A stretch of DNA of 64,000 nucleotides, taken from contig JAGTXO010000018.1 in NCBI GenBank assembly GCA_019448385.1, positions 186,001 through 250,000 of the forward strand. Reading direction: 5' to 3'. The notes under the pieces are model-generated. The model saw only the letters and a program-made list of their open reading frames with translations. It was not told where the DNA came from and made no database searches. Position numbers and translations under genes: made by a program. Source of the DNA: Diacronema lutheri (taxonomy: Eukaryota > Haptophyta > Pavlovophyceae > Pavlovales > Pavlovaceae). This document shows, piece after piece, positions 1 to 64,000 of the stretch. Each line of letters starts with the position of its first letter. The stretch's first letter is position 1.

Positions 1-243
1 GGGTGCGGCGACGAGACGCGGGCGAACAAAAGTCATCTCTCGGCTGAGCTCTTACACGGCACCGTTTCGTTTCTGGGGCAGGTACAAGGCGTTGCACATT
101 TGAAATTTCGCAGCCGTACATGCCTGCAGGTGGGAGAAATGGGAAAGCACAACGTGCAACTCGTCACATGCCACAGCGAAAAGTAGAACAGGCGGCGCAT
201 TGAGCTCGCGCCTCCCACGAGCGTCGAGCGCAACCTTGGTTGC
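1..243. other. intergenic, no gene seen
   Basis: This stretch lies downstream of the stop codon of the first acyltransferase gene. It is less GC-rich than the following sequence. I see no domain, RNA gene or repeat in it. It may hold the 3' untranslated region of the acyltransferase gene and the edge of a neighbour outside the window. Confidence 0.4.
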
Positions 244-2841
244 CTAGGCAATGGAAAGGAAGACAGGCATGGCGGCAGGCGCGCCAACGGACAGCGCGGG
301 AAGGCGCACCGGCGCGTTCGCATCGCTGCGCGGATGCTGCGAGGAGAGCAGCGCCGTCGCGCCCACGCCCTCCTCGAGCGCGAGCGCGCCGACGCGCGCG
401 CGCGCGCGCCCGCTCGTCTCGAGCGCGACGCCGCGCGCGCCGGCGTCGTCGTCGTTGGTGCGATGTGCGGCTTCCTTGGCCTCGCGCCGCGCGGCCCAGT
501 CGTCAATGTTGCGCCGCAGCCACTTTCGAAACGGCTCCTCAGCGTACACGGAGACGGCCGCGGCAAAGAGCCACGTGCCGATGAGATAAGGGATGAGTAC
601 GGGCGCCGCCATGCCGATCGTGCGATCGGCGCTTTTGCGCCGCCAAAGGTGCTGCAGCGCCACGCGGCCGCCAGTCCCCGCGCAAAAGGGCGAGCGGGCG
701 ACGCCGCGCGCGCGCGCGCGGCGTGTGTGAGCGGTGTGCCGCGCCTTTTTAAAATGCGGCGTGCCATGGGGGCTGGCTCGCACGCATGCGCGTGCGCCAC
801 CCACAAAGCTGCGCGCGCATGCCTCGACCCATTGCCAACCCGGCACATGCACGCGCGCACGCCGCGGACGCGCGGCGCGGCTCGCACGGCCGGCAGACAC
901 GCACCATGACGAGGATGCCAATTGGCCAGTGCCATAAATAGACTTGGAACGAGTACTCGCCCAGCCCCTGCAGGACAGGATGGCGGAAGATGGCGCCCGC
1001 GATCGAGCCGCGCGAACCGCCGCCCGCGTCGCCCGCGTCGCCCGCGCCTCCCGCGCCGCCCACGCCGCACGCGCCCGAGCACGACGACGCAAAGATGAAT
1101 AGGCCTGGGCGCGAAACGCAGGGCACGAGGTGGTGAGCCGCGAGACGCGCGCGCGCATGCGTCCAAAAGGGCACGAAGGTGTGCCCTGTGCCCTTTTGCG
1201 TCTCACACGAGCAGAGGACCCAAAAGTCCGGCCGTCGCGCGGACGCAAAGAGGCGCGCGCGTCCCCGGCCGCGGCGATGCTCGCGCACACCGACGATCGG
1301 CTGAAGGCCGGAGACGAAGAACGGCTCGTACCCCTGGCGCATCGGGTACCCACCGCTGCGCGGGTCGGTCGGCACGAGCTGGCACAGCGCAAACACCGCG
1401 ACGAACGCGCCGTCGGCCAGCCACGCCCACGCGCGCCGCTCGGGCGCGCCGCGCCCGTCGGCGAGCGCCTGCGCGAGGGCCATGCCGAGGACAAAGTCGG
1501 CGAGGCGGAGCGGCGGGAAGTGGTACATCCACAGGCCCGCCTCGGTGCTGATAAAGTACGGCTTGCCGAGTCCGGGCGCGACGCAGCCCGCGAAGAAGGC
1601 GAGCAGCGCCGGCAGCTGGCACGCGATCGCCGCGCCGGCGGCGAGCGCGAACGGGCGCGCCTGCAGCGGCCGGCGGAGCCACGCCTGCAGCTTTGGGTAC
1701 AGCAGCCAGAGCAGGCCCATCGTCGAGATGGTCCACGCCGGCCCGTTCGGGAAGTAGGGCCAGATTGGCTCGAACGCCTGCACGAAGAAGAAGGACTCGA
1801 CCGCCTCCTTCACCGACGGCAAGATCCCAAACTCGGCGCCGGGCACGACGCATGCGCCGAGCGCGCACGACCCGATGGACAAGGCGATCATCAGCAGCCA
1901 CGTCGCGTAGTACGAGAAGAGGATCGCGCCGAATCGGCGCGCATAGTATCGCAGCACCTGGGATAAAATGCGGCGGGGGCGGCGCCATGGCGGTGGGGCG
2001 CGGCCATGGCGGTGGGGCGCGGCCATGGCGGTGGGGCGCGGCCATGGCGGTGGGGCGCGGCCGTGGATCTCTTCGCGCGCCCGATGAACGTTCGCGCCGC
2101 GCCTCGCGGCACAGCGCAGCGCGAGGGCCACACGCACGAAGGGCTCGCGGCCTCAAAGGCTGGCATCCGTGTGTGCGAGGCGCGTGCGCTGTCAGCGATG
2201 ATGCGGACTTCGCCGGCACGCGGTGCACGGCGGGCGCAATGCAATGGCCGGCTGTTAGCACAGAATCAAGCCGCCTGCGCGGCTCGCGCGCACCTGTGTG
2301 CGCGTGTCGTACGGCTTGCCGTGGTACGCGTAGTGTGTGACAAAGCCGGACAGCAAGATGAAGCTGCCCGTCGGCACGCAGCCGCGGTCGATCTGCGCCG
2401 CACATGGCCGGACGGACCGCCGGCGCGGGGGAGGTGGCGGCAGCCGTGTGGACAGCAACGACGTGCGTCGTCCGGGGAGGATCCGAGCGCGCGGTCAGGA
2501 AAGGCGGAGTGCGCGCGCTGCGCTCAAGCGTGCTGCACTCCAGCACGCACGTCTTGTCCTCGCGCGCGACGGCCGGCTGGTCGCAGGCATGCGCGGCGGG
2601 CACGCTCGGTCGCCGAACGCGCGCGGGCGCGCGGCGTGGCGCATCTTGGCGCAGCGCGCACGAGTGTTCCGAATGGTGCGCGCGGCCACGTCATAAAATG
2701 GCCGAGCACAATCCACATTGACGCGGCGGCGCGCATCCCCGCGAGCTGCGTCAGGATCGGCCGGCCCGTGCTCGTCGCCGCCGCCGCAAATCGCGTGCCC
2801 ATCGTCAGGTTCGTCGTGTTTTGCGCACCTGAGTAAAACAT
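244..2841 (-). CDS. acyltransferase 3 (OafA-like) membrane protein, copy A, 5 exons
   Basis: This is a multi-spanning membrane O-acyltransferase of the acyltransferase-3 family, which moves acyl groups onto extracytoplasmic sugars or lipids. My model is complement of 2841..2662, 2392..2294, 1957..1291, 1104..905 and 651..244. All introns are GT-AG, the phases close, and the product is 517 aa. Exon 1 has the family start motif GRPILTQLAGMRAAAS followed by VLGH, with the catalytic-type His. Exon 2 has the FILLSGFVTHYAY segment. Exon 3 carries many hydrophobic helices and LADFVLGMALAQAL. Exon 4 has GLGEYSFQVYLWHWPIG, the usual last-helices signature. Exon 5 ends in a charged tail after EEPFRKWLR. 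The next gene upstream on the same strand is a paralogue with identical intron positions. The substrate cannot be told from the sequence. Confidence 0.88.
1985..2061. repeat. 19-bp minisatellite in intron 2 of acyltransferase A
   Basis: Four head-to-tail copies of a 19-bp unit beginning CCATGGCGGTGGGGCGCGG start at 1985, 2004, 2023 and 2042. They lie between exons 2 and 3 of copy A. The corresponding intron of copy B lacks this repeat, so it arose after the duplication. Confidence 0.9.
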
Positions 2842-2935
2842 TTAAAAACAAGCACCGCGAATTCTCTAAAAGGTGGACCGGTCGCATTCCTCTTTCTTTT
2901 TCCTTTTTTCCCCTTTTCTCTGTGCTCGCTGAGAC

Positions 2936-5186
2936 TCAGAGCTGCACAGTGCGCACATCCCCAACGGCTTGACTGTCGCTCCGAGCGGCCGCCGGGTCAA
3001 GGAGCGCCGCCGCGCCCGCGCCAGTACCCTCCTCAAGCGCGAGCGCGCCGTCACCGGGGGGCGCCCCGCCCGCCAGCTCCACGCCGCCCTCCTGCACGCG
3101 CGCAGCGCCCGCGCCGCCCGCGCTGCCCTCGCCGGCAACGCACTCGTCGCCCTTGCTCGCTGCCGCCGCCAACGCGTCCTGCCGCGCTGCCCATGCGTCG
3201 ATGCGCGCGCGCAGCCACTTTCGAAACGGCTCCTCAGCGTACCCTGAAACGGCTGCAGAGGCCACATATGTGGTTAAGATGTAGGAGATAAAGAAGCTAC
3301 CCGCCATGCCTTGGCCCGTGTTGCCGGCCACGGCGATCTCCACGCCCTGGCGTGATGAGCGCGCCAACGAATGGGCGCGCGCGTGCACCCTCGTCAGGAG
3401 GAACGCGCGACGCGCGCCGCGCGCTCGCGCCTAGCCGTGCGGCGGCCGCGCTCGGCCTGGGGAAATGGGCTGCGTGTCCGCCGGCATTGGCAGCGGCTGT
3501 CGTGCGCAAAGCACGCGCGCGCGCGCGGCGGCACGGGTGGCTGCCGCGCGCGGGTTTCGGGCCGACGGTTGGCGCGAGGGAGCGTCGAATGCACCTTGAA
3601 AATGAGGCCAATTGGCCAGTGCCATAAATAGACTTGGAACGAATACTCGCCCAGCCCCTGCAGGACAGGATGGCGGAAGATGGCGCCCCACGCCGACAGC
3701 TCGCCGCCCGGGCACGAAGACGCGAAAATGAAGAGGCCTACGAAAAAGCGCATGTCCGGGGCGCGCAGGGTGTCCGGGGCGCCGGGCGGTCGTGGAGGGG
3801 CACGTGGGCGAGCAGGGCGCGCCGGATCGAGCGCGATGGCCGCGCGAACGAGCGCCGTGCGTCGACGGCCGGCAAGGCGCGCCCGACGCGGCGCAGCCGC
3901 CGCCCATCGCCCATCCCCGCGCCGCATGCGCTCGTAATGTGAGCGCCGCGCCACGACGCGGAGGCGCCTTGGACGCACCTATGAGGGGCTGCATGCCGCC
4001 GATGAACAGCGGCTCGTAGCCGCTCGTCGGGAACGGCTCGGAGCGCGCGTCCCACGGCACACACGCGCACACAGCCCAGACCGCGAAGGCCGCGCCGTCG
4101 GCCAGCCACGCCCACGCGCGCCGCTCCGGGGCCGCGCGCCCGTCGGCGAGCGCCTGCGCGAGGGCCATGCCGAGGACAAAGTCGGCGAGGCGGAGCGGCG
4201 GGAAGTGGTAGCCAACGAGCGAGGCAGCCTCGCTGACAAAGTACGGCTTGCCGAGTCCGGGCGCGACGCAGCCCGCGAAGAAGGCGAGCACCATTGGCAG
4301 CTGGCAAGCGATCGCCGCGCCGGCGGCGAGCGCGAACGGGCGCGCCTGCAGCGGCCGGCGGAGCCACGCCTGCAGCTTTGGGTACAGCAGCCAGAGCAGG
4401 CCCATCGTCGAGATGGTCCACGCCGGCCCGTTCGGGTAGGACGGCATCAGCGGCTCAAAGGATTGAAGCATCAGAAAAGTGAGGGCTGTTTTCACTGCGG
4501 CGTGCGCCGGCCCGATTGCTGCCGTGCCGCCAATGCACGAGTGCGCGCGGCAGGCGAGGATGGAGAAGAGGAGCATGAGCATCGTCGAGGCGTAGTACGA
4601 GAAGAGGATCGCGCCAAATCGGCGCGCATAGTATCGCAGCACCTTTGAGCGCACACGCGCGATGGCGCGCGCGGCGGCGCGCGCGCGCGGGCCAGCGCGC
4701 GACGTGGGCTAGCCACGTGGAGCGCGACAGCCTGCGCGCGCCGTCTGCCGCGCTGACGATGACGACACAGCGCGTGCGAGGGCGATGCAGGCGATGGTCC
4801 TGGTGCCGCCGTCGGGCACCACCAAGCTGCGCGGCGCTGCGTAGCCGGCCGCGCGGTTGTCGTACCTGCGTTTGGGTCTCGTACCGCTTGCCCATGTACG
4901 CGTAGTGCGTGACGAAGCCGGAGAGCAGGATGAAGCTGCCCGTCGGCACGCACGCGCGCTCGATCTGCGAGCGGCGAGCGCGCGGTGCGGAGCGAGCGGC
5001 ACGTGAGCCGAGGCGCGCATCCGCGCGCGCGTGCGCGTTGCTCGCGCACACCAGCCATGCGCCGGGAGCGCGCGGCGCGCCGAGAAAGTGCCGGAGAAGG
5101 ATCCAGAACGATGCTGCGGCGCGCAGGCCCGCGAGCTGCGTGAGGATTGGCCGGCCAGAGCTCGTGGTCCTCCCCGGCGCCGGCAT
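2936..5186 (-). CDS. acyltransferase 3 (OafA-like) membrane protein, copy B, 5 exons
   Basis: This is a tandem paralogue of the preceding gene, same strand, with its stop 94 bp upstream of the start of copy A. The model is complement of 5186..5052, 4964..4866, 4642..3979, 3737..3595 and 3346..2936, giving 483 aa with all junctions GT-AG and in phase. The family signatures are present: SGRPILTQLAGLRAAAS in exon 1, FILLSGFVTHYAY in exon 2, LADFVLGMALAQALADG in exon 3, and FRHPVLQGLGEYSFQVYLWH in exon 4. The middle of exon 3 is almost identical to copy A, while the first part of exon 3, exon 1 and the C-terminal tail have diverged. The tail (about 95 residues) is Ala/Gly-rich and probably cytoplasmic. 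The substrate is unknown. Confidence 0.87.
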
Positions 5187-5273
5187 GGGTTAGCGGGAAG
5201 ACTCGCCGATTTTCAATTGCTCTCGTACCGCACAAGGATCGCCCACGAGGTCGCGGCGGCCGTCCCAATAAGC
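5187..5273. promoter_or_regulatory. 87-bp divergent intergenic region, probable shared promoter
   Basis: Only 87 bp separate the start codon of acyltransferase B (minus) from that of the RRM protein (plus), so any promoter elements of the two genes must overlap here. I see no TATA box. This is inferred from layout only. Confidence 0.35.
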
Positions 5274-6062
5274 ATGCACGCGCGCTGCTTCGCGCTCCTG
5301 CTGCTTGCGGGCTCGCTGAATGCGCGGCCATCCGCCGTGCAGGGTGGCGTGCACAGGGCTCGCGCGCTCGCGCCAAGCCGCCGCTGCTCTGTCGTTGTCC
5401 GCGCCGACGCGCCCGGCGCAGAGGCCGGCGACGCGCCCGAGGCCGCGGGCATGGCCGGCGCTGCCGAGAGCGTCGCAGACGACGCCAAGTTTGCGGTGTG
5501 TTCGCGCTGCGGTGCGATCTATGACGTCGACATGGCCCTCTTCCGCGGCAAGGGCGCCAAGGTGCGCTGCACCGTCTGCTCCAACACGTGGTTTCAGCTG
5601 ACGGAGCGGCTGGTCGAGAAGCCCGACGCGTTTGATATCGTGAGCTTCCCCGAGGAGCGGAGGGTGGAGCGGCCGGCGGTGCTCGACTCGCCGCGCGGTG
5701 GTGGCATCATCAACATCTACGTCGGCAACATGCCCTTCGCCCTCTCCGACGTCGATCTCGCCAACCTCTTTGCGCCCTTCGGGACCGTTACCAAGATCAT
5801 GCTCGTCCGCGACGAGATCGGCCGGTCTAAGGGCTTTGGCTTCGTCGAGATGGCGTCGGAAGAGGAGGGTCAAAAGGCCATCCTTGAGCTTAACGACCGC
5901 GCCTTTGGCGGCCGCCCGATCACCGTCGCCGCGCGCGAGATGCGCCCGCCCGTCGCCGCGGGCATGCGGACGGGCCCGCCGCGCGGCGCGCCCGGCGGCG
6001 GCGGGCGTGGCGGGCCGCGCAGCGGGCCGCCAGGCGGCGGGCGTGGCCCACCGCGCGACTAG
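5274..6062 (+). CDS. plastid-targeted zinc-ribbon plus RRM RNA-binding protein
   Basis: Single-exon gene, 262 aa. The chosen ATG opens a signal-peptide-like stretch (MHARCFALLLLAGSLNA) followed by an Arg/Ala-rich leader, the bipartite presequence expected for a secondary plastid. Residues 75-110 or so form a small zinc ribbon with two Cys pairs (CSRCG and CTVC), resembling the MJ0042-type finger. Next is one RRM with RNP2 IYVGNM and RNP1 KGFGFVEM. The C-terminus is a Gly/Arg/Pro (RGG-like) tail. The layout resembles plastid glycine-rich RNA-binding proteins, which stabilise or process chloroplast transcripts. The zinc ribbon in front of the RRM is less usual. Plastid location is inferred from the leader, not shown. 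Confidence 0.85.
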   Translation: MHARCFALLLLAGSLNARPSAVQGGVHRARALAPSRRCSVVVRADAPGAEAGDAPEAAGMAGAAESVADDAKFAVCSRCGAIYDVDMALFRGKGAKVRCTVCSNTWFQLTERLVEKPDAFDIVSFPEERRVERPAVLDSPRGGGIINIYVGNMPFALSDVDLANLFAPFGTVTKIMLVRDEIGRSKGFGFVEMASEEEGQKAILELNDRAFGGRPITVAAREMRPPVAAGMRTGPPRGAPGGGGRGGPRSGPPGGGRGPPRD

Positions 6063-6162
6063 TCGCGTCGTGGCGCGCAAAAGTTGCCTCGCGCGTGCGC
6101 GCGCATGTACAGCAGCGCCTCTGGTTGTGCGTTTCTCCCCTTCTCCCCCAACATATTTGCTG

Positions 6163-8770
6163 TCAGGGCCAGGCACGTTGCACACACCTGACAGCCAAAC
6201 CCCTTCTGCCCGCTCCCTTTTTGCTGGCCACGCCAACAGCCGCGCCCGTTTTCGCTTTGGCCTTGGCCGGCGACGGCGGCGGGAGGCTGCCACGGGCGGT
6301 GCCACCGTGCCCCGCATCCTCGTCAGCCGTCACCGCACCCGCCGCTGGCGCGCCGCTGTCGATTGTCGCGAGCGCCCTCTGGTTGGCGGCCTGCGCGGCC
6401 TCGCGGTTCTTACTCGCCTTGCCCAGCGCAACGCTCCGCGCGCGGGTCGCAAAGGTGAGGCTGCTGATGCTCTCCTTGACGTGCGACTGCGCAGGGCTCA
6501 CAGTCACGACCCTGCGGCGCGCGCGTGTGCGGGCGCGCACGTGATGTGGAGCATTTTGAAGGGCGGTTGTACGCGCGGCTGGTTGCCCCTCTTGCCATTG
6601 GTGCCGCGCAGCACGCGCACGCGCGTGCGGCGGGCGTGCACATGAGCGTCTTTGAGTTGCCGCCGAGCGAGTCCTGCAACAGAAAGGTGAGCTTGGAGTT
6701 TCGGTATGGCACGTGCTTTTCGCCGTTTGCGAGCGCAGCGATCACGGTGCCGAGCGCAGTCAGCGACTGGTTGATGCCGATGGATTCCTTGGCCGTGTCG
6801 CCCGCCACATCGGACTGCGCGATGTTCGGGAAGGGAGGAGGGGAGGGTCAGGCATAGAGCATGCGTTTACGCATGTCGTACGCACGGCTACCCCGCGCCT
6901 CACGACGGCACAGGCAATGAGAACAGGCGGACGGTCGCACGGCTACCCCGCGCCTCACGGTCGCACTGGCGACGGAGCTGCACGCGCGTGCACTGCGCAG
7001 CCCGCCCCTGGTCGAACTGATGGGCCGGTAGCCAAGGCGAGCGCGACGCGCGCCGACGGCGTCCACACGTCCCCACCCGCTTGCAAGGCCTCGCGACACC
7101 GGTGATCGCCAGGTGCGCCCACGCACACGCGCGCGCGCAAACGGGGCGGGCACGCGCCCAAGCTGCAACCTCGCGTGGCGGGCGGCTGGGCGACGGTGCT
7201 CACCGAGGAGCACAAGCTGGCGCACGCGCGCAGCGCTGTCCACGACGACAGTCTCGCCGCCATGCACGTACATGCCGAGCGTCGCGTCCTTCTGGATCTC
7301 GAGCTTGGCAGCGGCGCCACCCTCCTGTCAACCGCGCATTGGCACGCGCGGATGCACGTCAAGGCGCGTCGAGGGCGTCGCGGCGGCCACGGCGAGCGCG
7401 TCGCGCGCAAGCAGCGGGCAGCGCGGTGGTGCCGACACGGCGCAGCCAGCGTGCGCAACTCTTGTCTGGACTTTTGCGCAGTGTGCTCAGGCAACGCCGA
7501 TACCACGCGGCGGGCAACGGCGGGGGGCGCCTTGCTCGCTCGCTCGCTCGCCCGCCCGCTCGCTCTCGCCAACGCCGCCCGTGCCGCCCGTCGCGCGCGC
7601 GCGCAGTGCGTCGCGGCACGCATGGGCGGTACCTGCGCGATCAGGTCGCGCAGCCCTTCGTTGTAGATCTCAATCATGCCCAGCGTCAAGTTGCTCTCGT
7701 ATCCCTGCGCGCGCCGCTCGGCGGCGAGTTCGAAGAGCCGTTCGACGGCTCGGAGCGTCAGTCCGGGCTCGTCAACGGTCCCCTCCATCGTGAACGTCTT
7801 GCCCGAGCCCGACTGGCCGTATGCGAGGACGCACACGTTGAACCCGTCGAGCACGGACGTCATGAGCGGCTCGGTGTCGCGAAAGACGTCCTCCTGCGTG
7901 CTCGACGGACCGTACACGCGGTTGAACTCAAACCTGCGCACGCTTGCGCGTGGGCGTGAGAGGGCAGGCGCCATCGCGCGCGCGCCGGCCAGCGTGTGGT
8001 TGTGGCAGGTGCTTCGCGCATGTGCGCGCGCGCCTGCGAATTGGCCGGCGCTCATCGTCGCGGTCAAGGACGATGGCGGTCGTCTCGTCGCGCGCCTCGA
8101 CGGCAAACGCGTGCGCGGCCTCGCTGGCATGGGTGCCAGCCGCCTGCCCGCCCTCCGCGCCGCCCACGCCGGTGGCGAGGAGCTCGTCCGACCTGGGCGG
8201 GCGAATTCGGCAAAAGACGCGCAGGTTGCCCACGAGGTCTTGCAGCTGGTTGTGCAGCTCCTTCCTCAGGAAAAACTCGGTCACGTACTTTTTGGCGTAC
8301 GCCTCGGCGCGCTCCTCCGCCGCGACAAGCATCTGGCGCGCGAGCGCGAGCTCTTGCGTCGCGAGCGCGACTTGTTCGCGTAGCGTACCGTCGTCTGCGT
8401 CCGACTCGAGCTTCTCTTTGACGGCGCGCAGTTCAGCGAGGTCGTGCTGGAGCGCGGCCGTGTCGACCGCGTCTGCCGGCACTGTCGTGTCGGGCGTGGC
8501 GTCGGCATCGATGTCGCCGTCGCCGTCGGCGCCGCCGCCGGCGTGCGAATCGTCCGTGATGGCGAGCAGTGACTCGATTGCGCGCTCGATCTGCTGGCCC
8601 GCAACATCGGCGTAGATCATGGCGACGACGCCGGGATACACGCTCGGGAACATGGCGCGCAGCGTCGCGAGATCGTCGTTGGCGATCGCAGAGGTCGCTC
8701 CGTCGCGACCAGCCACGCGATCTTCCGCGCGCTTGAGCCGTCGTCGCGCCGCGGCGGAGGCGATCTCCAT
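6163..8770 (-). pseudogene. C-terminal-motor kinesin (kinesin-14-like) lacking its switch exons
   Basis: Recognisable exons are 8770..8034 (coiled coil and neck NLRVFCRIRPP), 7933..7633 (P-loop AYGQSGSGKTFTMEG, IEIYNEGLRDLI), 7324..7204 (LEIQKDATLGMYVHGGE), 6814..6642 ([33 protein letters not shown]) and 6511..6163 ([16 protein letters not shown] and tail). A coiled coil before the motor and the RVFCRIRP neck point to a kinesin-14, a minus-end-directed microtubule motor. The first intron must use a GC donor (AG|GC). Between 7203 and 6815 I find neither the switch I SSRSH nor the switch II DLAGSE, on either strand, although the flanking exons have good splice sites. Either about 50-60 codons are lost (a dead gene), or the assembly collapsed a repeat here: a 24-bp motif recurs at 6881 and 6936. 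The start at 8770 is preferred because an upstream Met would leave 24 bp to TRAPPC12. Confidence 0.8.
6881..6959. repeat. 55-bp spaced direct repeat in the kinesin gap
   Basis: A 24-bp motif starting CGCACGGCTACCCCGCGCCT occurs at 6881..6904 and again at 6936..6959. It sits exactly where the missing kinesin switch exons should be, so it may mark a deletion by slippage or an assembly collapse. Confidence 0.8.
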
Positions 8771-8932
8771 GCGCTCCTCCAAGCTCGCCTTGGCCTCGCG
8801 CTCCCGCCCAAGCCGCACGCCACACCGATTCACAACGGGAACTTCAGGGCAATTTCCCGAGCGCTGGGCATGATAGTTTTTAAAAAGAGAGTGACAGACG
8901 CGAGTCACGCGACACGCCGTCCGCGTGGCGTG

Positions 8933-10757
8933 CTACGCTGCCGGCAGCGCAACCGTCGCGCTCGCCCGCGGCTGCAGCTGCACGTCAAAATCGTCCGCGC
9001 CGACAAGCGCGACGAGCCGCTCGAGTGTGCGGCGCATCGCGGCGGCTGAGTCGGAGTGCAGCTCGTACATCGCGGCGAGGTTGGCGACGAGCGTTGGGTC
9101 GAGGTGGCCGACGGGATCTGCGCGCACAAAGTCCTCGAGGCCCGCAATCGCCAGCCCAATGTGCGACAGATGGAGCTCGCACACCGCGCGGTTGTTCACC
9201 GCGACGCAGCAGTTCGGCTCGAGCGCGAGCGCGGCGTCGAACTCGGTGGACGCGCGCTCGTACTCGCCGTGCCCCATCGCGAGCAGCCCGCGATTCGCGC
9301 GCGCGCCCGCGTCCGTCTCCGCGCTCGCGAGCGTCGCCTCGAGCCGGCCGAACGCCTCCTCGGCGGCTGCGAGGTCGCCCATCTGAGCCGCACGGCACGG
9401 CGGGAGACGCGCGGCACGAAAAGGGGGAGCGTGACTTGCGAAAAGAAAAAGAGTGACGTGCGAAAAGAAAAAGAGGAGAGAGAGAAAACATAGGGCGCGC
9501 GCAGGGCAGGAGGGGAGAGCAGTGGCAGGCGCCGTGCGGCTGTTTGAAAAAAAGCGCTGCGCACCTGCAGATGAAGGCGGCCGACGAGGGACAGCGGCGC
9601 ATCGAGGGTGCGCGAGCCCGGCGCCGTGGCGCCCGACGGCGCGCGTGGCGCGGGCCTGCGCTCGCCGCCCCGCGCACCGTCGGGCAAGCCCGCCTCGTGC
9701 GCCGCGCCGCCCACGCTCGGCGCGAACGCCGCGAGCGCCTCAAGCTCGGACACGGCGAGCTGATACTCGCGCCGCGCGATGTACAGGTTTGCGAGCGCGA
9801 CGCGCGCGGCGGCTCCATTCGCTTCGAGCGCGAGCGAATTCAAATGCGGCGGCGGCGGCGGCACGCCCGCTGCGCCGGCGCGTGCGGCGCGCTCGCGCTC
9901 GCGCTCGTGCTCGCGTGCCGCGTCGGCGCAGCGCGCGGCGAGGAGGAGGAGCGCATTGAGCGCGCGCGGCGAGTCGTTTACAAAATGCGGTGCTTGCGAC
10001 TGCACGACCCGCAGGCCGAATGGGACCATGGTGCCTTTCAGTAGCGCGCGGGCCGCAAAGAGGAGAAGGGCGAGGTAGAGGGCGGCGCGCGCGTCGGCGC
10101 CGCGCTGCCAGACGGTACCACGGGCCGGCTTGCCACAGCCGGCACGCCGCGACCGACCCGTCGGCGCATCGCTCGAGCTACCTCGGCCGCGCGCGGCAAG
10201 GCGCGCCCCGCGCGCACGCGCGCGGAGCCGGCGCGCGAAACTTGCAGGCGGGGTGGGCGCGGCGACGAATGCGCGCGCGGCGGCGTGGGGCACGCGCTAG
10301 GCATGGAGCGTGGAGGGCTCGCGGCGCGCGCACCGTGCCGCCCCGGGTAGAGCTCGGCGTGCGCTTCGTACGAGAGCGCGGGCGCGTCCAGATCGCCGAG
10401 CGCCGCGAGCTCGTCCGACGCCGCGCGGTAGTTGCGCACGCGCAGCAGCGCGGTGATGCGGTGCTGGCGCAAGGCAAGCGCAAGCTCGGGGTGCGCCGTG
10501 GGCAGCAGGCGCTCGGCGAGCTTGGCGACGGCGTGCCACGCGCCGCAGCTCGCGAGCTCCGCAATCCCGTCCAGCGACTGCGCGACCGACGCGTCGGTCG
10601 GCTTGCGCCAGTGGAGGGCCTGCCCAAGGAAGAGCTCGACGGCGTTGCCCGTCGCCAATGCCGGCGCGGGCGCTGGCGGTGGCGGCAGGGCTCGTACGGC
10701 CTCATCCCCCGCACCTCCCCCAAGTGGGTGAGCCCCACCTGTCGTCACGGCCTCCAT
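8933..10757 (-). CDS. TRAPPC12: TRAPPC12-like TPR subunit of the TRAPP tethering complex, 3 exons
   Basis: Exons are complement of 10757..10334, 10034..9565 and 9382..8933, all GT-AG with phases closing, giving 447 aa. Exon 1 contains LRQHRITALLRVRNYRAASD and ends in AELYPGRHG. Exon 2 continues with TMVPFGLRVV, so the YPGR-G-MVPF motif typical of this family spans the first junction. Exon 3 holds TPR units with VAVNNRAVCELHL and LDPTLVANLAAMYEL, again hallmark positions of the TRAPPC12 C-terminus. TRAPPC12 acts in ER-to-Golgi vesicle tethering as part of TRAPPIII-type complexes. The product covers the C-terminal half of the animal protein; an N-terminal exon may have been missed. The kinesin gene follows closely on the same strand. 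Confidence 0.85.
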
Positions 10758-11239
10758 CCTGGTCGACTCGACTCCTTGCCTCGCCCAGTGGCAGTCTGCT
10801 CAGCACTGAGCAGTGAGCAGCAGTCTTCTCTCGGCTCTCACCCCGCGCTTCTCGAGCGTGCCTCTGGCCAGGGCTTGCTGCACACCTCCGCGCCATGCCG
10901 TGGCCTCTGCTCTAGGCCGGCGACGATTGCGGACGCGGACTGGTCTTTCAGCGCATGGGCCCGTGGGCCTTGAGCCTTGGCCTGGTGGCCGGCGCTCCGC
11001 GCCGCGCGTTCGTCGCGCCGCGCGCGCGCGCTCGCGAGCCGCCGGCGCGCGCGCGGGCCGAGCGACTGGTCCGTAAGACTCTCGCCCAGGCCAGCGCGAT
11101 TTGCCCATCGCCGCGGCCCCGCGTCGGCATCCAAAACTCGACACTCGGCGGATGCCGACGGGCGGAGGAAGGAAGGCGAGGCCGCCGAAGGCTGCAGAAG
11201 GGAGAAACTGAAAGTTGGAATTCTCCATTCTCCAAAAGA
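10758..11239. other. 482-bp divergent intergenic region
   Basis: This lies between the divergent starts of TRAPPC12 and the DUF4079-like gene. I see no coding exon with homology and no strong repeat. It should contain both promoters, but no motif stands out. Confidence 0.4.
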
Positions 11240-12082
11240 ATGCGCGTCATTCTCAGCGTCGTGCTCGCCGCCGTCGCGCCGGCCGCTGCGCTGCACCGGC
11301 CGCCGGCGCTGCGCGTGCGCATGTCGCGCGGCGCGTTCATGTCCACGTCTGATTGCACCGAGCCGCGCGCGCTTCGCGGCGTCGCGCGCTCGCTGCCTGA
11401 CCTCGCGCCGGCGGCGTCGACGGTCGGCGGCCGCGCGCCGCTCGTCGCGGCGGCGCTGCTCGCGGCGAGCGCGTTGCCCGAGGCGGCGCTCGCGAAGGGC
11501 GGTGAGTTTGGGCTACTGGAGAAGAAGCTTCCCGCGCTCGTCCACCCGGCCGTGATGCTTGCCATGTTCGCCGTGAGCGCGAGCGCGGCATACACCGGCC
11601 TCCAATGGCGCCGGCTGCGCGACGTGACCAAGGAGCTCTCGGCGCTCAAGGCGGAGCTCAAGCCGCTCGCCGAGCTGGAGGAGCCGGTCGCGACGCAGGC
11701 CGCCAAGAAGCGCGAGCTCGAGGCCTCCGTCGCCGCGCTCACCGACACGCGCTCGTCCCTCGCGTCGGCGAACCTGCGCGACACGCACTGGGCGCTTGGT
11801 TCGACGCTTCTCGGCCTCGGCACGTCGTTTGCGATCGAGGGGCCGGTCAACACATTCATGCGCGCGGGCAAGCTCTTCCCCGGCCCGCACCTCTACGCCG
11901 GCGCCGGCTGCGTCGTCTTCTGGGCCCTCGCCGCCGCGCTGACGCCGCAGATGCAAAAGGGGTCCGACACCGCGCGCGTCGCGCACATCGGCTTGAACAG
12001 CGCCGGGCTCGCGCTCTTCACGTGGCAGCTGGTGAGCGGCTGGGAGATCCTGAGCAAGGTCTGGGAGAAGGTGCCGTGGTAG
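11240..12082 (+). CDS. plastid DUF4079-like membrane protein
   Basis: Single-exon gene of 280 aa. The N-terminus is a signal peptide (MRVILSVVLAAVAPAAALH) followed by a basic, Ser/Arg-rich leader and a second hydrophobic Ala-rich stretch ending in PEAALAKGGE. The latter looks like a thylakoid-type processing region. The mature part starts with HPAVMLAMFAVSASAAYTGLQ, a membrane helix after a conserved HP, then a charged coiled segment, and further helices with HWALGSTLLGLGT and GPHLYAGAGCVVFWALAAAL. This order matches DUF4079 proteins of cyanobacteria and plastids, whose role is not established. Plastid targeting is inferred from the presequence. It is divergent to TRAPPC12 and convergent with the next gene. 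Confidence 0.8.
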   Translation: MRVILSVVLAAVAPAAALHRPPALRVRMSRGAFMSTSDCTEPRALRGVARSLPDLAPAASTVGGRAPLVAAALLAASALPEAALAKGGEFGLLEKKLPALVHPAVMLAMFAVSASAAYTGLQWRRLRDVTKELSALKAELKPLAELEEPVATQAAKKRELEASVAALTDTRSSLASANLRDTHWALGSTLLGLGTSFAIEGPVNTFMRAGKLFPGPHLYAGAGCVVFWALAAALTPQMQKGSDTARVAHIGLNSAGLALFTWQLVSGWEILSKVWEKVPW

Positions 12083-12523
12083 GCACGCCGACCGGCGCGA
12101 CCCTCTCTCCACATCCCTAGCGCGCGTGCGCGGCCATGCCGCCATTTCTGGCGTTTGCGGCCGTTTCGGCGCATGCGCTCGGCGTCGGCTCCACACGGGC
12201 GTCGCGCCCGGCTCGGCGCGCGGCGCCGCGAGGGTCGCAGCGGTGATGGGCGCTCGCGCACGCCGCGACAGCATAGCCATGGGGAAGGGGGCGATGCCGC
12301 CACGCGTGCGTACGTGCCGTCACCGTCACGCTGCGGCCAGCGCCGCACGGCGACCGCAGACTCGTTGATGGGATTTGCGGATTGCAAAATGCGTGTATGG
12401 GTATATACGCAGCGTCGCCCCGCAGATCCCCTCAAGCCCCTCCGAGCCTACTGGCCCAGAGAGTAAGGGTGCGCCAATGTTGTGCCTCCAACTTTGGGGG
12501 GAGCTCCAAGGTTGCGGTTCTGC
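12083..12523. other. 441-bp convergent intergenic region
   Basis: This separates the stops of the DUF4079-like gene and the coiled-coil gene. I see no additional gene. It presumably holds the two 3' untranslated regions. Confidence 0.4.
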
Positions 12524-14906
12524 TCACGCGCCGCTGCTACCCCCCAGCCCCCCCGAACTATGCCGCCCAAGGATCTGCTGCACGCGCGCGTCAAGCTCCT
12601 CCTTTGAGAGCGACCGCCCCGCCGCCGTGCCGGACGACGCGCCGCCCGGTCCGCCGCTCGCGAGCGTAGGCAGAGACGGGTTCGAGCGCGAGAGGATCGA
12701 CCGGACTCGCTCGTCGACGGCTGCAGAAGAGAGCGCGCTCGCCGAGCTCCGCCGCCCGCCCTCCCCGCTCGCACCGCCACCGCCCGGCGTATCGACCGCG
12801 CCAGGCCGCGCGCACGAGTCAACGCCGCAGGTCGCACCACCGGCGCCGGCGAGCGGCGTCTCCATGATGCCGCGCCGCTGGAGCTGCGCGTCAATCGCCC
12901 CGCCCGTCTCATGATCCCAAGTCGAGAAGCAGCCGTCGCCACCGCCACCTCCGCCCGCCTCACCGCCATTGCCGCCTGCGGCGAGCACGTGCGCCGCGAC
13001 CGCTGCGGCCGTCGGCGCGCCGTCGCCACCGCCCGCGCCGGGGCCACCCTGCGCACCGACGGCCGCCTGGCGGTAAAACGTGCCGGCCGCATGCCCGCCC
13101 GGCGGGCTGGGCGCGACGCTGTGCACCGCCGAGTGCGGCCCGCGCCCGCCGCCGCCCGTCGGCGAGCCGTACGCGCCGCCGTACCCACCGCCCACGTCCC
13201 CGCCGCCGTACCCGCCTCGCACGTCCCCACGGTACCCGCTGCCCGCGCCGCCACCGGCGTACGCGCCCGGCGGGAGTGGCGGCGACGGCGGCGAGCGCGC
13301 GCCCAGCCGGTACGAAGCTGCGAGTGCCGAGTTTGAAGCGGACTCGAGTGTCGTCAGACGTATGCGCAGCTCTGCGTACACGGCGCGCGCGCAATGAACA
13401 CGGCGGACCCGGTGCGGTGCGGTGCCGCACGCGGCGCGTATGAGCGCGCGCAGCGTACGTACGTACGCGCGCGTACGCGCGCGACGCGACCGTCGTGGCG
13501 CGCGCGCTTGCGCGCTTGCGCGCGCGGCGGCGTGGGAGGAGCAGGGAAGGGGGGGCGGCTGGGTTGCGCACGCTTTGGAGGGGGCACCAGGGGGCGGCAA
13601 TCAGCGGGCCGGTGAGCGCGCACCTCCGAGCTCCTCCTCGAGACGCTGCCGTCTGCGTGTCTCCTCCATCAGCTCAGAGCCCATCCTGACGATCAGCTTT
13701 GCGCACTCCTTCACCTGCGCATGCATGCATGCATGCATGCATGCAAGGCCAGATTTGTGAGCAGGCCAGTGAGAGAGCGCACGCAGGGACAGTGACGCGA
13801 GCGCATGGAGTGCAAGCGAGTGAGGCCAGTGGGTGATGCAAATGCATGGTGGCAGCCATGCACTCCCTCCCCCCCCCCCCCCCCCCCCCCCTTCCCTCCC
13901 TTTCAGCATTGGGCGCTTTTCAAATGGAGGTTGCATGCGTGGGGCGGAGCATACTTTGTGGTTAAAAATGGGCAGTGCGCATGGTGTGATGGCGGCAGCA
14001 TGGGAGTTGGTTGCGCAGCGGCTGCATACGCAGCGCAAGTCCGCCGCATGCACATGTCCGCCATGGGCGCCGCCCGGCACGGTGCGCCACGCTGCACGCG
14101 CACGCGCTTGTCGCACGACCGCGCTGCGGCGCGCTGCGGCGCGCTGCGGCGCGCTGCGCTACAGCGCGCGCCTTGTCATCGAGCGCGCGGTATTCGCCGC
14201 CACGGTGCGTGCCGCCGCCTCCGCCGTCCGCATCGGCGGCGTGCCCTGCGCGGAGCGCGCCAAGCTTCAAGTCGAGCTCGGCGTGCAGGGCCTCGCGACG
14301 CTCTTTGAGCGACGAAACCTGACGCGCCAATGCGGACGGCACGCAGGCGGGCGGGGCGGACGAGGCGGGCGCGCGGCGCGGGCGAGGGGGGGCGAGGGGG
14401 GGGGGGGGGGGTTGGGTGGGCGGCGAATGGGCCGTGTGTCGGCGGCATCGCCTCTCGCCCCGCCCCGCCTCGAAGCGCGCGCTGAATGGGCGGGGCACTT
14501 GAAGGCACTTAGGGAATGCGAAGAGGGGGTGGGTAAGGAGGGTTCGAAGCACAGTGCGGTTATCCCACCTCCACCTCGACCATCTTGCGAAGCTCGCGCT
14601 CGTTGAGCAGCGCGAGCTCGACCTCGTGCAGTCGCGCCGAGATTGAATGCAGGCCGTTACCACCGCCGTTACCACCGTTACCTCCGCCAAGCCCGCCGCC
14701 GACTCCACCGCCGCTGCCGAGCGCGCCGGCGTTTGCGATGTGCGGCTCGAGCTGGGCGCCAACCGCGCTGATGGCACGGTCGAGCTGTGCACAGGGGGTG
14801 GAGCGGTGTTAGGGCAAATGTGAGAGGCTGGGCGCTGGGCGCGGTGGACGGTACGCCGAAATTGAAACCTGGTTGGGTGGGTGGTTGAGCGGCACGGTGC
14901 GGCAGT

Positions 14907-14959
<53 letters not shown>

Positions 14960-16626
14960 GGGGAGAGGTGAGGGGGAAGGGGCCGCGACGCGCCGGCGCA
15001 CCTGCGCGATCCGCTTGGCATCGTCCGTAAGCTTCGCCTCGGTTTGCAGCTGGTACGCCAGGAGCTCCTTCTCGAGCGTGTGGGATGCCTCCCGCTGTGC
15101 GATCACCATGTCCTAAGGCGGTTGCGGGTGGGCGGGATATTTTGGGTGTTTTGGGGGCGCGTTTTCTGGGGCGGTTTTCTGGGTGAGGGAAGGGGGAAGG
15201 GGGGGAGGGGTTCGGGGTGGCTGGGGAGGGGAGGGAGGGGGGGGGGGGGTTCCACGTGGCGACATATTTTGAATTCGGCGCGCAACGCACCTGCAGCTCG
15301 CCGAGTGAGCGGTTGACGTCGCCCTGCGCCTGGCTGACGTTCTGTCGGATGCCCTCGAGTTGAAGCTCTGTCGAAATGCGCATCTCCTTCTCCGCGGCAA
15401 GCTTGGATTGCATGCCCACCTCCAGCTCCTAACCGCACGCGCGGGCGCGCGCCCGCGAGGGCCGGGCGAGCGGAAATGCGGGCCGCACGGCGAAGTGGAG
15501 GGCGGCGTCGGCGTGTTTTTTTTTTTTTTTTTTTGCGAAGGAAGATGGTAGCGTACGCGCCCGCGACCGCGCGCGCGCGCCAGGCAACTGCCCACGCCAC
15601 GACCCGCCAGCGCCTCGCCTCGCCGCGCGCGTCGATCTGTTCGCACCGCTCGCTTCCACGCTCGCTCGCCCTCGCCCCCTTGCACTGCGCCCGCGCCCGC
15701 GCCCGCGCCCTCGCCGCGCCACGGCCAGCGCACGGCCAGCGCACGGCCAGCTGTGTTTCCGCCACTGGGCGTGCTCGCAATGGCGAAAAAGAGCGAAAAA
15801 GGGCGCCCGGATGTGCGGCGCGCCCAGGCGCGGCGCACATCCGGGCGCGCGCGTGCTGCGCGAACAGGGCGCCGCGTGCGCATGCTGCGCGGCGCGGCTT
15901 TGAAAAAGGGCGCCGCGCGCGCGTGCTGCGCGCCGCGCCGCACCCGCGAGGCGTCGAGCGCGCGCCGCTCGTTGCTGGCGAGCGCAATGTTGACCTCCTC
16001 ACGCAAGCTCTCCATTTGCTTGGCGGCGAGGTTCTGACGCATGTCCAGCTCAAACTTGATGCCGTCGAGCACGCCTGCCACGGCAGGGTCCCGCGCGCGC
16101 GCGCGCGCGGCCAGTGTGAGCGCGCGCCGGGCGGCGTGCGCGTGCGCGTGCGCGGGCGCGCGCGCGCACGCGAGAAAGCCTCTTTGAAGGCGGACTGCTG
16201 GCTGCGCAGCTCTTCCGCCTGTTGCAGCCCCGACGCGCCGCTCAGCTGGTTGAGCAGCTCCGCCAGCTTCTGCTCGCTCATGCCGTTGAACGCGCCGCCG
16301 CCCGAGCCCGCGCCGCCCGGCGCGCCCGCGGTCGGCGCGCCGCGCGACGAGGAGGCGCCAAGCGCGTCGGCATGCGGCAAGCTATTCTCTTGCCCGCCCG
16401 CTGACGAGCCGAGGCCGCCGACGCCACCTAGCCCCCCGCCCAGCCCGCCGCCGCCGAGCCCGCCGTACGTGCGCGAGCCGCCGAGCCCGCCGAGCCCGCC
16501 AAGCCCACCGCGGCCGAGTGGTACGTGATACGGCTCGGTGCGGCCTTGCAGGTTGCGCTCGGTCTGCTTAATGATCTGGTTGAGCTCGCGCTGCCAGTCG
16601 AGCATCGCGTACCGCGAGCCCGCCAT
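12524..16626 (-). CDS. Gly-rich coiled-coil protein, about 8 exons, function unknown
   Basis: The start is MAGSRYAMLDWQRELNQI at 16626. Approximate exons are 16626..16173, 16077..15950, 15430..15294, 15113..15001, 14786..14565, 14325..14170, 13717..13620 and 13375..12524; inner limits are uncertain by a few bases. Exon 1 has a GLGG-rich linker. Exons 2-7 encode heptad-like coiled coil with repeated acidic/basic helices such as MESLREEVNIALASNERRA, LLNERELRKMVEVEVG and MEETRRRQRLEEELGG. The last exon is Gly/Tyr-rich and ends with two similar short motifs, AVDERVRSILSRSNPS and LDARVQQILGRHSSGG. The pattern resembles cytoskeletal fibre proteins (SF-assemblin-like), but I cannot name the family. 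Introns are packed with homopolymers and microsatellites. Confidence 0.65.
13721..13744. repeat. ATGC microsatellite
   Basis: Six ATGC tetranucleotides in a row lie in an intron of the coiled-coil gene, directly upstream of a short exon on the minus strand. Confidence 0.95.
13869..13891. repeat. poly-C run of about 23 bp
   Basis: An uninterrupted C run lies in an intron of the coiled-coil gene (poly-G on the transcribed sense strand). Confidence 0.95.
14909..14957. repeat. GT dinucleotide microsatellite
   Basis: More than twenty GT units lie in an intron of the coiled-coil gene. On the sense strand this reads as CA repeats. Confidence 0.95.
15516..15534. repeat. poly-T run of 19 bp
   Basis: A 19-T run (poly-A on the sense strand) lies in the intron between exons 2 and 3 of the coiled-coil gene, striking against the GC-rich background. 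Confidence 0.95.
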
Positions 16627-16722
16627 CCGCGGCGCGCGAGACGAACCTGCGCCCCGGCGCCGTTCAAAATGGTGCTCCACGCGAGGGAAAATCAAAGGCT
16701 CGGCGGTCCCCCGTGCTGCACC
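16627..16722. promoter_or_regulatory. 96-bp divergent intergenic region, probable shared promoter
   Basis: Only 96 bp separate the opposing start codons of the coiled-coil gene and the histidine phosphatase gene. The contents are inferred from layout. No motif is obvious. Confidence 0.3.
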
Positions 16723-17430
16723 ATGCGCGCCGTGCGCCGCCGACGAGATTCGGCCGCGCTGCTGCTCGCCGGGCTCGCGTGCGCGGCGGGGCTGCGCGCG
16801 ACGCGCGTGACGCTCATTCGTCACGGCCAGACCGAGTGGAACCTCCTCGGCCGCTTCCAGGGCTGCCAGGACAGCCCGCTCACCGCGAGGGGCGTGGAGC
16901 AGGCGAGGGCGACGCGCGCGTGCGTCGCGCGCCTGCGCCCGAGCGCGGTGTATACGTCGGATCTGCTGCGCGCGCGGCGGACCGCCGAGCTGCTCTGTCC
17001 AGACGGCGTGCCGCTGCGCGTCGACGGCCGGCTGCGCGAGCGCAATTTTGGCATGTTTGAGGGCCGGACGACCGCCGAGATGCGTGAGCTGCACCCGGCC
17101 GAGTTCGAGCTCATGCGCAACGGCGGGCGGGACTACGCTCTGCCCGGTGGCGGCGAGAGCAAGGCCGACGTGCTCGACCGGCTTGTGCCCTTCATGCACG
17201 AGCTCGCCGAGCGCCACGCCGGTGACGACGTTGTCGTCGTCTCGCACGGCGCGACGCTCAACGTGCTGCTCAAGTGGGCGCTGCACGTGCCGATCGACCG
17301 GCCGTGCAACTGGGAGCAGCACAACCTGGGCTGTTCGACCCTCGTGCGCCGCGGCGACGGGTGGAAGGTGCGCACGATTTGCAATGTCGCGCATCTCGAC
17401 GAGGCCGGGTTGAGCGACGACGACGAGTAG
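16723..17430 (+). CDS. histidine phosphatase / phosphoglycerate mutase-like protein
   Basis: Single exon, 235 aa. After a short basic start and a hydrophobic Ala/Leu stretch (AALLLAGLACAAGL), which may be a signal or anchor, the catalytic motif LIRHGQTEWNLLGRFQG appears, with the phosphorylated His. It is followed by DSPLTARGVEQA, VYTSDLLRARRTAEL, RERNFGMFEG and the second catalytic His in VVVVSHGATLNVLLKWAL. These are the full set of motifs of the branch-1 histidine phosphatases (dPGM, SixA-like or phosphatase types). I chose the MRAVRRRRD start because upstream Met residues overlap the promoter of the divergent gene. Whether it is a mutase or a phosphatase cannot be decided. Confidence 0.88.
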   Translation: MRAVRRRRDSAALLLAGLACAAGLRATRVTLIRHGQTEWNLLGRFQGCQDSPLTARGVEQARATRACVARLRPSAVYTSDLLRARRTAELLCPDGVPLRVDGRLRERNFGMFEGRTTAEMRELHPAEFELMRNGGRDYALPGGGESKADVLDRLVPFMHELAERHAGDDVVVVSHGATLNVLLKWALHVPIDRPCNWEQHNLGCSTLVRRGDGWKVRTICNVAHLDEAGLSDDDE

Positions 17431-17651
17431 CGCGCGGGGGGGAGGGGTAGGGTTGGAGGAGCGAGGTAGGCACGGCCCTAAAGCCAAGAGCGTGAGGCGG
17501 CTTTCCTTTCAGGGTGGGAACGCGGACGTGCACGCGGGTGTGCGCCGCGGCGCGCACCAAGAGGCACCCGCGGCGATCATCGGCCCCTCCGTCCCACCAG
17601 GGTCCGGACCGTAGCGGCCGCCATCGCTGCGTCACCCAAACGGAAAGCGAG

Positions 17652-20600
17652 ATGGCGTCGATCCGCGCGCGGCAGACGGAGTCGATCAACAGGATGCTCG
17701 ACCTGAACCGCGCGTCGGGCGCCGATTACGGCGCGGCGTGGCAGGAGCCGTGGAAGGTTTTGATCTACGACCGCGCGTGCCAGGACGTCATCTCGCCCCT
17801 CCTGCGCGTCGGCGACCTGCGCAACCGCGGGATTACGCTGCACCTGCTGATCGACTCGGAGCGCGAGGCGGTGCCCGACGTACCCGCCATCTACTTTGTC
17901 ATGCCCACGGCCGAAAACGTGGCAAAGATTGGCGACGATTGCGCTCGCCGTCTGTATGACGCGTACCACGTCAACTTTGCCGCGCCCGTCTCGCGCGAGC
18001 TGCTCGAGGAGCTGGCGGCCGTGACGCTGCGCGCAGAGGCCGTCTCGCAGGTGTCGCAGGTCGTCGACCAGTACCTCGGCTATGTTTCGCTGGAGGACGA
18101 GCTCGTTGACCTCAACGTGCGCGGCTCGTTCCGCCGCCTCAACGACCCGGCGGCGTCGGACGCGTCGATCGAGGTGCCGCCCGCGCGAGCGGCGCACCTC
18201 GTGACGCGCGCGTGGCTCTCGGCGGCCGAGCGCTGCGGCGCGCGCGGCGGAGCCTGAGCGCGCTCGCTCGTGGGCGGATCGAGCGGCGTGCGCGGTTGCC
18301 GCTGCCGGCGCGCGCGCTCGCCACCCACTGCGCCGGTACGCGCTCACCACGCATGCCGCCGCACCCGCCGCCCGCCCACCGCACCGGCGCGCTGCCCGCC
18401 CGCCTTTTACAGACGCTGCTGGACTCGATAGCGACGGCGATCTTCTCCGTGCTCGCGACGCTCGGCGTCGTGCCGATCATCCGATGCCCGCGCGGCGGCG
18501 CCGCGCAGATGGTCGCCGACCGACTCGCGCGTCGCCTGCGCGACGCGCTCCGCTCGGGCGCGCCGTCCTTCGCCGACGGCAGTGGCTCGTCCGCGGCGTT
18601 CCAGCGGCCCGTGCTCGTGCTCGCCGAGCGCTCGGCCGACATGGCGGTCGTGCTGCAGCACCCGTGGTCGTACCGTGCGCTCTGCCACGATCTGCTCGGC
18701 ATGCGACTCAACCGCCTGCAGTGCGCCGACTCTGCCGCGGCGGACGACATCGCGGGCGCGGCCGGCGCGCCGAACGGCGGCAAGCGCATCACGCACGCGT
18801 ACAACTTGGAGCCGTCCGACTTCTTCTGGCGCGCGCAGGCGGCGAGCCCGTTCCCCGCCGTCGCTGAGGCCGTCGACGCCGCGATCCAGGCGTACCGGGT
18901 GCAGGTGGAGGCGATCAACGCGGGCAACGCCAACGGCGCGGCCGGCGGCGCGGCCGGCCGCGCTGCATGCGCGAGCGGCGGCGGTGGCTCGTGCGATGAC
19001 CTGGGCGAGTCGACGCGGCAGCTTCAGGCCGCTATGTCCGCGCTGCCCGAGCTGCAGGAGCGCAAGCGTGTCATCGACATGCACACCAACATAGCTACGG
19101 CGCTGCTGCACAAGATTAAAATGACCGGCCTCGACTCCTTTGTGAGCGCGGAGGAGGCGGTGCTCGCGCGCTCGCTCTCGGCGGCGGACAGGGCGACGCT
19201 CGAGGAGCTCGTCACGACGGGCGCAGCAGGTACTGCTGAGGACCGCGTACGCCTGCTCAGGTGCGGGCGCGCGGCGCGTGGCGGCGGGTGGGCGGCGGGC
19301 GCGCGGCGCATGGCGGCGGGTGGGCGGCGGGCGCGCGGCGCATGGCGGCGGGTAGGCGGCGGGCGCGCGGCGCATGGCGGCGGGTGGGCGGCGGGCGCGC
19401 GGCGCATGGCGGCGGGTGGGCGGCGGGCGCCCGGTGCGATGCGGTGCGATGCATTCTCTGCGTGTGGCGACGGCGCGGGCTGGAGAGGCGCGCTTGCGTG
19501 ATGCGCTCTGGGCGGTTGGGTTCGCCCTGGGCGGTTGGGTGCGCTCTGGGCGGTTGGGTTCGCCCTGGGCGGTTGGGTGCGCTCTGGGCGGTTGGGTTCG
19601 CTCTGGGCGGTTGGGTTCGCCCTGGGCGGTTGGGTGCGCTCTGGGCGGTTGGGTGCGCTCTGGGCGGTTGGGTGCGCTCTGGGCGGTTGGGTTCGCCCTG
19701 GGCGGTTGGGTGCGCTCTGGGCGGTTGGGTTCGCCCTGGGCGGTTGGGTGCGCTCTGGGCGGTTGGGTTCGCCCTGGGCGGTTGGGTGCGCTCTGGGCGG
19801 TTGGGTGCGCTCTGGGCGGTTGGGTGCGCTCTGGGCGGTTGGGTGCGCTCTGGGCGGTTGGGTGCGCTCTGGGCGTGCGCTCGGCGCCCCCGCCCAGCCG
19901 CGCGCAAGGCCGCTCGCAGCGGACCAGCGCACTCAACCGCCCAACCGCTCACCCAACCGCCCGCCCACGCAACTGCCCGCCCAACCGCCCGCCCAACCGC
20001 CCGTCCAACCGCCCGCTCACTCAACCGCCCGCCCAACCGCCCGACCGCCCAACCGCAGCCTCTACTTTCTGCTGTCCTCGCCGCCCGATGCCGAGCTCGC
20101 CCGCCTGACCGCCGCGCTCCGCGCGCAGGGCGCCGACGTGCGCCCCCTCGCCTATCTGCGCACGATGGCCGCCTTCCGCACACGGGTGGCTATGGCCGCT
20201 TCGGACGGCGGCAAGGCGAAGGCGGCGGGCGGCGTGATGAACTCGGTCTTCAACTTTGCGGATAAGGCGCGCGCCGCGCGCTGTCTGCTGCGCCCGCGCG
20301 CCGTCGCGTGCCGCGTCGTCCGCCCGTCCTCCGCCCCTCCTCCTCCCCCCCCCCCCCCTCCTCCCCAGTGGCACCAGGCGTGAACACCAGCGCAAGCAAC
20401 GCTCACAGTCTCGGCACGCGTCCATACGCCACACCCCGCTCCCCTCAGGTTGGCGTCGGCGCCTCCACCCGATCGCTCACCTCGACCCTCGCCGCGAACG
20501 TCAAACAGCTTTTGCCCGCCAAGCGCGAGACGATCCTCACGCGCGCGGTCGCGGCGGTGCTCGAGGCGAAGCCGCACGCGGACGTGGACGGTGCGCGCGC

Positions 20601-21213
20601 GGCCGCCGCCTGCGCGACACCCACCCCGTCGCGCGGCCCTCAAGCTTTGCGTGCTCGTTGCGCACGCGTGCCGACGCGCGCGCGCGCGCGCGCGCGCTAT
20701 GCGCCCTGTGCTCGTGTGCCATGCGGCCATGGGCACCGCGCTATGCGCCCTGTTCTCGTGTGCCGTACGGCCATGGGCACCGCGCTACGCGCCCTGTTCT
20801 CGTGTGCCATGCGGCCATGGGCGCCATGCTGCCATGGGCGCCATGCTGCCATGGGCGCCATGCTGCCATGGGCGCCATGCTGCCATGGGCACCATGCTTC
20901 TTTTTTACTCACAACGCCTCCGGGCACTTACGACGCATCCATGCTTCGGGGCTGTGCGCCAGGCTACCTAACGGTCGATCCACGCGTCTCGGCCGAGGCG
21001 CACGCGGCCGACCCGTCGCTCGCGCGCCGCGGCCCGTTCCGAGAAGCGCTCGTCTTTGTGATTGGTGGAGGAAGCTACCTCGAGTACCAGAACCTTCTGG
21101 ATTATGCCGCGCAGGCGCAGGGCGGCGGGCGGCGCGTGCTCTACGGCTGCACGGAGCTTTTGACGGGCTCGGAGCTCCTCGCGCAGCTCGCGCAGCTCGG
21201 GCCTGCCACATGA
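17652..21213 (+). CDS. SCFD1: SLY1/SCFD1, Sec1/Munc18-family vesicle fusion regulator, 5 exons
   Basis: Exons are 17652..18173, 18413..19260, 20059..20266, 20449..20590 and 20963..21213; all phases close and the product is 656 aa, the usual length of the family. SLY1 binds syntaxin-5-type SNAREs in ER-Golgi transport. Exon 1 contains WKVLIYDRACQDVISPLLRV. Exon 2 starts with TLLDSIATAIFSVLATLG followed by VVPIIRCPRGGAAQMVAD. Exon 3 has LYFLLSSPPDAE. Exon 5 ends with EALVFVIGGGSYLEYQNLLD and VLYGCTELLTGSELLAQL, a diagnostic SLY1 end. Intron 2 (798 bp) is made almost entirely of two minisatellites. Intron 3 appears to use a GC donor (AAG|GC), as in the kinesin gene. All other junctions are GT-AG. 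Confidence 0.93.
19262..19435. repeat. 32-bp minisatellite in SLY1 intron 2
   Basis: About five copies of a roughly 32-bp unit built on GCGCATGGCGGCGGGTGGGC with small differences. It lies just inside the 5' splice site of SLY1 intron 2. Confidence 0.9.
19500..19877. repeat. 19-bp minisatellite in SLY1 intron 2
   Basis: About twenty head-to-tail 19-bp units in two alternating versions, GCGCTCTGGGCGGTTGGGT and TCGCCCTGGGCGGTTGGGT. The order of the two versions is irregular. The array is open in several frames by chance and is spliced out as intron in my model. A C-rich (AACCGCCC)-type block follows to 20055. Confidence 0.95.
20697..20896. repeat. nested minisatellites in SLY1 intron 4
   Basis: Three copies of a unit of roughly 50 bp containing GTGTGCC and CGGCCATGGGC are followed by about four copies of a 17-18 bp unit based on ATGCTGCCATGGGCGCC. 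They end shortly before the last SLY1 exon. Confidence 0.85.
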
Positions 21214-21335
21214 GAGGACACGGGGAGGCGCGGGGCCCGTGCCGTGTCCGGCTCCGGACTTGTCGGGCCTGCCACATGAGAGGACACGGGGAGGCGCGGG
21301 GCCCGTGCCGTGTCCGGCTCCGGACTTGTCGGGCC
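21199..21335. repeat. 66-bp tandem duplication at the SLY1 stop codon
   Basis: A 66-bp unit starting GGGCCTGCCACATGAGAGGA is present twice in perfect copies (from 21199 and from 21265), with the start of a third. The first copy contains the SLY1 stop codon, so the repeat begins inside the last codons and runs into the 3' untranslated region. Confidence 0.9.
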
Positions 21336-21479
21336 GTTGTCAGCTGCGACCTCCGTTCATGGCCATGCGGCGTGCCGTTGTGGAGTGCGTCCTCGTCGGC
21401 CGTGTGCCGCGTGATCTGTGCCGGGTGCGCCCAGTGACCTGTCGCGGCGCTCGGGCTGGCGTAGTTTTCAGATCTGTTC

Positions 21480-21482
<3 letters not shown>

Positions 21483-21515
<33 letters not shown>
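21483..21515. repeat. poly-C run of 33 bp between convergent genes
   Basis: A pure C run lies between the stops of SLY1 (plus) and HUS1 (minus), nine bases from the HUS1 stop codon. Confidence 0.97.
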
Positions 21516-21516
<1 letters not shown>

Positions 21517-21524
21517 ACCCCGCC

Positions 21525-22397
21525 TCAGTCCGGCGCGAGGTACTGCACGGGCAGGTAAAAGACGATCGAGCTCTGACTATCGCCCTCGGCGAGGAAGCAC
21601 TTGAGCGCAACGGTCTTCTCCGGCACCACGCAGCAGATCACCGACGCGAGCCGCACGTCGGACGAGAGGAGCGCGTGCAGCACCTTGCTCAGCTTCTTCG
21701 TCTCCACCTTCGCGTCGGCCGAGTGCCGCGCGCCCGCGGAGACCTGTGCGACGGCGCCGAGCTTGGAGTAGGTGGTCGTGATGCTCATCAGGTTCTCCTT
21801 GTGCACCTGCAGCCGCAGCGTGTTCTCGTCCGGCCCGTTGGTCGCGGAGAGCACAACGTGCGCCGAGAAGGAGCGCATGCGATCGACCGTGTTGCGCAGC
21901 CCGCGCAGCTCGGTCGCGGGCAGGACGACGGAGGCGGCGCTGGCGAGGGCGTCGTCGGGTAGCGGCGGCTCGTAATACCGCGTCAGCTCCTCCGCGTCGT
22001 GGATCAGCCGGATCGGCACGTCGTGTGTGATCTTGAGCTGCGACTGCGGCTGCTGGATCTCAAACGTGAACGTCGGGATGCCCGACTTTTTCGTTAGCTT
22101 GACGACGGACTGGGCGTTGCCGTCGCCGCAGGTGGAGCGGAGTGCGCGGTGCAGGTTGGCCACCGCGCTCGTGAACGAGATCTGGTTCTCGTTCTTGCTC
22201 TCGATCCGGTGCTCGACGAACAGCGCCGCGCGCGACATGTCGGCCCACACCTGCACGCCGTCGCCAACGTCGCCGACGATCGCAAAGGCGATCGAGTCGG
22301 CGGTGAGGTGCACGACGCAACTGTCGCCTATCCGCCCAAGCGTCTGCACCAGCCGGGAAAGCTGCGCCGCGTTCCCGAAACGCGCGCGGAACTTCAT
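21525..22397 (-). CDS. HUS1: HUS1, checkpoint clamp (9-1-1) subunit
   Basis: Single exon of 290 aa, close to the usual HUS1 length of about 280. The start MKFRARFGNAAQLSRLVQ is the family's typical N-terminus. Further matches are NENQISFTSAVANLHRALRS, the segment KLTKKSGIPTFTFEIQ, DVPIRLI, and the end IVFYLPVQYLAPD. HUS1 is a PCNA-like fold that forms the ring-shaped RAD9-RAD1-HUS1 clamp loaded at damaged DNA. The gene is divergent to the DUF1769 gene with 145 bp between starts. Unlike its neighbours it has no intron, which is a little unusual here. Confidence 0.92.
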   Translation of the reverse strand: MKFRARFGNAAQLSRLVQTLGRIGDSCVVHLTADSIAFAIVGDVGDGVQVWADMSRAALFVEHRIESKNENQISFTSAVANLHRALRSTCGDGNAQSVVKLTKKSGIPTFTFEIQQPQSQLKITHDVPIRLIHDAEELTRYYEPPLPDDALASAASVVLPATELRGLRNTVDRMRSFSAHVVLSATNGPDENTLRLQVHKENLMSITTTYSKLGAVAQVSAGARHSADAKVETKKLSKVLHALLSSDVRLASVICCVVPEKTVALKCFLAEGDSQSSIVFYLPVQYLAPD

Positions 22398-22542
22398 CGC
22401 CCGCCACCCCGCCAAAACCTGCCCGGCCGCCCTCGGACCCCTCGGAAAAGCCGCGCGGAAACGCCCGTGGGGCTTTTCCAGCAAGGCCGCAGCCACCTCG
22501 CGCGCGCGTCGAGGCGCGCGCGCAAGCGGGCGGGCGGCGGCG
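22398..22542. promoter_or_regulatory. 145-bp divergent intergenic region, probable shared promoter
   Basis: This lies between the starts of HUS1 (minus) and the DUF1769 gene (plus). No clear TATA box is visible. The promoter role is inferred from the gene layout. Confidence 0.3.
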
Positions 22543-25500
22543 ATGCTCATACCGGTGGAGCACATCCTCCTGGTCGTGCAAATCGTCATCGGGCTCCGCC
22601 TGATCGTCAGCCTCAAGGCGTGGCTGCGCCAGCTCGAGCAGCACGAGCACGACGCGCGCGAGACGCGCCAGCCCGCGTACGAGCGCCCTGGCAGGGCGCC
22701 CAGCGCGACGGCGGATGCGCGCGCGGCGGTGGACAAGGTGAGCGCGCAGACATCGGACGGGAGCGGCGCCGGCGCCGAGCGCCTTCTCGACCTCCACGAC
22801 TTGTGGCTGCCCGGCCCGCCGCACGAGTGGCGCACGCGGCCGGTGATGCTGCGGATCGCGAGCGGCGTGCACGAGGGGCAGCAGGTGGAGTTCAACCTAC
22901 CGTCGTCGGTCTTCCCGGTGGAGACGGAGCTCTTTGAGGGCAAGATGTACTTCCGCCTCCGCGGCTGCGCCCACGAGCCCAAGGACTACTTCTTTGGCAA
23001 GCAGCGCAGGCTCTCGGCCGTTGTGCAGGGCCGGTGCGCGCGCATGCGCGCGTATCGTCGTCGGGCGCCGCGAGGCCTGGCGCGCGCGGGCGCGCGCGCT
23101 GGCCCGCATGCCTGACGGCGCGCGTACTGGGCGCGCTCGCGCCGGCTTGCACCGGTGGCTTGGGCCTGTTGCGGCGTGCGCCCCTCCACGCGCGCCTGCC
23201 TGATCACGGGCGCGTACCGATGCTGCGCCGCGCCGGTGCATGCGTGACGCCGCGGGACCGCAGCCATCGCTGGGACCGCGGCCGTCGCCTGCCGCCGAGA
23301 GCGGGCGGCGACGCGCCCGCGCGCGCGCCTCACACCGCACTCTGTGACCATGCGCGCGCGCGCGCGCGCGCGCGCTGCAGATTTAAAGAGCGGCTGGTGA
23401 TGGGCGAGTGCTACACGGGCTATGAGTTCCGCGCGCCGTTTAAAAATGTAAGCGCGCGCGCGCGCACACGCACTACCGCTCGACCGCATGGCTTGGGTTG
23501 CGCGGGCGTGCGGTAACGGTCTGCGGCAACGGTCTGCGGTAACGGTCTGCGGAAACGGTCAGCCACGTCCGGCCGCAGCCCGCCGCAGCCCACCAAAGCC
23601 CGCGCCCACGCCACGAGCAGCGGCGCCGCGCGCGACACTGCCGGCTCCTGGCTGACCCGCTCCGAACACTGTCGGCCGCGCGCCCTGACTGACACTGCGG
23701 AGCGTGTCAGTCAGGGCGCGCGTCAGTCAGGGCGCGCGTCAGTCAGGGCGCGCGCGGTCGCACCGCCGGGGCCCCGTTTCTTGCGCATCGAGCGCGTGCT
23801 GGCTTTTGGTGGCGTGTGGCTGGCTTTCGGTGGCGTGTGGCGGGCTTTTGGTGGCGTGTGGCGGGCTTTTGGTGGCGTGTGGCTGGTTTTCGGTGGCGTG
23901 TGGCTGGCTTTTGGTGGCGTGTGGCTGGCTTTCGGTGGCGTGTGGCTGGTTTTGGTGGCGTGTGGCTGGCTTTTGGTGGCGTGTGGCGGGCTGCGGCTGG
24001 CGGGGGCAGCGCGCGCGCGGCGAGCGTAGAGCGCGCGCTGTGGCGGCAAGCAAGGCACAGAATGGGCGCGCCCGCATGCTGCGGCCGGTGGCGCCGTTCC
24101 CGCCGTCAGGGCCCTGCCGCCCTAACACCCCTAACCCCCCTTCCCCCCTCCTTACCCCCTACCGCCCCCTTGACGCTGCGAAATGCGCGCGCGCGCTGCA
24201 GGTGCCCGCTCCTTTCCTGATCCGGACAGGCCTCTCGTTCATCCGGACTCTCGCGCCGACGCTCGTCGAGGACATCCTCGGCGACCGGCCCTACTTTTTA
24301 AATCCGCTCTGCCAGACAATCCAGGTGCGTGCAGCCGGATGAGTCCGGGTGCGTGCAGCCGGGTGAGTCCGGGTGCGTGCAGCCGGATGAGTCCGGGTGC
24401 GGCAGCGAGTCCGGCAGGTGCACGCGGGTCCCGCCGCGCGCCGCCTGCCGTCCGCCACCCGCCTACTGCCTACCGCCGCACGCCGCCCACCGCCCACCGC
24501 CTACCGCCCGCCGCCCGCAGGTTATGCACGTGAGCGAGCCCGGCTCGGAGCCGAGCATCACCGACGCGCTGCACGAGAGTAACGCCCGGCTGGGCGGCAT
24601 CTTTGCCGAGCGGCGGTGTGACCGGATTAAGCGCAAGAACTACTTCGCATCCGCCGCCAACGGTGCGCTGCGCGGCAGCTGCGCGCAAACGCCCGGCCGC
24701 GCGCCCGGCCCGCGCGCACGGTGCCCGCCCGCGCGCGCGCGCGCGCGCGCACGCGCGCCCGCGCGCGCGGTGCTGGGTGCGTTGCGTTGCGTCCGGGGAT
24801 CCGGAGCGCACGCGACACACGACACGACACAGGGCGCTGCAGTTGGGCGTCTGGGGCGTCACTGCCCCGCCGCGCCGCTCGCCCACACTGACGCCGCTCG
24901 CCCACACTGACGCTGCATGCCCACACTGACGCCGCTCGCCCACACTGACGCTGCATGCCCACACTGACGCCGCTCGCCCACACTGACGCTCTCGCCCTCC
25001 GCCTACCATTCGCCTCTTTTCAACTGCGCAGGCCGTCAGCACGCGTTTGAGCCGTCCTTGGTGTACACGATGGAGTTCTACGAGGATAAATTCGACCCGG
25101 CCTACTTTGATTTGATGATCATTGGGCTCAGGTATACGCCTTCACGGGGAAAGGGGGGGAAGGGGGGGGAGGGGGGGGGGGGGGGGAAGAGGAGAAGAGG
25201 AGAGGGGCTGTTCCTTCTTTTCAAAAGCACACACGATGCGCCGAGCAGCGCTCGAGTCGCCGCGCCCAGCCGCGCGTGCGGCGGCGGTTGGCAGCGCTCG
25301 CTGCCAACCGCCGCCTTTGCAAGCAAAATGGGCGCGATGCGTGCGCGTGCCAGGCCGTGCGGCCCAGCCGCCAAGCCACGCACGTCGGCGCTGCCCAGGG
25401 AGGCGCCTCGCTTCGGCGCCACGCGGCACAGGCGAGCGAGTCAGGCGCTGCGGTGCTCACAACCGTACGGTCGCGCCGCGCGCGCCGCGCCATTTTATTT

Positions 25501-25671
25501 TGGGTCAGGTTCAACTTGAATCGGTACCTGGGCGCGCAGCCGTTACAGATAATGGGGAAGCACGGCGCCGTGCCGCACGGCGGGCGCTCGCTGTTCAACG
25601 TGGAGATGTGGCACGAGTCCCTCGTCGGCCCGTGGGAGCCCGAGCGCTCGCCGCCGTTTGGCTGCTTGTAG
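22543..25671 (+). CDS. DUF1769 (Duc1-like) protein, 6 exons
   Basis: Exons are 22543..23033, 23381..23447, 24202..24324, 24521..24662, 25032..25131 and 25509..25671; every junction is GT-AG, the phases close and the product is 361 aa. An N-terminal hydrophobic helix (IPVEHILLVVQIVIGLRLIV) suggests a membrane anchor. The conserved part begins in LRIASGVHEGQQVEFN and continues through MGECYTGYEFRAPFK, LVEDILGDRPYFLNPLCQTI, HAFEPSLVYTMEFYEDKFDP and the end SLFNVEMWHESLVGPW. This order fits the fungal DUF1769 family, in which S. pombe Duc1 is a cortical lipid-binding protein. The match is from memory of the family's motifs, so the exact membership needs a profile check. Its introns carry four different minisatellites. 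Confidence 0.82.
23690..23755. repeat. 16-bp minisatellite, DUF1769 intron 2
   Basis: About three copies of a 16-bp unit AGTCAGGGCGCGCGTC, within intron 2 of the DUF1769 gene. Confidence 0.85.
23793..23995. repeat. 21-bp minisatellite, DUF1769 intron 2
   Basis: Nine or ten copies of a 21-bp unit based on GGTGGCGTGTGGCTGGCTTT with variants at two positions. It is long and open in several frames but lies inside intron 2. Confidence 0.92.
24325..24405. repeat. 24-bp minisatellite, DUF1769 intron 3
   Basis: Three copies of a 24-bp unit beginning GTGCGTGCAGCCGGATGAGT start exactly at the 5' splice site. Each unit therefore opens with a GTGCGT donor-like sequence. Confidence 0.88.
24872..24990. 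repeat. 18-bp minisatellite, DUF1769 intron 4
   Basis: About six copies of CGCTCGCCCACACTGACG and a variant with TGCATGCCC, in intron 4 of the DUF1769 gene. Confidence 0.9.
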
Positions 25672-25677
25672 CCGCAG

Positions 25678-25714
<37 letters not shown>
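25678..25714. repeat. poly-C run of 37 bp between convergent genes
   Basis: A pure C run starts six bases after the stop codon of the DUF1769 gene and lies between it and the convergent lipase gene. Confidence 0.97.
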
Positions 25715-25715
<1 letters not shown>

Positions 25716-25796
25716 ATTTGCCCTGTCCGAAAGGGAAGGAGAAGGATTCAGATGTGCAAGGCTTAATAACAGTAGTCTGAATTTGCAGCGCGGTCC

Positions 25797-28031
25797 CTAC
25801 TTGCGGCTTGGCTTGCCGCACGCGCCCCAGCGCCGCAGCCGGTCGCCGGGCTCGTCGGGCGCGGGCTCGGGCGCGCGCGGGCCGAGCATCCGCCGGAAGA
25901 CGGCCTCGTGCTGCAGCACGTACGACGTGGCGAGCTGCGAGGCGAGGTGCGTCTGGCGCACCGTCATGTGCATGTCGAGGCCGCCGTTCCCGTCGTTCTG
26001 CCCGTAGACCGAGTAGTTCGGAAAGTTGCGGAACTCGCCCGTGCCCGCCGCGCAGTCGCGCTCGACACTGGCGCGCAGCGCGTCCGGCAGCCGCGCCTCC
26101 CAGCGCGGCACGCGCTGCAGCACCACCCAGCACACGCGCACCTTGTAGCCCCCCTTGATGCCCCAGAACGGGTTCGCCAGCACCTGCGCGGCAGGCGAGG
26201 CCGCGCGGCGCATGAGCGGGCGATGGCGGCGTGCACGCTGCGTGCCGTGTGGGTCGCGCGGCGGGCGGCGGCCGACCGGCAACGCGCGCGCGTACGCACC
26301 GCGCGGCGTCCGCGTGGCGGATCGCAACGCGGAGCGCGTGGGCCGCGCGGCGGTGGCGTCGGCAGCGGCGGAGGCAGCGGCGCGCACGTTGTGCTCCATC
26401 TCAACGATCGGGTAGTCGCCGTCAACAAGCTTCTCGCGCACCGCGCGCATCAGCCGCCAAAAGTCGGCGGGCGCGAAGACCTGCACATGCTTGAGCGAGT
26501 GCAGCAAGTGCTCGCACGACGTCGCGCGCACGCCAAAGTAGGCCGGCAGCTGCCCGTCCAGATCGCCCTCCTTGCCCTTCCATTCGACGCCCGACGCGCC
26601 GCCGTCGAGCGGGAAGCCGGTCTGCATCTGCACGCCGAGCGAGAGGAACGCGACGACGCGCCGAACAGAGCGTGCGAGCATCGGCAGGATCGCCGCGAGG
26701 TCGTGCCCGCCCGCGTCCAAGACGAAGACAGACGACGTCGGCGCCGGCGCGGCGCGCGCGGCGCGCGCGGCGGACGCGGCGGACGCGGCGGATGCGACGG
26801 CGGTTGGCGACCAGTAGGCGAGTCGCGAGAACGTGTTGGCGATGTCGAGGCCGGCGAGCTCCAGCAGCTGCTCGCGCGCGCCCGTGTTGTTCGTGACCCC
26901 ACAGTACGCGTTCGACGTGAGCTCGAGCATCTTTGTGAGCGAGAGGCCGCGCTGCGACGCGCCGGCGAGCTGCCTGCACACGACGCGCACGGGCGCCGTG
27001 CCGCCCTTGGCCGGCGCGCGCGGCAGGCCGTCGGCCGGCGCGAGCGTCCGACCGACGGCGAACGTTTCGACGAAGCCGCCCAACTCGAACTTGCTCACCG
27101 CGTCCGGCTTGACCGTCGGGTCGCGCGTGCGAGCAAACGTGTCGCATGTCGCGAACGAGTGGTTGCGCGCGAGCGGCGAGCCGCAGTAGAGGGACGTCAT
27201 GTCGAAGGGGGTGAAGTCTTCGGTATTCCACACGACGGCGCGCGCACGCGCCGCCGGCGGGCGCGTCGGCGGCCCGAGCGTCGTCGTGCAAATATCGAAG
27301 GGCCGGCCCGGCCGGCGCGTGTAGATGCGCGCGCCCGCAAGCTTTGGGTTCCGCGCGCGAATGCGCTCGGCGTGCGCGTCGTCGGCGGCGACGAGCGCCT
27401 GCGGGTCGGCGAGGCCGTACGGCTTGAGGAAGCACTGCGCGAGCGCGAAACCCCACGCCTCGTCCGCCTCGGAGCCGTCCATGCACGACGGCGTGAAGAG
27501 CTCGGCCGCAAACCGGCTAAAAATCGGGACGGCGAGCCGGTTGAGGAGCGAATGCTCGGGCACGCGCGAGAGCGCCTCGTCAACGAGCTCCTCGGCTGGG
27601 ATGACCGGGCCGAGCAGCTGAAAATCGTCTGTCGGCCCCGCCGCGTAGTACTGAAACGGGATCAGCGCGTACGCGCCGCCCGAGCACGCAGAGACGAAGT
27701 CGACGTGCTCGATCAGCCCGAGCTCGACCAGGCCGCGGAGGAAGCCAACGACAGATGTGGCGGCACGCGAGCCGCCACCGGTAAAGCAGATGCCCGTCGT
27801 CTCGCCCGGCGCGTTGCGCAGCAGCCCCGCCTCGGGCAGCGCGTGCTCGTGCATCACGCCGTCGGTGAGCCACATGTCGAGCTCGAGCGGCGGCAGCGAC
27901 GCGTCAATCTTGGGCACGTCGGCCTTTTGCGCGGCGGCGCGGCTCGTCGTCGCGTTGAGCGCGAGGCCGAGCCGTACCTTGTTGTTCAGCACGATGAGGT
28001 TGGGCACCTGCTTGCCGGATTTGGTCACCAT
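25797..28031 (-). CDS. patatin/cPLA2-like phospholipase, 2 exons
   Basis: Exons are complement of 28031..26388 and 26183..25797, joined by a 204-bp GT-AG intron in phase 0, giving about 676 aa. The N-terminal half contains the oxyanion-type loop ICFTGGGSRAA and the nucleophile elbow VSACSGGAYAL (Ser in the CSGG turn). A candidate catalytic Asp lies in VFVLDAGGHDLAAIL, a DAGG version of the DGG motif. Together these give the Ser-Asp dyad of patatin and cytosolic phospholipase A2 families, which cleave acyl chains from membrane lipids. Downstream conserved-looking segments are HLLHSLKHVQVFAPADFWRL and FWGIKGGYKV. No signal peptide is visible. The gene converges on the DUF1769 gene. Confidence 0.8.
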   Translation of the reverse strand: MVTKSGKQVPNLIVLNNKVRLGLALNATTSRAAAQKADVPKIDASLPPLELDMWLTDGVMHEHALPEAGLLRNAPGETTGICFTGGGSRAATSVVGFLRGLVELGLIEHVDFVSACSGGAYALIPFQYYAAGPTDDFQLLGPVIPAEELVDEALSRVPEHSLLNRLAVPIFSRFAAELFTPSCMDGSEADEAWGFALAQCFLKPYGLADPQALVAADDAHAERIRARNPKLAGARIYTRRPGRPFDICTTTLGPPTRPPAARARAVVWNTEDFTPFDMTSLYCGSPLARNHSFATCDTFARTRDPTVKPDAVSKFELGGFVETFAVGRTLAPADGLPRAPAKGGTAPVRVVCRQLAGASQRGLSLTKMLELTSNAYCGVTNNTGAREQLLELAGLDIANTFSRLAYWSPTAVASAASAASAARAARAAPAPTSSVFVLDAGGHDLAAILPMLARSVRRVVAFLSLGVQMQTGFPLDGGASGVEWKGKEGDLDGQLPAYFGVRATSCEHLLHSLKHVQVFAPADFWRLMRAVREKLVDGDYPIVEMEHNVRAAASAAADATAARPTRSALRSATRTPRGAYARALPVGRRPPRDPHGTQRARRHRPLMRRAASPAAQVLANPFWGIKGGYKVRVCWVVLQRVPRWEARLPDALRASVERDCAAGTGEFRNFPNYSVYGQNDGNGGLDMHMTVRQTHLASQLATSYVLQHEAVFRRMLGPRAPEPAPDEPGDRLRRWGACGKPSRK

Positions 28032-28122
28032 GGGGAGAGCCTCGCTGGAATGAGGCGACCGTTTTTATGTGATCCTCCTCCTGCCTGAAGAAACGAAGAA
28101 AGGTGGTCATAACATAAAATAA

Positions 28123-28157
28123 GGGGCTGCCCGCCCCCCGCCGGGGGCGGGGGGCCG
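28123..28157. repeat. GC hairpin upstream of the lipase gene
   Basis: A near-perfect palindrome of C-rich then G-rich sequence (CCGCCCCCCGCC then GGGGGCGGGGGG) lies about 95 bp upstream of the lipase start on the minus strand. It would form a very stable stem-loop. Function unknown. Confidence 0.7.
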
Positions 28158-28185
28158 TTATTCCTTAATGCCGGACTTAAGAATA

Positions 28186-28290
28186 CTAACGACGCTTACA
28201 GGCGGGTCAGCAGGAGGGGCGCGCACGGGGCCGAGGCTGGACAAACGGAGCGAGCGAAAGGGCGCACGCAACATCAGGCCGAAATCAGGG
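28186..28290 (+). repeat. dispersed repeat, copy 1
   Basis: About 105 bp starting ACTAACGACGCTTACAGGCG are nearly identical to 60310..60412 in the same orientation. The sequence begins with a yeast-like branch-point string (TACTAAC) and a 3' splice-like TTACAG. The rest keeps an open frame reading GPRLDK-SERK in both copies. Confidence 0.85.
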
Positions 28291-29580
28291 CGTCGACCCT
28301 GTGGAATGCACGGAGTCGAGGCTTGTGAGCGACCGAGGCTTGAAGGCCTGCCGGCCGGGTTTGAGGCTGCGACACGTTTGGCCGTCTCGGCGTGTGGCAG
28401 TGACGACGGCCGGCGGCCGGTGGAGGACCACGCCGAAGTGGCGGACCGGGTGTGAGGCGAGGGCGGGCGGTTGGTGCAGGGGAAGGCGCGTGGAGGCGGA
28501 TATGCGTAGCGTCGAGGCAGTGGCGGTGTGAGGGGCGGCGCGCGCATGGCGGCCGCGCCGCGGTCGGTCCGACGGCGCGAGCTGCGGCGTGATCGCGGAC
28601 GGTGGTGGCGCGCATCGGCTAGCATCCCTCGGGCAGCGCGAGTTGGCCGGCAAGCGGGCCGGCGGCAGCGGCGGCGTTCGCGATGTTGGCGGCGACGGGC
28701 TCGTCGTGGCCGAGGACGCGATACACGCGCTTGGAGTCGTTGAAGTAAGCGAGGCGCCGGCGTGCATGGTGCCAGGCACGGCGCTGCCGGTCGTGTCTGT
28801 CGCGTCGTCTGCCGTGCCCAGAGTGCGCGCGCCGCCACCGCGCGCAGCCACGTGCGCACCGGTCGGTGCCAGGCGTTGGCGCACGGCACGGCCACCCGTG
28901 CCGGCGGACGCGGCGGCAGCGTCCGCCGCGGAGCGACTGATGCCGGTGGCGGCAACCGTTGCGTTAAGCGTTGTGCCGTCCGTCGTGCGGTGGGCGCCGC
29001 CGAGCGCGAGCGGGCCACCGCCGGCGTGCGCGTTGAGAACCGGGTGGCTCGCCGGACGAACAGCACGCACGAGTCCGGGAGAAGCAGCGAGGCCGGCGGC
29101 GGCCAATGCTCTTTTGAGCGCAGCGCCGTTGGTCGTGTCGCGTGCGGCGCCGAGCGGGCGGACGCCGCCGCAGGCGTGCGCGTGCGCGGCAGTCGACGCG
29201 AGGCGCGGGCGCACGTCACGGCGACCGGAGCCTCTGGAGGGCGAGTGCGTGCGCGGCTTGCCACCGCCACCGCGCGGCGGCTCGGTCTTGGCGGCGCGCG
29301 CCAGCGCTGGCTGGGCGGCGGCGCGCGGCGGCGACGGCAGCGACGGCGACGGCGGTGGCGAAACGCACGGGTCGTCCGGGGGAGCGGGCGAGGGTAGCAC
29401 GCAGCACTCGGTGGCAGGGAATGCCGCAAATGCTTCGCGCGCCATCTCGGAAGAGCGCGGCCGCCCGCGTGCTGAGGAGGAGAGGCTCTCGCTTGGTTGA
29501 GGCTGGTCATCTACCAAAAAGTGCGCCATCTCCGACCGTTTTCCCGTTGGCCGGTTCAAAATGACAAACTCGTGGGACAA
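28285..29580 (-). other. low-complexity open frame with three degenerate repeats
   Basis: A 431-residue open frame on the minus strand, Ala/Thr/Ser/Arg-rich. I cannot assign it to a family. From about residue 120 it contains three degenerate units of roughly 55-60 residues, each with H-A-x-A-x-GGG followed by LGxAxDxTxGTxL (for example AHVAARGGGARTLGTADDAT). The opposite strand is also open, so the coding strand is not certain. The start MSHEFVILNRPTGKRSEMAH lies in lower-GC sequence containing short direct repeats (29506-29720). It could be a repeat-derived or structural protein, or not coding at all. Confidence 0.3.
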
Positions 29581-29767
29581 ACCGTTCGATTGGCCAATTC
29601 AATTCGATTGGCGGGTTCAACAATGCCAAATCCGTCGGCGAAACCTCGGATTGGCCAGGCTGATTCGATTGGCTGGTCATATACCAAAATGACGAACCCG
29701 TCTGACAAAAATCGTTCTGGATATCGCATCTCAGGGCTCGGTGTCCACCTCAGCTCTGTCCACATTA

Positions 29768-29955
29768 CAGGTAATCGCGGGCATTAAGAAAGCAGGGATT
29801 TGGGGTTGGGCCTCAGTTTCTTCGCTGTTTCACAAGCCTTCTCAGCGCGCTGCGCGTGCCACACACGCGCGCGCTCAGTTTCATAGCTGGATAAGAAAGC
29901 AAAATTCGGCCCCAGTTTCCTAATGGTACGGTTTCTTAATGCCCGCGATTATCTG
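29768..29955. mobile_element. 188-bp MITE with TA target duplications
   Basis: The ends are 24-bp inverted repeats with one mismatch: left 29768..29791 begins CAGGTAATCGCGGGCATTAA, right 29932..29955 is its complement with CAGATAATCG. Both are flanked by TA (29766-29767 and 29956-29957), as for Tc1/mariner-type insertions. The interior is AT-richer than the surroundings and has no coding capacity. It sits about 460 bp beyond the Fanzor stop codon, on its downstream side. Confidence 0.8.
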
Positions 29956-30416
29956 TAATGAAAGGAAAGGTGGAGGATGCTGGGAAACTCGAAGGCCGAG
30001 CCCCTTTGCGTATAGATGGTCAAGCCAAATCCGATCAGGGGCACGATCGAGCGCCCCGAGTGCAGCGCGGGCCATTCGGAAGGACGTCCTTGTGAGGGAG
30101 CTCTTCGCGTTTGGCGAGCGGGGGAGCACGACGCGCAGCGTTGCTGCGGCGGCGTGCGGGCGGCGAGCAGCGGTCGGGCTGCTCGCGACGAGGCCGGAGC
30201 AGACGGCGCCGTGGCCGCCGGCGCAGGTGACGCGCGCCGACGAGCCGTAGCGAGCGTCCGTGATCCGCACGGCGGTTGGAGCGGGCCGGCTGGTGCGGCG
30301 CGCTCGGCCACGGGTGGCGGCGTGCACGGGCGTGCCGAATGCGGTACGCGTCGCCAGCCGCGCGCGACCTGGGCAGAGCCCGCAAAGCGTCGACCGCTGC
30401 GCGGCTCGGCCGTGCG
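29956..30416 (-). other. stretch downstream of the Fanzor stop; candidate guide-RNA region
   Basis: This is the 3' side of the Fanzor reading frame. In TnpB/Fanzor loci the omega-RNA usually overlaps or follows the 3' end of the nuclease gene and stops at the element end. Nothing here proves an RNA gene. The minus strand is open (roughly 165 codons from a TTG overlapping the Fanzor stop), but I recognise no family. An 18-mer AAGGCCGAGCCCCTTTGC at 29995 recurs next to the PIF1 remnant near 56186. Confidence 0.25.
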
Positions 30417-33400
30417 TCAACGCCGGCCGCGCTTCGGCCCGCGCGCGCTGCCGCCGCCGGCACTGGCGCTGGCAGCTCCGCGGGCGGGGGTGCGGGCGCG
30501 AGAGCCGCCGCCGCCACCGCCGCCGCGCCCGCCGCCGTCGTCGCCACCGCCGTCGCCGCCGCCGCCTCCCCCGCCGTCATCGTCGTCGTCGCCGCCGCCG
30601 CCTCCGTCGCCGTCGCCGTCGCCGTCGCCCTCGCCGCCGCCGCCGTCGCCGCTGCCGTCGTCGTCGTCGTCGTCGTCGCCCTCGTCGTCGCCCTCGTCGT
30701 CGCCGTCGCACTCGTCGTCGCAGTCGTCGCCCTCGCCGTGCACCATGCGCTCCTCACGCTCCCACACCTCGCCGCGCGCCCACCAGGCGAGCACGAGGGC
30801 AAAGCGCTCAGGCGTCGACGTGGTGTCGCGCCCGGCCGCGTGCGCCGCCATGTCGTGCACGTCGTAGAAGATGTTGCGCGCGGCGTTGTAGTCGCGGTGC
30901 ACGGGCTTCTTGCCGCCGTTGCACGCCGGGCAGATGACGAGCGCGTGCACCGTGCGCGTGCCGCCTTTTGCCACGGGCAGGCGCGGGTTCTGCGCGAGCT
31001 CCGCGCCGCAGCGCTGCAGCCTGCCGCCCTTGGCGAGCCGCGGCATCGAGCAGTGCATCGACGTGTACGGCTCGGGCACGAAGACGGCCGCGACGCCGCG
31101 CCGCCGCAGCTCGCGCAGCAGCCCCACCTGGAAGGCGGGCGGCGCGCCCTTGGGCTGCGCGCCCTTGTGGTCGCGCAGCCACTTGCCCACGCACACGAGC
31201 AGCCGGTCGTGCGTCACGCCGTCGACGCAGTGCGCCGCGATGAGCGCCTCGGCGACGCGCGCCGCGTTGGACCGCCCGCCGCTGTCGCGCCGCCAGCGCT
31301 CCTTCCGGCGCGCCGGCGCGTCGTACACGTGCTCGGCGGCGCGCTCGCGCACCCGCGCGCTCTCGCGGTGGAAGGCGATGTATTTGCCCGCGTCGAGCAC
31401 CTTGGCGCTGTGCGCCTCGCCAAGCCGCGCCTCGTCCGCCTCCACGCTGAACTCCTCGCCGCGCCCGTCCTTGCGCACGCGCCGCCGCGCCGCGTTGGTC
31501 TTGGCCGTCTCGCGCGCAAAGCCCGCGGCGCGCGCGCGCGCGCGCTGCGTGAACTGCCGCCAGACGGCCGCCCGCCCGACGTGCGCAGAGTAGGTGGTGA
31601 TGTTGCCCATGTTCGGGTCGGCCGCGACGACGACCGCCGCCTCGACGTCGATCGCCCGCCGCAGCTCGGAGCCGAGCGCGACGGCGATGCGCCCGTCCGG
31701 CCGGCGCCAGCGGTGCAGGACGCCCGAGCCGCCGGCCGGCGCCTGCGCCTTCGGCACGAGGACGGTCCCGACGGCGTGCACGGCGACGCCATCTGTCACC
31801 ACCGACTTGACGGGCTGCCGGCCCGGGAGCGGCACGCGCGGCAGCGGCGCGAGGCCAACCCACGAGCGCCGCGCGTGCCACGGCAGATCGGCCGGCGGCC
31901 GCTCGCGCCCGGCGTAGTCGAAGACGCGGTTGGAGATGTCGAAGCGCGTCGCGAAGACCGCGTACCTGACGCGCACGTCCGACATCGGCGGGGTGAGGCC
32001 GTTTGTGCCTGTCCACTTGATCGGCTCGCCGTCGTGGTCGCGCAGGTCCAGCGCCTTGAGCCGCGCGCGCAGCTCTTTGCGCTCGTCGTCCGGGAGCGTC
32101 TCCCAGATGGCGTTCGCGGTGAGGCGCACGTTGCGCGGCACCTGCGCGCAGCGCGCGGCGCGCGAGCGCGCGGGCGCGTGACCAACCTGGCCGCGAGGCG
32201 GCGCGCACGGCGGCGGCGCGCGCGCTTGGGCGCACGGTGGCGGCAGCGTCAGCCGCGCCTCGCGCGCACATTGTGCGTGCGCAGCGGCGCCACATTGTAC
32301 CGCGGCGGCCGTCCGGTCAGCTGCGTGTGGATGTGCGCGAGCCGGCAGAGCAGCGCCTGCCCCTCGGCCACGTGCTGCAGGTTGCGGATCTGCACGAGGA
32401 AGTAGCGCGTCGTGTGCCGGTCGTAGTTCCATTTTTTCGTGGGCGTGCACTTGTAGTCGATCTTGTGGAGGACCATGTCGGGCAGGTGGCGGTCGAGCGC
32501 GGCGGGGCAGCCGACGCGCGCGCCCTGCACGTCGCCGCGCAGCAGCCGCTCGCACAGCTCGCGCACGCGCGCGTTTCGCTGCATCTCGGGCAGCGCGACG
32601 AGCGCCTCGTCGCGCTCGACTGCCGCGCGGACGACGTCGCGGAGCAGCCCGTTCACGACGCGCGATGGGTGCATCAGGCACGCGGTGGACACCTGCGTCG
32701 CCTCCGCCTCGAGGATCTCCGCGAGGCCCACCGCGCAGACGGGCTGGACGCCCTCGGCCATCTCGCCGACGGCGCGCGCCGTCGCCGCCTTGGTCTGCGC
32801 GGCGGCTTGCTCGGCGGGCTTGCCTCGGGGCGCTGCACCGTACGTGCTCTCGTCCTTGTGCCAGCCGATGGCCGAGAAGATCGCACGGACGGTTCCCTTG
32901 TCCATCGTGGTCGACGTGTGCACGCTGGTCGACGGGCCGCCCGACGCCGCGCCGACGGCCTGCGCGCTCGCCACCTTGTTGATGACGCGGTACGCCTGTG
33001 TCGTGAGCCTGTGCACGGCCGCCGCGATGCGCCGCAGCTCCTTCCGCGCACCGGGCTGCGCCGTCACCGCCTGCGGCCCCGCGTTGAGCGTCGAGCGCTT
33101 GACCACGAAGCCCAGGAGCACGCTGCCGCGCGTGCGCGCCGTCGCGCCGCCGGCGGCGCGCGCGCTCGGCGCAGCGGGCTCGTCCACGCGCGCGCGCTCG
33201 ACGCCGCGCGCGCGGGGAACGCTCGGCGCGCGCGCGCCCGCGGCGTCGCGCGCGCTCGCGGCGGCACCCGCCGCGGCGCGCTTGCCCGCGGCGCCCGACA
33301 CGCCGTGCGCGCGAAGCGGCGCCGACGCCAATGCCGACGCCGCGCCCGCGCCGCCGCTGCCGCTGCCCGATCCGCCCGCGCGCCGCTTCTGCTCGTCGCG

Positions 33401-35482
33401 CGTCTTGCGGAACTGGGCGACGAGGTCGCTGCTCACGTTGGCCTCAGGCTCCCACGTGTCGGCGCTCTCGTCGTAGCCCCGCCACCTGATCCGGAACTGG
33501 AACGTCACCTTCTTGCCCGCCTTGCGGCGCTCGTCGACGACCGCCTCGACCTCGTACGTGCGCGCCTCCTCGTCGACGCTCGCGCCCGCCGCGCTCGCGC
33601 CCGTGTCCGGCCACCCAGCGACCGTGCCGCCCAGCCTCTCGGCGGCCGCGCGCAGCTGCCGCTCGCGCTGGGCGGCCGCGGCGCCTCGCGCGACCAGCGC
33701 GGGCAGCATGCCCGCGCCGCCCGCGAGGCCGTGCGCGCCGACGCTGGCGGTCATCAGCGCGTCGAGGCACGCGAACGTTGCGAGCGCACGCGCGCCATCG
33801 TCGCCGCCGCGCGGCTGCGAGCGCACGACGGGCGATGGCCGCGGCTCCCCCTCGGCCGCGAGCAGCGGCCAGATCGCACTGGCCAGCGCGACGGCATGCG
33901 CGCCGACCGCGACGGCCACGTCCGCGTCGAGCGGCGCAAAGTCGTAGCGCACGAGCGCGGCCGGGCGCGAGTCGTCCGTCGGCCGGTCGGCGACGAGCAG
34001 CCCGACCGGGCGCGGCGGCTCGCCGGACGGCGCGGCGACGGGCACGCAGAGGAGCACGACGAGCAGGCGCGGCGTGCCGCCGAGCAGCGCGCGCGCGGCA
34101 TCCGCCCCGTCGGCTCCGCCGCGCGCGGCCGCGGCGAGCAGCTCGGCCGCGCGCGTCGGGCCCAGCGCCGTGCGCGCGTCCTTGCGCGCGCGTGCGCGCG
34201 CCGTGTACGCGGCGCAGGCGTCGTCGAGCACCGCCGCGCTGGGCGCGGTGCCAGTCGTCGCCCACGCGCGCAGCGCGTCGCGCACCCGCGTGACGATCGC
34301 CTGGTCGACCGCCGCCTCGCCGGCAGCGTGCGCCGGCGCGCACGCCGGCGGTGCGGCGGCAGGCGCGAGCGCGGGCGCGCCGTCGGCGCCGTCAACGCCG
34401 ACGGCGCCGTCGGCGCGCCGCCACGCGAGCTTCGCCTCGATCTGCTGCCGGACGGCGTGGCAGTGCCGATCGATGCCGCGCGCGTCGTCGAGCGCGGCCA
34501 GCGCGTCCTCAGCGGCGGGACGGCCGGTCGCGTCCGCGACGGCCTGCAGGCAGAGCAGCGCGGCCGCACGCGCGTTGCACGCGCTCTGCGGCTCGGGCGC
34601 GAGCGCGAGCTCGAGCTCGAGCGGCGACGCGCCTCGCGCCGCGGCGATCGCGTCCATCAGCACGTCCAACCGCTGCACCAGCGCCCTGTGCGCGTCGCGC
34701 GGCGCGCCCGTCGACGGCGCGCGCGAGCGCGTCGCCACGAGCCCGAGCGCGCGCGCCAGCGCGCCCGCCGGCGTGTGCAGCACGAGCAGCGCCGCGCCCG
34801 CCAAGCTCGCGTTGCGCGTGACGAGCGCGAAGATGCGCGTCGCCTCGTGCGCGCCCACCGACGCCCAGATCGCAGCGCGATCGGCGTCCGTCTGCGCGTC
34901 GCACAGGTCGCGCACGTCGTCCGGCGCGAGCAGCGCGCCGCCGCCGGCGGAGCGCGCGACGATCGCCCGCGCCTCCGCCACGAAGACGGCCTGCGGCAGG
35001 TCGGCGTGGCGCGCGTCGACGATGGCGCGCGTCGCGTGCACGCCGAGCTCCACGCCGCGGTAGAAGGCGCGCGCGTTGGCCGCGCGCGCGTGCGCCGGCC
35101 GTCCGTCCGCGTTGCGCCTCGCGCGCGCCTGCTTGCTCGTGCGCGCGAGGCCGTCGCGTGGCGGTGGCGGCAGCGTGGCGAGGAAGCGCGCGGTGGGCGG
35201 CGGCGCGCGCACGCCGCGCTGCCGCCGTGCGATGGCCGCGAGCCGCCGGCCCGCCGCGCTGCCGCCCGCGCCGACGTGCTGCCAGCGGTTGAGCGCCGCC
35301 GGTGGCGGCGGCGGCGGCGGCGCGGCGGCGGGCGGCGGCGCGACGGCGGGCGGCGGCGCGGCGGCGGGCGGCGGCGCGGCGGTGGGCGGCGGCGCGGCGG
35401 CGGGCGGCAGCGGCGGCGGCGCGGCGGCGACGGCAGCACCAGTCGGCTTGTCCGCCCACGCACCCGAGACGCTGTCCCAGGC
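30417..35482 (-). CDS. chromodomain-Fanzor fusion (eukaryotic TnpB-like RNA-guided nuclease)
   Basis: The model is complement of 35482..32270 and 32141..30417 with a 128-bp GT-AG intron in phase 0. The intron joins NVAPLRTHN to VPRNVRLTANAIW, restoring the typical Fanzor 'PLR...vPr.i.id' passage. RuvC-I is AADPNMGNITTYSA (Asp codon 31619-31617). The later core has VPEPYTSMHCS, a Cys-rich knuckle (RCGAEL, ICPACNGG) and RuvC-III HRDYNAARNIFY (Asp codon 30893-30891). The Glu in VPEPYTS may be the relocated catalytic Glu known in Fanzors. Upstream, at 33401..33560, is a chromodomain, TYEVEAVVDERRK through FRIRWRGYDESADTWEPE, with all cage aromatics. The C-terminus is an acidic Asp/Gly tail (30500-30740) and a basic end. 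No start ATG is evident near 35482, so this is probably the end of the giant reading frame upstream, or starts at an internal Met near 34657. Confidence 0.88.
35300..35425. repeat. 18-24 bp GC repeats coding for Pro/Ala linker
   Basis: About five imperfect copies of GCGGCGGGCGGCGGCGCG encode an AAAPPP linker on the minus strand just after the proposed 62-bp intron, at the start of the chromodomain-Fanzor part. Confidence 0.85.
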
Positions 35483-35544
35483 CTTGCCCGGTGGCGCGCG
35501 CCCACGCGGCCGCGGGTGGCGGGCCAGTCGAAGACAGGTGCAAC

Positions 35545-38500
35545 CGTGGCGGCAGGCGCCGAGTGCCGCGCGTCGGTCACAGAGCGCGTGGTGCGCGCGG
35601 CGACCGTGGCGCGCATGGCGGGCGGGCGGTGAGCAGCGCCCGCCGGCGCGCCGGCGGGCGCGGCAGCCGGCGCGCCGGCGGGCGCGGCCGCCTCGAGCCC
35701 GGCGGAGGCGCCGCGCTTGCGCTTGCGCGTGCCGCCGCGCGTGCGCCTGCGCGCGCGCCCGCCGCGCGCCCGTTCGGCCTGCGCGTCGCCAGCCGCGTCG
35801 CCGGCCGCGTCGCCGCGCCGCACGTAGACGACCGCGAACGCCTCCTCGCCGGTCCCGTCGACGCCGCCGCGCGCGCGGCGCAGGACCGACCGCCACTGCA
35901 GCCGCCGCGCGCGGCCGGGCTCGCACGCGAACCAGCGCCCACCGCGCCTGACGACGGCCACAAAGTCGTCGTCGCGCCGCCCGCGCCGGCGCGTGCGCAG
36001 CAGCACGCACTGCACGTCGAGCCAGCCCTCGTGCCATTTGGCCGTGCTGGGGGCGACGCGAATCGACTGCGGGAGCTCGACGCCAAAGCCGGCGAGGCGC
36101 ACGATGTGCGCGACGATGACGCTCGAAATGGCGGGGGCGCTCGACGGGTCGCCCGCTGCAGCGAGCCCCGCCCCGCCCCAGTGCTCACGCGTGACGCAAT
36201 CCGCGTCCTCGACGTGCACGTGCGCCACGCTCGCGCCGAGCTGGTGCAGCAACGCGCAGATGTCGGCGTCGACCGTCCTCTCCTCCTCGGCCGCCTCGGC
36301 CGTGCCGCGGGCGGCGGCGTCGCCCGCCGGCTGCCCGAGGTACGCGATCGCCCGCTCGACGGCCGCGCCCTCCGCACGCGCTGCGCTGGCGATCGCCGCA
36401 TTGCCGACGGGCGCGCGCAGCGCCGCGATCGCGTCTTGCAACGCCGTCGCGCCGCCCGTCGCCGCCGCCGCCGTCACCGCCGCCGCGCTCGCGGTGCCGT
36501 GCGCGACGGCGTGCAGCGCGGCGGCGCGCGCGGCGGGGATGCGCCCGTCCAGCGCGAGCACGAGAGGCGGCCCGGCCGGCGTCTGCTGCCGCCGGTGCCG
36601 CCGGCTCGCAGCCGGGTGGTCGGCGCGCGCGCGCTCGAGCCGCGCGCGCCGCTCGACGACGCGCGCCCAGAAGGCCTGCACCCTCGGCTGCGCGAATGCA
36701 AGCCAGCCGGCGCCGCGCGTCACGACGTGCACGACGATCCGGTCCTCGTGCCTGAGGTACTGCACGTAGAGCGCTTTGCGCACGCCGAGGACGTGCATGC
36801 CGAGCTGCAGCTGATCGCGGTGCGGCTGCGGCGGCCCGTCCTCGTGCGCCGTGGCGTCCGCCTTGGTGAGCGTCTTCACCTCGACGAGGACCTGCTCGTT
36901 GTTTTCGGGGAGGATGGCGAGCCCGTCCGGCGAGAAGGCGAACGGCGCGCTCTTGTCGTGCGGGTCCGCACGCACCATCGGCAGGTTGCACACGACGGTG
37001 ATGCCGTACGCGGCCGCCAGCTTGCGCAGCGCGACGGCCTCGCCGAGGATGCCCGCGGTCGTCGCCTTGGTCCGCACCTCGCGCCGCCGCCGGTGCACGT
37101 ACTCGTCGGTGAGCGTCTCGTGCGCGACGCCGGCGTTGTCGTTCACGACGTCGCCAACCTTGCTGCCCGTGACCTCCTCCCATCGCTCGTCGTGCCAGCG
37201 CGGGCTGCGCTGCGCGGGCGCGCCCGCGCCGACGGCGTCGAGCACGCGGCGCAGCGCTGTGCCGATGGGCGCAGGCACGCGCGCGCGGTCCTGGGCCTCG
37301 CGAGCGTCGAGGACGCAGCCCGTAGTGGAATCTTGGGGTAGGTCGAGCTTGCTCGCCTCGCCGTAGCGGCTCTCCAGCTGGCGCGGTGCGTCGGCAGGGC
37401 CGCCGTCCGTGCGCGCACCCGACGCGCCCGCCAGTGCACGGGGCGCAGCGTCCGAGGCGCCCGCCGCGCCCGCGCCGCCGCCAATCGCGCCAGCGCACGC
37501 GCGCGCCGCGACCTGCGGACGGCCAGCCGCAGGGACCTCGTCCGCTCGGCCGGCCGCTGCGTCGGCCGTCCGCTTGGCCACCTCGCGCACGTCTCCGAGC
37601 GCGAGCGTGGCTGGCGCCGTCGAGCTCCCGTGGCGTTTGTTCCAAAACTCGAGCAGCCCGCCAAGGAAGGGCGTGCCCGTCGGGCGGTCCTCGGGCACCT
37701 CCGCCAGGATCGCGTCGACGCGCAGCGCGGCCGCCACATCGCAAAACGCGCGCGCGGCGCGCGCCATCCGCTCGGCGCGCGCGCCGCCGTCGTCCGCCGC
37801 GCGGCGGATGGCGTGGCTCACGTGCGCGACGCGGAGCGAGACGACGGCGTGCGCCGGCGCGTCGGCGCCCGTGCCGAGCGTGTGCCGCCGGATGGCCAGC
37901 TGCCCATCGCCCATGCGCGGCGGCAGCGACGCGCACGCCGCGACGGTCGTCGTGCCGGCCGCGCTGTCGCACAGCCAGCTCGCCTCGCCGCCGCCCGCAA
38001 ACTCAAAGGTCGCGAAGCCCTCGCGGCCGAAAAGCGCGACGAAGTGGTCGAGCACCGCCTTGTTGATCGCGCGCGCCGCCGGCCGCGTCGATGCGCCGCG
38101 GGCAGCGCCACCCGCCGCGCCGCGCGCATCGCTGCACGTCGCAGGGCAGGTGCAGCCGGACGCGCGCACGCCGTCCGACCGCGTCCGCGGCAGCTCGAGC
38201 TCGCGCACCTTGGGGCAGAACCAGAGCGGGTTGGACGCCTCGAGGCACAGCACGACGAGCCGCCCGTCCGTGCCGGCCAGCGCGCGCGCGTCGCGCAGCA
38301 GCTCGACGGCGAGCTCGGACGTCGCCGCGTGCACCGCCGGCTCGCCCGTCGCGCGGTCGGGCGGGAAGAGGCCGCCGCCGACGAGCGGGCTGGGGCAGCG
38401 GCCGAGCATCACGAGCAGCGGCGGCGGCGGCGTCTGCGGCGCCTGCTGCCCGACCGCAGCCGCCGTCAGCCCGGCCAGGTCGGAGCTCGTGCGGAGGGCC

Positions 38501-40903
38501 TTGAGCGCGACGCGCGAGCCGGTGCCCGCCTGCTCGGAAAACGTGGCGAGCATGGCGCACGTGCTCGCCCTCGCGCCGCACTGCCAGCTGACGCGCGCGA
38601 GGAGGCCTTCCAGCGTGTCGTTTTCGCGCGGCCGCGTGACCGCGTCGAGCGCCGCCGGGCCGAGCTGGAGGCTGCCGGGCGTGACGCACAGCACCGCCTC
38701 GTGGTAGGCGCGCAGCAGCTCCCTCGGCAGCTGCTCGGCGGGCGTCGCCGCCTGCCCGCCCACCCACCATGCACCGTGGCCGCCGTCGCCCGCGCCCGCG
38801 AGCCGCACCGCCGGCCCGCCCGTGATCGCCGAGGTCGGCGGCGTGCCGAGCGCGTCGACGAGCGCGCGCACGGGCGCGACACGCCTGCGCGCAGCGTCCG
38901 CGCCGACGGCGAGCGCGGCGATCTGAGCGCCCTCCCATGCGCGCTCCCTCGCGTCGTCCCGCGCGGCCGCCGGCGCGGCGCCCGGCCGCGCGCCGGGCGG
39001 CACCGCGCACGCCGCCGCGACGACCTCCGCGCGCGCGCCGGCGGCGTCGGGCGCGTGCAGCTGCGCGATCGCGCCAAAGAGCGCGGCGGCCGAGCGGTAG
39101 CGGCCGTGCGCCGCGACGAGCGCGTAGAGCACGCGCAGCGCGGCCACGCCCGCCTGGTCGGGCGCGTCGTCAGCGATTTGCTCGACCTCCCACGTGCGCG
39201 TGGGCGGCGGGCTGCCGTCGGCCGGGTCCGGACGCAGCGCCCACGCGCGCTCGACGATCGCGTTGAACACGTCGCGCGCGGCGCCCTCGTCAAACTCGGC
39301 GGCGCCCGCCGCGTGCGCGCACCACCCGTGCACGCGCGACGTGGGCGCGTCCACGGCGCGCTGCACGACGAGCACCGCCGGCCGGTCGACGCAGCCGAGG
39401 CTCACCGCCGCGTGCTTGCCCTCGAGCAGCGCCGCCGCCGCAGCCTCGACCAAGGCGTCACCAGGCGCGTCGCCGACGACGACGGCACAGCCGTCGCCGT
39501 ACTCGGCCTGCATCGCGGCGACGCACGACGCGACAAAGTCGCCGCCCGCGGCCGCCGCGTGTCGCGCCGCCAGCATCCGGCGCGCGATGGCAAGCCAGAC
39601 GTACTCGGCCGGCGCGCGCGCGGCGCGCGCGCGAGGCGCGCCGGCCGCGCCGCGTGCGCCCGCGCGTGCGCCTCCAGCGGCCGCAACGGCCGAGGCGGCT
39701 GGAGCGGCGGTGAGCGTGCGCCGCGCGCGCTTCGCCGGCCGCGCGATGGGCGATGCACCCGCCATCGCACCGCCCGCAGCAGCCGGTGCGGCCGCCACAG
39801 CGCCCGCCGCAACGCCACTCGTCACGACGCCCGTGGCGGGCGGCGCGGCGTCGGACGCGGCCGCCTCGACGGGCGTCGCGCAACTACCGCCAGCGGTCGC
39901 GGACGCGCCCGGCGACGCGTCGGCGAGGAGGTGGCGCAGCACGCCGCGCGCGAGCGCGACTCGCACGGCGAGCGTCAGCGCGCGCAGGCGGTCGGAAGGC
40001 GAGGCGTCGCGCTCGGCGTCGGCGGACGTGGCGGCAGCAGGCGGGGCGGCGGGCGGCACGGCGGCGGACTGGGCGGCCGCCGGCGCAACCTCGTCGGCCT
40101 TGGCCAGCCAGACGAGCCCGGCGACTGCGAGCACGACGCTGTACGCGCCGACATCGTCACCCGCAACGCGCGCCAGCCGGGCGTGGGCGTCGGCCTCGGA
40201 CACGGCGACGTGGAAGAGCACGTCGTCGCGGGCAGCTTGCTCGGCAAACTGACGCAGCTGCTTGGCCATCGTCACGCCGGCGACGCACGCCTCGCCCGCC
40301 TCTGCCTCGACCTGCTCGTCCTGGCCGATGGCGGACGCGCCGGCCTCGGCGCCAGCGTCGAGTGTCCGGCGGCGCTCGAGGGCAAAGCCACGCACACAGA
40401 CGCTCTGGAGGCCGCCGAGCGCGCCCGCCTTCTCGTGCAGCGCGCACGACAGCTCGACCACCGAGTCCACGCGCCTCGCGGCGGCGCCCCCCCGCTCGCC
40501 GCGCGTGGCCGCGCGCACGACGAAGACCGTGAATTGCGCGCGCTTCGCCGCGCGCGCCGACGCGCACGCGTGCTTCAGGAGCCGGCAAAGCGCGGGCCTT
40601 TGCGCCGCTGCGCCCCGCGTGCACAGCAGCAGTTGGCCGCGCTCGTCGCCCAGCTCCTGCTCGACGGCGGCCTCGAGCGCGTCGTCCGTCAAATCGCCGT
40701 GCTCCGTCGAGGCGAGCGCGCGCGCAGCCGCGAGCGCCAGCTCGCCTGCGCCCGCGCGCCGCCGGCGGCGCGCACCGGCGGGCGCGTGCGGCGCCGACGC
40801 GTGTGACGACGCCGCCGCGTCCGCGCGCGCACACGCGGCGCGCAACGCCTCACGCGCCGAGGCGGCCGCGCGCGCCCTGGGCGCGAGCTTCAAGAACGTG
40901 CGC

Positions 40904-40989
<86 letters not shown>

Positions 40990-43900
40990 GGCCGGCGGCG
41001 GCGGTGGCGGCGGTGGCGGCGCGGCCACGGCGGCGGCAGCAGCGGCGGCGGCGGCGGTGGCGGCGGCGGCGGCGCCCAGCGCGGGCGGCGGCGGCGTGGC
41101 GGCGGCGGTGGCGGCGGCGGTGACGCCAGCGGCGGCCTTGGCGCCGCGCGTCTGCGGCGGCGTTTCGGCGCGATCGGGGCTGCCCCCGCCACGCACCGCG
41201 CTCGTGACCGCGCAGACGCCGCCCGGCGCACGATCGCTGGCCGCGCCGGTCAGCGCGACGCGGAGGCGCTCGCCGACAGCGTACATGTCCGCCACGCTGA
41301 ACGTGCGCGGCGCGGACGAGCAGCCCGCCGCGGCGAGCGCGTCGTTGAGCGCGCCCACTATCGCGAGGCCGCACGTCGCGCCACGCTGCGCCGCCTCGTT
41401 GAGCAGCAGCGCGCGGCGCACGCGCGAAATGTCGAGACCCGCCGCGTGCAGCGTGGCAGTTATCGCCTTGGCGAGCATGAGCGCCTGCCTGCAGGGCGAC
41501 GCGAGCGTGTCGACGAGCACCGCGTCGTAGCGATGCTCGCCCGCGCGCGCGACGCGCACAAGGCGCAACGCGGTGAAATGGCCGGAGGCGAGCTGCGCGC
41601 CGTCGTCACCGCCCGCGCCGCCGCGCTCGTCCGACGGGCTCCACACGCCGATGACAGCCTGCGTTGTCGCCTCGCTGCGCAGGCGGTGCAGCAGCGCGGC
41701 GCGCTCGGCGTCGTCCTGAAACACCGCGGGTTGCGCGGCGAGCGGCACGTGGCAGACATGCCCGCCGCCGGCCTGCCCGTGCACGCGCAGCACGACCTCG
41801 CAGCACGCGTCGACGGTTGAGGCGAGCATGTCGCCGCTGGCGATGCGCTCCACCTCTGCCTGCGGGAGGCCGGCGCTCGCGGCGGCGGCGGCCAGCCGGC
41901 GCGCAGCCGCGTCGCCCGCCCACGCAAGCAGCGCCGAGTTGGCGGGTTGGAGGGGAAGCTCAAGGGCGGCTGGTTCGGTGGCGGTAGCCTCGTTGGCAAC
42001 GGGCACGTTGGCGGTGCGCGCGTTGGCGGCGGGCGCGGCGGCGATGGCTGGTGGGGCGGAAGACGCGCCCGCGGCGGCAGGCGCGGACGCGGCAGCGGCA
42101 GCGGCTAGTGGGGCGGGGAAAACGCCGTCGGTGGCAGGCGCGGAGGCGAATGCAGGAGCAACTAGTGGGGCGGGAAAATCGGCGGCAGGCGCGAAGGCGG
42201 ATGCAGCAGCGGCTAGTGCGGCGGGGAAAACACCGTCGGCGGCAGGCGCGAAGGCGGATGCAGGAGCGCCAAGCGGGGCGCAGAAAACACCGTCGGCGGC
42301 AGGCGCGAAGGCGACAGCAGCAGCGGCCAGTGGAGCGGAGGCGCAGGGCCACGCGCGCGCCAGCCGTGCAAGCCCAAGCCGCGCGCGAGCGACGCACGCG
42401 CCGATGGCCGAGGCGGCGGCGCAGGCCACGACGTGGCCTGGCACCGGTGTGGCCAGCCGCTCGCGGGTGTGCACGTCGAGCCGCGCCCCACGCCAAGAGC
42501 GGCGGCGCGCTGAACGGAGGCGCGCGACCCCGATCGATCCGCCCGCGCACGCGCGCGCCGGCTCAGTGTGGCCAACGCGCGCCGCTATGCAAGGCGCGCG
42601 CGCGATAACGGCGGCTGTCGGCCGTGGCGTGCGCGTGGCGGCGCCGCGGCGACGGGCGCGGCACACGAGCCGCTCGGGCGCGCCGCCGCCGCGCGGCACG
42701 ATGTCGAGCAGCACGGTCACGCCGCGCGCGCGCGCGACCGCCGTGCACGCGAGCCGCACGGGCAGCGGCGGCCCGTCCGGGCGCGCGAGCGCCGCCACCT
42801 CGGCGTCGGTGAGGCTGTGCAGCTCGCGGCGCGCGCGCGCGAACGCGGCGATGTCCGCGCGCAGCTCCGCGTCCGTGCCGAGCGCGGCACGCGCGTGCAC
42901 GGGGAGCGACGCGCGCAGCGCGTGGAGCACGCCGCCGCGCGCGCCGCGCGGCGCCGGCGCGCGCTCGCGCTCAGCGCGCGCGGCGCGCGTGAGCTCGCGC
43001 ACCGCGCGCGCGAGATTGCGCCGCGCGGCCGCGACGGGAGGGCTAGGTGCGCGCGCGCGCCGGTTGTAGCGCGGCCGCGCCGAGTCGAGGGGCGGCGGAC
43101 GCGGTGCGTACGCCGCGGCGCGGCCCGCGCGCCAAAAGGCCGGCGGCGGGCGCAGCTCCGTCGCGTCGACCGCGGCCGCGAGCGCGCCGAGCGCGGCGTC
43201 GCTGTCGCCCGCCGCGTCGGCCGCGTCGACGAGCACGAAGAGCGCGCCGAGCGCGCGCGACGCGGCCGCCTGCGCGGCGGTGGGGCGGGCGCAGGCAGCG
43301 ACGCATGCGGCCGCCATGCCGCGCGCCGCGGCGAACGCCGGTGACGTGACGGCCGCGCCGATGGCAACGGCGGCGGCGGCGACGGTGGAGGCGGCAGCGC
43401 CGGCGATGGAGGTGGCAGCGGCGGCGGCGCTTGCCATCGCGCGGCGCGCGAGACGCGAGGCGCCACCGACCGCCGCCGCCGCAGCGCGCGCTGCGCGCGC
43501 GCCGGTGGCGCGCATCGTCGCCGCGCCAGGCGCCGCCGCGCCGACGCCGCCGGCGCCCGCGCCGTCGCCGCTCTCGGCCGTGCAGGGCTCCGATGGCGAA
43601 CCCGGCGTGCGCTGGCGCGTGATGCGCGCGCCGAGGCGCGCGCTCCGCGCCGCGCGGCCGGCGACGTCGAGGAAGCGCCGTGCGCGCGCCGCGCGCAGGC
43701 CACGCGCGCGCGGCGGCGCACCGACAGGCGCCGAGCGCCGCGGCGCGCACGCCGGCGCGTCGCTGTCGGGTTGCGCAGCGCGCGCGCGGGAACTCGGCGC
43801 GGCGTGTGCGGGCGGCGGGCGCGCGCCCGCGCGGCGCAGAGGCGCGAGGCGCCGGCCGCAGACGAGGCGTGTGCGCAACCAGGACGGCGAGGGCCGCAGG

Positions 43901-46900
43901 GCGCCGTCGACGTCGCGCATCGGCGGGCCGCGAGCCCGCCGCGCAGCCGTGCGGCGCGCGCGAGGCGCTCGGCGGCGCGCGCGCCGCACGGCGCGCGCGG
44001 CGGCGCGCACGCCAGCGACGGCTGCGGCCACGCCGCGCGCCAACACGGCCGCGGCGTGCGCCATCGCACCGAGCACGGCGCGTGGCGCGCCGAGCAAGCG
44101 CAGCAAGCGCGACGCCGTCGCGCGCGCCGGCGCACCGTGTGCAGGGGCCTCGCCAGCGCCAGCACCGACGCCGCCATCGCCGCAGCCGCAGGTGGCGTCG
44201 CCGCCGCCGCAGGCGTCGCGACGGACGCCGCCGCCGCCGAAACAACCGCCGCACACGTCGCCGCCGACGTTGCCACCCCAGCCGCCGTTGCGTGCGCAGG
44301 TGGCTGCGGCGCGTGCGTGCGGGAGGCGTGCCGTGCGGCGCGCATCACACGGGCTGCGCGACGCGAGCGACGCCGCCGGGGTCCCCGCTGCGCCAGGCGC
44401 GCCGTGCGCGCCAGCCTCGCCGGCCTCGCCGGCGCGCGGTCGCGCGCTCGCCTCGACGTGGCCGCCTCCGCCGCCATCGCCGCCGTCGAACCGGGCGGCG
44501 GAGGGCTGCCGCTCGAACCGCTCGTCGGCGTCGGCCGCCACCGCCGCCTCGCGCTCCGCCGCCGCGGCGGCCGCACGGCGCGCGTGGCGGAGCGCGCGGC
44601 CGCCGTCCGCTGCGCGGCGTGGCGGCGCGGGCGCGGGCTTCGGCGCGCGCGGCCCCTCGGCGCGCTCGCGGAGCACGGCGAGCGGCGTGCCCGTGGCGAC
44701 GCTCGTGCAGACGCGCCGCAAGGCGGCGCTTACGCACGCGTGGACGACGCGCGCCGTCCGCTTGTCGGCGGCGCGCGCGGCGCGGCGCGCGGCCTTGGCG
44801 GCGGCCTTTTTGGCGCGCCTCTGCTCCGCCTGCTCCGACAGCGCGCGCGCCTGGCGCTCGGCTGCGAGCGCGTCCTCGGGCGAAACGGTCGGCCTCGGCG
44901 GCCGCGCGCGCGCGCTGCGACGCTGCGCGCTGCGGCGGTCGGACGGCGGCTGCCGCGGCGGCGAGGACGGCGAGCGCGAGCTCGGCGTGGGCGACCAATC
45001 GCCGCTGACGGTTGCGAGCGGCGCAAACGGGTTGTCGTCCCCGCGACCCGCGGCGTGCGACAGTGCACGCGGCGTCGGGCGCCGGCCGACCGCTGGCGGG
45101 CCCCACTCGGACGGCGGCTCCGAGGGCGAGCGCGCCGTCGGCGCCGCGCGTTGCGCGGCCGGCGGCGCCTCCCGGTCCAGCGCCGCCTGCTCTCTCGCCG
45201 CGGCCTGCTCGTCACCCTCCGGCACGCCACGCGGCGCGAGCACCGCGGTGGCGCAGCGCGTCGCGTTGAGCAACGCCGCCTCCATCTGCCGCACGCTGGC
45301 CTTGGCGCACGCCACACCCTGTCTCGCCCGGCGCAGCGCCTCGTGCGCGCGGCGCACATCCGCGTCGGCATCTTCGCGCATGCCAAAGTGCGCCTGTTGC
45401 AGCCGCAGGTCCGCAGGGCGCCCCTGCGCGCGAGGGGCACGGGCGCGGCGGCGCGCAGGTGACGGAGCTGGCGCGCCGTTCTGCGCTGCGCGCACGCCAA
45501 TCGACGGGCGCGCGCGCGGCGGGGCGCGCGCGCGCGCGCGCGCGCGCGCGCTGCCTACCCAGCCGCCGGCCGGCTCGCGCGAGCGCGCCAGCTGCTCCGC
45601 CGCCTCGGCGTCGAGCACGCGCTGCTGCGCCTCCTCCTCGCCCAGTGCAGCGAGGTGCAGCCGGCGGGCTGCCTTGCGGCAGTTGCCCTCCGCCTTGCCC
45701 ACGGCCTTGCGCGCCGCGTCGACGGGGTCGTCGTTGGCTCTGGCGCGCCTGCGCTTGCCCTTGTCGGCGGGCGGCGGCTTGGCGCGCTGCAGCGTGCCGA
45801 GCGCGTCGTCGGCTCCGCGCGCGGCCGCCCGCGGGCGGCGGGCCCCAAAAAGCGCACCGGTCGCCGTGCGCGCCGCGCAAGCAACGACCAGCGCTGACAT
45901 GCCGGCGAAGACCGCACCGCCCAGCGCCACGGTTGCCACGATGCGCAGCGTCCCGTGCGCAAGCCGCGCTGCCTCCGCCGCTTTGGCGGCCTCGCGCGCG
46001 CGCGCATCGGCGGCTCTCATCTCGTGCAGCAGCCCGGCCGCGCCGCTCGCGCCGTCGCGGCCGCGCGCGAGCTCGCACAGCACCGCCGCCGCGCGCCGCG
46101 TGGGCTCGCGCGCGAGCAGCTGCGCGCCGCCGTCGGGGCGCAGCTTCTCAACGAACTCGACAAACGTCGCGTCGCGCCAGAGGGACATGCGGAAGGCCCT
46201 GTGCACCGCCCCCTCCTGCTCGCGCATCCGCCGTGCCGCCCGCCTGCCGTCGCGCGCGTGCGCGTGCGCGGCCGCGTCGAATCCCGCGACGCCGCGCTGC
46301 GCGTCGCGCGCGGCCGACGACGGCGCCGCCGCGCTGCCCGCCAAGGGCGCCGCAGCGGCGACGCGCGCGTGCGGAGCGACGGGATCGCCGGCGGCCGGCG
46401 GCTCGGCGCGCTGCGGCGTGCCGTTTGCTCCGCGCGCGGCCGTCCCGGGGGAGATGGCCGCGATGGCGCCGCCAGCCGCGCCGCGCGCCAGCCACGCGCA
46501 TAGGCTGCCGACGAGCTCGCCGAGACCCCCGACGGTCGCCGCGGCGGCGAGTGCGCCGGGCTTGCCGGCCGACAGCGGCTCGCGAGCGTCGTCGTCGCAG
46601 CCGCCGGCACCCGTCTTGGCGAGTGCGTCGCGCTCGCCCTCGACGCCCGCCACGACCGCCGCCCCTCCGTCGTCCGCCGCGCCGGCCGCGCGCGCGGCCG
46701 GGCGCAGAGGAGGCGTGCCGGTGCAGCCGTCGCCGCTCGTCTTCGCCGTTTCCTCCACTTTGGTCACTTCGTCGCCACCTGCGCCATCTCCGACGCCGGG
46801 GCCCTTGGTCACGCTTGCCGCCATGCGCGCCGTGCCCGCCGGCCAGCCCGCCGACTGCTCGAGCGCGGCGGCGAGCGGCGCGACGCGCGTCGACTCGGGC

Positions 46901-49233
46901 GCGCTCTCGTCATCGGGCTCGAGCGCGTTGTGCAGGCGCGCGAGCGCGCGCTCGACGGCCGCGGCGCCACTGCCGGGGGCGCGGCTCGCCGCGCGCACCG
47001 CGCGCCGCCAGGCCGGCGCGAACATGAGCGCCGGCTCGAGCGCCGCGAGCGCGCGCGCCTCGCGCGCGTCGCTCGCGCCGAGGCGCGGCGGCACGCGCGC
47101 GGCTCCGCGCGGCGCGGTGCCTCGGAAGCGTGGGCTCAGCGTGTAGGCGAGGTGCTGCGGCACGCCGCGCGCCTCCGCGCGCGCGCGTCCGTCCTCGACC
47201 TCGCGCCGCGCCTTCGCGATCGCCGGCGTGGCGCGCGCGAGCCAGTCGGGGTCGGCGGGCAGGTGGATCACGACGAGAATCGGCGCCCAGTCCAGCCGCG
47301 GGTTCTTGTGACGGTCGGGCACGACCCACACGAGCAGCACCGTGCCCTCCGCGCCGCACGCCGCCTCGTAGATCCTGGGCTGCGAGCGCCAATCGGGCCT
47401 GACGCGCAGCGCCCGCGCGTGGTCGATGGCGGCGGCGCGGTCGCCATTGAAGTGAACCGTCGTCACCTCGCCGATGACGGACCGGCCGGACCGCCAGCAG
47501 AACACCGCGTCCGCCGACCCGCCGGCGATGGCCGCGAGCGATTCGGGCGCGGCGAGCCGCGGCAAGCCCTCGAAGGCGGCAAAGTCCTCGTGCGCATTGT
47601 ACACGCCGCCCCAGCCGTCGTGCGCGTACGCGCGCGCGGCCGCTCGTACCGCGCGCGGCTGGTTCTCCACGCCCGACGTCATGTGCCATGTCGTCCCCGC
47701 GAAGCCGGGCTCGCCCAGCTCGGCCCGCACGACGGTACCGTACCCCGCGCCCTGCGTCGGGGCGGCGAGGTGGTGCATGCCCGCGCCGGTCACGCCCTCC
47801 GTGCGCTGCCGCGTGACGATCGTGCCCGTCGCGTGCGCGAAAAGCGTGTCGACCACGGCGGGCGCGCGCCCGCTGTTCGCCCGTAGCCGCGCCCTGCCCG
47901 CTTTTAGCTGCTCGGGGTCCTTGGCGTCGTACACGCGCGCGTCCGCGTCGCCCTCATCAGGCGCAGTGTAGACGCAGCGGCGTTCGAGCGGCGCCGAGCC
48001 ACCGCCGTCCGCCGCCGCCGGCGAGGTTGGCGCCGCGCCCGCCGCCACCGCGCTCGTCGCCGCCGTGCCCGTCGCCACCGCCGCAGCCGCCGCGCCCGCG
48101 GGGTCGTCGTCCCCGTCCTCCGCGCCCTCCCCGTCGTCAGCGGTGGTGGCGTCGCCATCGTCCCCGTCGCCCTCGCCCCCGCCGAGGCTGCTGAATGGTC
48201 GGGGCCCCCACGCCGAGGCGGCGCGCCGCTGCGGCGCACGCGGCGGTGGCGCTCGCGACGGCGGCCTTGGCGCCGCCGCGCCGCGCGGCCTGGCCGCCGT
48301 CGACAGCGCGCGGCCTGCAGCGCCCGTGAGCGCGTCGAGCGCGGCCGTGCGTGCGATGCGGTCGTCGGGCGCGCGCAGCGCCGCCTCGACGGCCTGCAGC
48401 AGCCCGTCGGGCGCGGATCCGCCGACACTGGCATCGCACGCCTCGGCGAGCCGCGCGGCCTCGGCGAGCCGCGCGGCCTCGCGGGTGAACGGGCCGAAGC
48501 GCCTGGCGCGGTCGCCGAGCAGAGCGCCGATGGCGGCGCGGAGCGTGCGCGCGCGGGTCTCCTCGTACGCGGCCGTCGTGAGGCGCGCGAGGCGCGCGTC
48601 CAAAGCCTTCTTGATGTCGACAAGGACACTCGCGCGGCGGCCGTAGAGCGTCGATGCGCTCGCCACGACCTCGGCCGCGACTGTTGCCGCGGCGAAGCAA
48701 CACGCGGCCCCACTCTGCGGGGGCGCCTTGAAGGCATCGATGGGCGGCGCTGTTCTGCCGATGCGCTGCGCAAGCTTCTTGATGAGCACGCCGGCCGCCG
48801 TGGCGTACGCCGATTCGCCGTTGCCCAAGGTGCGCGAATCGGCGAGCAGGGCGAGCGCGGCGCCGGGCGGCGCGCCGCGCTGCGCGGGCGGCGCGAGGAG
48901 CAGGTACGCCGCCGTCCAGTGCACGAGGCCGCTGGACGCGCGGAGGCAGAGCGGTAGCACGACCACGAGCACCTGCCCAAACCGGTCCGCATCCGCGCAT
49001 GCTTTGCGCAGGTTGCGCAGCGCCACCTTGAGCGCATGCTGCGAGCACCCCGTGTCGCCCACCCTAACCCTGCTCGTGCCGAAATCCGCGTAACGCAGCA
49101 GGGCGATGAGGCAAGTGGATGGGACCACGTGGGGGTGGGTATCTCCCGGCGACAGAATGGTGCTGAGGGCCAGCGAGAAACTGTCCGAGCCGCCCCGCCC
49201 GCCGGGCAAAGCGTCCTTCACGGAGTCCTCCAT
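35545..49233 (-). CDS. giant mobile-element polyprotein: two Ulp1-like proteases and a YqaJ nuclease
   Basis: An uninterrupted frame of 4,563 codons from ATG 49233. Residues 95-185 form a Ulp1/adenain-type (C48) protease: His105 in LVHW, Asp132 in ALLADSR, Gln173 and Cys179 in PPQSGAACC. One strong hydrophobic segment, LRIVATVALGGAVFAGMSAL, lies near 45.9 kb. A second C48-like domain has His near 2552 (SGHFTALRL), Asp near 2575 (VLVDTL) and Cys near 2621 (AQRGATCGLAIV). Residues of about 4000-4190 are a YqaJ/lambda-exonuclease nuclease with SPRWHDERWEEVTGSKVG, FSPDGLAIL and VLVEVKTL (the PD...ExK core), then QLQLGMHVLG. A basic KRKRG follows. Long Ala, Pro and Arg tracts link the domains. A 62-bp GT-AG intron (35544..35483, phase 0) would join it to the chromodomain-Fanzor. 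Family of the whole element unknown. Confidence 0.78.
40899..40986. repeat. GCG/GCC trinucleotide repeat coding for poly-Ala
   Basis: Nearly thirty perfect GGC-type triplets, read as about 28 Ala residues on the minus strand, lie between a degenerate and an intact Ulp1-like region of the giant frame. A Gly/Ala/Pro-rich continuation runs to 41130. Confidence 0.95.
42060..42340. repeat. about 57-bp degenerate tandem repeat in the giant frame
   Basis: About five units encode variants of SAFAPAADGVFPAPLAAAA on the minus strand, upstream of the second Ulp1-like domain. The frame is kept in all units, which supports the reading frame being translated. Confidence 0.85.
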
Positions 49234-51135
49234 CTGCAGACTGTGGGCACGTCAGTGTCCGGATGGCGGCCCGGATGATACTTGGGAGAATTTACATGAT
49301 GCCCTGGAGAATGCCCCGCTCTCCCACAACCAGGACCCGCCAGCGCGCCGAGCCTACTCGTTTGCCCGCGCCGCCTCTCTTTGCGCGCCCGAGCGCGGCC
49401 TCCGAGCGCGGCCAACGTCCTCCGGGGGCGTGCATCGTGGCTGCTCGGAGGGGCTGCGACGCGGCGAAAGCTCGCTGCGCGGCCGCAACGTGAGCGCGCG
49501 CGCGCGGCCGCGCGCCGGCCTGCGCTGCTCTGCACGGCCGCGCGCCGGCCTGCGCAGCCTCGTCGCGCAGCGTGAGCGCGAGCGCGCGCGAGGTGAGCTC
49601 GGCGGATGGGTGCGCGGCGGCGTTGGCGGCGGGTGCGGCGGCAGGCTGGGCGGCGGGTTTGGACGGAGAGTGTCGGGGAAGAACGGGGCGCATCCTGGCT
49701 GGGAGTTGGACGGCGCCCACCACGCGCTGGCGGATCCTGGTTGCCACCACCACCCCCCCCCCCCCCCGGAGACGAGGACCAGGGGCATGGCCGACTCGCT
49801 GCGCCGCACAGCGCGCGGCGCGCGGCATGCTGCGCGACCTCAAGCACATCCAGCCGCGCTCCGCCCACGCAACGCGCGCAATGCCGCGTTGCACTGCAGG
49901 TGTGCACGTGCGGCTCTCACGCGCACTGTGTTGCACGAACGGCATCACGCCACCGAGCTGCGTCCGGACCACGCGCCGCGCGCAGGCGACCACACAGGGG
50001 CGCGCCGCGCCGCGCGTGCGCGCCCTCGCAACCGTTGCAGCACGCTCTGCCTTGCACTGCGCCGAGCCGCCGCGCGCTGTGCGCGTGCATGCAGGGCGCA
50101 CGCGTGCGACGAAGCGCGCGCGCGGCGAGGCGCGCGGGCGGCTCGCTGCGCGGGCGGCAACGCGCCCAGCTGCGCCCAGGCCAGGCGCGCGCCCGCGAGT
50201 GCCACCGGGACGCACTGCCCCCGCCGGGGTCGCCGCGCGCTCTGTGTGTGCGCTCGCGCGCTGCGAGCGCGGCGGAACGTTCGTGCATGGCGCGAAGAGC
50301 GCGGCACCCGAAGACGGCTGCCCCGAGCCCGCGCCGGGTGGCAGCGAGCGGCGGCACCTCCTCGGCGAGCCCGCCCCGCGCCTTCCCCTCCACGTGGCGT
50401 TTTGAGGCAGACGGACACGCGCCCACACTGCGACTGGGCACGCTGCTCGAGGCAGACACGCACCCAACGCGCGCGCACCACGCGCCCGCGTCGGCGGGCC
50501 GGTGTGAACGAGCGAGAGCTCGGTGTCGCCAACGGGGGCACGGGCGCGACTTCGGTCCGCCTCTCGACGGACGCAGGCGACGCTGCCGGGAACTTCCCCG
50601 ACGCCTGCACATCCAGGGCTTCGAGGTACAGAGCTGGGCAACAGTGCCGCTCGTCACCGATGAGGCGGCCAAGCTCGCTATCCTTGCTGCCCTCGGCTCC
50701 ACCAAACAGCCGGGCGACCCAACGGTTCGTGATCGCCTGGCCGCCAGGTGCGAACCGCGCCCGTGCAAGCGCTTCACCCGCATTCTCCGCCCCGCTGCGG
50801 ACGTCCGCCTGCCGGCCGCGAACACGGCCGGTGCGCGTTGCCGCCTGGCCCAACACGAAAACCCGCCCGCCCCCGAGGCCGCAGGTCCTACCTGCCCAAG
50901 CGCAGCCCAACGGCACGCAGACAGCCCGCCTTGGCAACCGACTCGTGCGCGAGCGCTCCGCCCTCCACAAGAGCCTGCCCCACGCCACCGCCGACGCGGA
51001 GCCAGCGCAGCCGACGCCCCTCCGCGACGCTCGCGCCGCAAGGCGCAAGGGCCCCGGCGAGACGGCGTCAACCAAGCCCGCCGCTGGCACAGCGCCGGCA
51101 CCCGGAGCCCACCCCAAGCCCCCGCGCACGCCTCG

Positions 51136-51165
<30 letters not shown>
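51136..51165. repeat. poly-C run of 30 bp
   Basis: A pure C run in a region without an assigned gene. Confidence 0.95.
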
Positions 51166-51166
<1 letters not shown>

Positions 51167-51568
51167 ATCGGCGGACCGATTGCGTTTTGGTGCGCCAGGC
51201 TCAATGCGCCATCGCAGTGGCGGGCCCGCAGACGCAGACGCTGACATGCCCAACGCTGGGCACTGAGGCCGCAGGCCGGCCCTCCTGGACCTGGCGGGCG
51301 AGCTGCCCGCGCAGCGGCCACGCGAGCCTCGCACTGACCGTGGCGGTCGCTGCCACCGTGATAGCTGCGGGTGCGGCGGCCTTGGCCCCAACCCCATCAT
51401 CCGTCTTCATCCCCGCCCTGCTCGCGCTCGCGGCCTACGTCGGCAATCCCTGCACCGGGATCCGCCCCGCGAAGTCCACACAAGACTTATCCGTGCTGCA
51501 CGCCAGCCGCGCGCGCCGACGCGCGCCGCTCCCACACGCTCACCTCCGTTTCCGCGGGCGGCCCAACG

Positions 51569-51607
51569 CCCCCCCCCCCCCCCCCCTCCCCCCCCCCCCC
51601 CCCCCCC
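51569..51607. repeat. poly-C run of about 39 bp with one T
   Basis: A C run interrupted by a single T, in a region without an assigned gene. Confidence 0.95.
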
Positions 51608-51945
51608 GGCAGGCGGCCATCGAGCCGCATTAGCACACCCGCCCGGGGCCTCCCGCCGCACCCGCAGCGGCTCGGCGCCTTGAATCCTCCCGTCCCCCGG
51701 GGTGAGGCCTTCAACCCGGGCCCAGCGTGCTCCGACTGCCTCACGCGCGCCAGCGCCAACCTCGGCGGCATGGTAGACCCCGAGCGAAAAGCCGCACTTC
51801 TCGCCGTCCTCGTCGGGCGCAAGTACGTTATCCTGCTCCTACTGCCGACGCGGCTCCCGCGCGCGCGGACTACTACGCCGGGCAGATCGCCGCAGACGCA
51901 CGTGAGTGCACACGTGCGGACAAGGCGCACACGCTCGACGTCCAG

Positions 51946-52152
51946 TTAGCGCACGTGCACGTGCGCGCCACTGGTCACATTTGAGCGTCCGTGCTCGCCC
52001 ACAGCGTCGCCATCCACAAGATGCGCGCTGGAGCCATCCAAGCAGGGCTCTGCCTGCTCGGCTTCCGCAAGGCAATTTGGGCCGCGGACAGCGGACAGCG
52101 GACGGCGTGCGCGTGCGAGGTGCGAAAGGAGGAAGAAGGTAGGGAGAGTTGT

Positions 52153-52183
<31 letters not shown>

Positions 52184-53620
52184 GGGGGGGGCACAGCGGC
52201 CGCCGGAGACGAGGACGCACTCACCGCTGTTGGCAATGCGCGCGTCACGGAGACAACTTGGCGGGCCTCGCACGCAGCTGGGCCGATCGCCGCCGTAGAG
52301 ATGTCTGCAGCCGTCTCCGCGATGCCGATCGTCGCATCTGTTGGCACCGCTGCCATCTGCCGCACCCGCGGCCAGGCTGCCGGCAAGGTCGGCGCGTCGG
52401 GCTCCGAGCTCGGCCACGCAGGCGATGCGGCCGACGGCGGTGACGCTGAGCCCAGCGCCGGGTCCAACGGCTCCACGTCGAGCCGGCTGTGAACGAGCAT
52501 GCTCGCACCACTTGCCCACGCCAGCGCGTCGGACTCAGGCACGTTGTAGATCTGCGCGGGCAACGCGCGTGCGTGCGGCAGGCGCGCGCGCGAGCTTTCA
52601 GGCCACGCGCGCGTGCCGCGCGGGAGGACGGGGCGGTCGCGGCTGCGCTCGACCGCCGGTCGCGGCACCGAGCGACCGTGCGCGCCGCCGCACGTTGTAG
52701 TCGTCGCACAGAAACCAAGCCTCGTTGCGGAGCACGATGGCGACAAGGTGCCCGCTCATCGGCCCCTCGCCCACGTGCACCACGCCGGCGACGAGGAGGT
52801 GGTCGCGCCCGCCGAGCAGCAGCCGCGGCGCGCACACGAGCGCGCGGTTGTTCTTGCACTGCGAGCCATTGCCGCGCGTCGTGCGCGGCGCCTCGACAGC
52901 AATGCTGGCTGGCGTGAGCACGCCCGAGTGGCCCGCGTTCGTGTGGCGATCCCGCGGCGGCCCAGCGGCGCCCCCCAGAGCGTGTGCAAGCGCGCGCGCC
53001 GCATCGCCGCCGACGCTGACGAGTACGGCGATGCCCTCGCCGGCCTCTGAAGGCACGGCGATCTGCTCGAGCACTGGCCCGACGCGTGTGTCGGCTTCAA
53101 AGGCCGCAGCGAGCCCGGGCACTCGGCCGAGCAGCAACCGGAAGAACTCAGCGGCATCCTGCGGCGTCCTTCGCGCGCCACGGCCCGAGATGACGTCGAT
53201 GACGGACACAAGACACAGCCGTGTCGGCGCCCTGGTGTCCTCGATCAGCGTGCCAAAGTCCCGAAAACGCGCCCTCTCGACGCTGTTGGCACGGCGCGAA
53301 GCGGAGCGAAGCATCGCACGGAGCATGTTCAGGGCGAAGAGCGATTGCATAAGGACGGTCGTGTAGCACGCGCTGCCCTCGTTTTTCGCGCCTGCGCCGC
53401 GCCGCGCAGCGCCGGGTGTGCGGGGTGCGCACGCACGGTTTGCGGCGGGATGGAGGGAGGCTGGCTGGGCGCGCGCCGAGCCCGGCAAGCCGTGCAGGCG
53501 CTCACCACGCGGCACGCCGGGCACTCTCACCGGCCACATCGGGCCGTCAAACGCGTCTTCCACAGGCTGCCGACCGACGACGTAAAACTTGCTCAAGGCG
53601 CCGCGCCGTGCACGCGCCAT
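51946..53620 (-). CDS. USP-family ubiquitin hydrolase-like protein, 4 exons
   Basis: The model is complement of 53620..53506, 53391..52694, 52551..52225 and 52053..51946; all junctions are GT-AG, phases close, 415 aa. The Cys box is AKNEGSACYTTVLMQSLFAL (N-x-G-x-x-C-Y), followed by TPQDAAEFFRLLLGRVPGLA, the usual QDA-EF segment. The His box is HVGEGPMSGHLVAIVLRN followed by AWFLCDDYN, whose end is split by intron 2 and continues IYNVPESDALAW. This is the arrangement of peptidase family C19 (USP), which removes ubiquitin from proteins. It is short for a USP and the fingers region is missing, so it may be a minimal or element-borne version. It lies on the same strand as the giant frame and the PIF1 remnant. 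Exon 1 and the last exon are less certain. Confidence 0.72.
52149..52191. repeat. GT microsatellite running into poly-G
   Basis: Nine GT units are followed by 26 G, in the last intron of the USP-like gene (C run then CA repeat on the sense strand). Confidence 0.95.
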
Positions 53621-55139
53621 GCGCGCGCTGTTGCGGGCTGCGCAGCAGGGACGACGGGGGAATTGGCGAGCGAGGGTTGGGCGCAGATCAGCGTGGTGGC
53701 GCGGCAAGACGAGCGCGCGCCGGGCGCCTGGCGCGGAGGCGCCCCGCGCGAGGACGCGAGCCGCTTCTCGCACCGGACGGGCGCCCACGCGCAAGCCGGC
53801 TTTCGAGGGCTGGTGGATGGTGGCAGATGCCGAAACGGACACATGGAATGATGCGTCGGCGGCGCGAGCGCGGGACGATCTTGCCCGGGCAATTTTGCGC
53901 ACGCTGCCAGCGCGCGTATGCGTGCGCATGCAGCGGGCGGCGCGCACGTTGCGCGTGACGGGGCGCCGAGCGGCACACCGGCGGGGACGCGCTCGCCGCT
54001 GCCGTGGCATCGTACGCTGCCTGCGTGCTGGCCCGCACGCACGTTGCCGGCGCGAGGGGACGGCGAGTGCGCCTCGGCCGAACAGGCGCGAACGTTACGC
54101 CCGAGCGCGTGGCCGGGCCCCGCCGACTGCACGCAGCGCCGGCCCAGGCGCGCATCCGCCCGACGCGGATTTGGACGACGCATCGACCGGCACGCCGAGC
54201 GTCTGCGCCCGCCTCGCGGCCGGTCGCGCCGGCCCCTCTTCGGCCCGAGGCCGCACGTCCGCCGCGCGCCGCTTTGGCGCGCGGCGCGGCGCTCCCGGAA
54301 CGCGCATGGCACACGCGCGGTGCGCGGGCACGCCCGCAACGCGCCATTCCAGCGCGAGCAGTTCGGCAAGCTTGCAGCGCGCGAGCAGCCGGGCATGTGC
54401 CGCGGAAACACAGTTCGCTGTGTGCGCCGGCCGCGACGACACGGCGTAGCGGCGCGAGGCTGGCCGCCGGGGCCACGGGCGTACTGCCGTGGCGCGACGC
54501 CATGGTATGAGCATTAAATTCATCGGGGGGTGGGGTGGGGGGGGGGGGGGGGGCGCGTTGTGCGCACTTGGCGCGCGAGTAGTGCGAGTGGCGGGCGAGC
54601 CTCGTCGCCCACGGAGCCCGCCCCCGGCTCGGCGGCGCGCCGCCTGCTCGCCGGGTCGCGCACCGCCGTCGCCGCCGCTGCGCACTTGCCCAGCTTGCCG
54701 GCAGGCGGCAGGCGGCGGCGACGGCGGCGGCGGCGGCTGCGGCTGCGGCGCGAGCGCGACGCCGGGCGGCGGCAGCGCCGACGGCACGCGCGCAGCGGCG
54801 ACCCACGCGGCGGCGGGCAGCGCGCCAGCGTGAGGCCCCTGCGCGCCGGCCGCATTGGCGCCGCCCTGCGCGCCCTAGAAGGGCGCGCAGGTACGCGGGC
54901 CGGTCGCGCGGCGCGCGGTGCTGGCGAGCACCCGACGGCTGCGCGTCGGCGCGAGCGGCGCGGCGGGCGTCGCGCCGGCGGGTGCTGGCCAGCACCGCGC
55001 GCCGGCGGCGCGCCCGCCGCCAGCGCGCCGCCCGCCGCCGGCGCCGCGCGCGCCGTCCGCGCCCGCCGCCACCGCGCGCCGCCGCCGCGCATTCGCGCGC
55101 GGCGGCGACGGCGGCCGCGGCGAGCGCCGCCGCCGCCGC
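53621..55139. other. no gene recognised
   Basis: This lies between the USP-like gene and the PIF1 remnant. It contains a G-rich tract at 54525-54553 and long Arg/Ala-rich open frames on both strands that look like GC-bias artefacts. The Ala-rich frame running out of the PIF1 fragment (minus) continues here without a clear end. Confidence 0.4.
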
Positions 55140-56195
55140 CTCGCCACCGCTGACCGCGCGGAGCACCTCTTTGAAGACGACGCTGCGCGTCACGAGGTCC
55201 GGGCCGAGCGCAAAGCGGACGCGCGACGTGTGCCCGACGCGCGAAGCGGCCACGTGGAGCTGGCCGTGCGTGAAGCACGGCTCGGCGAGCCACACGCCCG
55301 CGCACCCGAGCGCTTGCCCCTGCGCCTCGTTACGCCGGCCGCACCGGGGAACTGGCGGCGCATCCGCACAAGCGCGAACGTGCCGTCGTCGGGCGAGTGG
55401 TGGTCGACACGCGCGACGAGCACGGTGCTGTCGCGCCCGGCGGCCGCGCCGGGGCGTGCGCACTCGAGCAGCCGGCCGCCGGCGCGCATGCCGCGCACGA
55501 TCAGCCGCGTGCCGCCGCACAGCCCCTCGCCGGGCGAGAGGTTGCGCGGCAGCATCACCACCATCCCGGGCTTCAGGTCGAGGACGCGGTGCGGCATCTG
55601 CGCGTGCTCGAGCGAGTCGAGGAATTCGACCGACGCCAGCGCAATCTGCTTGCCCGCCCCGTCGTCGCGCCAGCTCGTCCGCCGACGCGCACCTCGCCGC
55701 CGCGCCCGGGAAGCGGCCGATCGCCAGCCAGTTGATCCGCGCCACGTCCGTCTGCTTGGCGCAGAGCACCGCGCGGTCGCACAGCGAGCCGTCGTCGGTC
55801 CAACACGTCGCGCCTTGGACAAAGTCGTCACGAGCTCCGTCGGGTATGCCGAGCCCACGCGGATGGGGACGCCGCCGACGGCCTCGGGCAGCTGCACGGG
55901 ATCGAGCGGGAACGCGCCGGGCATGGCCCCGGCCGCCGGCACCGCCGCGGGAAAGGCGCCGTCGCCGGGGCTGCGCAGCAGCTCCGCCCACTCGCCCGCG
56001 CCGAGCGCGTCGCCCGTGTCGCGCGCCGCGCTCGAGGCGCGAACGTTCTCGACCAAGGCGTGCTGCCGATCGTGCTGCCACTGCGCCGAGTACTTGAGGC
56101 AAAAGCGCACGATCTGCGCGCGCGAGCCGCGCCGCACCACCGGCAAGCACTGGCGAAAGTCGCCGGCGAGCAGCAACGTCTTGCGCGGGGAAGGC
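55140..56195 (-). pseudogene. PIF1-like helicase C-terminal half, frameshifted
   Basis: Minus-strand fragments in alternating frames give, in order, the PIF1 motifs KTLLLAGDFRQCLPVVRRGS (motif III area), TELVTTL, then in another frame AVLCAKQTDVARINWLAIGR and PGAAARCASADEL. The first frame resumes with FLDSLEHAQMPHRVLDLKPG, then MVVMLPRNLSPGEGLCGGTR and RMRRQFP. The other frame ends with QGQALGCAGVWLAEPCFTHG followed by QLHVAASRV. At least three frame changes break it, and the P-loop half is absent upstream. PIF1 helicases of this type occur as host genes and as the helicase part of Helitrons; no Rep domain is visible. A decayed transposon remnant is most likely. Confidence 0.82.
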
Positions 56196-57841
56196 CGAGC
56201 CCCTTTGCCGATAAAAAGCGCATCCGTGCGTCGATGCTTCCCCCCGAGGTGCAAGTGCCCCAACAAGCGGCAGAAGAGCAAGAGCCTCCCACGCCGTTTT
56301 CCGGGCGGACTCCCTCGGCCCAGTCCAAGCATCCAACCAGCCCAAGCGGCGACGCCTGCTTGGATGCGCTGTCGACGCCTGAGCATCCAACCAGCTCGAG
56401 CAGCGACGCCGTGCAGCGAAGTGACCGGCGAAACAGGCCCAACGGGCCCCCCTCCGCGCCTAGCCGCCACGCGCCGCACACGCCGAGGCCCAAAGGCGGC
56501 CGGCAAATGCCCCCGCCCCCGCACCGCCCGCGCGCCGCCGCCGAAAAGTGAGCTGCCCGCCTCCACGCGGCCGTGCAGCCCGACGCCTTGAGCGAGCGCA
56601 ACGCCGCCCGTCACCAGCAAGCCGCCGCCGTGCACGTCGCCCGAACATTCCCCTCGGACCCGAGCCCCAGCCGCCACCCGGTACCCGAGCACCACCCCCA
56701 CCCCCACCCAGCCAGGCGCCGCCGCGCGGCGCGGCGCCGCCGCAGAGCGCGCCGCGGCCCGCCACCAGCGTGCCAAGCGCCAAAATGCCGCCCGTGCAGC
56801 CGCGCGCGCGCGCCTCGCCGTCCCCAAACCCACCGACCGGGGCGCAAAGTATGTTGTTCGTGGTGCCGGCGCAGTCGATGGGCAAGGGCGGCGGGGCGCG
56901 CGGAGCGCGGCCACTAGAGCACGAAAACGCAGGCGAGACGATCGAGCGCGCGCTCGAAGTGCGGCATGCAGCTCTTCGGAGACGAACGGCACCTCGGGCA
57001 CAAGGCCCAGGTCGACATCTGCCCGTAAGCGCGCGCGATCGCACGCCGTGGGCGCGAGCGCGTGCGTACAAGGGGAAAGGAGGGGGGGGGGGGGGGGGGG
57101 GGGGGGGGACACGGCTGCGGCAAGAGCGGCGGCGAGGGCGGCCGCGAAGGCAGCGGCGCTGGCGGCGGCGAGAATGGGGGCGCGGGCGGCGGCGCGGGCG
57201 GCGGCGCTGGTAGCGGTGCTGGCGGCAGCGAGGGAGGCGGTGAAGGCGGTGAAGGCGGCGCTGGTGGTAGCGGCAGGATGGCGGCAGGTACGACCATTAG
57301 CAGTGCTCGCTGCGGCAACGAGCAGTGCTGCGCGGGCGCTCTCGCCGCTCATGGCCGTCAGCACTGCTCGTTGTCGCAGCGAGCCCATCGACGCCTCCTA
57401 GAGCGAGTTGTAGCCGAATCATTGTTGGGCGCGCGCCCTTCTCGAGAAGAAGCTGCAGAATGTGAACTGCATCGAGGTCCACCGAGTCTCGACCTTTTGA
57501 CCGGCGGCCGCGCCGACCTACCCTCGATCGTGGTCGACTTGAAGGCCTCGGCACTAGCCAACGACAGGTTGAGGTCGGCGCGGCCGAACTCGGTGACGCG
57601 CTGTCGGGGCGGCGCGATCGGGCCACCAAATTGAAAGCACGGCACGCGCGGCGGCGGCGGCGGCGATCACCCACGCACCTGATGCGGCCGTTCGTTCGGG
57701 TTGGTGCGTTCCTCCGCGCGCCCGAGCCCATCGTGGCGGCCGAAAAAACGTGGGGGCGCCATCGTGTCCGGAGGGGACGCCTTTCGCTCCGAGCGTCGTC
57801 GAGCTCGCCCCCCCCCCGCGAGTCCGCCAGCGCGCGCCGGT
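56196..57841. other. repeat-derived, no gene
   Basis: It begins with the 18-mer shared with 29995, then short direct repeats containing AAGCATCCAACCAGC and GCTTGGATGC (56320-56400). A block (56690-56910, minus orientation) is homologous to 62.97-63.30 kb. After that come a poly-G run (57082-57108), a Gly/Ala-coding GGC-rich stretch and an inverted repeat. The upstream end of the region abuts the proteasome gene's 5' flank. I see no conserved protein. Confidence 0.5.
57306..57383. repeat. 25-bp inverted repeat (stem-loop)
   Basis: The left arm 57306..57330 starts CTCGCTGCGGCAACGAGCAG and the right arm 57359..57383 is its complement with one mismatch; the loop is 28 bp. It could be a folded transcript, a transposon end pair or a terminator-like structure. 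No coding role is visible. Confidence 0.85.
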
Positions 57842-58863
57842 ATGTTTCGCAACCAGTACGACACCGACTGCATCACGTGGTCGCCTGCCGGGCGCATCCA
57901 CCAGATTGAGTACGCGATGGAGGCCGTGAAGCAGGGCTCGGCCGCCGTCGGCCTTCGCTCCAAGACGCACGCGCTCGTCGCGTCGATCAAAAAGTCGTCC
58001 AACGAGCTGTCGTCATACCAGAAGAAGATCTTCAAGATCGACGAGCACATGGGCATCGCGATTGCCGGCCTCGTTCCCGATGGCCGCGTCTTAGCCAAGT
58101 ACATGCGCTCCGAGTGCCTCAACTACAGGTTCGTGTACGACGGCCCGCTGCAGGTGGGGCGGCTCGTCGCGCAGGTCGCCGACAAGTCGCAGCTCGGCAC
58201 GCAGCGCGCGGGCCACAGGCCGTACGGCGTGGGCCTCCTTGTCGCCGGCTACGACCAGACCGGCCCGCACATCTTCCAGACCTGCCCCTCGGGCAACTTT
58301 TGGGAGTACCACGCGTTCGCGATCGGTGCGCGCGCACACGCTGCCGCCGGCGCCGGCGCGCGCCCCGTCGCCGAGCGCGCGCGACGCGCGTGCGCGCGGC
58401 TCGCAGCCGTTCAGCGTGCGCGATGCGCGGTGCTGGGTGTGCATGGCGGCGTTGCCCACGCGCCGCAGCGAAGCGATGCGCGTCGAGCGAAGCCCGTGGG
58501 TGTCCCCGCGCGCGCGCTGACGCGCTGCGCCGCCGGGCTGCGCCACCTCTCGCGGCCGCGCGCCGCGGCCCGTGGCGATGCGCAGGCTCGCGATCGCAGG
58601 CGGCGCGCACGTACCTCGAGCGCCGCTTCGAGGCGTTCGAGGAGCTCCCGCTCGACGAGCTTGTCATGCACGCGCTGCTCTCGCTGCGCGAGACGCTCGC
58701 GGCCGGCGCCGAGCTGACGACGAGTAACGTCGCCCTTGGGTACGTGACGGCCGGCGGCACGTTCACCGTGCTCGAGGACGAAGCGGTGCAGCCGTACCTC
58801 GACATGATCGGGCAGGCGGACGCGCCTGGCGCGCCTGGCGCCGCTGCGCAGATGGAGGAGTGA
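57842..58863 (+). CDS. PSMA1: 20S proteasome subunit alpha type-1 (alpha-6), 2 exons
   Basis: Exons are 57842..58325 and 58586..58863, with a 260-bp GT-AG intron in phase 1, giving 253 aa. The alpha-subunit N-terminal signature is split over [20 protein letters not shown] and [20 protein letters not shown]. The family-specific run [20 protein letters not shown] follows. The junction restores [20 protein letters not shown], which is diagnostic for PSMA1. The C-terminus ends in an acidic MEE. PSMA1 sits in the outer ring of the 20S core, which gates substrate entry. The start Met is the one directly preceding FRNQYD. This is an ordinary housekeeping gene and marks the resumption of host sequence. 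Confidence 0.96.
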
Positions 58864-59672
58864 CGAGCGAGGGCACTCTCTGACTGCCCGGCGACTGCAG
58901 ACTGGGACCCGGGCAGACAGTCACGGTGTGAGCGGCTGGCGCAGCGGCCGAGGACAAGGCGGGCGCCGGCGCGGCAGCCCGCGCGCTTCGACTTGCGGCG
59001 CGCGGCTCGCGGCGCACAGCTCTGGGCTCGTGGACTCGTGGTGCACGCCCGTAGGTGTGGGCAAGCGCTCAGACGACCGGAAAAACAGTCACGACGCATC
59101 CAGGGCTCCTTCGCCGCCGCTGGACGCCGCGGCAGCCGCTGCCGCGCGCCCTCGCGTGGCGCGGCCAGCCGTCGCGCCTAAAACGCCCGAAACGGGCAAG
59201 GCAGCGATTTTCTGCGCACGGGGTATGCTCTCGACTGGCACCGAGCACCGGATGCGCCGCCTCGGCCGAAGCCCGTGCGATGTCCATCTCAGCCACGTTG
59301 ACATTTGCCACACGCACAGGCGTGACGCGACGAAGCCGAGTGAGCAGCGATCTGTCTTCTGCGCTGGTCCGGAGCATACAGTGTCAAGCGCGTGCGGACT
59401 CACACGCGGGCGCGGCAGCTCGTTGCGCAGGGCGAGCTGACCGTCGCAAGCGCCGTGCGACCCCCAAGCAAGAGATGCCAGCCAGGCAAGTGTGCGGGTA
59501 GGCTCGTGCGCGCGAACCGAGCGCAGGCGGCAGCCAATGGCAAAGCGCAGCGACGCGCACGCCTGCTCGGCGTCTGGCAGAGGCAGGTGCCTCGCTGCGC
59601 CGTGCAGCTCGTCGCTGTGTGCAGCGGGCAGTGCAGTGTACGACGATCACTGTGTTGGGTGCAAAGCGCGCC
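58864..59672. other. no gene recognised
   Basis: This separates the proteasome gene from the small convergent minus-strand gene. Short open frames occur on both strands but none shows a domain or good composition. Confidence 0.4.
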
Positions 59673-60266
59673 TCAGCCCCATAGCTTCAGCGTGAACGGC
59701 TGCGCCAGCTTGCGCTTGCGCTCCTCCTCGTCAAGTGCCATCTTGCGCTCCTCGAGAGCCAACTTGCGCTCCTCGAGATCCAGCTTGCGCTGGCGCTCCT
59801 CCTCGTCGAAAGCCCGCATGCGCTTGCGCTCGTCCCCGTTGAGCTTGATGGTGACGAAGACACACGCGGCGCACGTGATCGTGAGCCATTTGCCTGTCAA
59901 GAGCACCGCGTCGCTTAGCCGTTTGCCTGTCAAGAGCACCGCGTCGGCGAGCGCACGAGGTGCCATATGGATCGACCATTGGCCAAACCAGTTTGCAATC
60001 GCAAGCACAATGTCCGCGAAAAGCCGCGACGGTGTGTTGAAGAGCATGCGCGGCCGCGCGCGCGCGGCGCGATGCGACAGCCGCACGCGCGCGGCGTGCA
60101 GAGGCAGCGGCGTGTGGCCGACGACGGTGGCCTGGGAGGGGCCGTAATGAGGCGCTGTGCCAGTGAGGCCACGGCCGCGCCACCGAATGGCGCCGAGCGG
60201 CACGAAGGGGGGTGGGGGCGGTGCCGCACTGCCGTCAACGATGAGCGCGACAAGCAGCAACCTCAT
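59673..60266 (-). CDS. hypothetical membrane protein with coiled-coil tail
   Basis: An open frame of 197 aa, no family recognised. The start MRLLLVALIVDGSAAPPPPP looks like a short signal peptide. A middle helix FADIVLAIANWFGQW is followed by a tandem 12-residue repeat (ALADAVLLTGKR then LSDAVLLTGKW) and a membrane segment WLTITCAACVFVTIKL. The last 50 residues are a highly charged coiled coil built on an (LEERK-A) repeat, for example LDLEERKLALEERKMALDEE. The composition is less Arg-biased than the random frames nearby, which supports real coding. It lies next to two repeats, so it could also be element-associated. Confidence 0.55.
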   Translation of the reverse strand: MRLLLVALIVDGSAAPPPPPFVPLGAIRWRGRGLTGTAPHYGPSQATVVGHTPLPLHAARVRLSHRAARARPRMLFNTPSRLFADIVLAIANWFGQWSIHMAPRALADAVLLTGKRLSDAVLLTGKWLTITCAACVFVTIKLNGDERKRMRAFDEEERQRKLDLEERKLALEERKMALDEEERKRKLAQPFTLKLWG

Positions 60267-60294
60267 GGCGGCACCACCATCCGCTCACCCTTGT

Positions 60295-60427
60295 TCAACA
60301 GAGCTATATACTAACGACGCTTACAGGCGGGTCAGCAGGGGGGCGTGCACGGGGCCGAGGCTGGACAAATGGAGCGAGCGAAAGAGAGCGCGCGCGCAAC
60401 GTCGGGCCGAAGTCAACAGAGCTATAT
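60295..60427 (+). mobile_element. dispersed repeat copy 2 with 15-bp flanking duplication
   Basis: The 103-bp repeat body (60310..60412) is flanked by a perfect 15-bp direct repeat, TCAACAGAGCTATAT, at 60295..60309 and 60413..60427. The body matches 28186..28290. Long target duplications of this kind are usual for retroposed short elements (SINE-like) and for some intron-generating elements. The second duplication overlaps the left TA of the following transposon. Confidence 0.75.
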
Positions 60428-62134
60428 GGGGGGTTCGGCTAGTATTGGCCCACGATAACCGCCAAAACCAGTCGCAACGCCAGCATGGCTGACGCCCGTC
60501 CGGCTGGGCGTGAGACCTCGCGCTTTCGGCAACGGCTTGGGCACGTCCGTCTCGCTAACTTTGCCGCTGGCGAACTCGGCCACCAAGCTCACCTCGCGCC
60601 GCGACAGCGCGCCCAAACTGACCCAAAAAATCTCCTCTGGGCCAACACTGACCGGGCGCGCGCATGGCGCGCGCTGAGCGCGCTCCTCTTCCCAGCTTCA
60701 TGCAGAGCGCTCAAGGGCGGCGACTCGACCACCAATGAACCGCTCGGAGGCCACGCAAGATGCGCCTGCCACGCGCAGCCGCGCGCGCACCGTCGTGGTG
60801 GTGGTCGAGCGTGGACACTGTCACGCGGCGCACGTGAAGTCGTGAACGCGCTGCTTGCGCGTGGCTCCTCGCCGAGTCCACACAGAGCGAACATAGAGTG
60901 CTCAAGGACCACGACTCGACCACCAATGAGCCGCTAGTATGCCGCGCAACCGCTCATGCGCAGCCGGCCGGCACTCAGCGGCTGGCGGCTGGCGGCAGGT
61001 GCCCGTGGCCGCGGGCGCGGTCGCGGCCGCATGCTGATGCAGCCAGAATCAGATTTCAGGCGCGGACTCATCGCCGCTGAGGGCCCCTCCGCACTCGTCG
61101 CACCAGATGTGGCCATTCTCGTCGGGCGCTGGCAGACCCGCGACAAGCATCATGTCGCACGACGGGCAGCAGCGCGCGACGACAGAGCTGCCGATTCCGG
61201 CGAGCGCGGGCGACACCACCTCGGGCATGATTGTAGTGTCGCTCGCGCCCAGAGCCGCAATCACCTCGGCGGGCAACTCGCCCTCGTTCTTGACTTTGGC
61301 CTTGGAGATGCGCCCGGTGCGCGAGGTGACGAGCGCCTTTAGCGGCTGCCTCAAAGTGCGAGAGGACAGGCGCGGGGCCAGGCACGCGCGGGGCGGCGTC
61401 AGCTGCGGAGGCCGAGGCTGGCGGCGCCGGCGCGGCGCTAGGCGCGGCGAGTGCGAGCGCAACGGGTTCAGCCGCAGCGGGGTCAGTCGCCAGCGCACTT
61501 GCGGGCGCGGCTGCCTGCGTGCACGCGGCCGAGCTGCTCGTGGCGGCCACGTCCGCCGCGCCCGGCGGTGTCGGGAGCAGGCGAGTGAGGTCCCACTGCA
61601 GGTAGTCCTCGGCGTCCTTGAAGTAGCCCACGTCGGCGTTAAGCTTCTCCATTTTGTGCGGCTTGAACAGCCGTGGCTTGCGCGGCTGCAGAGCCCTCCC
61701 TGCCCGCGCGTGTGGCCGGCCGGCGCGGCCGACAGCGCTCTCCGCAAGCGCGCCGAGCGCGCCGCCTCCGCCGTCTTGAGCACGTCGAGCTCTGCCTTGA
61801 CGCGGGCGAGCTCTGCCTCGAGCGCCGCCGCCTGCTGCCCGTCGGCGATCGCCCGCTGCATGAAGGCGAACGCGTCCGACGGTGTTAGCGCCGGGCCCGC
61901 CGCCGCCCGCGTCGACTCCGCCGACCCCGCCGAGCCCGCCGAGAGACTCCCTCGCGGTGCTTGAACGACATCGACCCGCACGGCCTTGCTGGCGGCTGCC
62001 TTGTTGCGCGCGGCACTGCCGAGCTGGCCTCCGAGCCGCGCGCTCGAGCCGCCCATGGACTTGGGCATCTCCCGCGCAAAAAACACGAACGCGGGCCAAC
62101 GCTAACGGCGGGCCAATACTAGCCGAACCCCCCA
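60427..62134. mobile_element. 1.7-kb inverted-repeat DNA transposon with TA duplications
   Basis: Perfect 25-bp terminal inverted repeats lie at 60427..60451 (TGGGGGGTTCGGCTAGTATT...) and 62110..62134. Each end is flanked by TA (60425-60426, 62135-62136). TA duplications suggest a Tc1/mariner-like mobilising enzyme, but no DDE transposase is encoded, so the copy is non-autonomous. Inside are a degenerate tandem duplication of about 185 bp (60700-60990) containing GACTCGACCACCAATGA, and a broken zinc-ribbon reading frame on the minus strand. Confidence 0.85.
61049..62086 (-). pseudogene. coiled-coil zinc-ribbon protein inside the transposon, two frame changes
   Basis: The start MFFAREMPKSMGGSS is followed by an Ala-rich coiled coil (EAELARVKAELDVLKTAEAA). 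The sense sequence then continues in another frame with LFKPHKMEKLNADVGYFKDA and VLSHFEAAAKGA. It returns to the first frame for LVTSRTGRISKAKVKNEGEL and a C-terminal zinc ribbon with CCPSC and CDEC. I found no good splice sites for the two switches, so compensating indels are more likely than introns. The family is unknown. It is neither a recognisable transposase nor a host protein I can name, and may be captured host sequence. Confidence 0.5.
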
Positions 62135-62136
62135 TA

Positions 62137-63958
62137 CATTCTTCTGGTGCCATAGGTATTTGGCATTGCGACGGCCCGCTGTTTTTTTGGGGCGGGGAGA
62201 CGAGCCGTCAAGATGATTGTGCACAACGCGCTCTCGTCGCGCAAGACACGCCGACCGCGGACCCTGCGCACGGCACAACACGGTGCCGACATTGGAGATC
62301 CGTTCGTAAGCCTTTTGAATCCGTACGGTTGTTGGCTGCGTGCGGAGGAGGGCGGTGGGCGCATGGTTGCGGGTGCATGGATGGCGGCCGGCCGGCCGGC
62401 GGCTCGCGACCTTACGCGCATATTACTTTGCGACGCGCGTCGCCAGCAACTCGCTCCGGCGTGGTTTAACTTCGTCTTTTCCTCCGTGCGGCTGCTGGCG
62501 CTTCGCAAATGCACGCCCAGGTTGGATGGGCGCGAGGGCGCTCTTCCGGTCGGGATCGGCTGCGCGCTGCGACGGGCGGTTCCAAGGCGGTAGTTTCGTG
62601 CGCGTCACACAAGGCGCTGGCGGCGGGCGACTTCGCGCCGCAGCAGCTGGGCGTCGCAGTTTCGTCGGGCGGCGTCACGCTCGTTTTCTCTCTGCGCGAG
62701 CTCGTCGACGCAGAGCTCCTCGTCTTCTCTCTGCGCGCTCCGACTCGCGCGGCCGCTCAGGCGTCGCTCGAGCGCGTCATGCGCCGCCAGCTCGCTGCGT
62801 GCGTCGTGCGCGGGCACACGCAGCTGCCGCTCGCGCGCGCACGGTTAGTGCGCACGCGCTTGGGCGGCGCCGCGGCATGCAGCCGAGGAGGCGGCGCAGG
62901 CGGGCGCGGACGCGTGCGGTGGTCTGGACGGGAGGTGTCCGCTGTCGTCAGCGCCGTCAGAATTGTTTTGATCGTCGGTGGGCTTGGGCGCGAAAGGGCG
63001 CGCGGGCGCGGCTGCACGGGCGGCGGCGGTGGTGTGACGTGCTCGGACAACTTTTGGTTTAGCGACGGCTGCCTCCGTCGCGCTCTGGCGACCGCGCTCC
63101 GCACGCTCCGCCGCCCCTGCCCATCGACTGCGCCGGCACGACGAAACACACACTTTTGGCCGCTGTCGGTGAGTTTGGGAGCGAAGGAGCGCGCGGGCGG
63201 GGCGGCACGGGCGGTGGCGGCATGGCGTGCTCGGGATGGTGCCGCGCTCCGCCGGTGTGGTTGGGCGCTCTCGGTGGCGTGGCACCCGGCGGCGGCGGGC
63301 TGGACGGCGGCGACGGGCCGCACGGTGGCATGGCGGGCGGCGGCGCGCTGGCCGCGAGCGGCGACGCGCTCTGCGGCGACGGCAGGCTGCACAGTGGCGT
63401 GGCGGATGACGGCTTGCTGGCGGTGCGCGGCGTTGCACTCGACGGCGGCGACTCGCTGGGTTGGGATGCGGGGTGTGTGGGTGGTGAGTGCGGGCAGGGT
63501 TGGTGCGGGGATGGGGTTGGGGTTGGGGTCGGGATTTCGGTGTCGTGTGGGGCTGCGGCTCACTGAGGGTGGGCGGCGACGCGCTCCACGGCGACGGCGG
63601 GCTGCACGACGGCGTGGGGGGCCGGCGGCGCGCTGGGGGCGGGCGGGCGGCGGGCTTTGCGGCGGCGGCGAGTGGCTCGGCGGCGTGGCTGACGGTGGCT
63701 CAGTTACGGCGGTAGTTGTCATCGGCCTCTGAGCCTCTGCGTGCGCGTGCGCGGCTGCTGGTGACGACCTTTGCCACGGAAGCAGGGGCGCGCGGGCGGC
63801 GATGCGCGGCGGCTAGGCGCGGGCGGGCCTTTAAGCCTGCGCGGCCACGCCGCTCGCTCGCTGGTGCCCTGGATGCGCGAAGATCGACGACGTTGGTGGC
63901 GGCTTGATCCTGCGCAGTGACGCGCTGACCCCGCTGTCCTGACTCCTGACATAAGCGC
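62137..63958. repeat. repeat-rich region, no confident gene
   Basis: This contains two tandem-like copies (from about 62965 and about 63160) of a block also found inverted at 56690-56910. Its most recognisable core is CTGCCCATCGACTGCGCCGG at 63117. Next are degenerate repeats of a GGCTGCAC-x-GGCGTGGC unit (63290-63650) and a G-rich run near 63500-63535 with TTGGGG units. A plus-strand frame 62509..63732 (407 codons) and a minus-strand frame 62757..63722 are both open; neither shows a family. Residues 30-100 of the plus frame (AVSSGGVTLVFSLRELVDAE) are the most protein-like part. Confidence 0.45.
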
Positions 63959-64000
63959 TATTCGTCTTCGGAGACGCTCACGGCCGCGACCGTCTCCGCC
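63959..64000 (-). CDS. possible C-terminal end of a gene cut by the window edge
   Basis: On the minus strand the last bases read ETVAAVSVSEDE followed by TAG at 63961-63959. The acidic end is plausible for a real protein, but 13 codons are too few to identify anything. Confidence 0.2.

What the first reader, a model, noticed from the sequence alone, without database searches (positions are those of the whole stretch)
30417..49233. Giant reading frame ending in a chromodomain-Fanzor fusion
About 18.8 kb on one strand can be read as one product of 6,208 residues if two small phase-0 introns (35544..35483 and 32269..32142) are removed. Domain order: Ulp1-like protease, long Ala/Arg-rich region with one hydrophobic segment, second Ulp1-like protease, YqaJ-type exonuclease, chromodomain, Fanzor nuclease. 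The frame has almost no introns, while all host genes around it have many. Fanzors are known from several transposon families, but I know of none described with this set of partners in one polyprotein. I infer a large mobile element whose RNA-guided nuclease is physically tied to a histone-mark reader, an exonuclease and its own processing or deSUMOylating proteases.
Basis: partly seen in the sequence, partly recalled or inferred. Interest (0 to 1): 0.95.

Follow-up and report, generated by a model that had tools for sequence, protein, structure and literature searches.

The report
Giant algal transposon with chromodomain-Fanzor protein
A 26-kb stretch of a marine alga's genome is a shortened copy of a giant, recently multiplied jumping element whose largest gene ends in an RNA-guided DNA-cutting enzyme joined to a chromatin-reading domain, a combination we found no report of.

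Summary
On the minus strand, 49233-30417 reads as 6,208 codons once two GT-AG introns are removed, and codon-position GC switches frame where they sit. Chromodomain, Fanzor (with the relocated catalytic Glu) and a YqaJ/RecE exonuclease are supported. The two Ulp1-like proteases are not: only an H-D-C spacing is visible. A USP-type deubiquitinase and a PIF1 helicase were missed.

The stretch is part of a larger element. The window copy spans 30010-56184 and is 5'-truncated, with a 19-bp target duplication; complete copies are about 31.05 kb. The host assembly, matching Diacronema lutheri, holds 220 3' ends and 192 5' ends. Ends are fixed and read S-TATA|TA[G/C]GG...CCATC-TATA|C; none of 11 end-to-end copies has a longer duplication at its ends. 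The helicase shares 128 bp at 92% with the genome's lone detected Helitron Rep locus, yet no Rep, integrase or recombinase was recognised in the element.

Best reading: a young, giant, Helitron2-like, Fanzor-bearing DNA transposon whose mobilising enzyme is unknown. RNA-guided homing into empty S-TATA-C sites and chromatin targeting are inferences. New variant of a known kind; one continuous protein is probable, not shown.

The parts
30010..56184 (-). 5'-truncated copy of the giant element, 26.2 kb (complete copies about 31.05 kb)
   Evidence: Sharp junctions against other copies at 30010 and 56184; complete copies run on to a 5' terminus, e.g. C13:388418
29991..30009 (.). target-site duplication, element 3' side (19 bp)
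   Evidence: 19-bp exact repeat flanking the copy
56190..56208 (.). target-site duplication, truncated 5' side, separated from the element by 5 bp of filler
55190..56184 (-). 3' part of PIF1-type helicase gene, cut by the truncation
   Evidence: Complete in L040: PF05970 1.2e-11 and 4.9e-24, Pif1 2B 2.7e-13
53126..53392 (-). USP-type ubiquitin carboxyl-terminal hydrolase domain, best-matching stretch (a weaker C-terminal match reaches about 52691)
   Evidence: PF00443 E 6.7e-10; PF13423 E 0.22
30417..49233 (-). 6,208-codon reading frame, exons 49233-35545, 35482-32270, 32141-30417
35483..35544 (-). proposed intron 1 (GT-AG, 62 nt)
   Evidence: frame switch in codon-position GC
32142..32269 (-). 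proposed intron 2 (GT-AG, 128 nt)
   Evidence: frame switch in codon-position GC
48697..48921 (-). first Ulp1-like H-D-C spacing (no profile support)
41368..41580 (-). second Ulp1-like H-D-C spacing (no profile support)
36646..37218 (-). YqaJ/RecE-type exonuclease domain
   Evidence: PHROG 434 RecE-like 6e-17; PF09588 E 0.002, below its cut-off
33404..33556 (-). chromodomain, HP1/CDY-like
   Evidence: PF00385 1.6e-12; 47 PDB sequences at E<=0.001
30870..31109 (-). Fanzor TNB/zinc-finger and C-terminal RuvC part; motifs DPN, E-before-finger and HRD start at 31619, 31073 and 30899
   Evidence: PF07282 2.4e-6; motif positions
30010..30416 (-). 407-nt 3' non-coding stretch between Fanzor stop and 3' terminus; candidate omega-RNA region (inferred)
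   Evidence: No Rfam match above gathering score; RNA fold z -1.25, not significant

Best explanation
The window holds a 5'-truncated copy of a giant (about 31 kb), recently amplified DNA transposon of the alga Diacronema lutheri, best described as a Helitron2-like, Fanzor1-bearing element. Shown: fixed ends; end-to-end copies at S-TATA|C without a longer duplication; a truncated copy with a 19-bp duplication; a PIF1 helicase gene that shares sequence with a resident Helitron; a frame ending RecE/YqaJ exonuclease - chromodomain - Fanzor. Inferred: replication by helicase-driven single-strand copying (rolling-circle type), with nicking by a protein supplied in trans or not recognised here. Inferred: Fanzor, guided by RNA read from the element's 3' end into the flank, cuts the unoccupied S-TATA-C allele so that repair restores or copies the element, with S-TATA acting as target-adjacent motif. 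Inferred: the chromodomain holds the nuclease at H3K9/K27-methylated chromatin, and the exonuclease feeds recombination.
For: Copies and ends: 220 3' ends and 192 5' ends at <=1 mismatch, reversed-pattern control 0. 36 pairs made from the 65 3' ends (exact matches) and 65 5' ends listed for contigs C1-C30 fall in classes near 31.05, 29.2, 26.3 and 21.6 kb. Junctions: 36 of 37 distinct 3' junctions read CTATA|C. All 100 5' ends listed (of 192) start with C (94) or G (6). The host motif AAGCGYCSTTA-(1-4 bases)-TATAC, which is not occupied at that point, occurs 84 times, control 0, and two copies sit in it at GTATA|. In 11 of 11 end-to-end copies no shared stretch abuts both junctions; the longest shared stretch is 4-8 bp, as in random cross-pairs (mean 5.5). 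The truncated window copy has 19 bp. This pattern is described for Fanzor1-carrying Helitron2 elements CRe-1,2,3 (PMC3627910, passages). Helicase: PIF1 with 2B domain; 128 bp at 92% identity to C63, about 1.7 kb downstream of the only Helitron Rep hit. Fanzor: ExxxxxxC relocated Glu and DPN motif, as in PMC10711439 (passages) and SpuFz1 D383/N385/E541, TAM CATA (PMC10432273, passages). Chromodomain. RecE-like.
Against: No Rep recognised in the element: Helitron_like_N rings once in the genome, on C63, where the frames are interrupted. A motif scan found 8 HxH strings, one of them (HCHAV, 34465) in the coding frame, without a Rep profile match. Asymmetric inverted repeats are not better than shuffles (455 of 2000); terminal hairpins are not significant (z -0.90 and -1.27). 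The link to the Helitron rests on 128 bp. The TATA at both ends fits a 4-bp duplication or a recombinase core as well. A second candidate truncated copy shows no duplicate of its 16-nt 3' flank. The helicase gene needs a frame change with no GT-AG intron that keeps its core. Codon changes between copies look near neutral in exons 1 and 2. No omega-RNA is demonstrated.
Confidence: 0.55

Rival explanations
1. A Crypton-like or other tyrosine-recombinase element moving as a circle; the TATA at both ends is the shared crossover core, and the Helitron-type helicase is cargo.
For: Short direct repeat (TATA) at both ends, no significant inverted repeats, site preference S-TATA-C. That Cryptons have short terminal direct repeats is recalled; a Fanzor in a possibly Crypton-related element is mentioned in PMC3627910 (passages).
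Against: No recombinase domain in the scanned frames. The truncated copy with a 19-bp duplication is not expected.
Confidence: 0.2
2. A cut-and-paste (DDE-type) transposon with a fixed 4-bp TATA duplication, its transposase unrecognised or supplied in trans.
For: S-TATA|element|TATA-C can be read as a 4-bp duplication.
Against: No DDE domain in the scanned frames; no significant inverted repeats; 5' truncation with a 19-bp duplication.
Confidence: 0.12
3. A LINE-like retroelement: intact 3' end, 5' truncation and a long target duplication reflect target-primed reverse transcription.
For: Window copy: intact 3' end, 5' truncation, 19-bp duplication, 5-bp filler.
Against: No reverse transcriptase in the scanned frames; end-to-end copies lack long duplications; the element carries a helicase; no tail at the 3' end.
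Confidence: 0.05
4. The giant frame is several adjacent genes, so that Fanzor (with or without chromodomain) is a separate protein.
For: No transcript evidence. A database protein, P0004, starts at a methionine near the start of the Fanzor exon, though that may be only an automatic call. Long open frames are common at 78-84% GC. One deleted copy has frame-breaking indels.
Against: Codon signal is continuous and changes frame only at the two GT-AG introns; few indels, mostly in frame, in the parts compared. Chromodomain and Fanzor are separated by intron 2 only.
Confidence: 0.35

Closest known systems
Helitron2 Fanzor1 elements CRe-1,2,3 of Chlamydomonas reinhardtii (Bao and Jurka 2013, PMC3627910, passages read)
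   Same: Fanzor1 carried by an algal element; 3' ends more numerous than 5' ends; a 5'-truncated copy with long duplication and short filler; end-to-end copies without it
   Different: 31 kb; carries its own helicase, USP and exonuclease; Fanzor in frame with a chromodomain; target S-TATA|C, not TTTT|; terminal repeats and hairpins not significant here
Fanzor1 nucleases such as SpuFz1 (Saito 2023, PMC10432273, passages read)
   Same: D-x-N in RuvC1 and a catalytic Glu and Asp; TAM CATA resembles the TATA at the insertion site
   Different: Preceded in frame by a chromodomain and thousands of residues; zinc finger interrupted (C-x13-C); function not tested
Helitron RepHel transposases
   Same: PIF1 helicase with 2B domain; 128 bp at 92% identity about 1.7 kb downstream of a Rep hit on C63
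   Different: Upstream of the helicase the element has a conserved 245-aa domain of unknown function and no recognised Rep
Chromodomain-bearing LTR retrotransposons (mentioned in PMC6338049, passages read) and adintovirus integrases (PMC11071296, passages read)
   Same: A chromodomain in a mobile element's enzyme
   Different: There with an integrase (for LTR elements recalled); here before an RNA-guided nuclease, and no reverse transcriptase or integrase was recognised

Membership tests
Fanzor1 | D-X(125-275)-[TS][TS]xx-C4 finger-X(5-50)-RD motif | tested here: met
   Pattern match ending in the HRD region, residue 6049 on (finger spacing allowed loosely); PF07282 E 2.4e-6
Fanzor1 | Relocated catalytic Glu six residues before first finger Cys | tested here: met
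   EPYTSMHC at residue 5991; criterion from PMC10711439 (passages)
Fanzor1 | DPG in RuvC1 (usual in Fanzors; not taken as defining) | tested here: not met
   Reads DPN; the proven Fanzor1 SpuFz1 has D383 and N385 at the active site
Fanzor1 | Binds RNA from its 3' end and cuts DNA next to a TAM | not testable with these tools
   Needs biochemistry; RNA fold z -1.25 only
Helitron (RepHel) | HUH Rep domain | tested here: not met
   One Rep profile hit in the genome, on C63; protein search found no second copy. Not filed as a Helitron for this reason
Helitron (RepHel) | PIF1/Pif1_2B helicase | tested here: met
Helitron1 | 5' TC, 3' CTRR, insertion A|T (ends from PMC3627910; target recalled) | tested here: not met
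   Ends TA[G/C]GG and CTATA, target S-TATA|C
Helitron2 | Asymmetric terminal inverted repeats | tested here: inconclusive
   GCGCGGTCCG/GCGCGGGCCG, 455 of 2000 shuffles as good
Helitron2 | Hairpins near both ends | tested here: inconclusive
   z -0.90 and -1.27
Helitron2 (CRe type) | No duplication in end-to-end copies, long duplication in truncated ones | tested here: inconclusive
   0 of 11 end-to-end copies; 19 bp in the one truncated copy read at both ends; a second candidate gave no 16-nt match
Crypton | Tyrosine recombinase | tested here: not met
   No match in the scanned frames; sense frames of the first 3.3 kb and divergent enzymes could be missed
Polinton / polinton-like virus | Capsid and packaging genes (recalled) | tested here: not met
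   None among Pfam matches of the scanned frames
Peptidase C48 (Ulp1) | Profile match | tested here: not met
   No match at E<=10 for either region
Peptidase C48 (Ulp1) | H-D-C catalytic order (recalled) | tested here: inconclusive
   Spacing pattern at 105-179 and 2552-2622; no meaningful alignment between the two regions
YqaJ/RecE exonuclease | Profile match and SPDG...VEVK order (motif recalled) | tested here: met
   PHROG 434 6e-17; motifs at 4101 and 4117; Pfam below cut-off; no PDB match at E<=1
Chromodomain | Profile match with aromatic cage Y-W-Y | tested here: met
   PF00385 1.6e-12, PDB alignment; cage assignment is recalled knowledge

The most novel reading that the evidence does not exclude
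A new kind of eukaryotic giant mobile element without a conventional transposase. A chromatin-reading, RNA-guided nuclease cuts empty S-TATA-C sites, the fused RecE-type exonuclease processes the ends, and the element's Helitron-derived helicase copies it in: RNA-guided, chromatin-addressed homing as the main route of spread.
Probability: 0.12. Interest if true: 0.95.

Novelty: new variant of a known kind. Interest (0 to 1): 0.72.

Why it matters
Fanzors are studied as genome editors, but what they do for their transposons in eukaryotes is, to my knowledge, unsettled. Here a Fanzor lies in frame with a methyl-histone reader and a recombination exonuclease, in an element with about 200 copies, precise ends and a target motif (S-TATA) resembling a known Fanzor TAM. 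That makes the idea that Fanzor cuts the empty site directly testable. It would also be a natural precedent for a chromatin-addressed RNA-guided nuclease. The element alone may make up roughly a tenth of this genome (my extrapolation: 192 5' ends times the mean 27.3 kb of the 36 paired copies, about 5 Mb of 43.5 Mb; an upper-side estimate, since unpaired ends may belong to shorter copies).

Tried and rejected
Ulp1 proteases: no Pfam match, no C48 match in the PDB for the first, no meaningful similarity between the two; a fold of the first could not be started.

Viral origin: scans of viral contigs with the helicase N-terminal region, its alignment, the Fanzor piece P0004 and the USP region found no relative.

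Relatives among about 5.8 billion proteins: for residues 1-4500 of the giant frame none at E<=0.001 among 1,292 scored candidates. One 97% piece for Fanzor. For the helicase's first 385 residues, one identical protein and five 246-252 aa proteins at 53-73%. Fold of the N-terminal domain: mean pLDDT 42.5, unusable.

Telomere-capping idea: of contig starts picked by hand from the capped list, 12 lie near the element's 3' end and 4 near its 5' end, and TTAGGG arrays exist; read as assembly breaks.

Empty site for one pair of flanks: no match. Second duplication test: negative. Splice search in the helicase gene: no GT-AG intron keeps the helicase core in frame; GC-AG options exist, unresolved. 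C8:156095 was dropped from the duplication test because its 3' flank is missing (contig end).


Full report
Host. The window is G000:C33:186001-250000 of an assembly with 43,492,796 bases in 103 contigs. Diacronema lutheri is reported with 43,502,671 bp, 103 contigs, longest contig 3.042 Mb and an 852.26 kb contig statistic (PMC8379373, passages). Here C9 has 3,042,068 bases and C11 852,258. The species name is therefore inferred from assembly statistics.

Reading frame. The minus strand carries a 4,858-aa frame 49233-34657. Removing two GT-AG stretches gives 6,208 codons. Codon-position GC shows a coding signal starting at about 49233, with frame switches near 35.5 and 32.2 kb. Indels against other copies are rare in the coding parts compared: one of 3 bp in 7 copies at 45.9-49.2 kb; a 21-bp difference in 7 of 7 copies and a 6-bp one in 2 of 11 in the coding part of 30.4-33.4 kb. 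One internally deleted copy, L017, has 8-bp and 2-bp deletions at 45.5-46.0 kb that break the frame. In 49300-55850 there are 56 gap observations, 11 of them multiples of 3 (many shared or slippage). The middle of the frame (about 33.4-44.7 kb) was not fetched from other copies. Changed codons between copies are 6-8 synonymous to 6-8 non-synonymous in the last exon, but 1-2 to 7-8 in the compared part of exon 2 and 0-5 to 1-19 in the first part of exon 1, so purifying selection is not shown for the whole frame.

Domains. Chromodomain, Fanzor and RecE/YqaJ exonuclease are supported. Two Ulp1-like stretches show only an H-D-C spacing without profile support. Most of the rest of the frame was scanned in pieces and gave no Pfam match at E<=1. 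Outside the frame, a USP-type deubiquitinase domain lies at 53392-53126 (weak C-terminal match to 52691), and the 3' part of a PIF1 helicase gene at 56184-55190 (helicase scored on L040).

Element. Copies share a sharp 3' boundary at window 30010. The window copy ends at 56184, while others go on to a 5' terminus found by comparing L049, L013 and L019. The genome has 220 3' ends and 192 5' ends (control 0). Pairing the 65 and 65 ends listed for contigs C1-C30 gave 36 pairs: 13 at 31.02-31.08 kb, 10 at 21.4-21.6 kb, 5 at 29.1-29.4 kb, 3 at 26.3-26.5 kb, 5 others; 29 ends of each kind stayed unpaired, in part because the lists are capped. Shorter classes keep both ends, which suggests that they are mobilised in trans. 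In the C71 copy, for example, 46837-54552 is replaced by about 2 kb. The 3' 3.4 kb of seven copies is 98.1-98.3% identical to the window, and 5' stretches of nine copies (L032-L040) are 99.7-99.8% identical to L031, so much of the spread is recent; other copies are 85-98% identical in parts (L013, L017, L019, L023, L030), so more than one subfamily exists.

Junctions. 36 of 37 distinct 3' junctions read CTATA|C. Of 20 distinct 5' junctions 14 have C and 6 have G before TATA; four of the six G cases were picked because they had G. In one search's listing, 94 of 100 have C and 6 have G. In 11 of 11 end-to-end copies no shared stretch abuts both junctions (longest shared stretch 4-8 bp, random cross-pairs mean 5.5); the truncated window copy has 19 bp plus 5 bp of filler. 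The host motif AAGCGYCSTTA-(1-4 bases)-TATAC occurs 84 times (control 0; the pattern itself demanded TATAC; GTATAC and GTATATAC are the common forms, and one match, on C46, abuts a copy). Copies at C4:196673-227728 and C27:48018 sit in that motif with GTATA on the 5' side. I read the target as S-TATA|C. The same letters could be written as a 4-bp TATA duplication or as a recombinase core.

Helitron link. PF14214 rings once, at C63:35738-36019, and a protein search found no second copy (one chance-level hit at E 0.2). Its frames are interrupted. 128 bp at 92% identity, about 1.7 kb downstream of that Rep hit, match the element; the match begins at about residue 247 of its helicase protein, where the conserved 245-aa domain (alignment A1) ends. 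I infer that the helicase half descends from a Rep-helicase in which Rep was exchanged for the 245-aa domain. No Rep, DDE, tyrosine recombinase or reverse transcriptase was recognised in the scanned frames; sense frames of the first 3.3 kb of complete copies were not scanned. One HxH string lies in the coding frame at 34465, without a Rep match. The enzyme that moves the element is unknown.

Mechanism. Truncated copies with a long duplication beside end-to-end copies without one, in a Fanzor1 element of an alga, is what Bao and Jurka describe for Helitron2 (PMC3627910, passages); here one truncated copy shows it and a second candidate does not. I therefore favour helicase-driven replicative DNA transposition with a nicking protein in trans. 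SpuFz1 recognises 5'-CATA and has active-site residues D383, N385, E541, D606 (PMC10432273, passages). Here the Fanzor reads DPN, ExxxxxxC and HRD, and S-TATA lies directly 5' of the sequence that would serve as guide match in an empty site. Fanzor cutting of empty alleles is thus an attractive but untested step. The chromodomain resembles CDY/HP1 readers; targeting to methylated histone H3 is inferred.

Literature. The search for Fanzor, transposon and chromodomain (838 papers with two of three terms, 25 listed) put three papers with all terms first; passages of these three describe no such fusion. Fanzor alone gave 82 papers, 40 listed; four or more of Helitron, ubiquitin, Ulp1, transposon, PIF1 and chromodomain gave 23, 10 listed. 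No listed title or abstract start describes the fusion; most of these papers were not opened, and the library lacks most subscription journals.

Verdict. It is a new variant of a known kind: an unusually large, young, Fanzor-bearing, Helitron2-like element with a chromodomain-Fanzor frame.

Noticed in passing
L049:8723-9591 (C13, inside the element's 5' part): Inverted repeat (about 91% over 870 bp) with GGGTGTAGGG-type sequence, partly shared by other copies: probably a nested foldback or MITE-like insertion.
   Followed up: partly
G000 contig ends, e.g. C1, C5, C6, C8, C12, C14, C43, C71: Several contigs end exactly at the element's 3' terminus and a few near its 5' terminus: the element is probably a main cause of breaks in this assembly.
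   Followed up: partly
G000:C63:35001-38000 (L088): The only Helitron Rep gene detected in the genome, with interrupted frames.
   Followed up: partly
P0006-P0010: A conserved 245-aa protein family (54-74% identical to the element's helicase N-terminal domain) occurs as stand-alone proteins in public sequence sets; no Pfam family above cut-off, function unknown.
   Followed up: partly
84 places in G000: Dispersed host motif AAGCGYCSTTA-(1-4)-TATAC, used as an insertion site by some copies.
   Followed up: partly
G000:C82:890200-890277 (L094): Two 5' termini 53 bp apart: a short 5' fragment of one copy directly before another 5' end.
   Followed up: no
L071 and L081 (3' flanks of copies at C9:2938841 and C3:177854): In both, CTAT[A/G]TA[C/G]GG, similar to the element's own 5' end, begins 8 bases after CTATA; possibly related families inserted side by side.
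   Followed up: no
L049:7000-8440 minus strand: Open frames antisense in the element's 5' part with some codon-position bias; no Pfam match. May be an additional small gene.
   Followed up: partly
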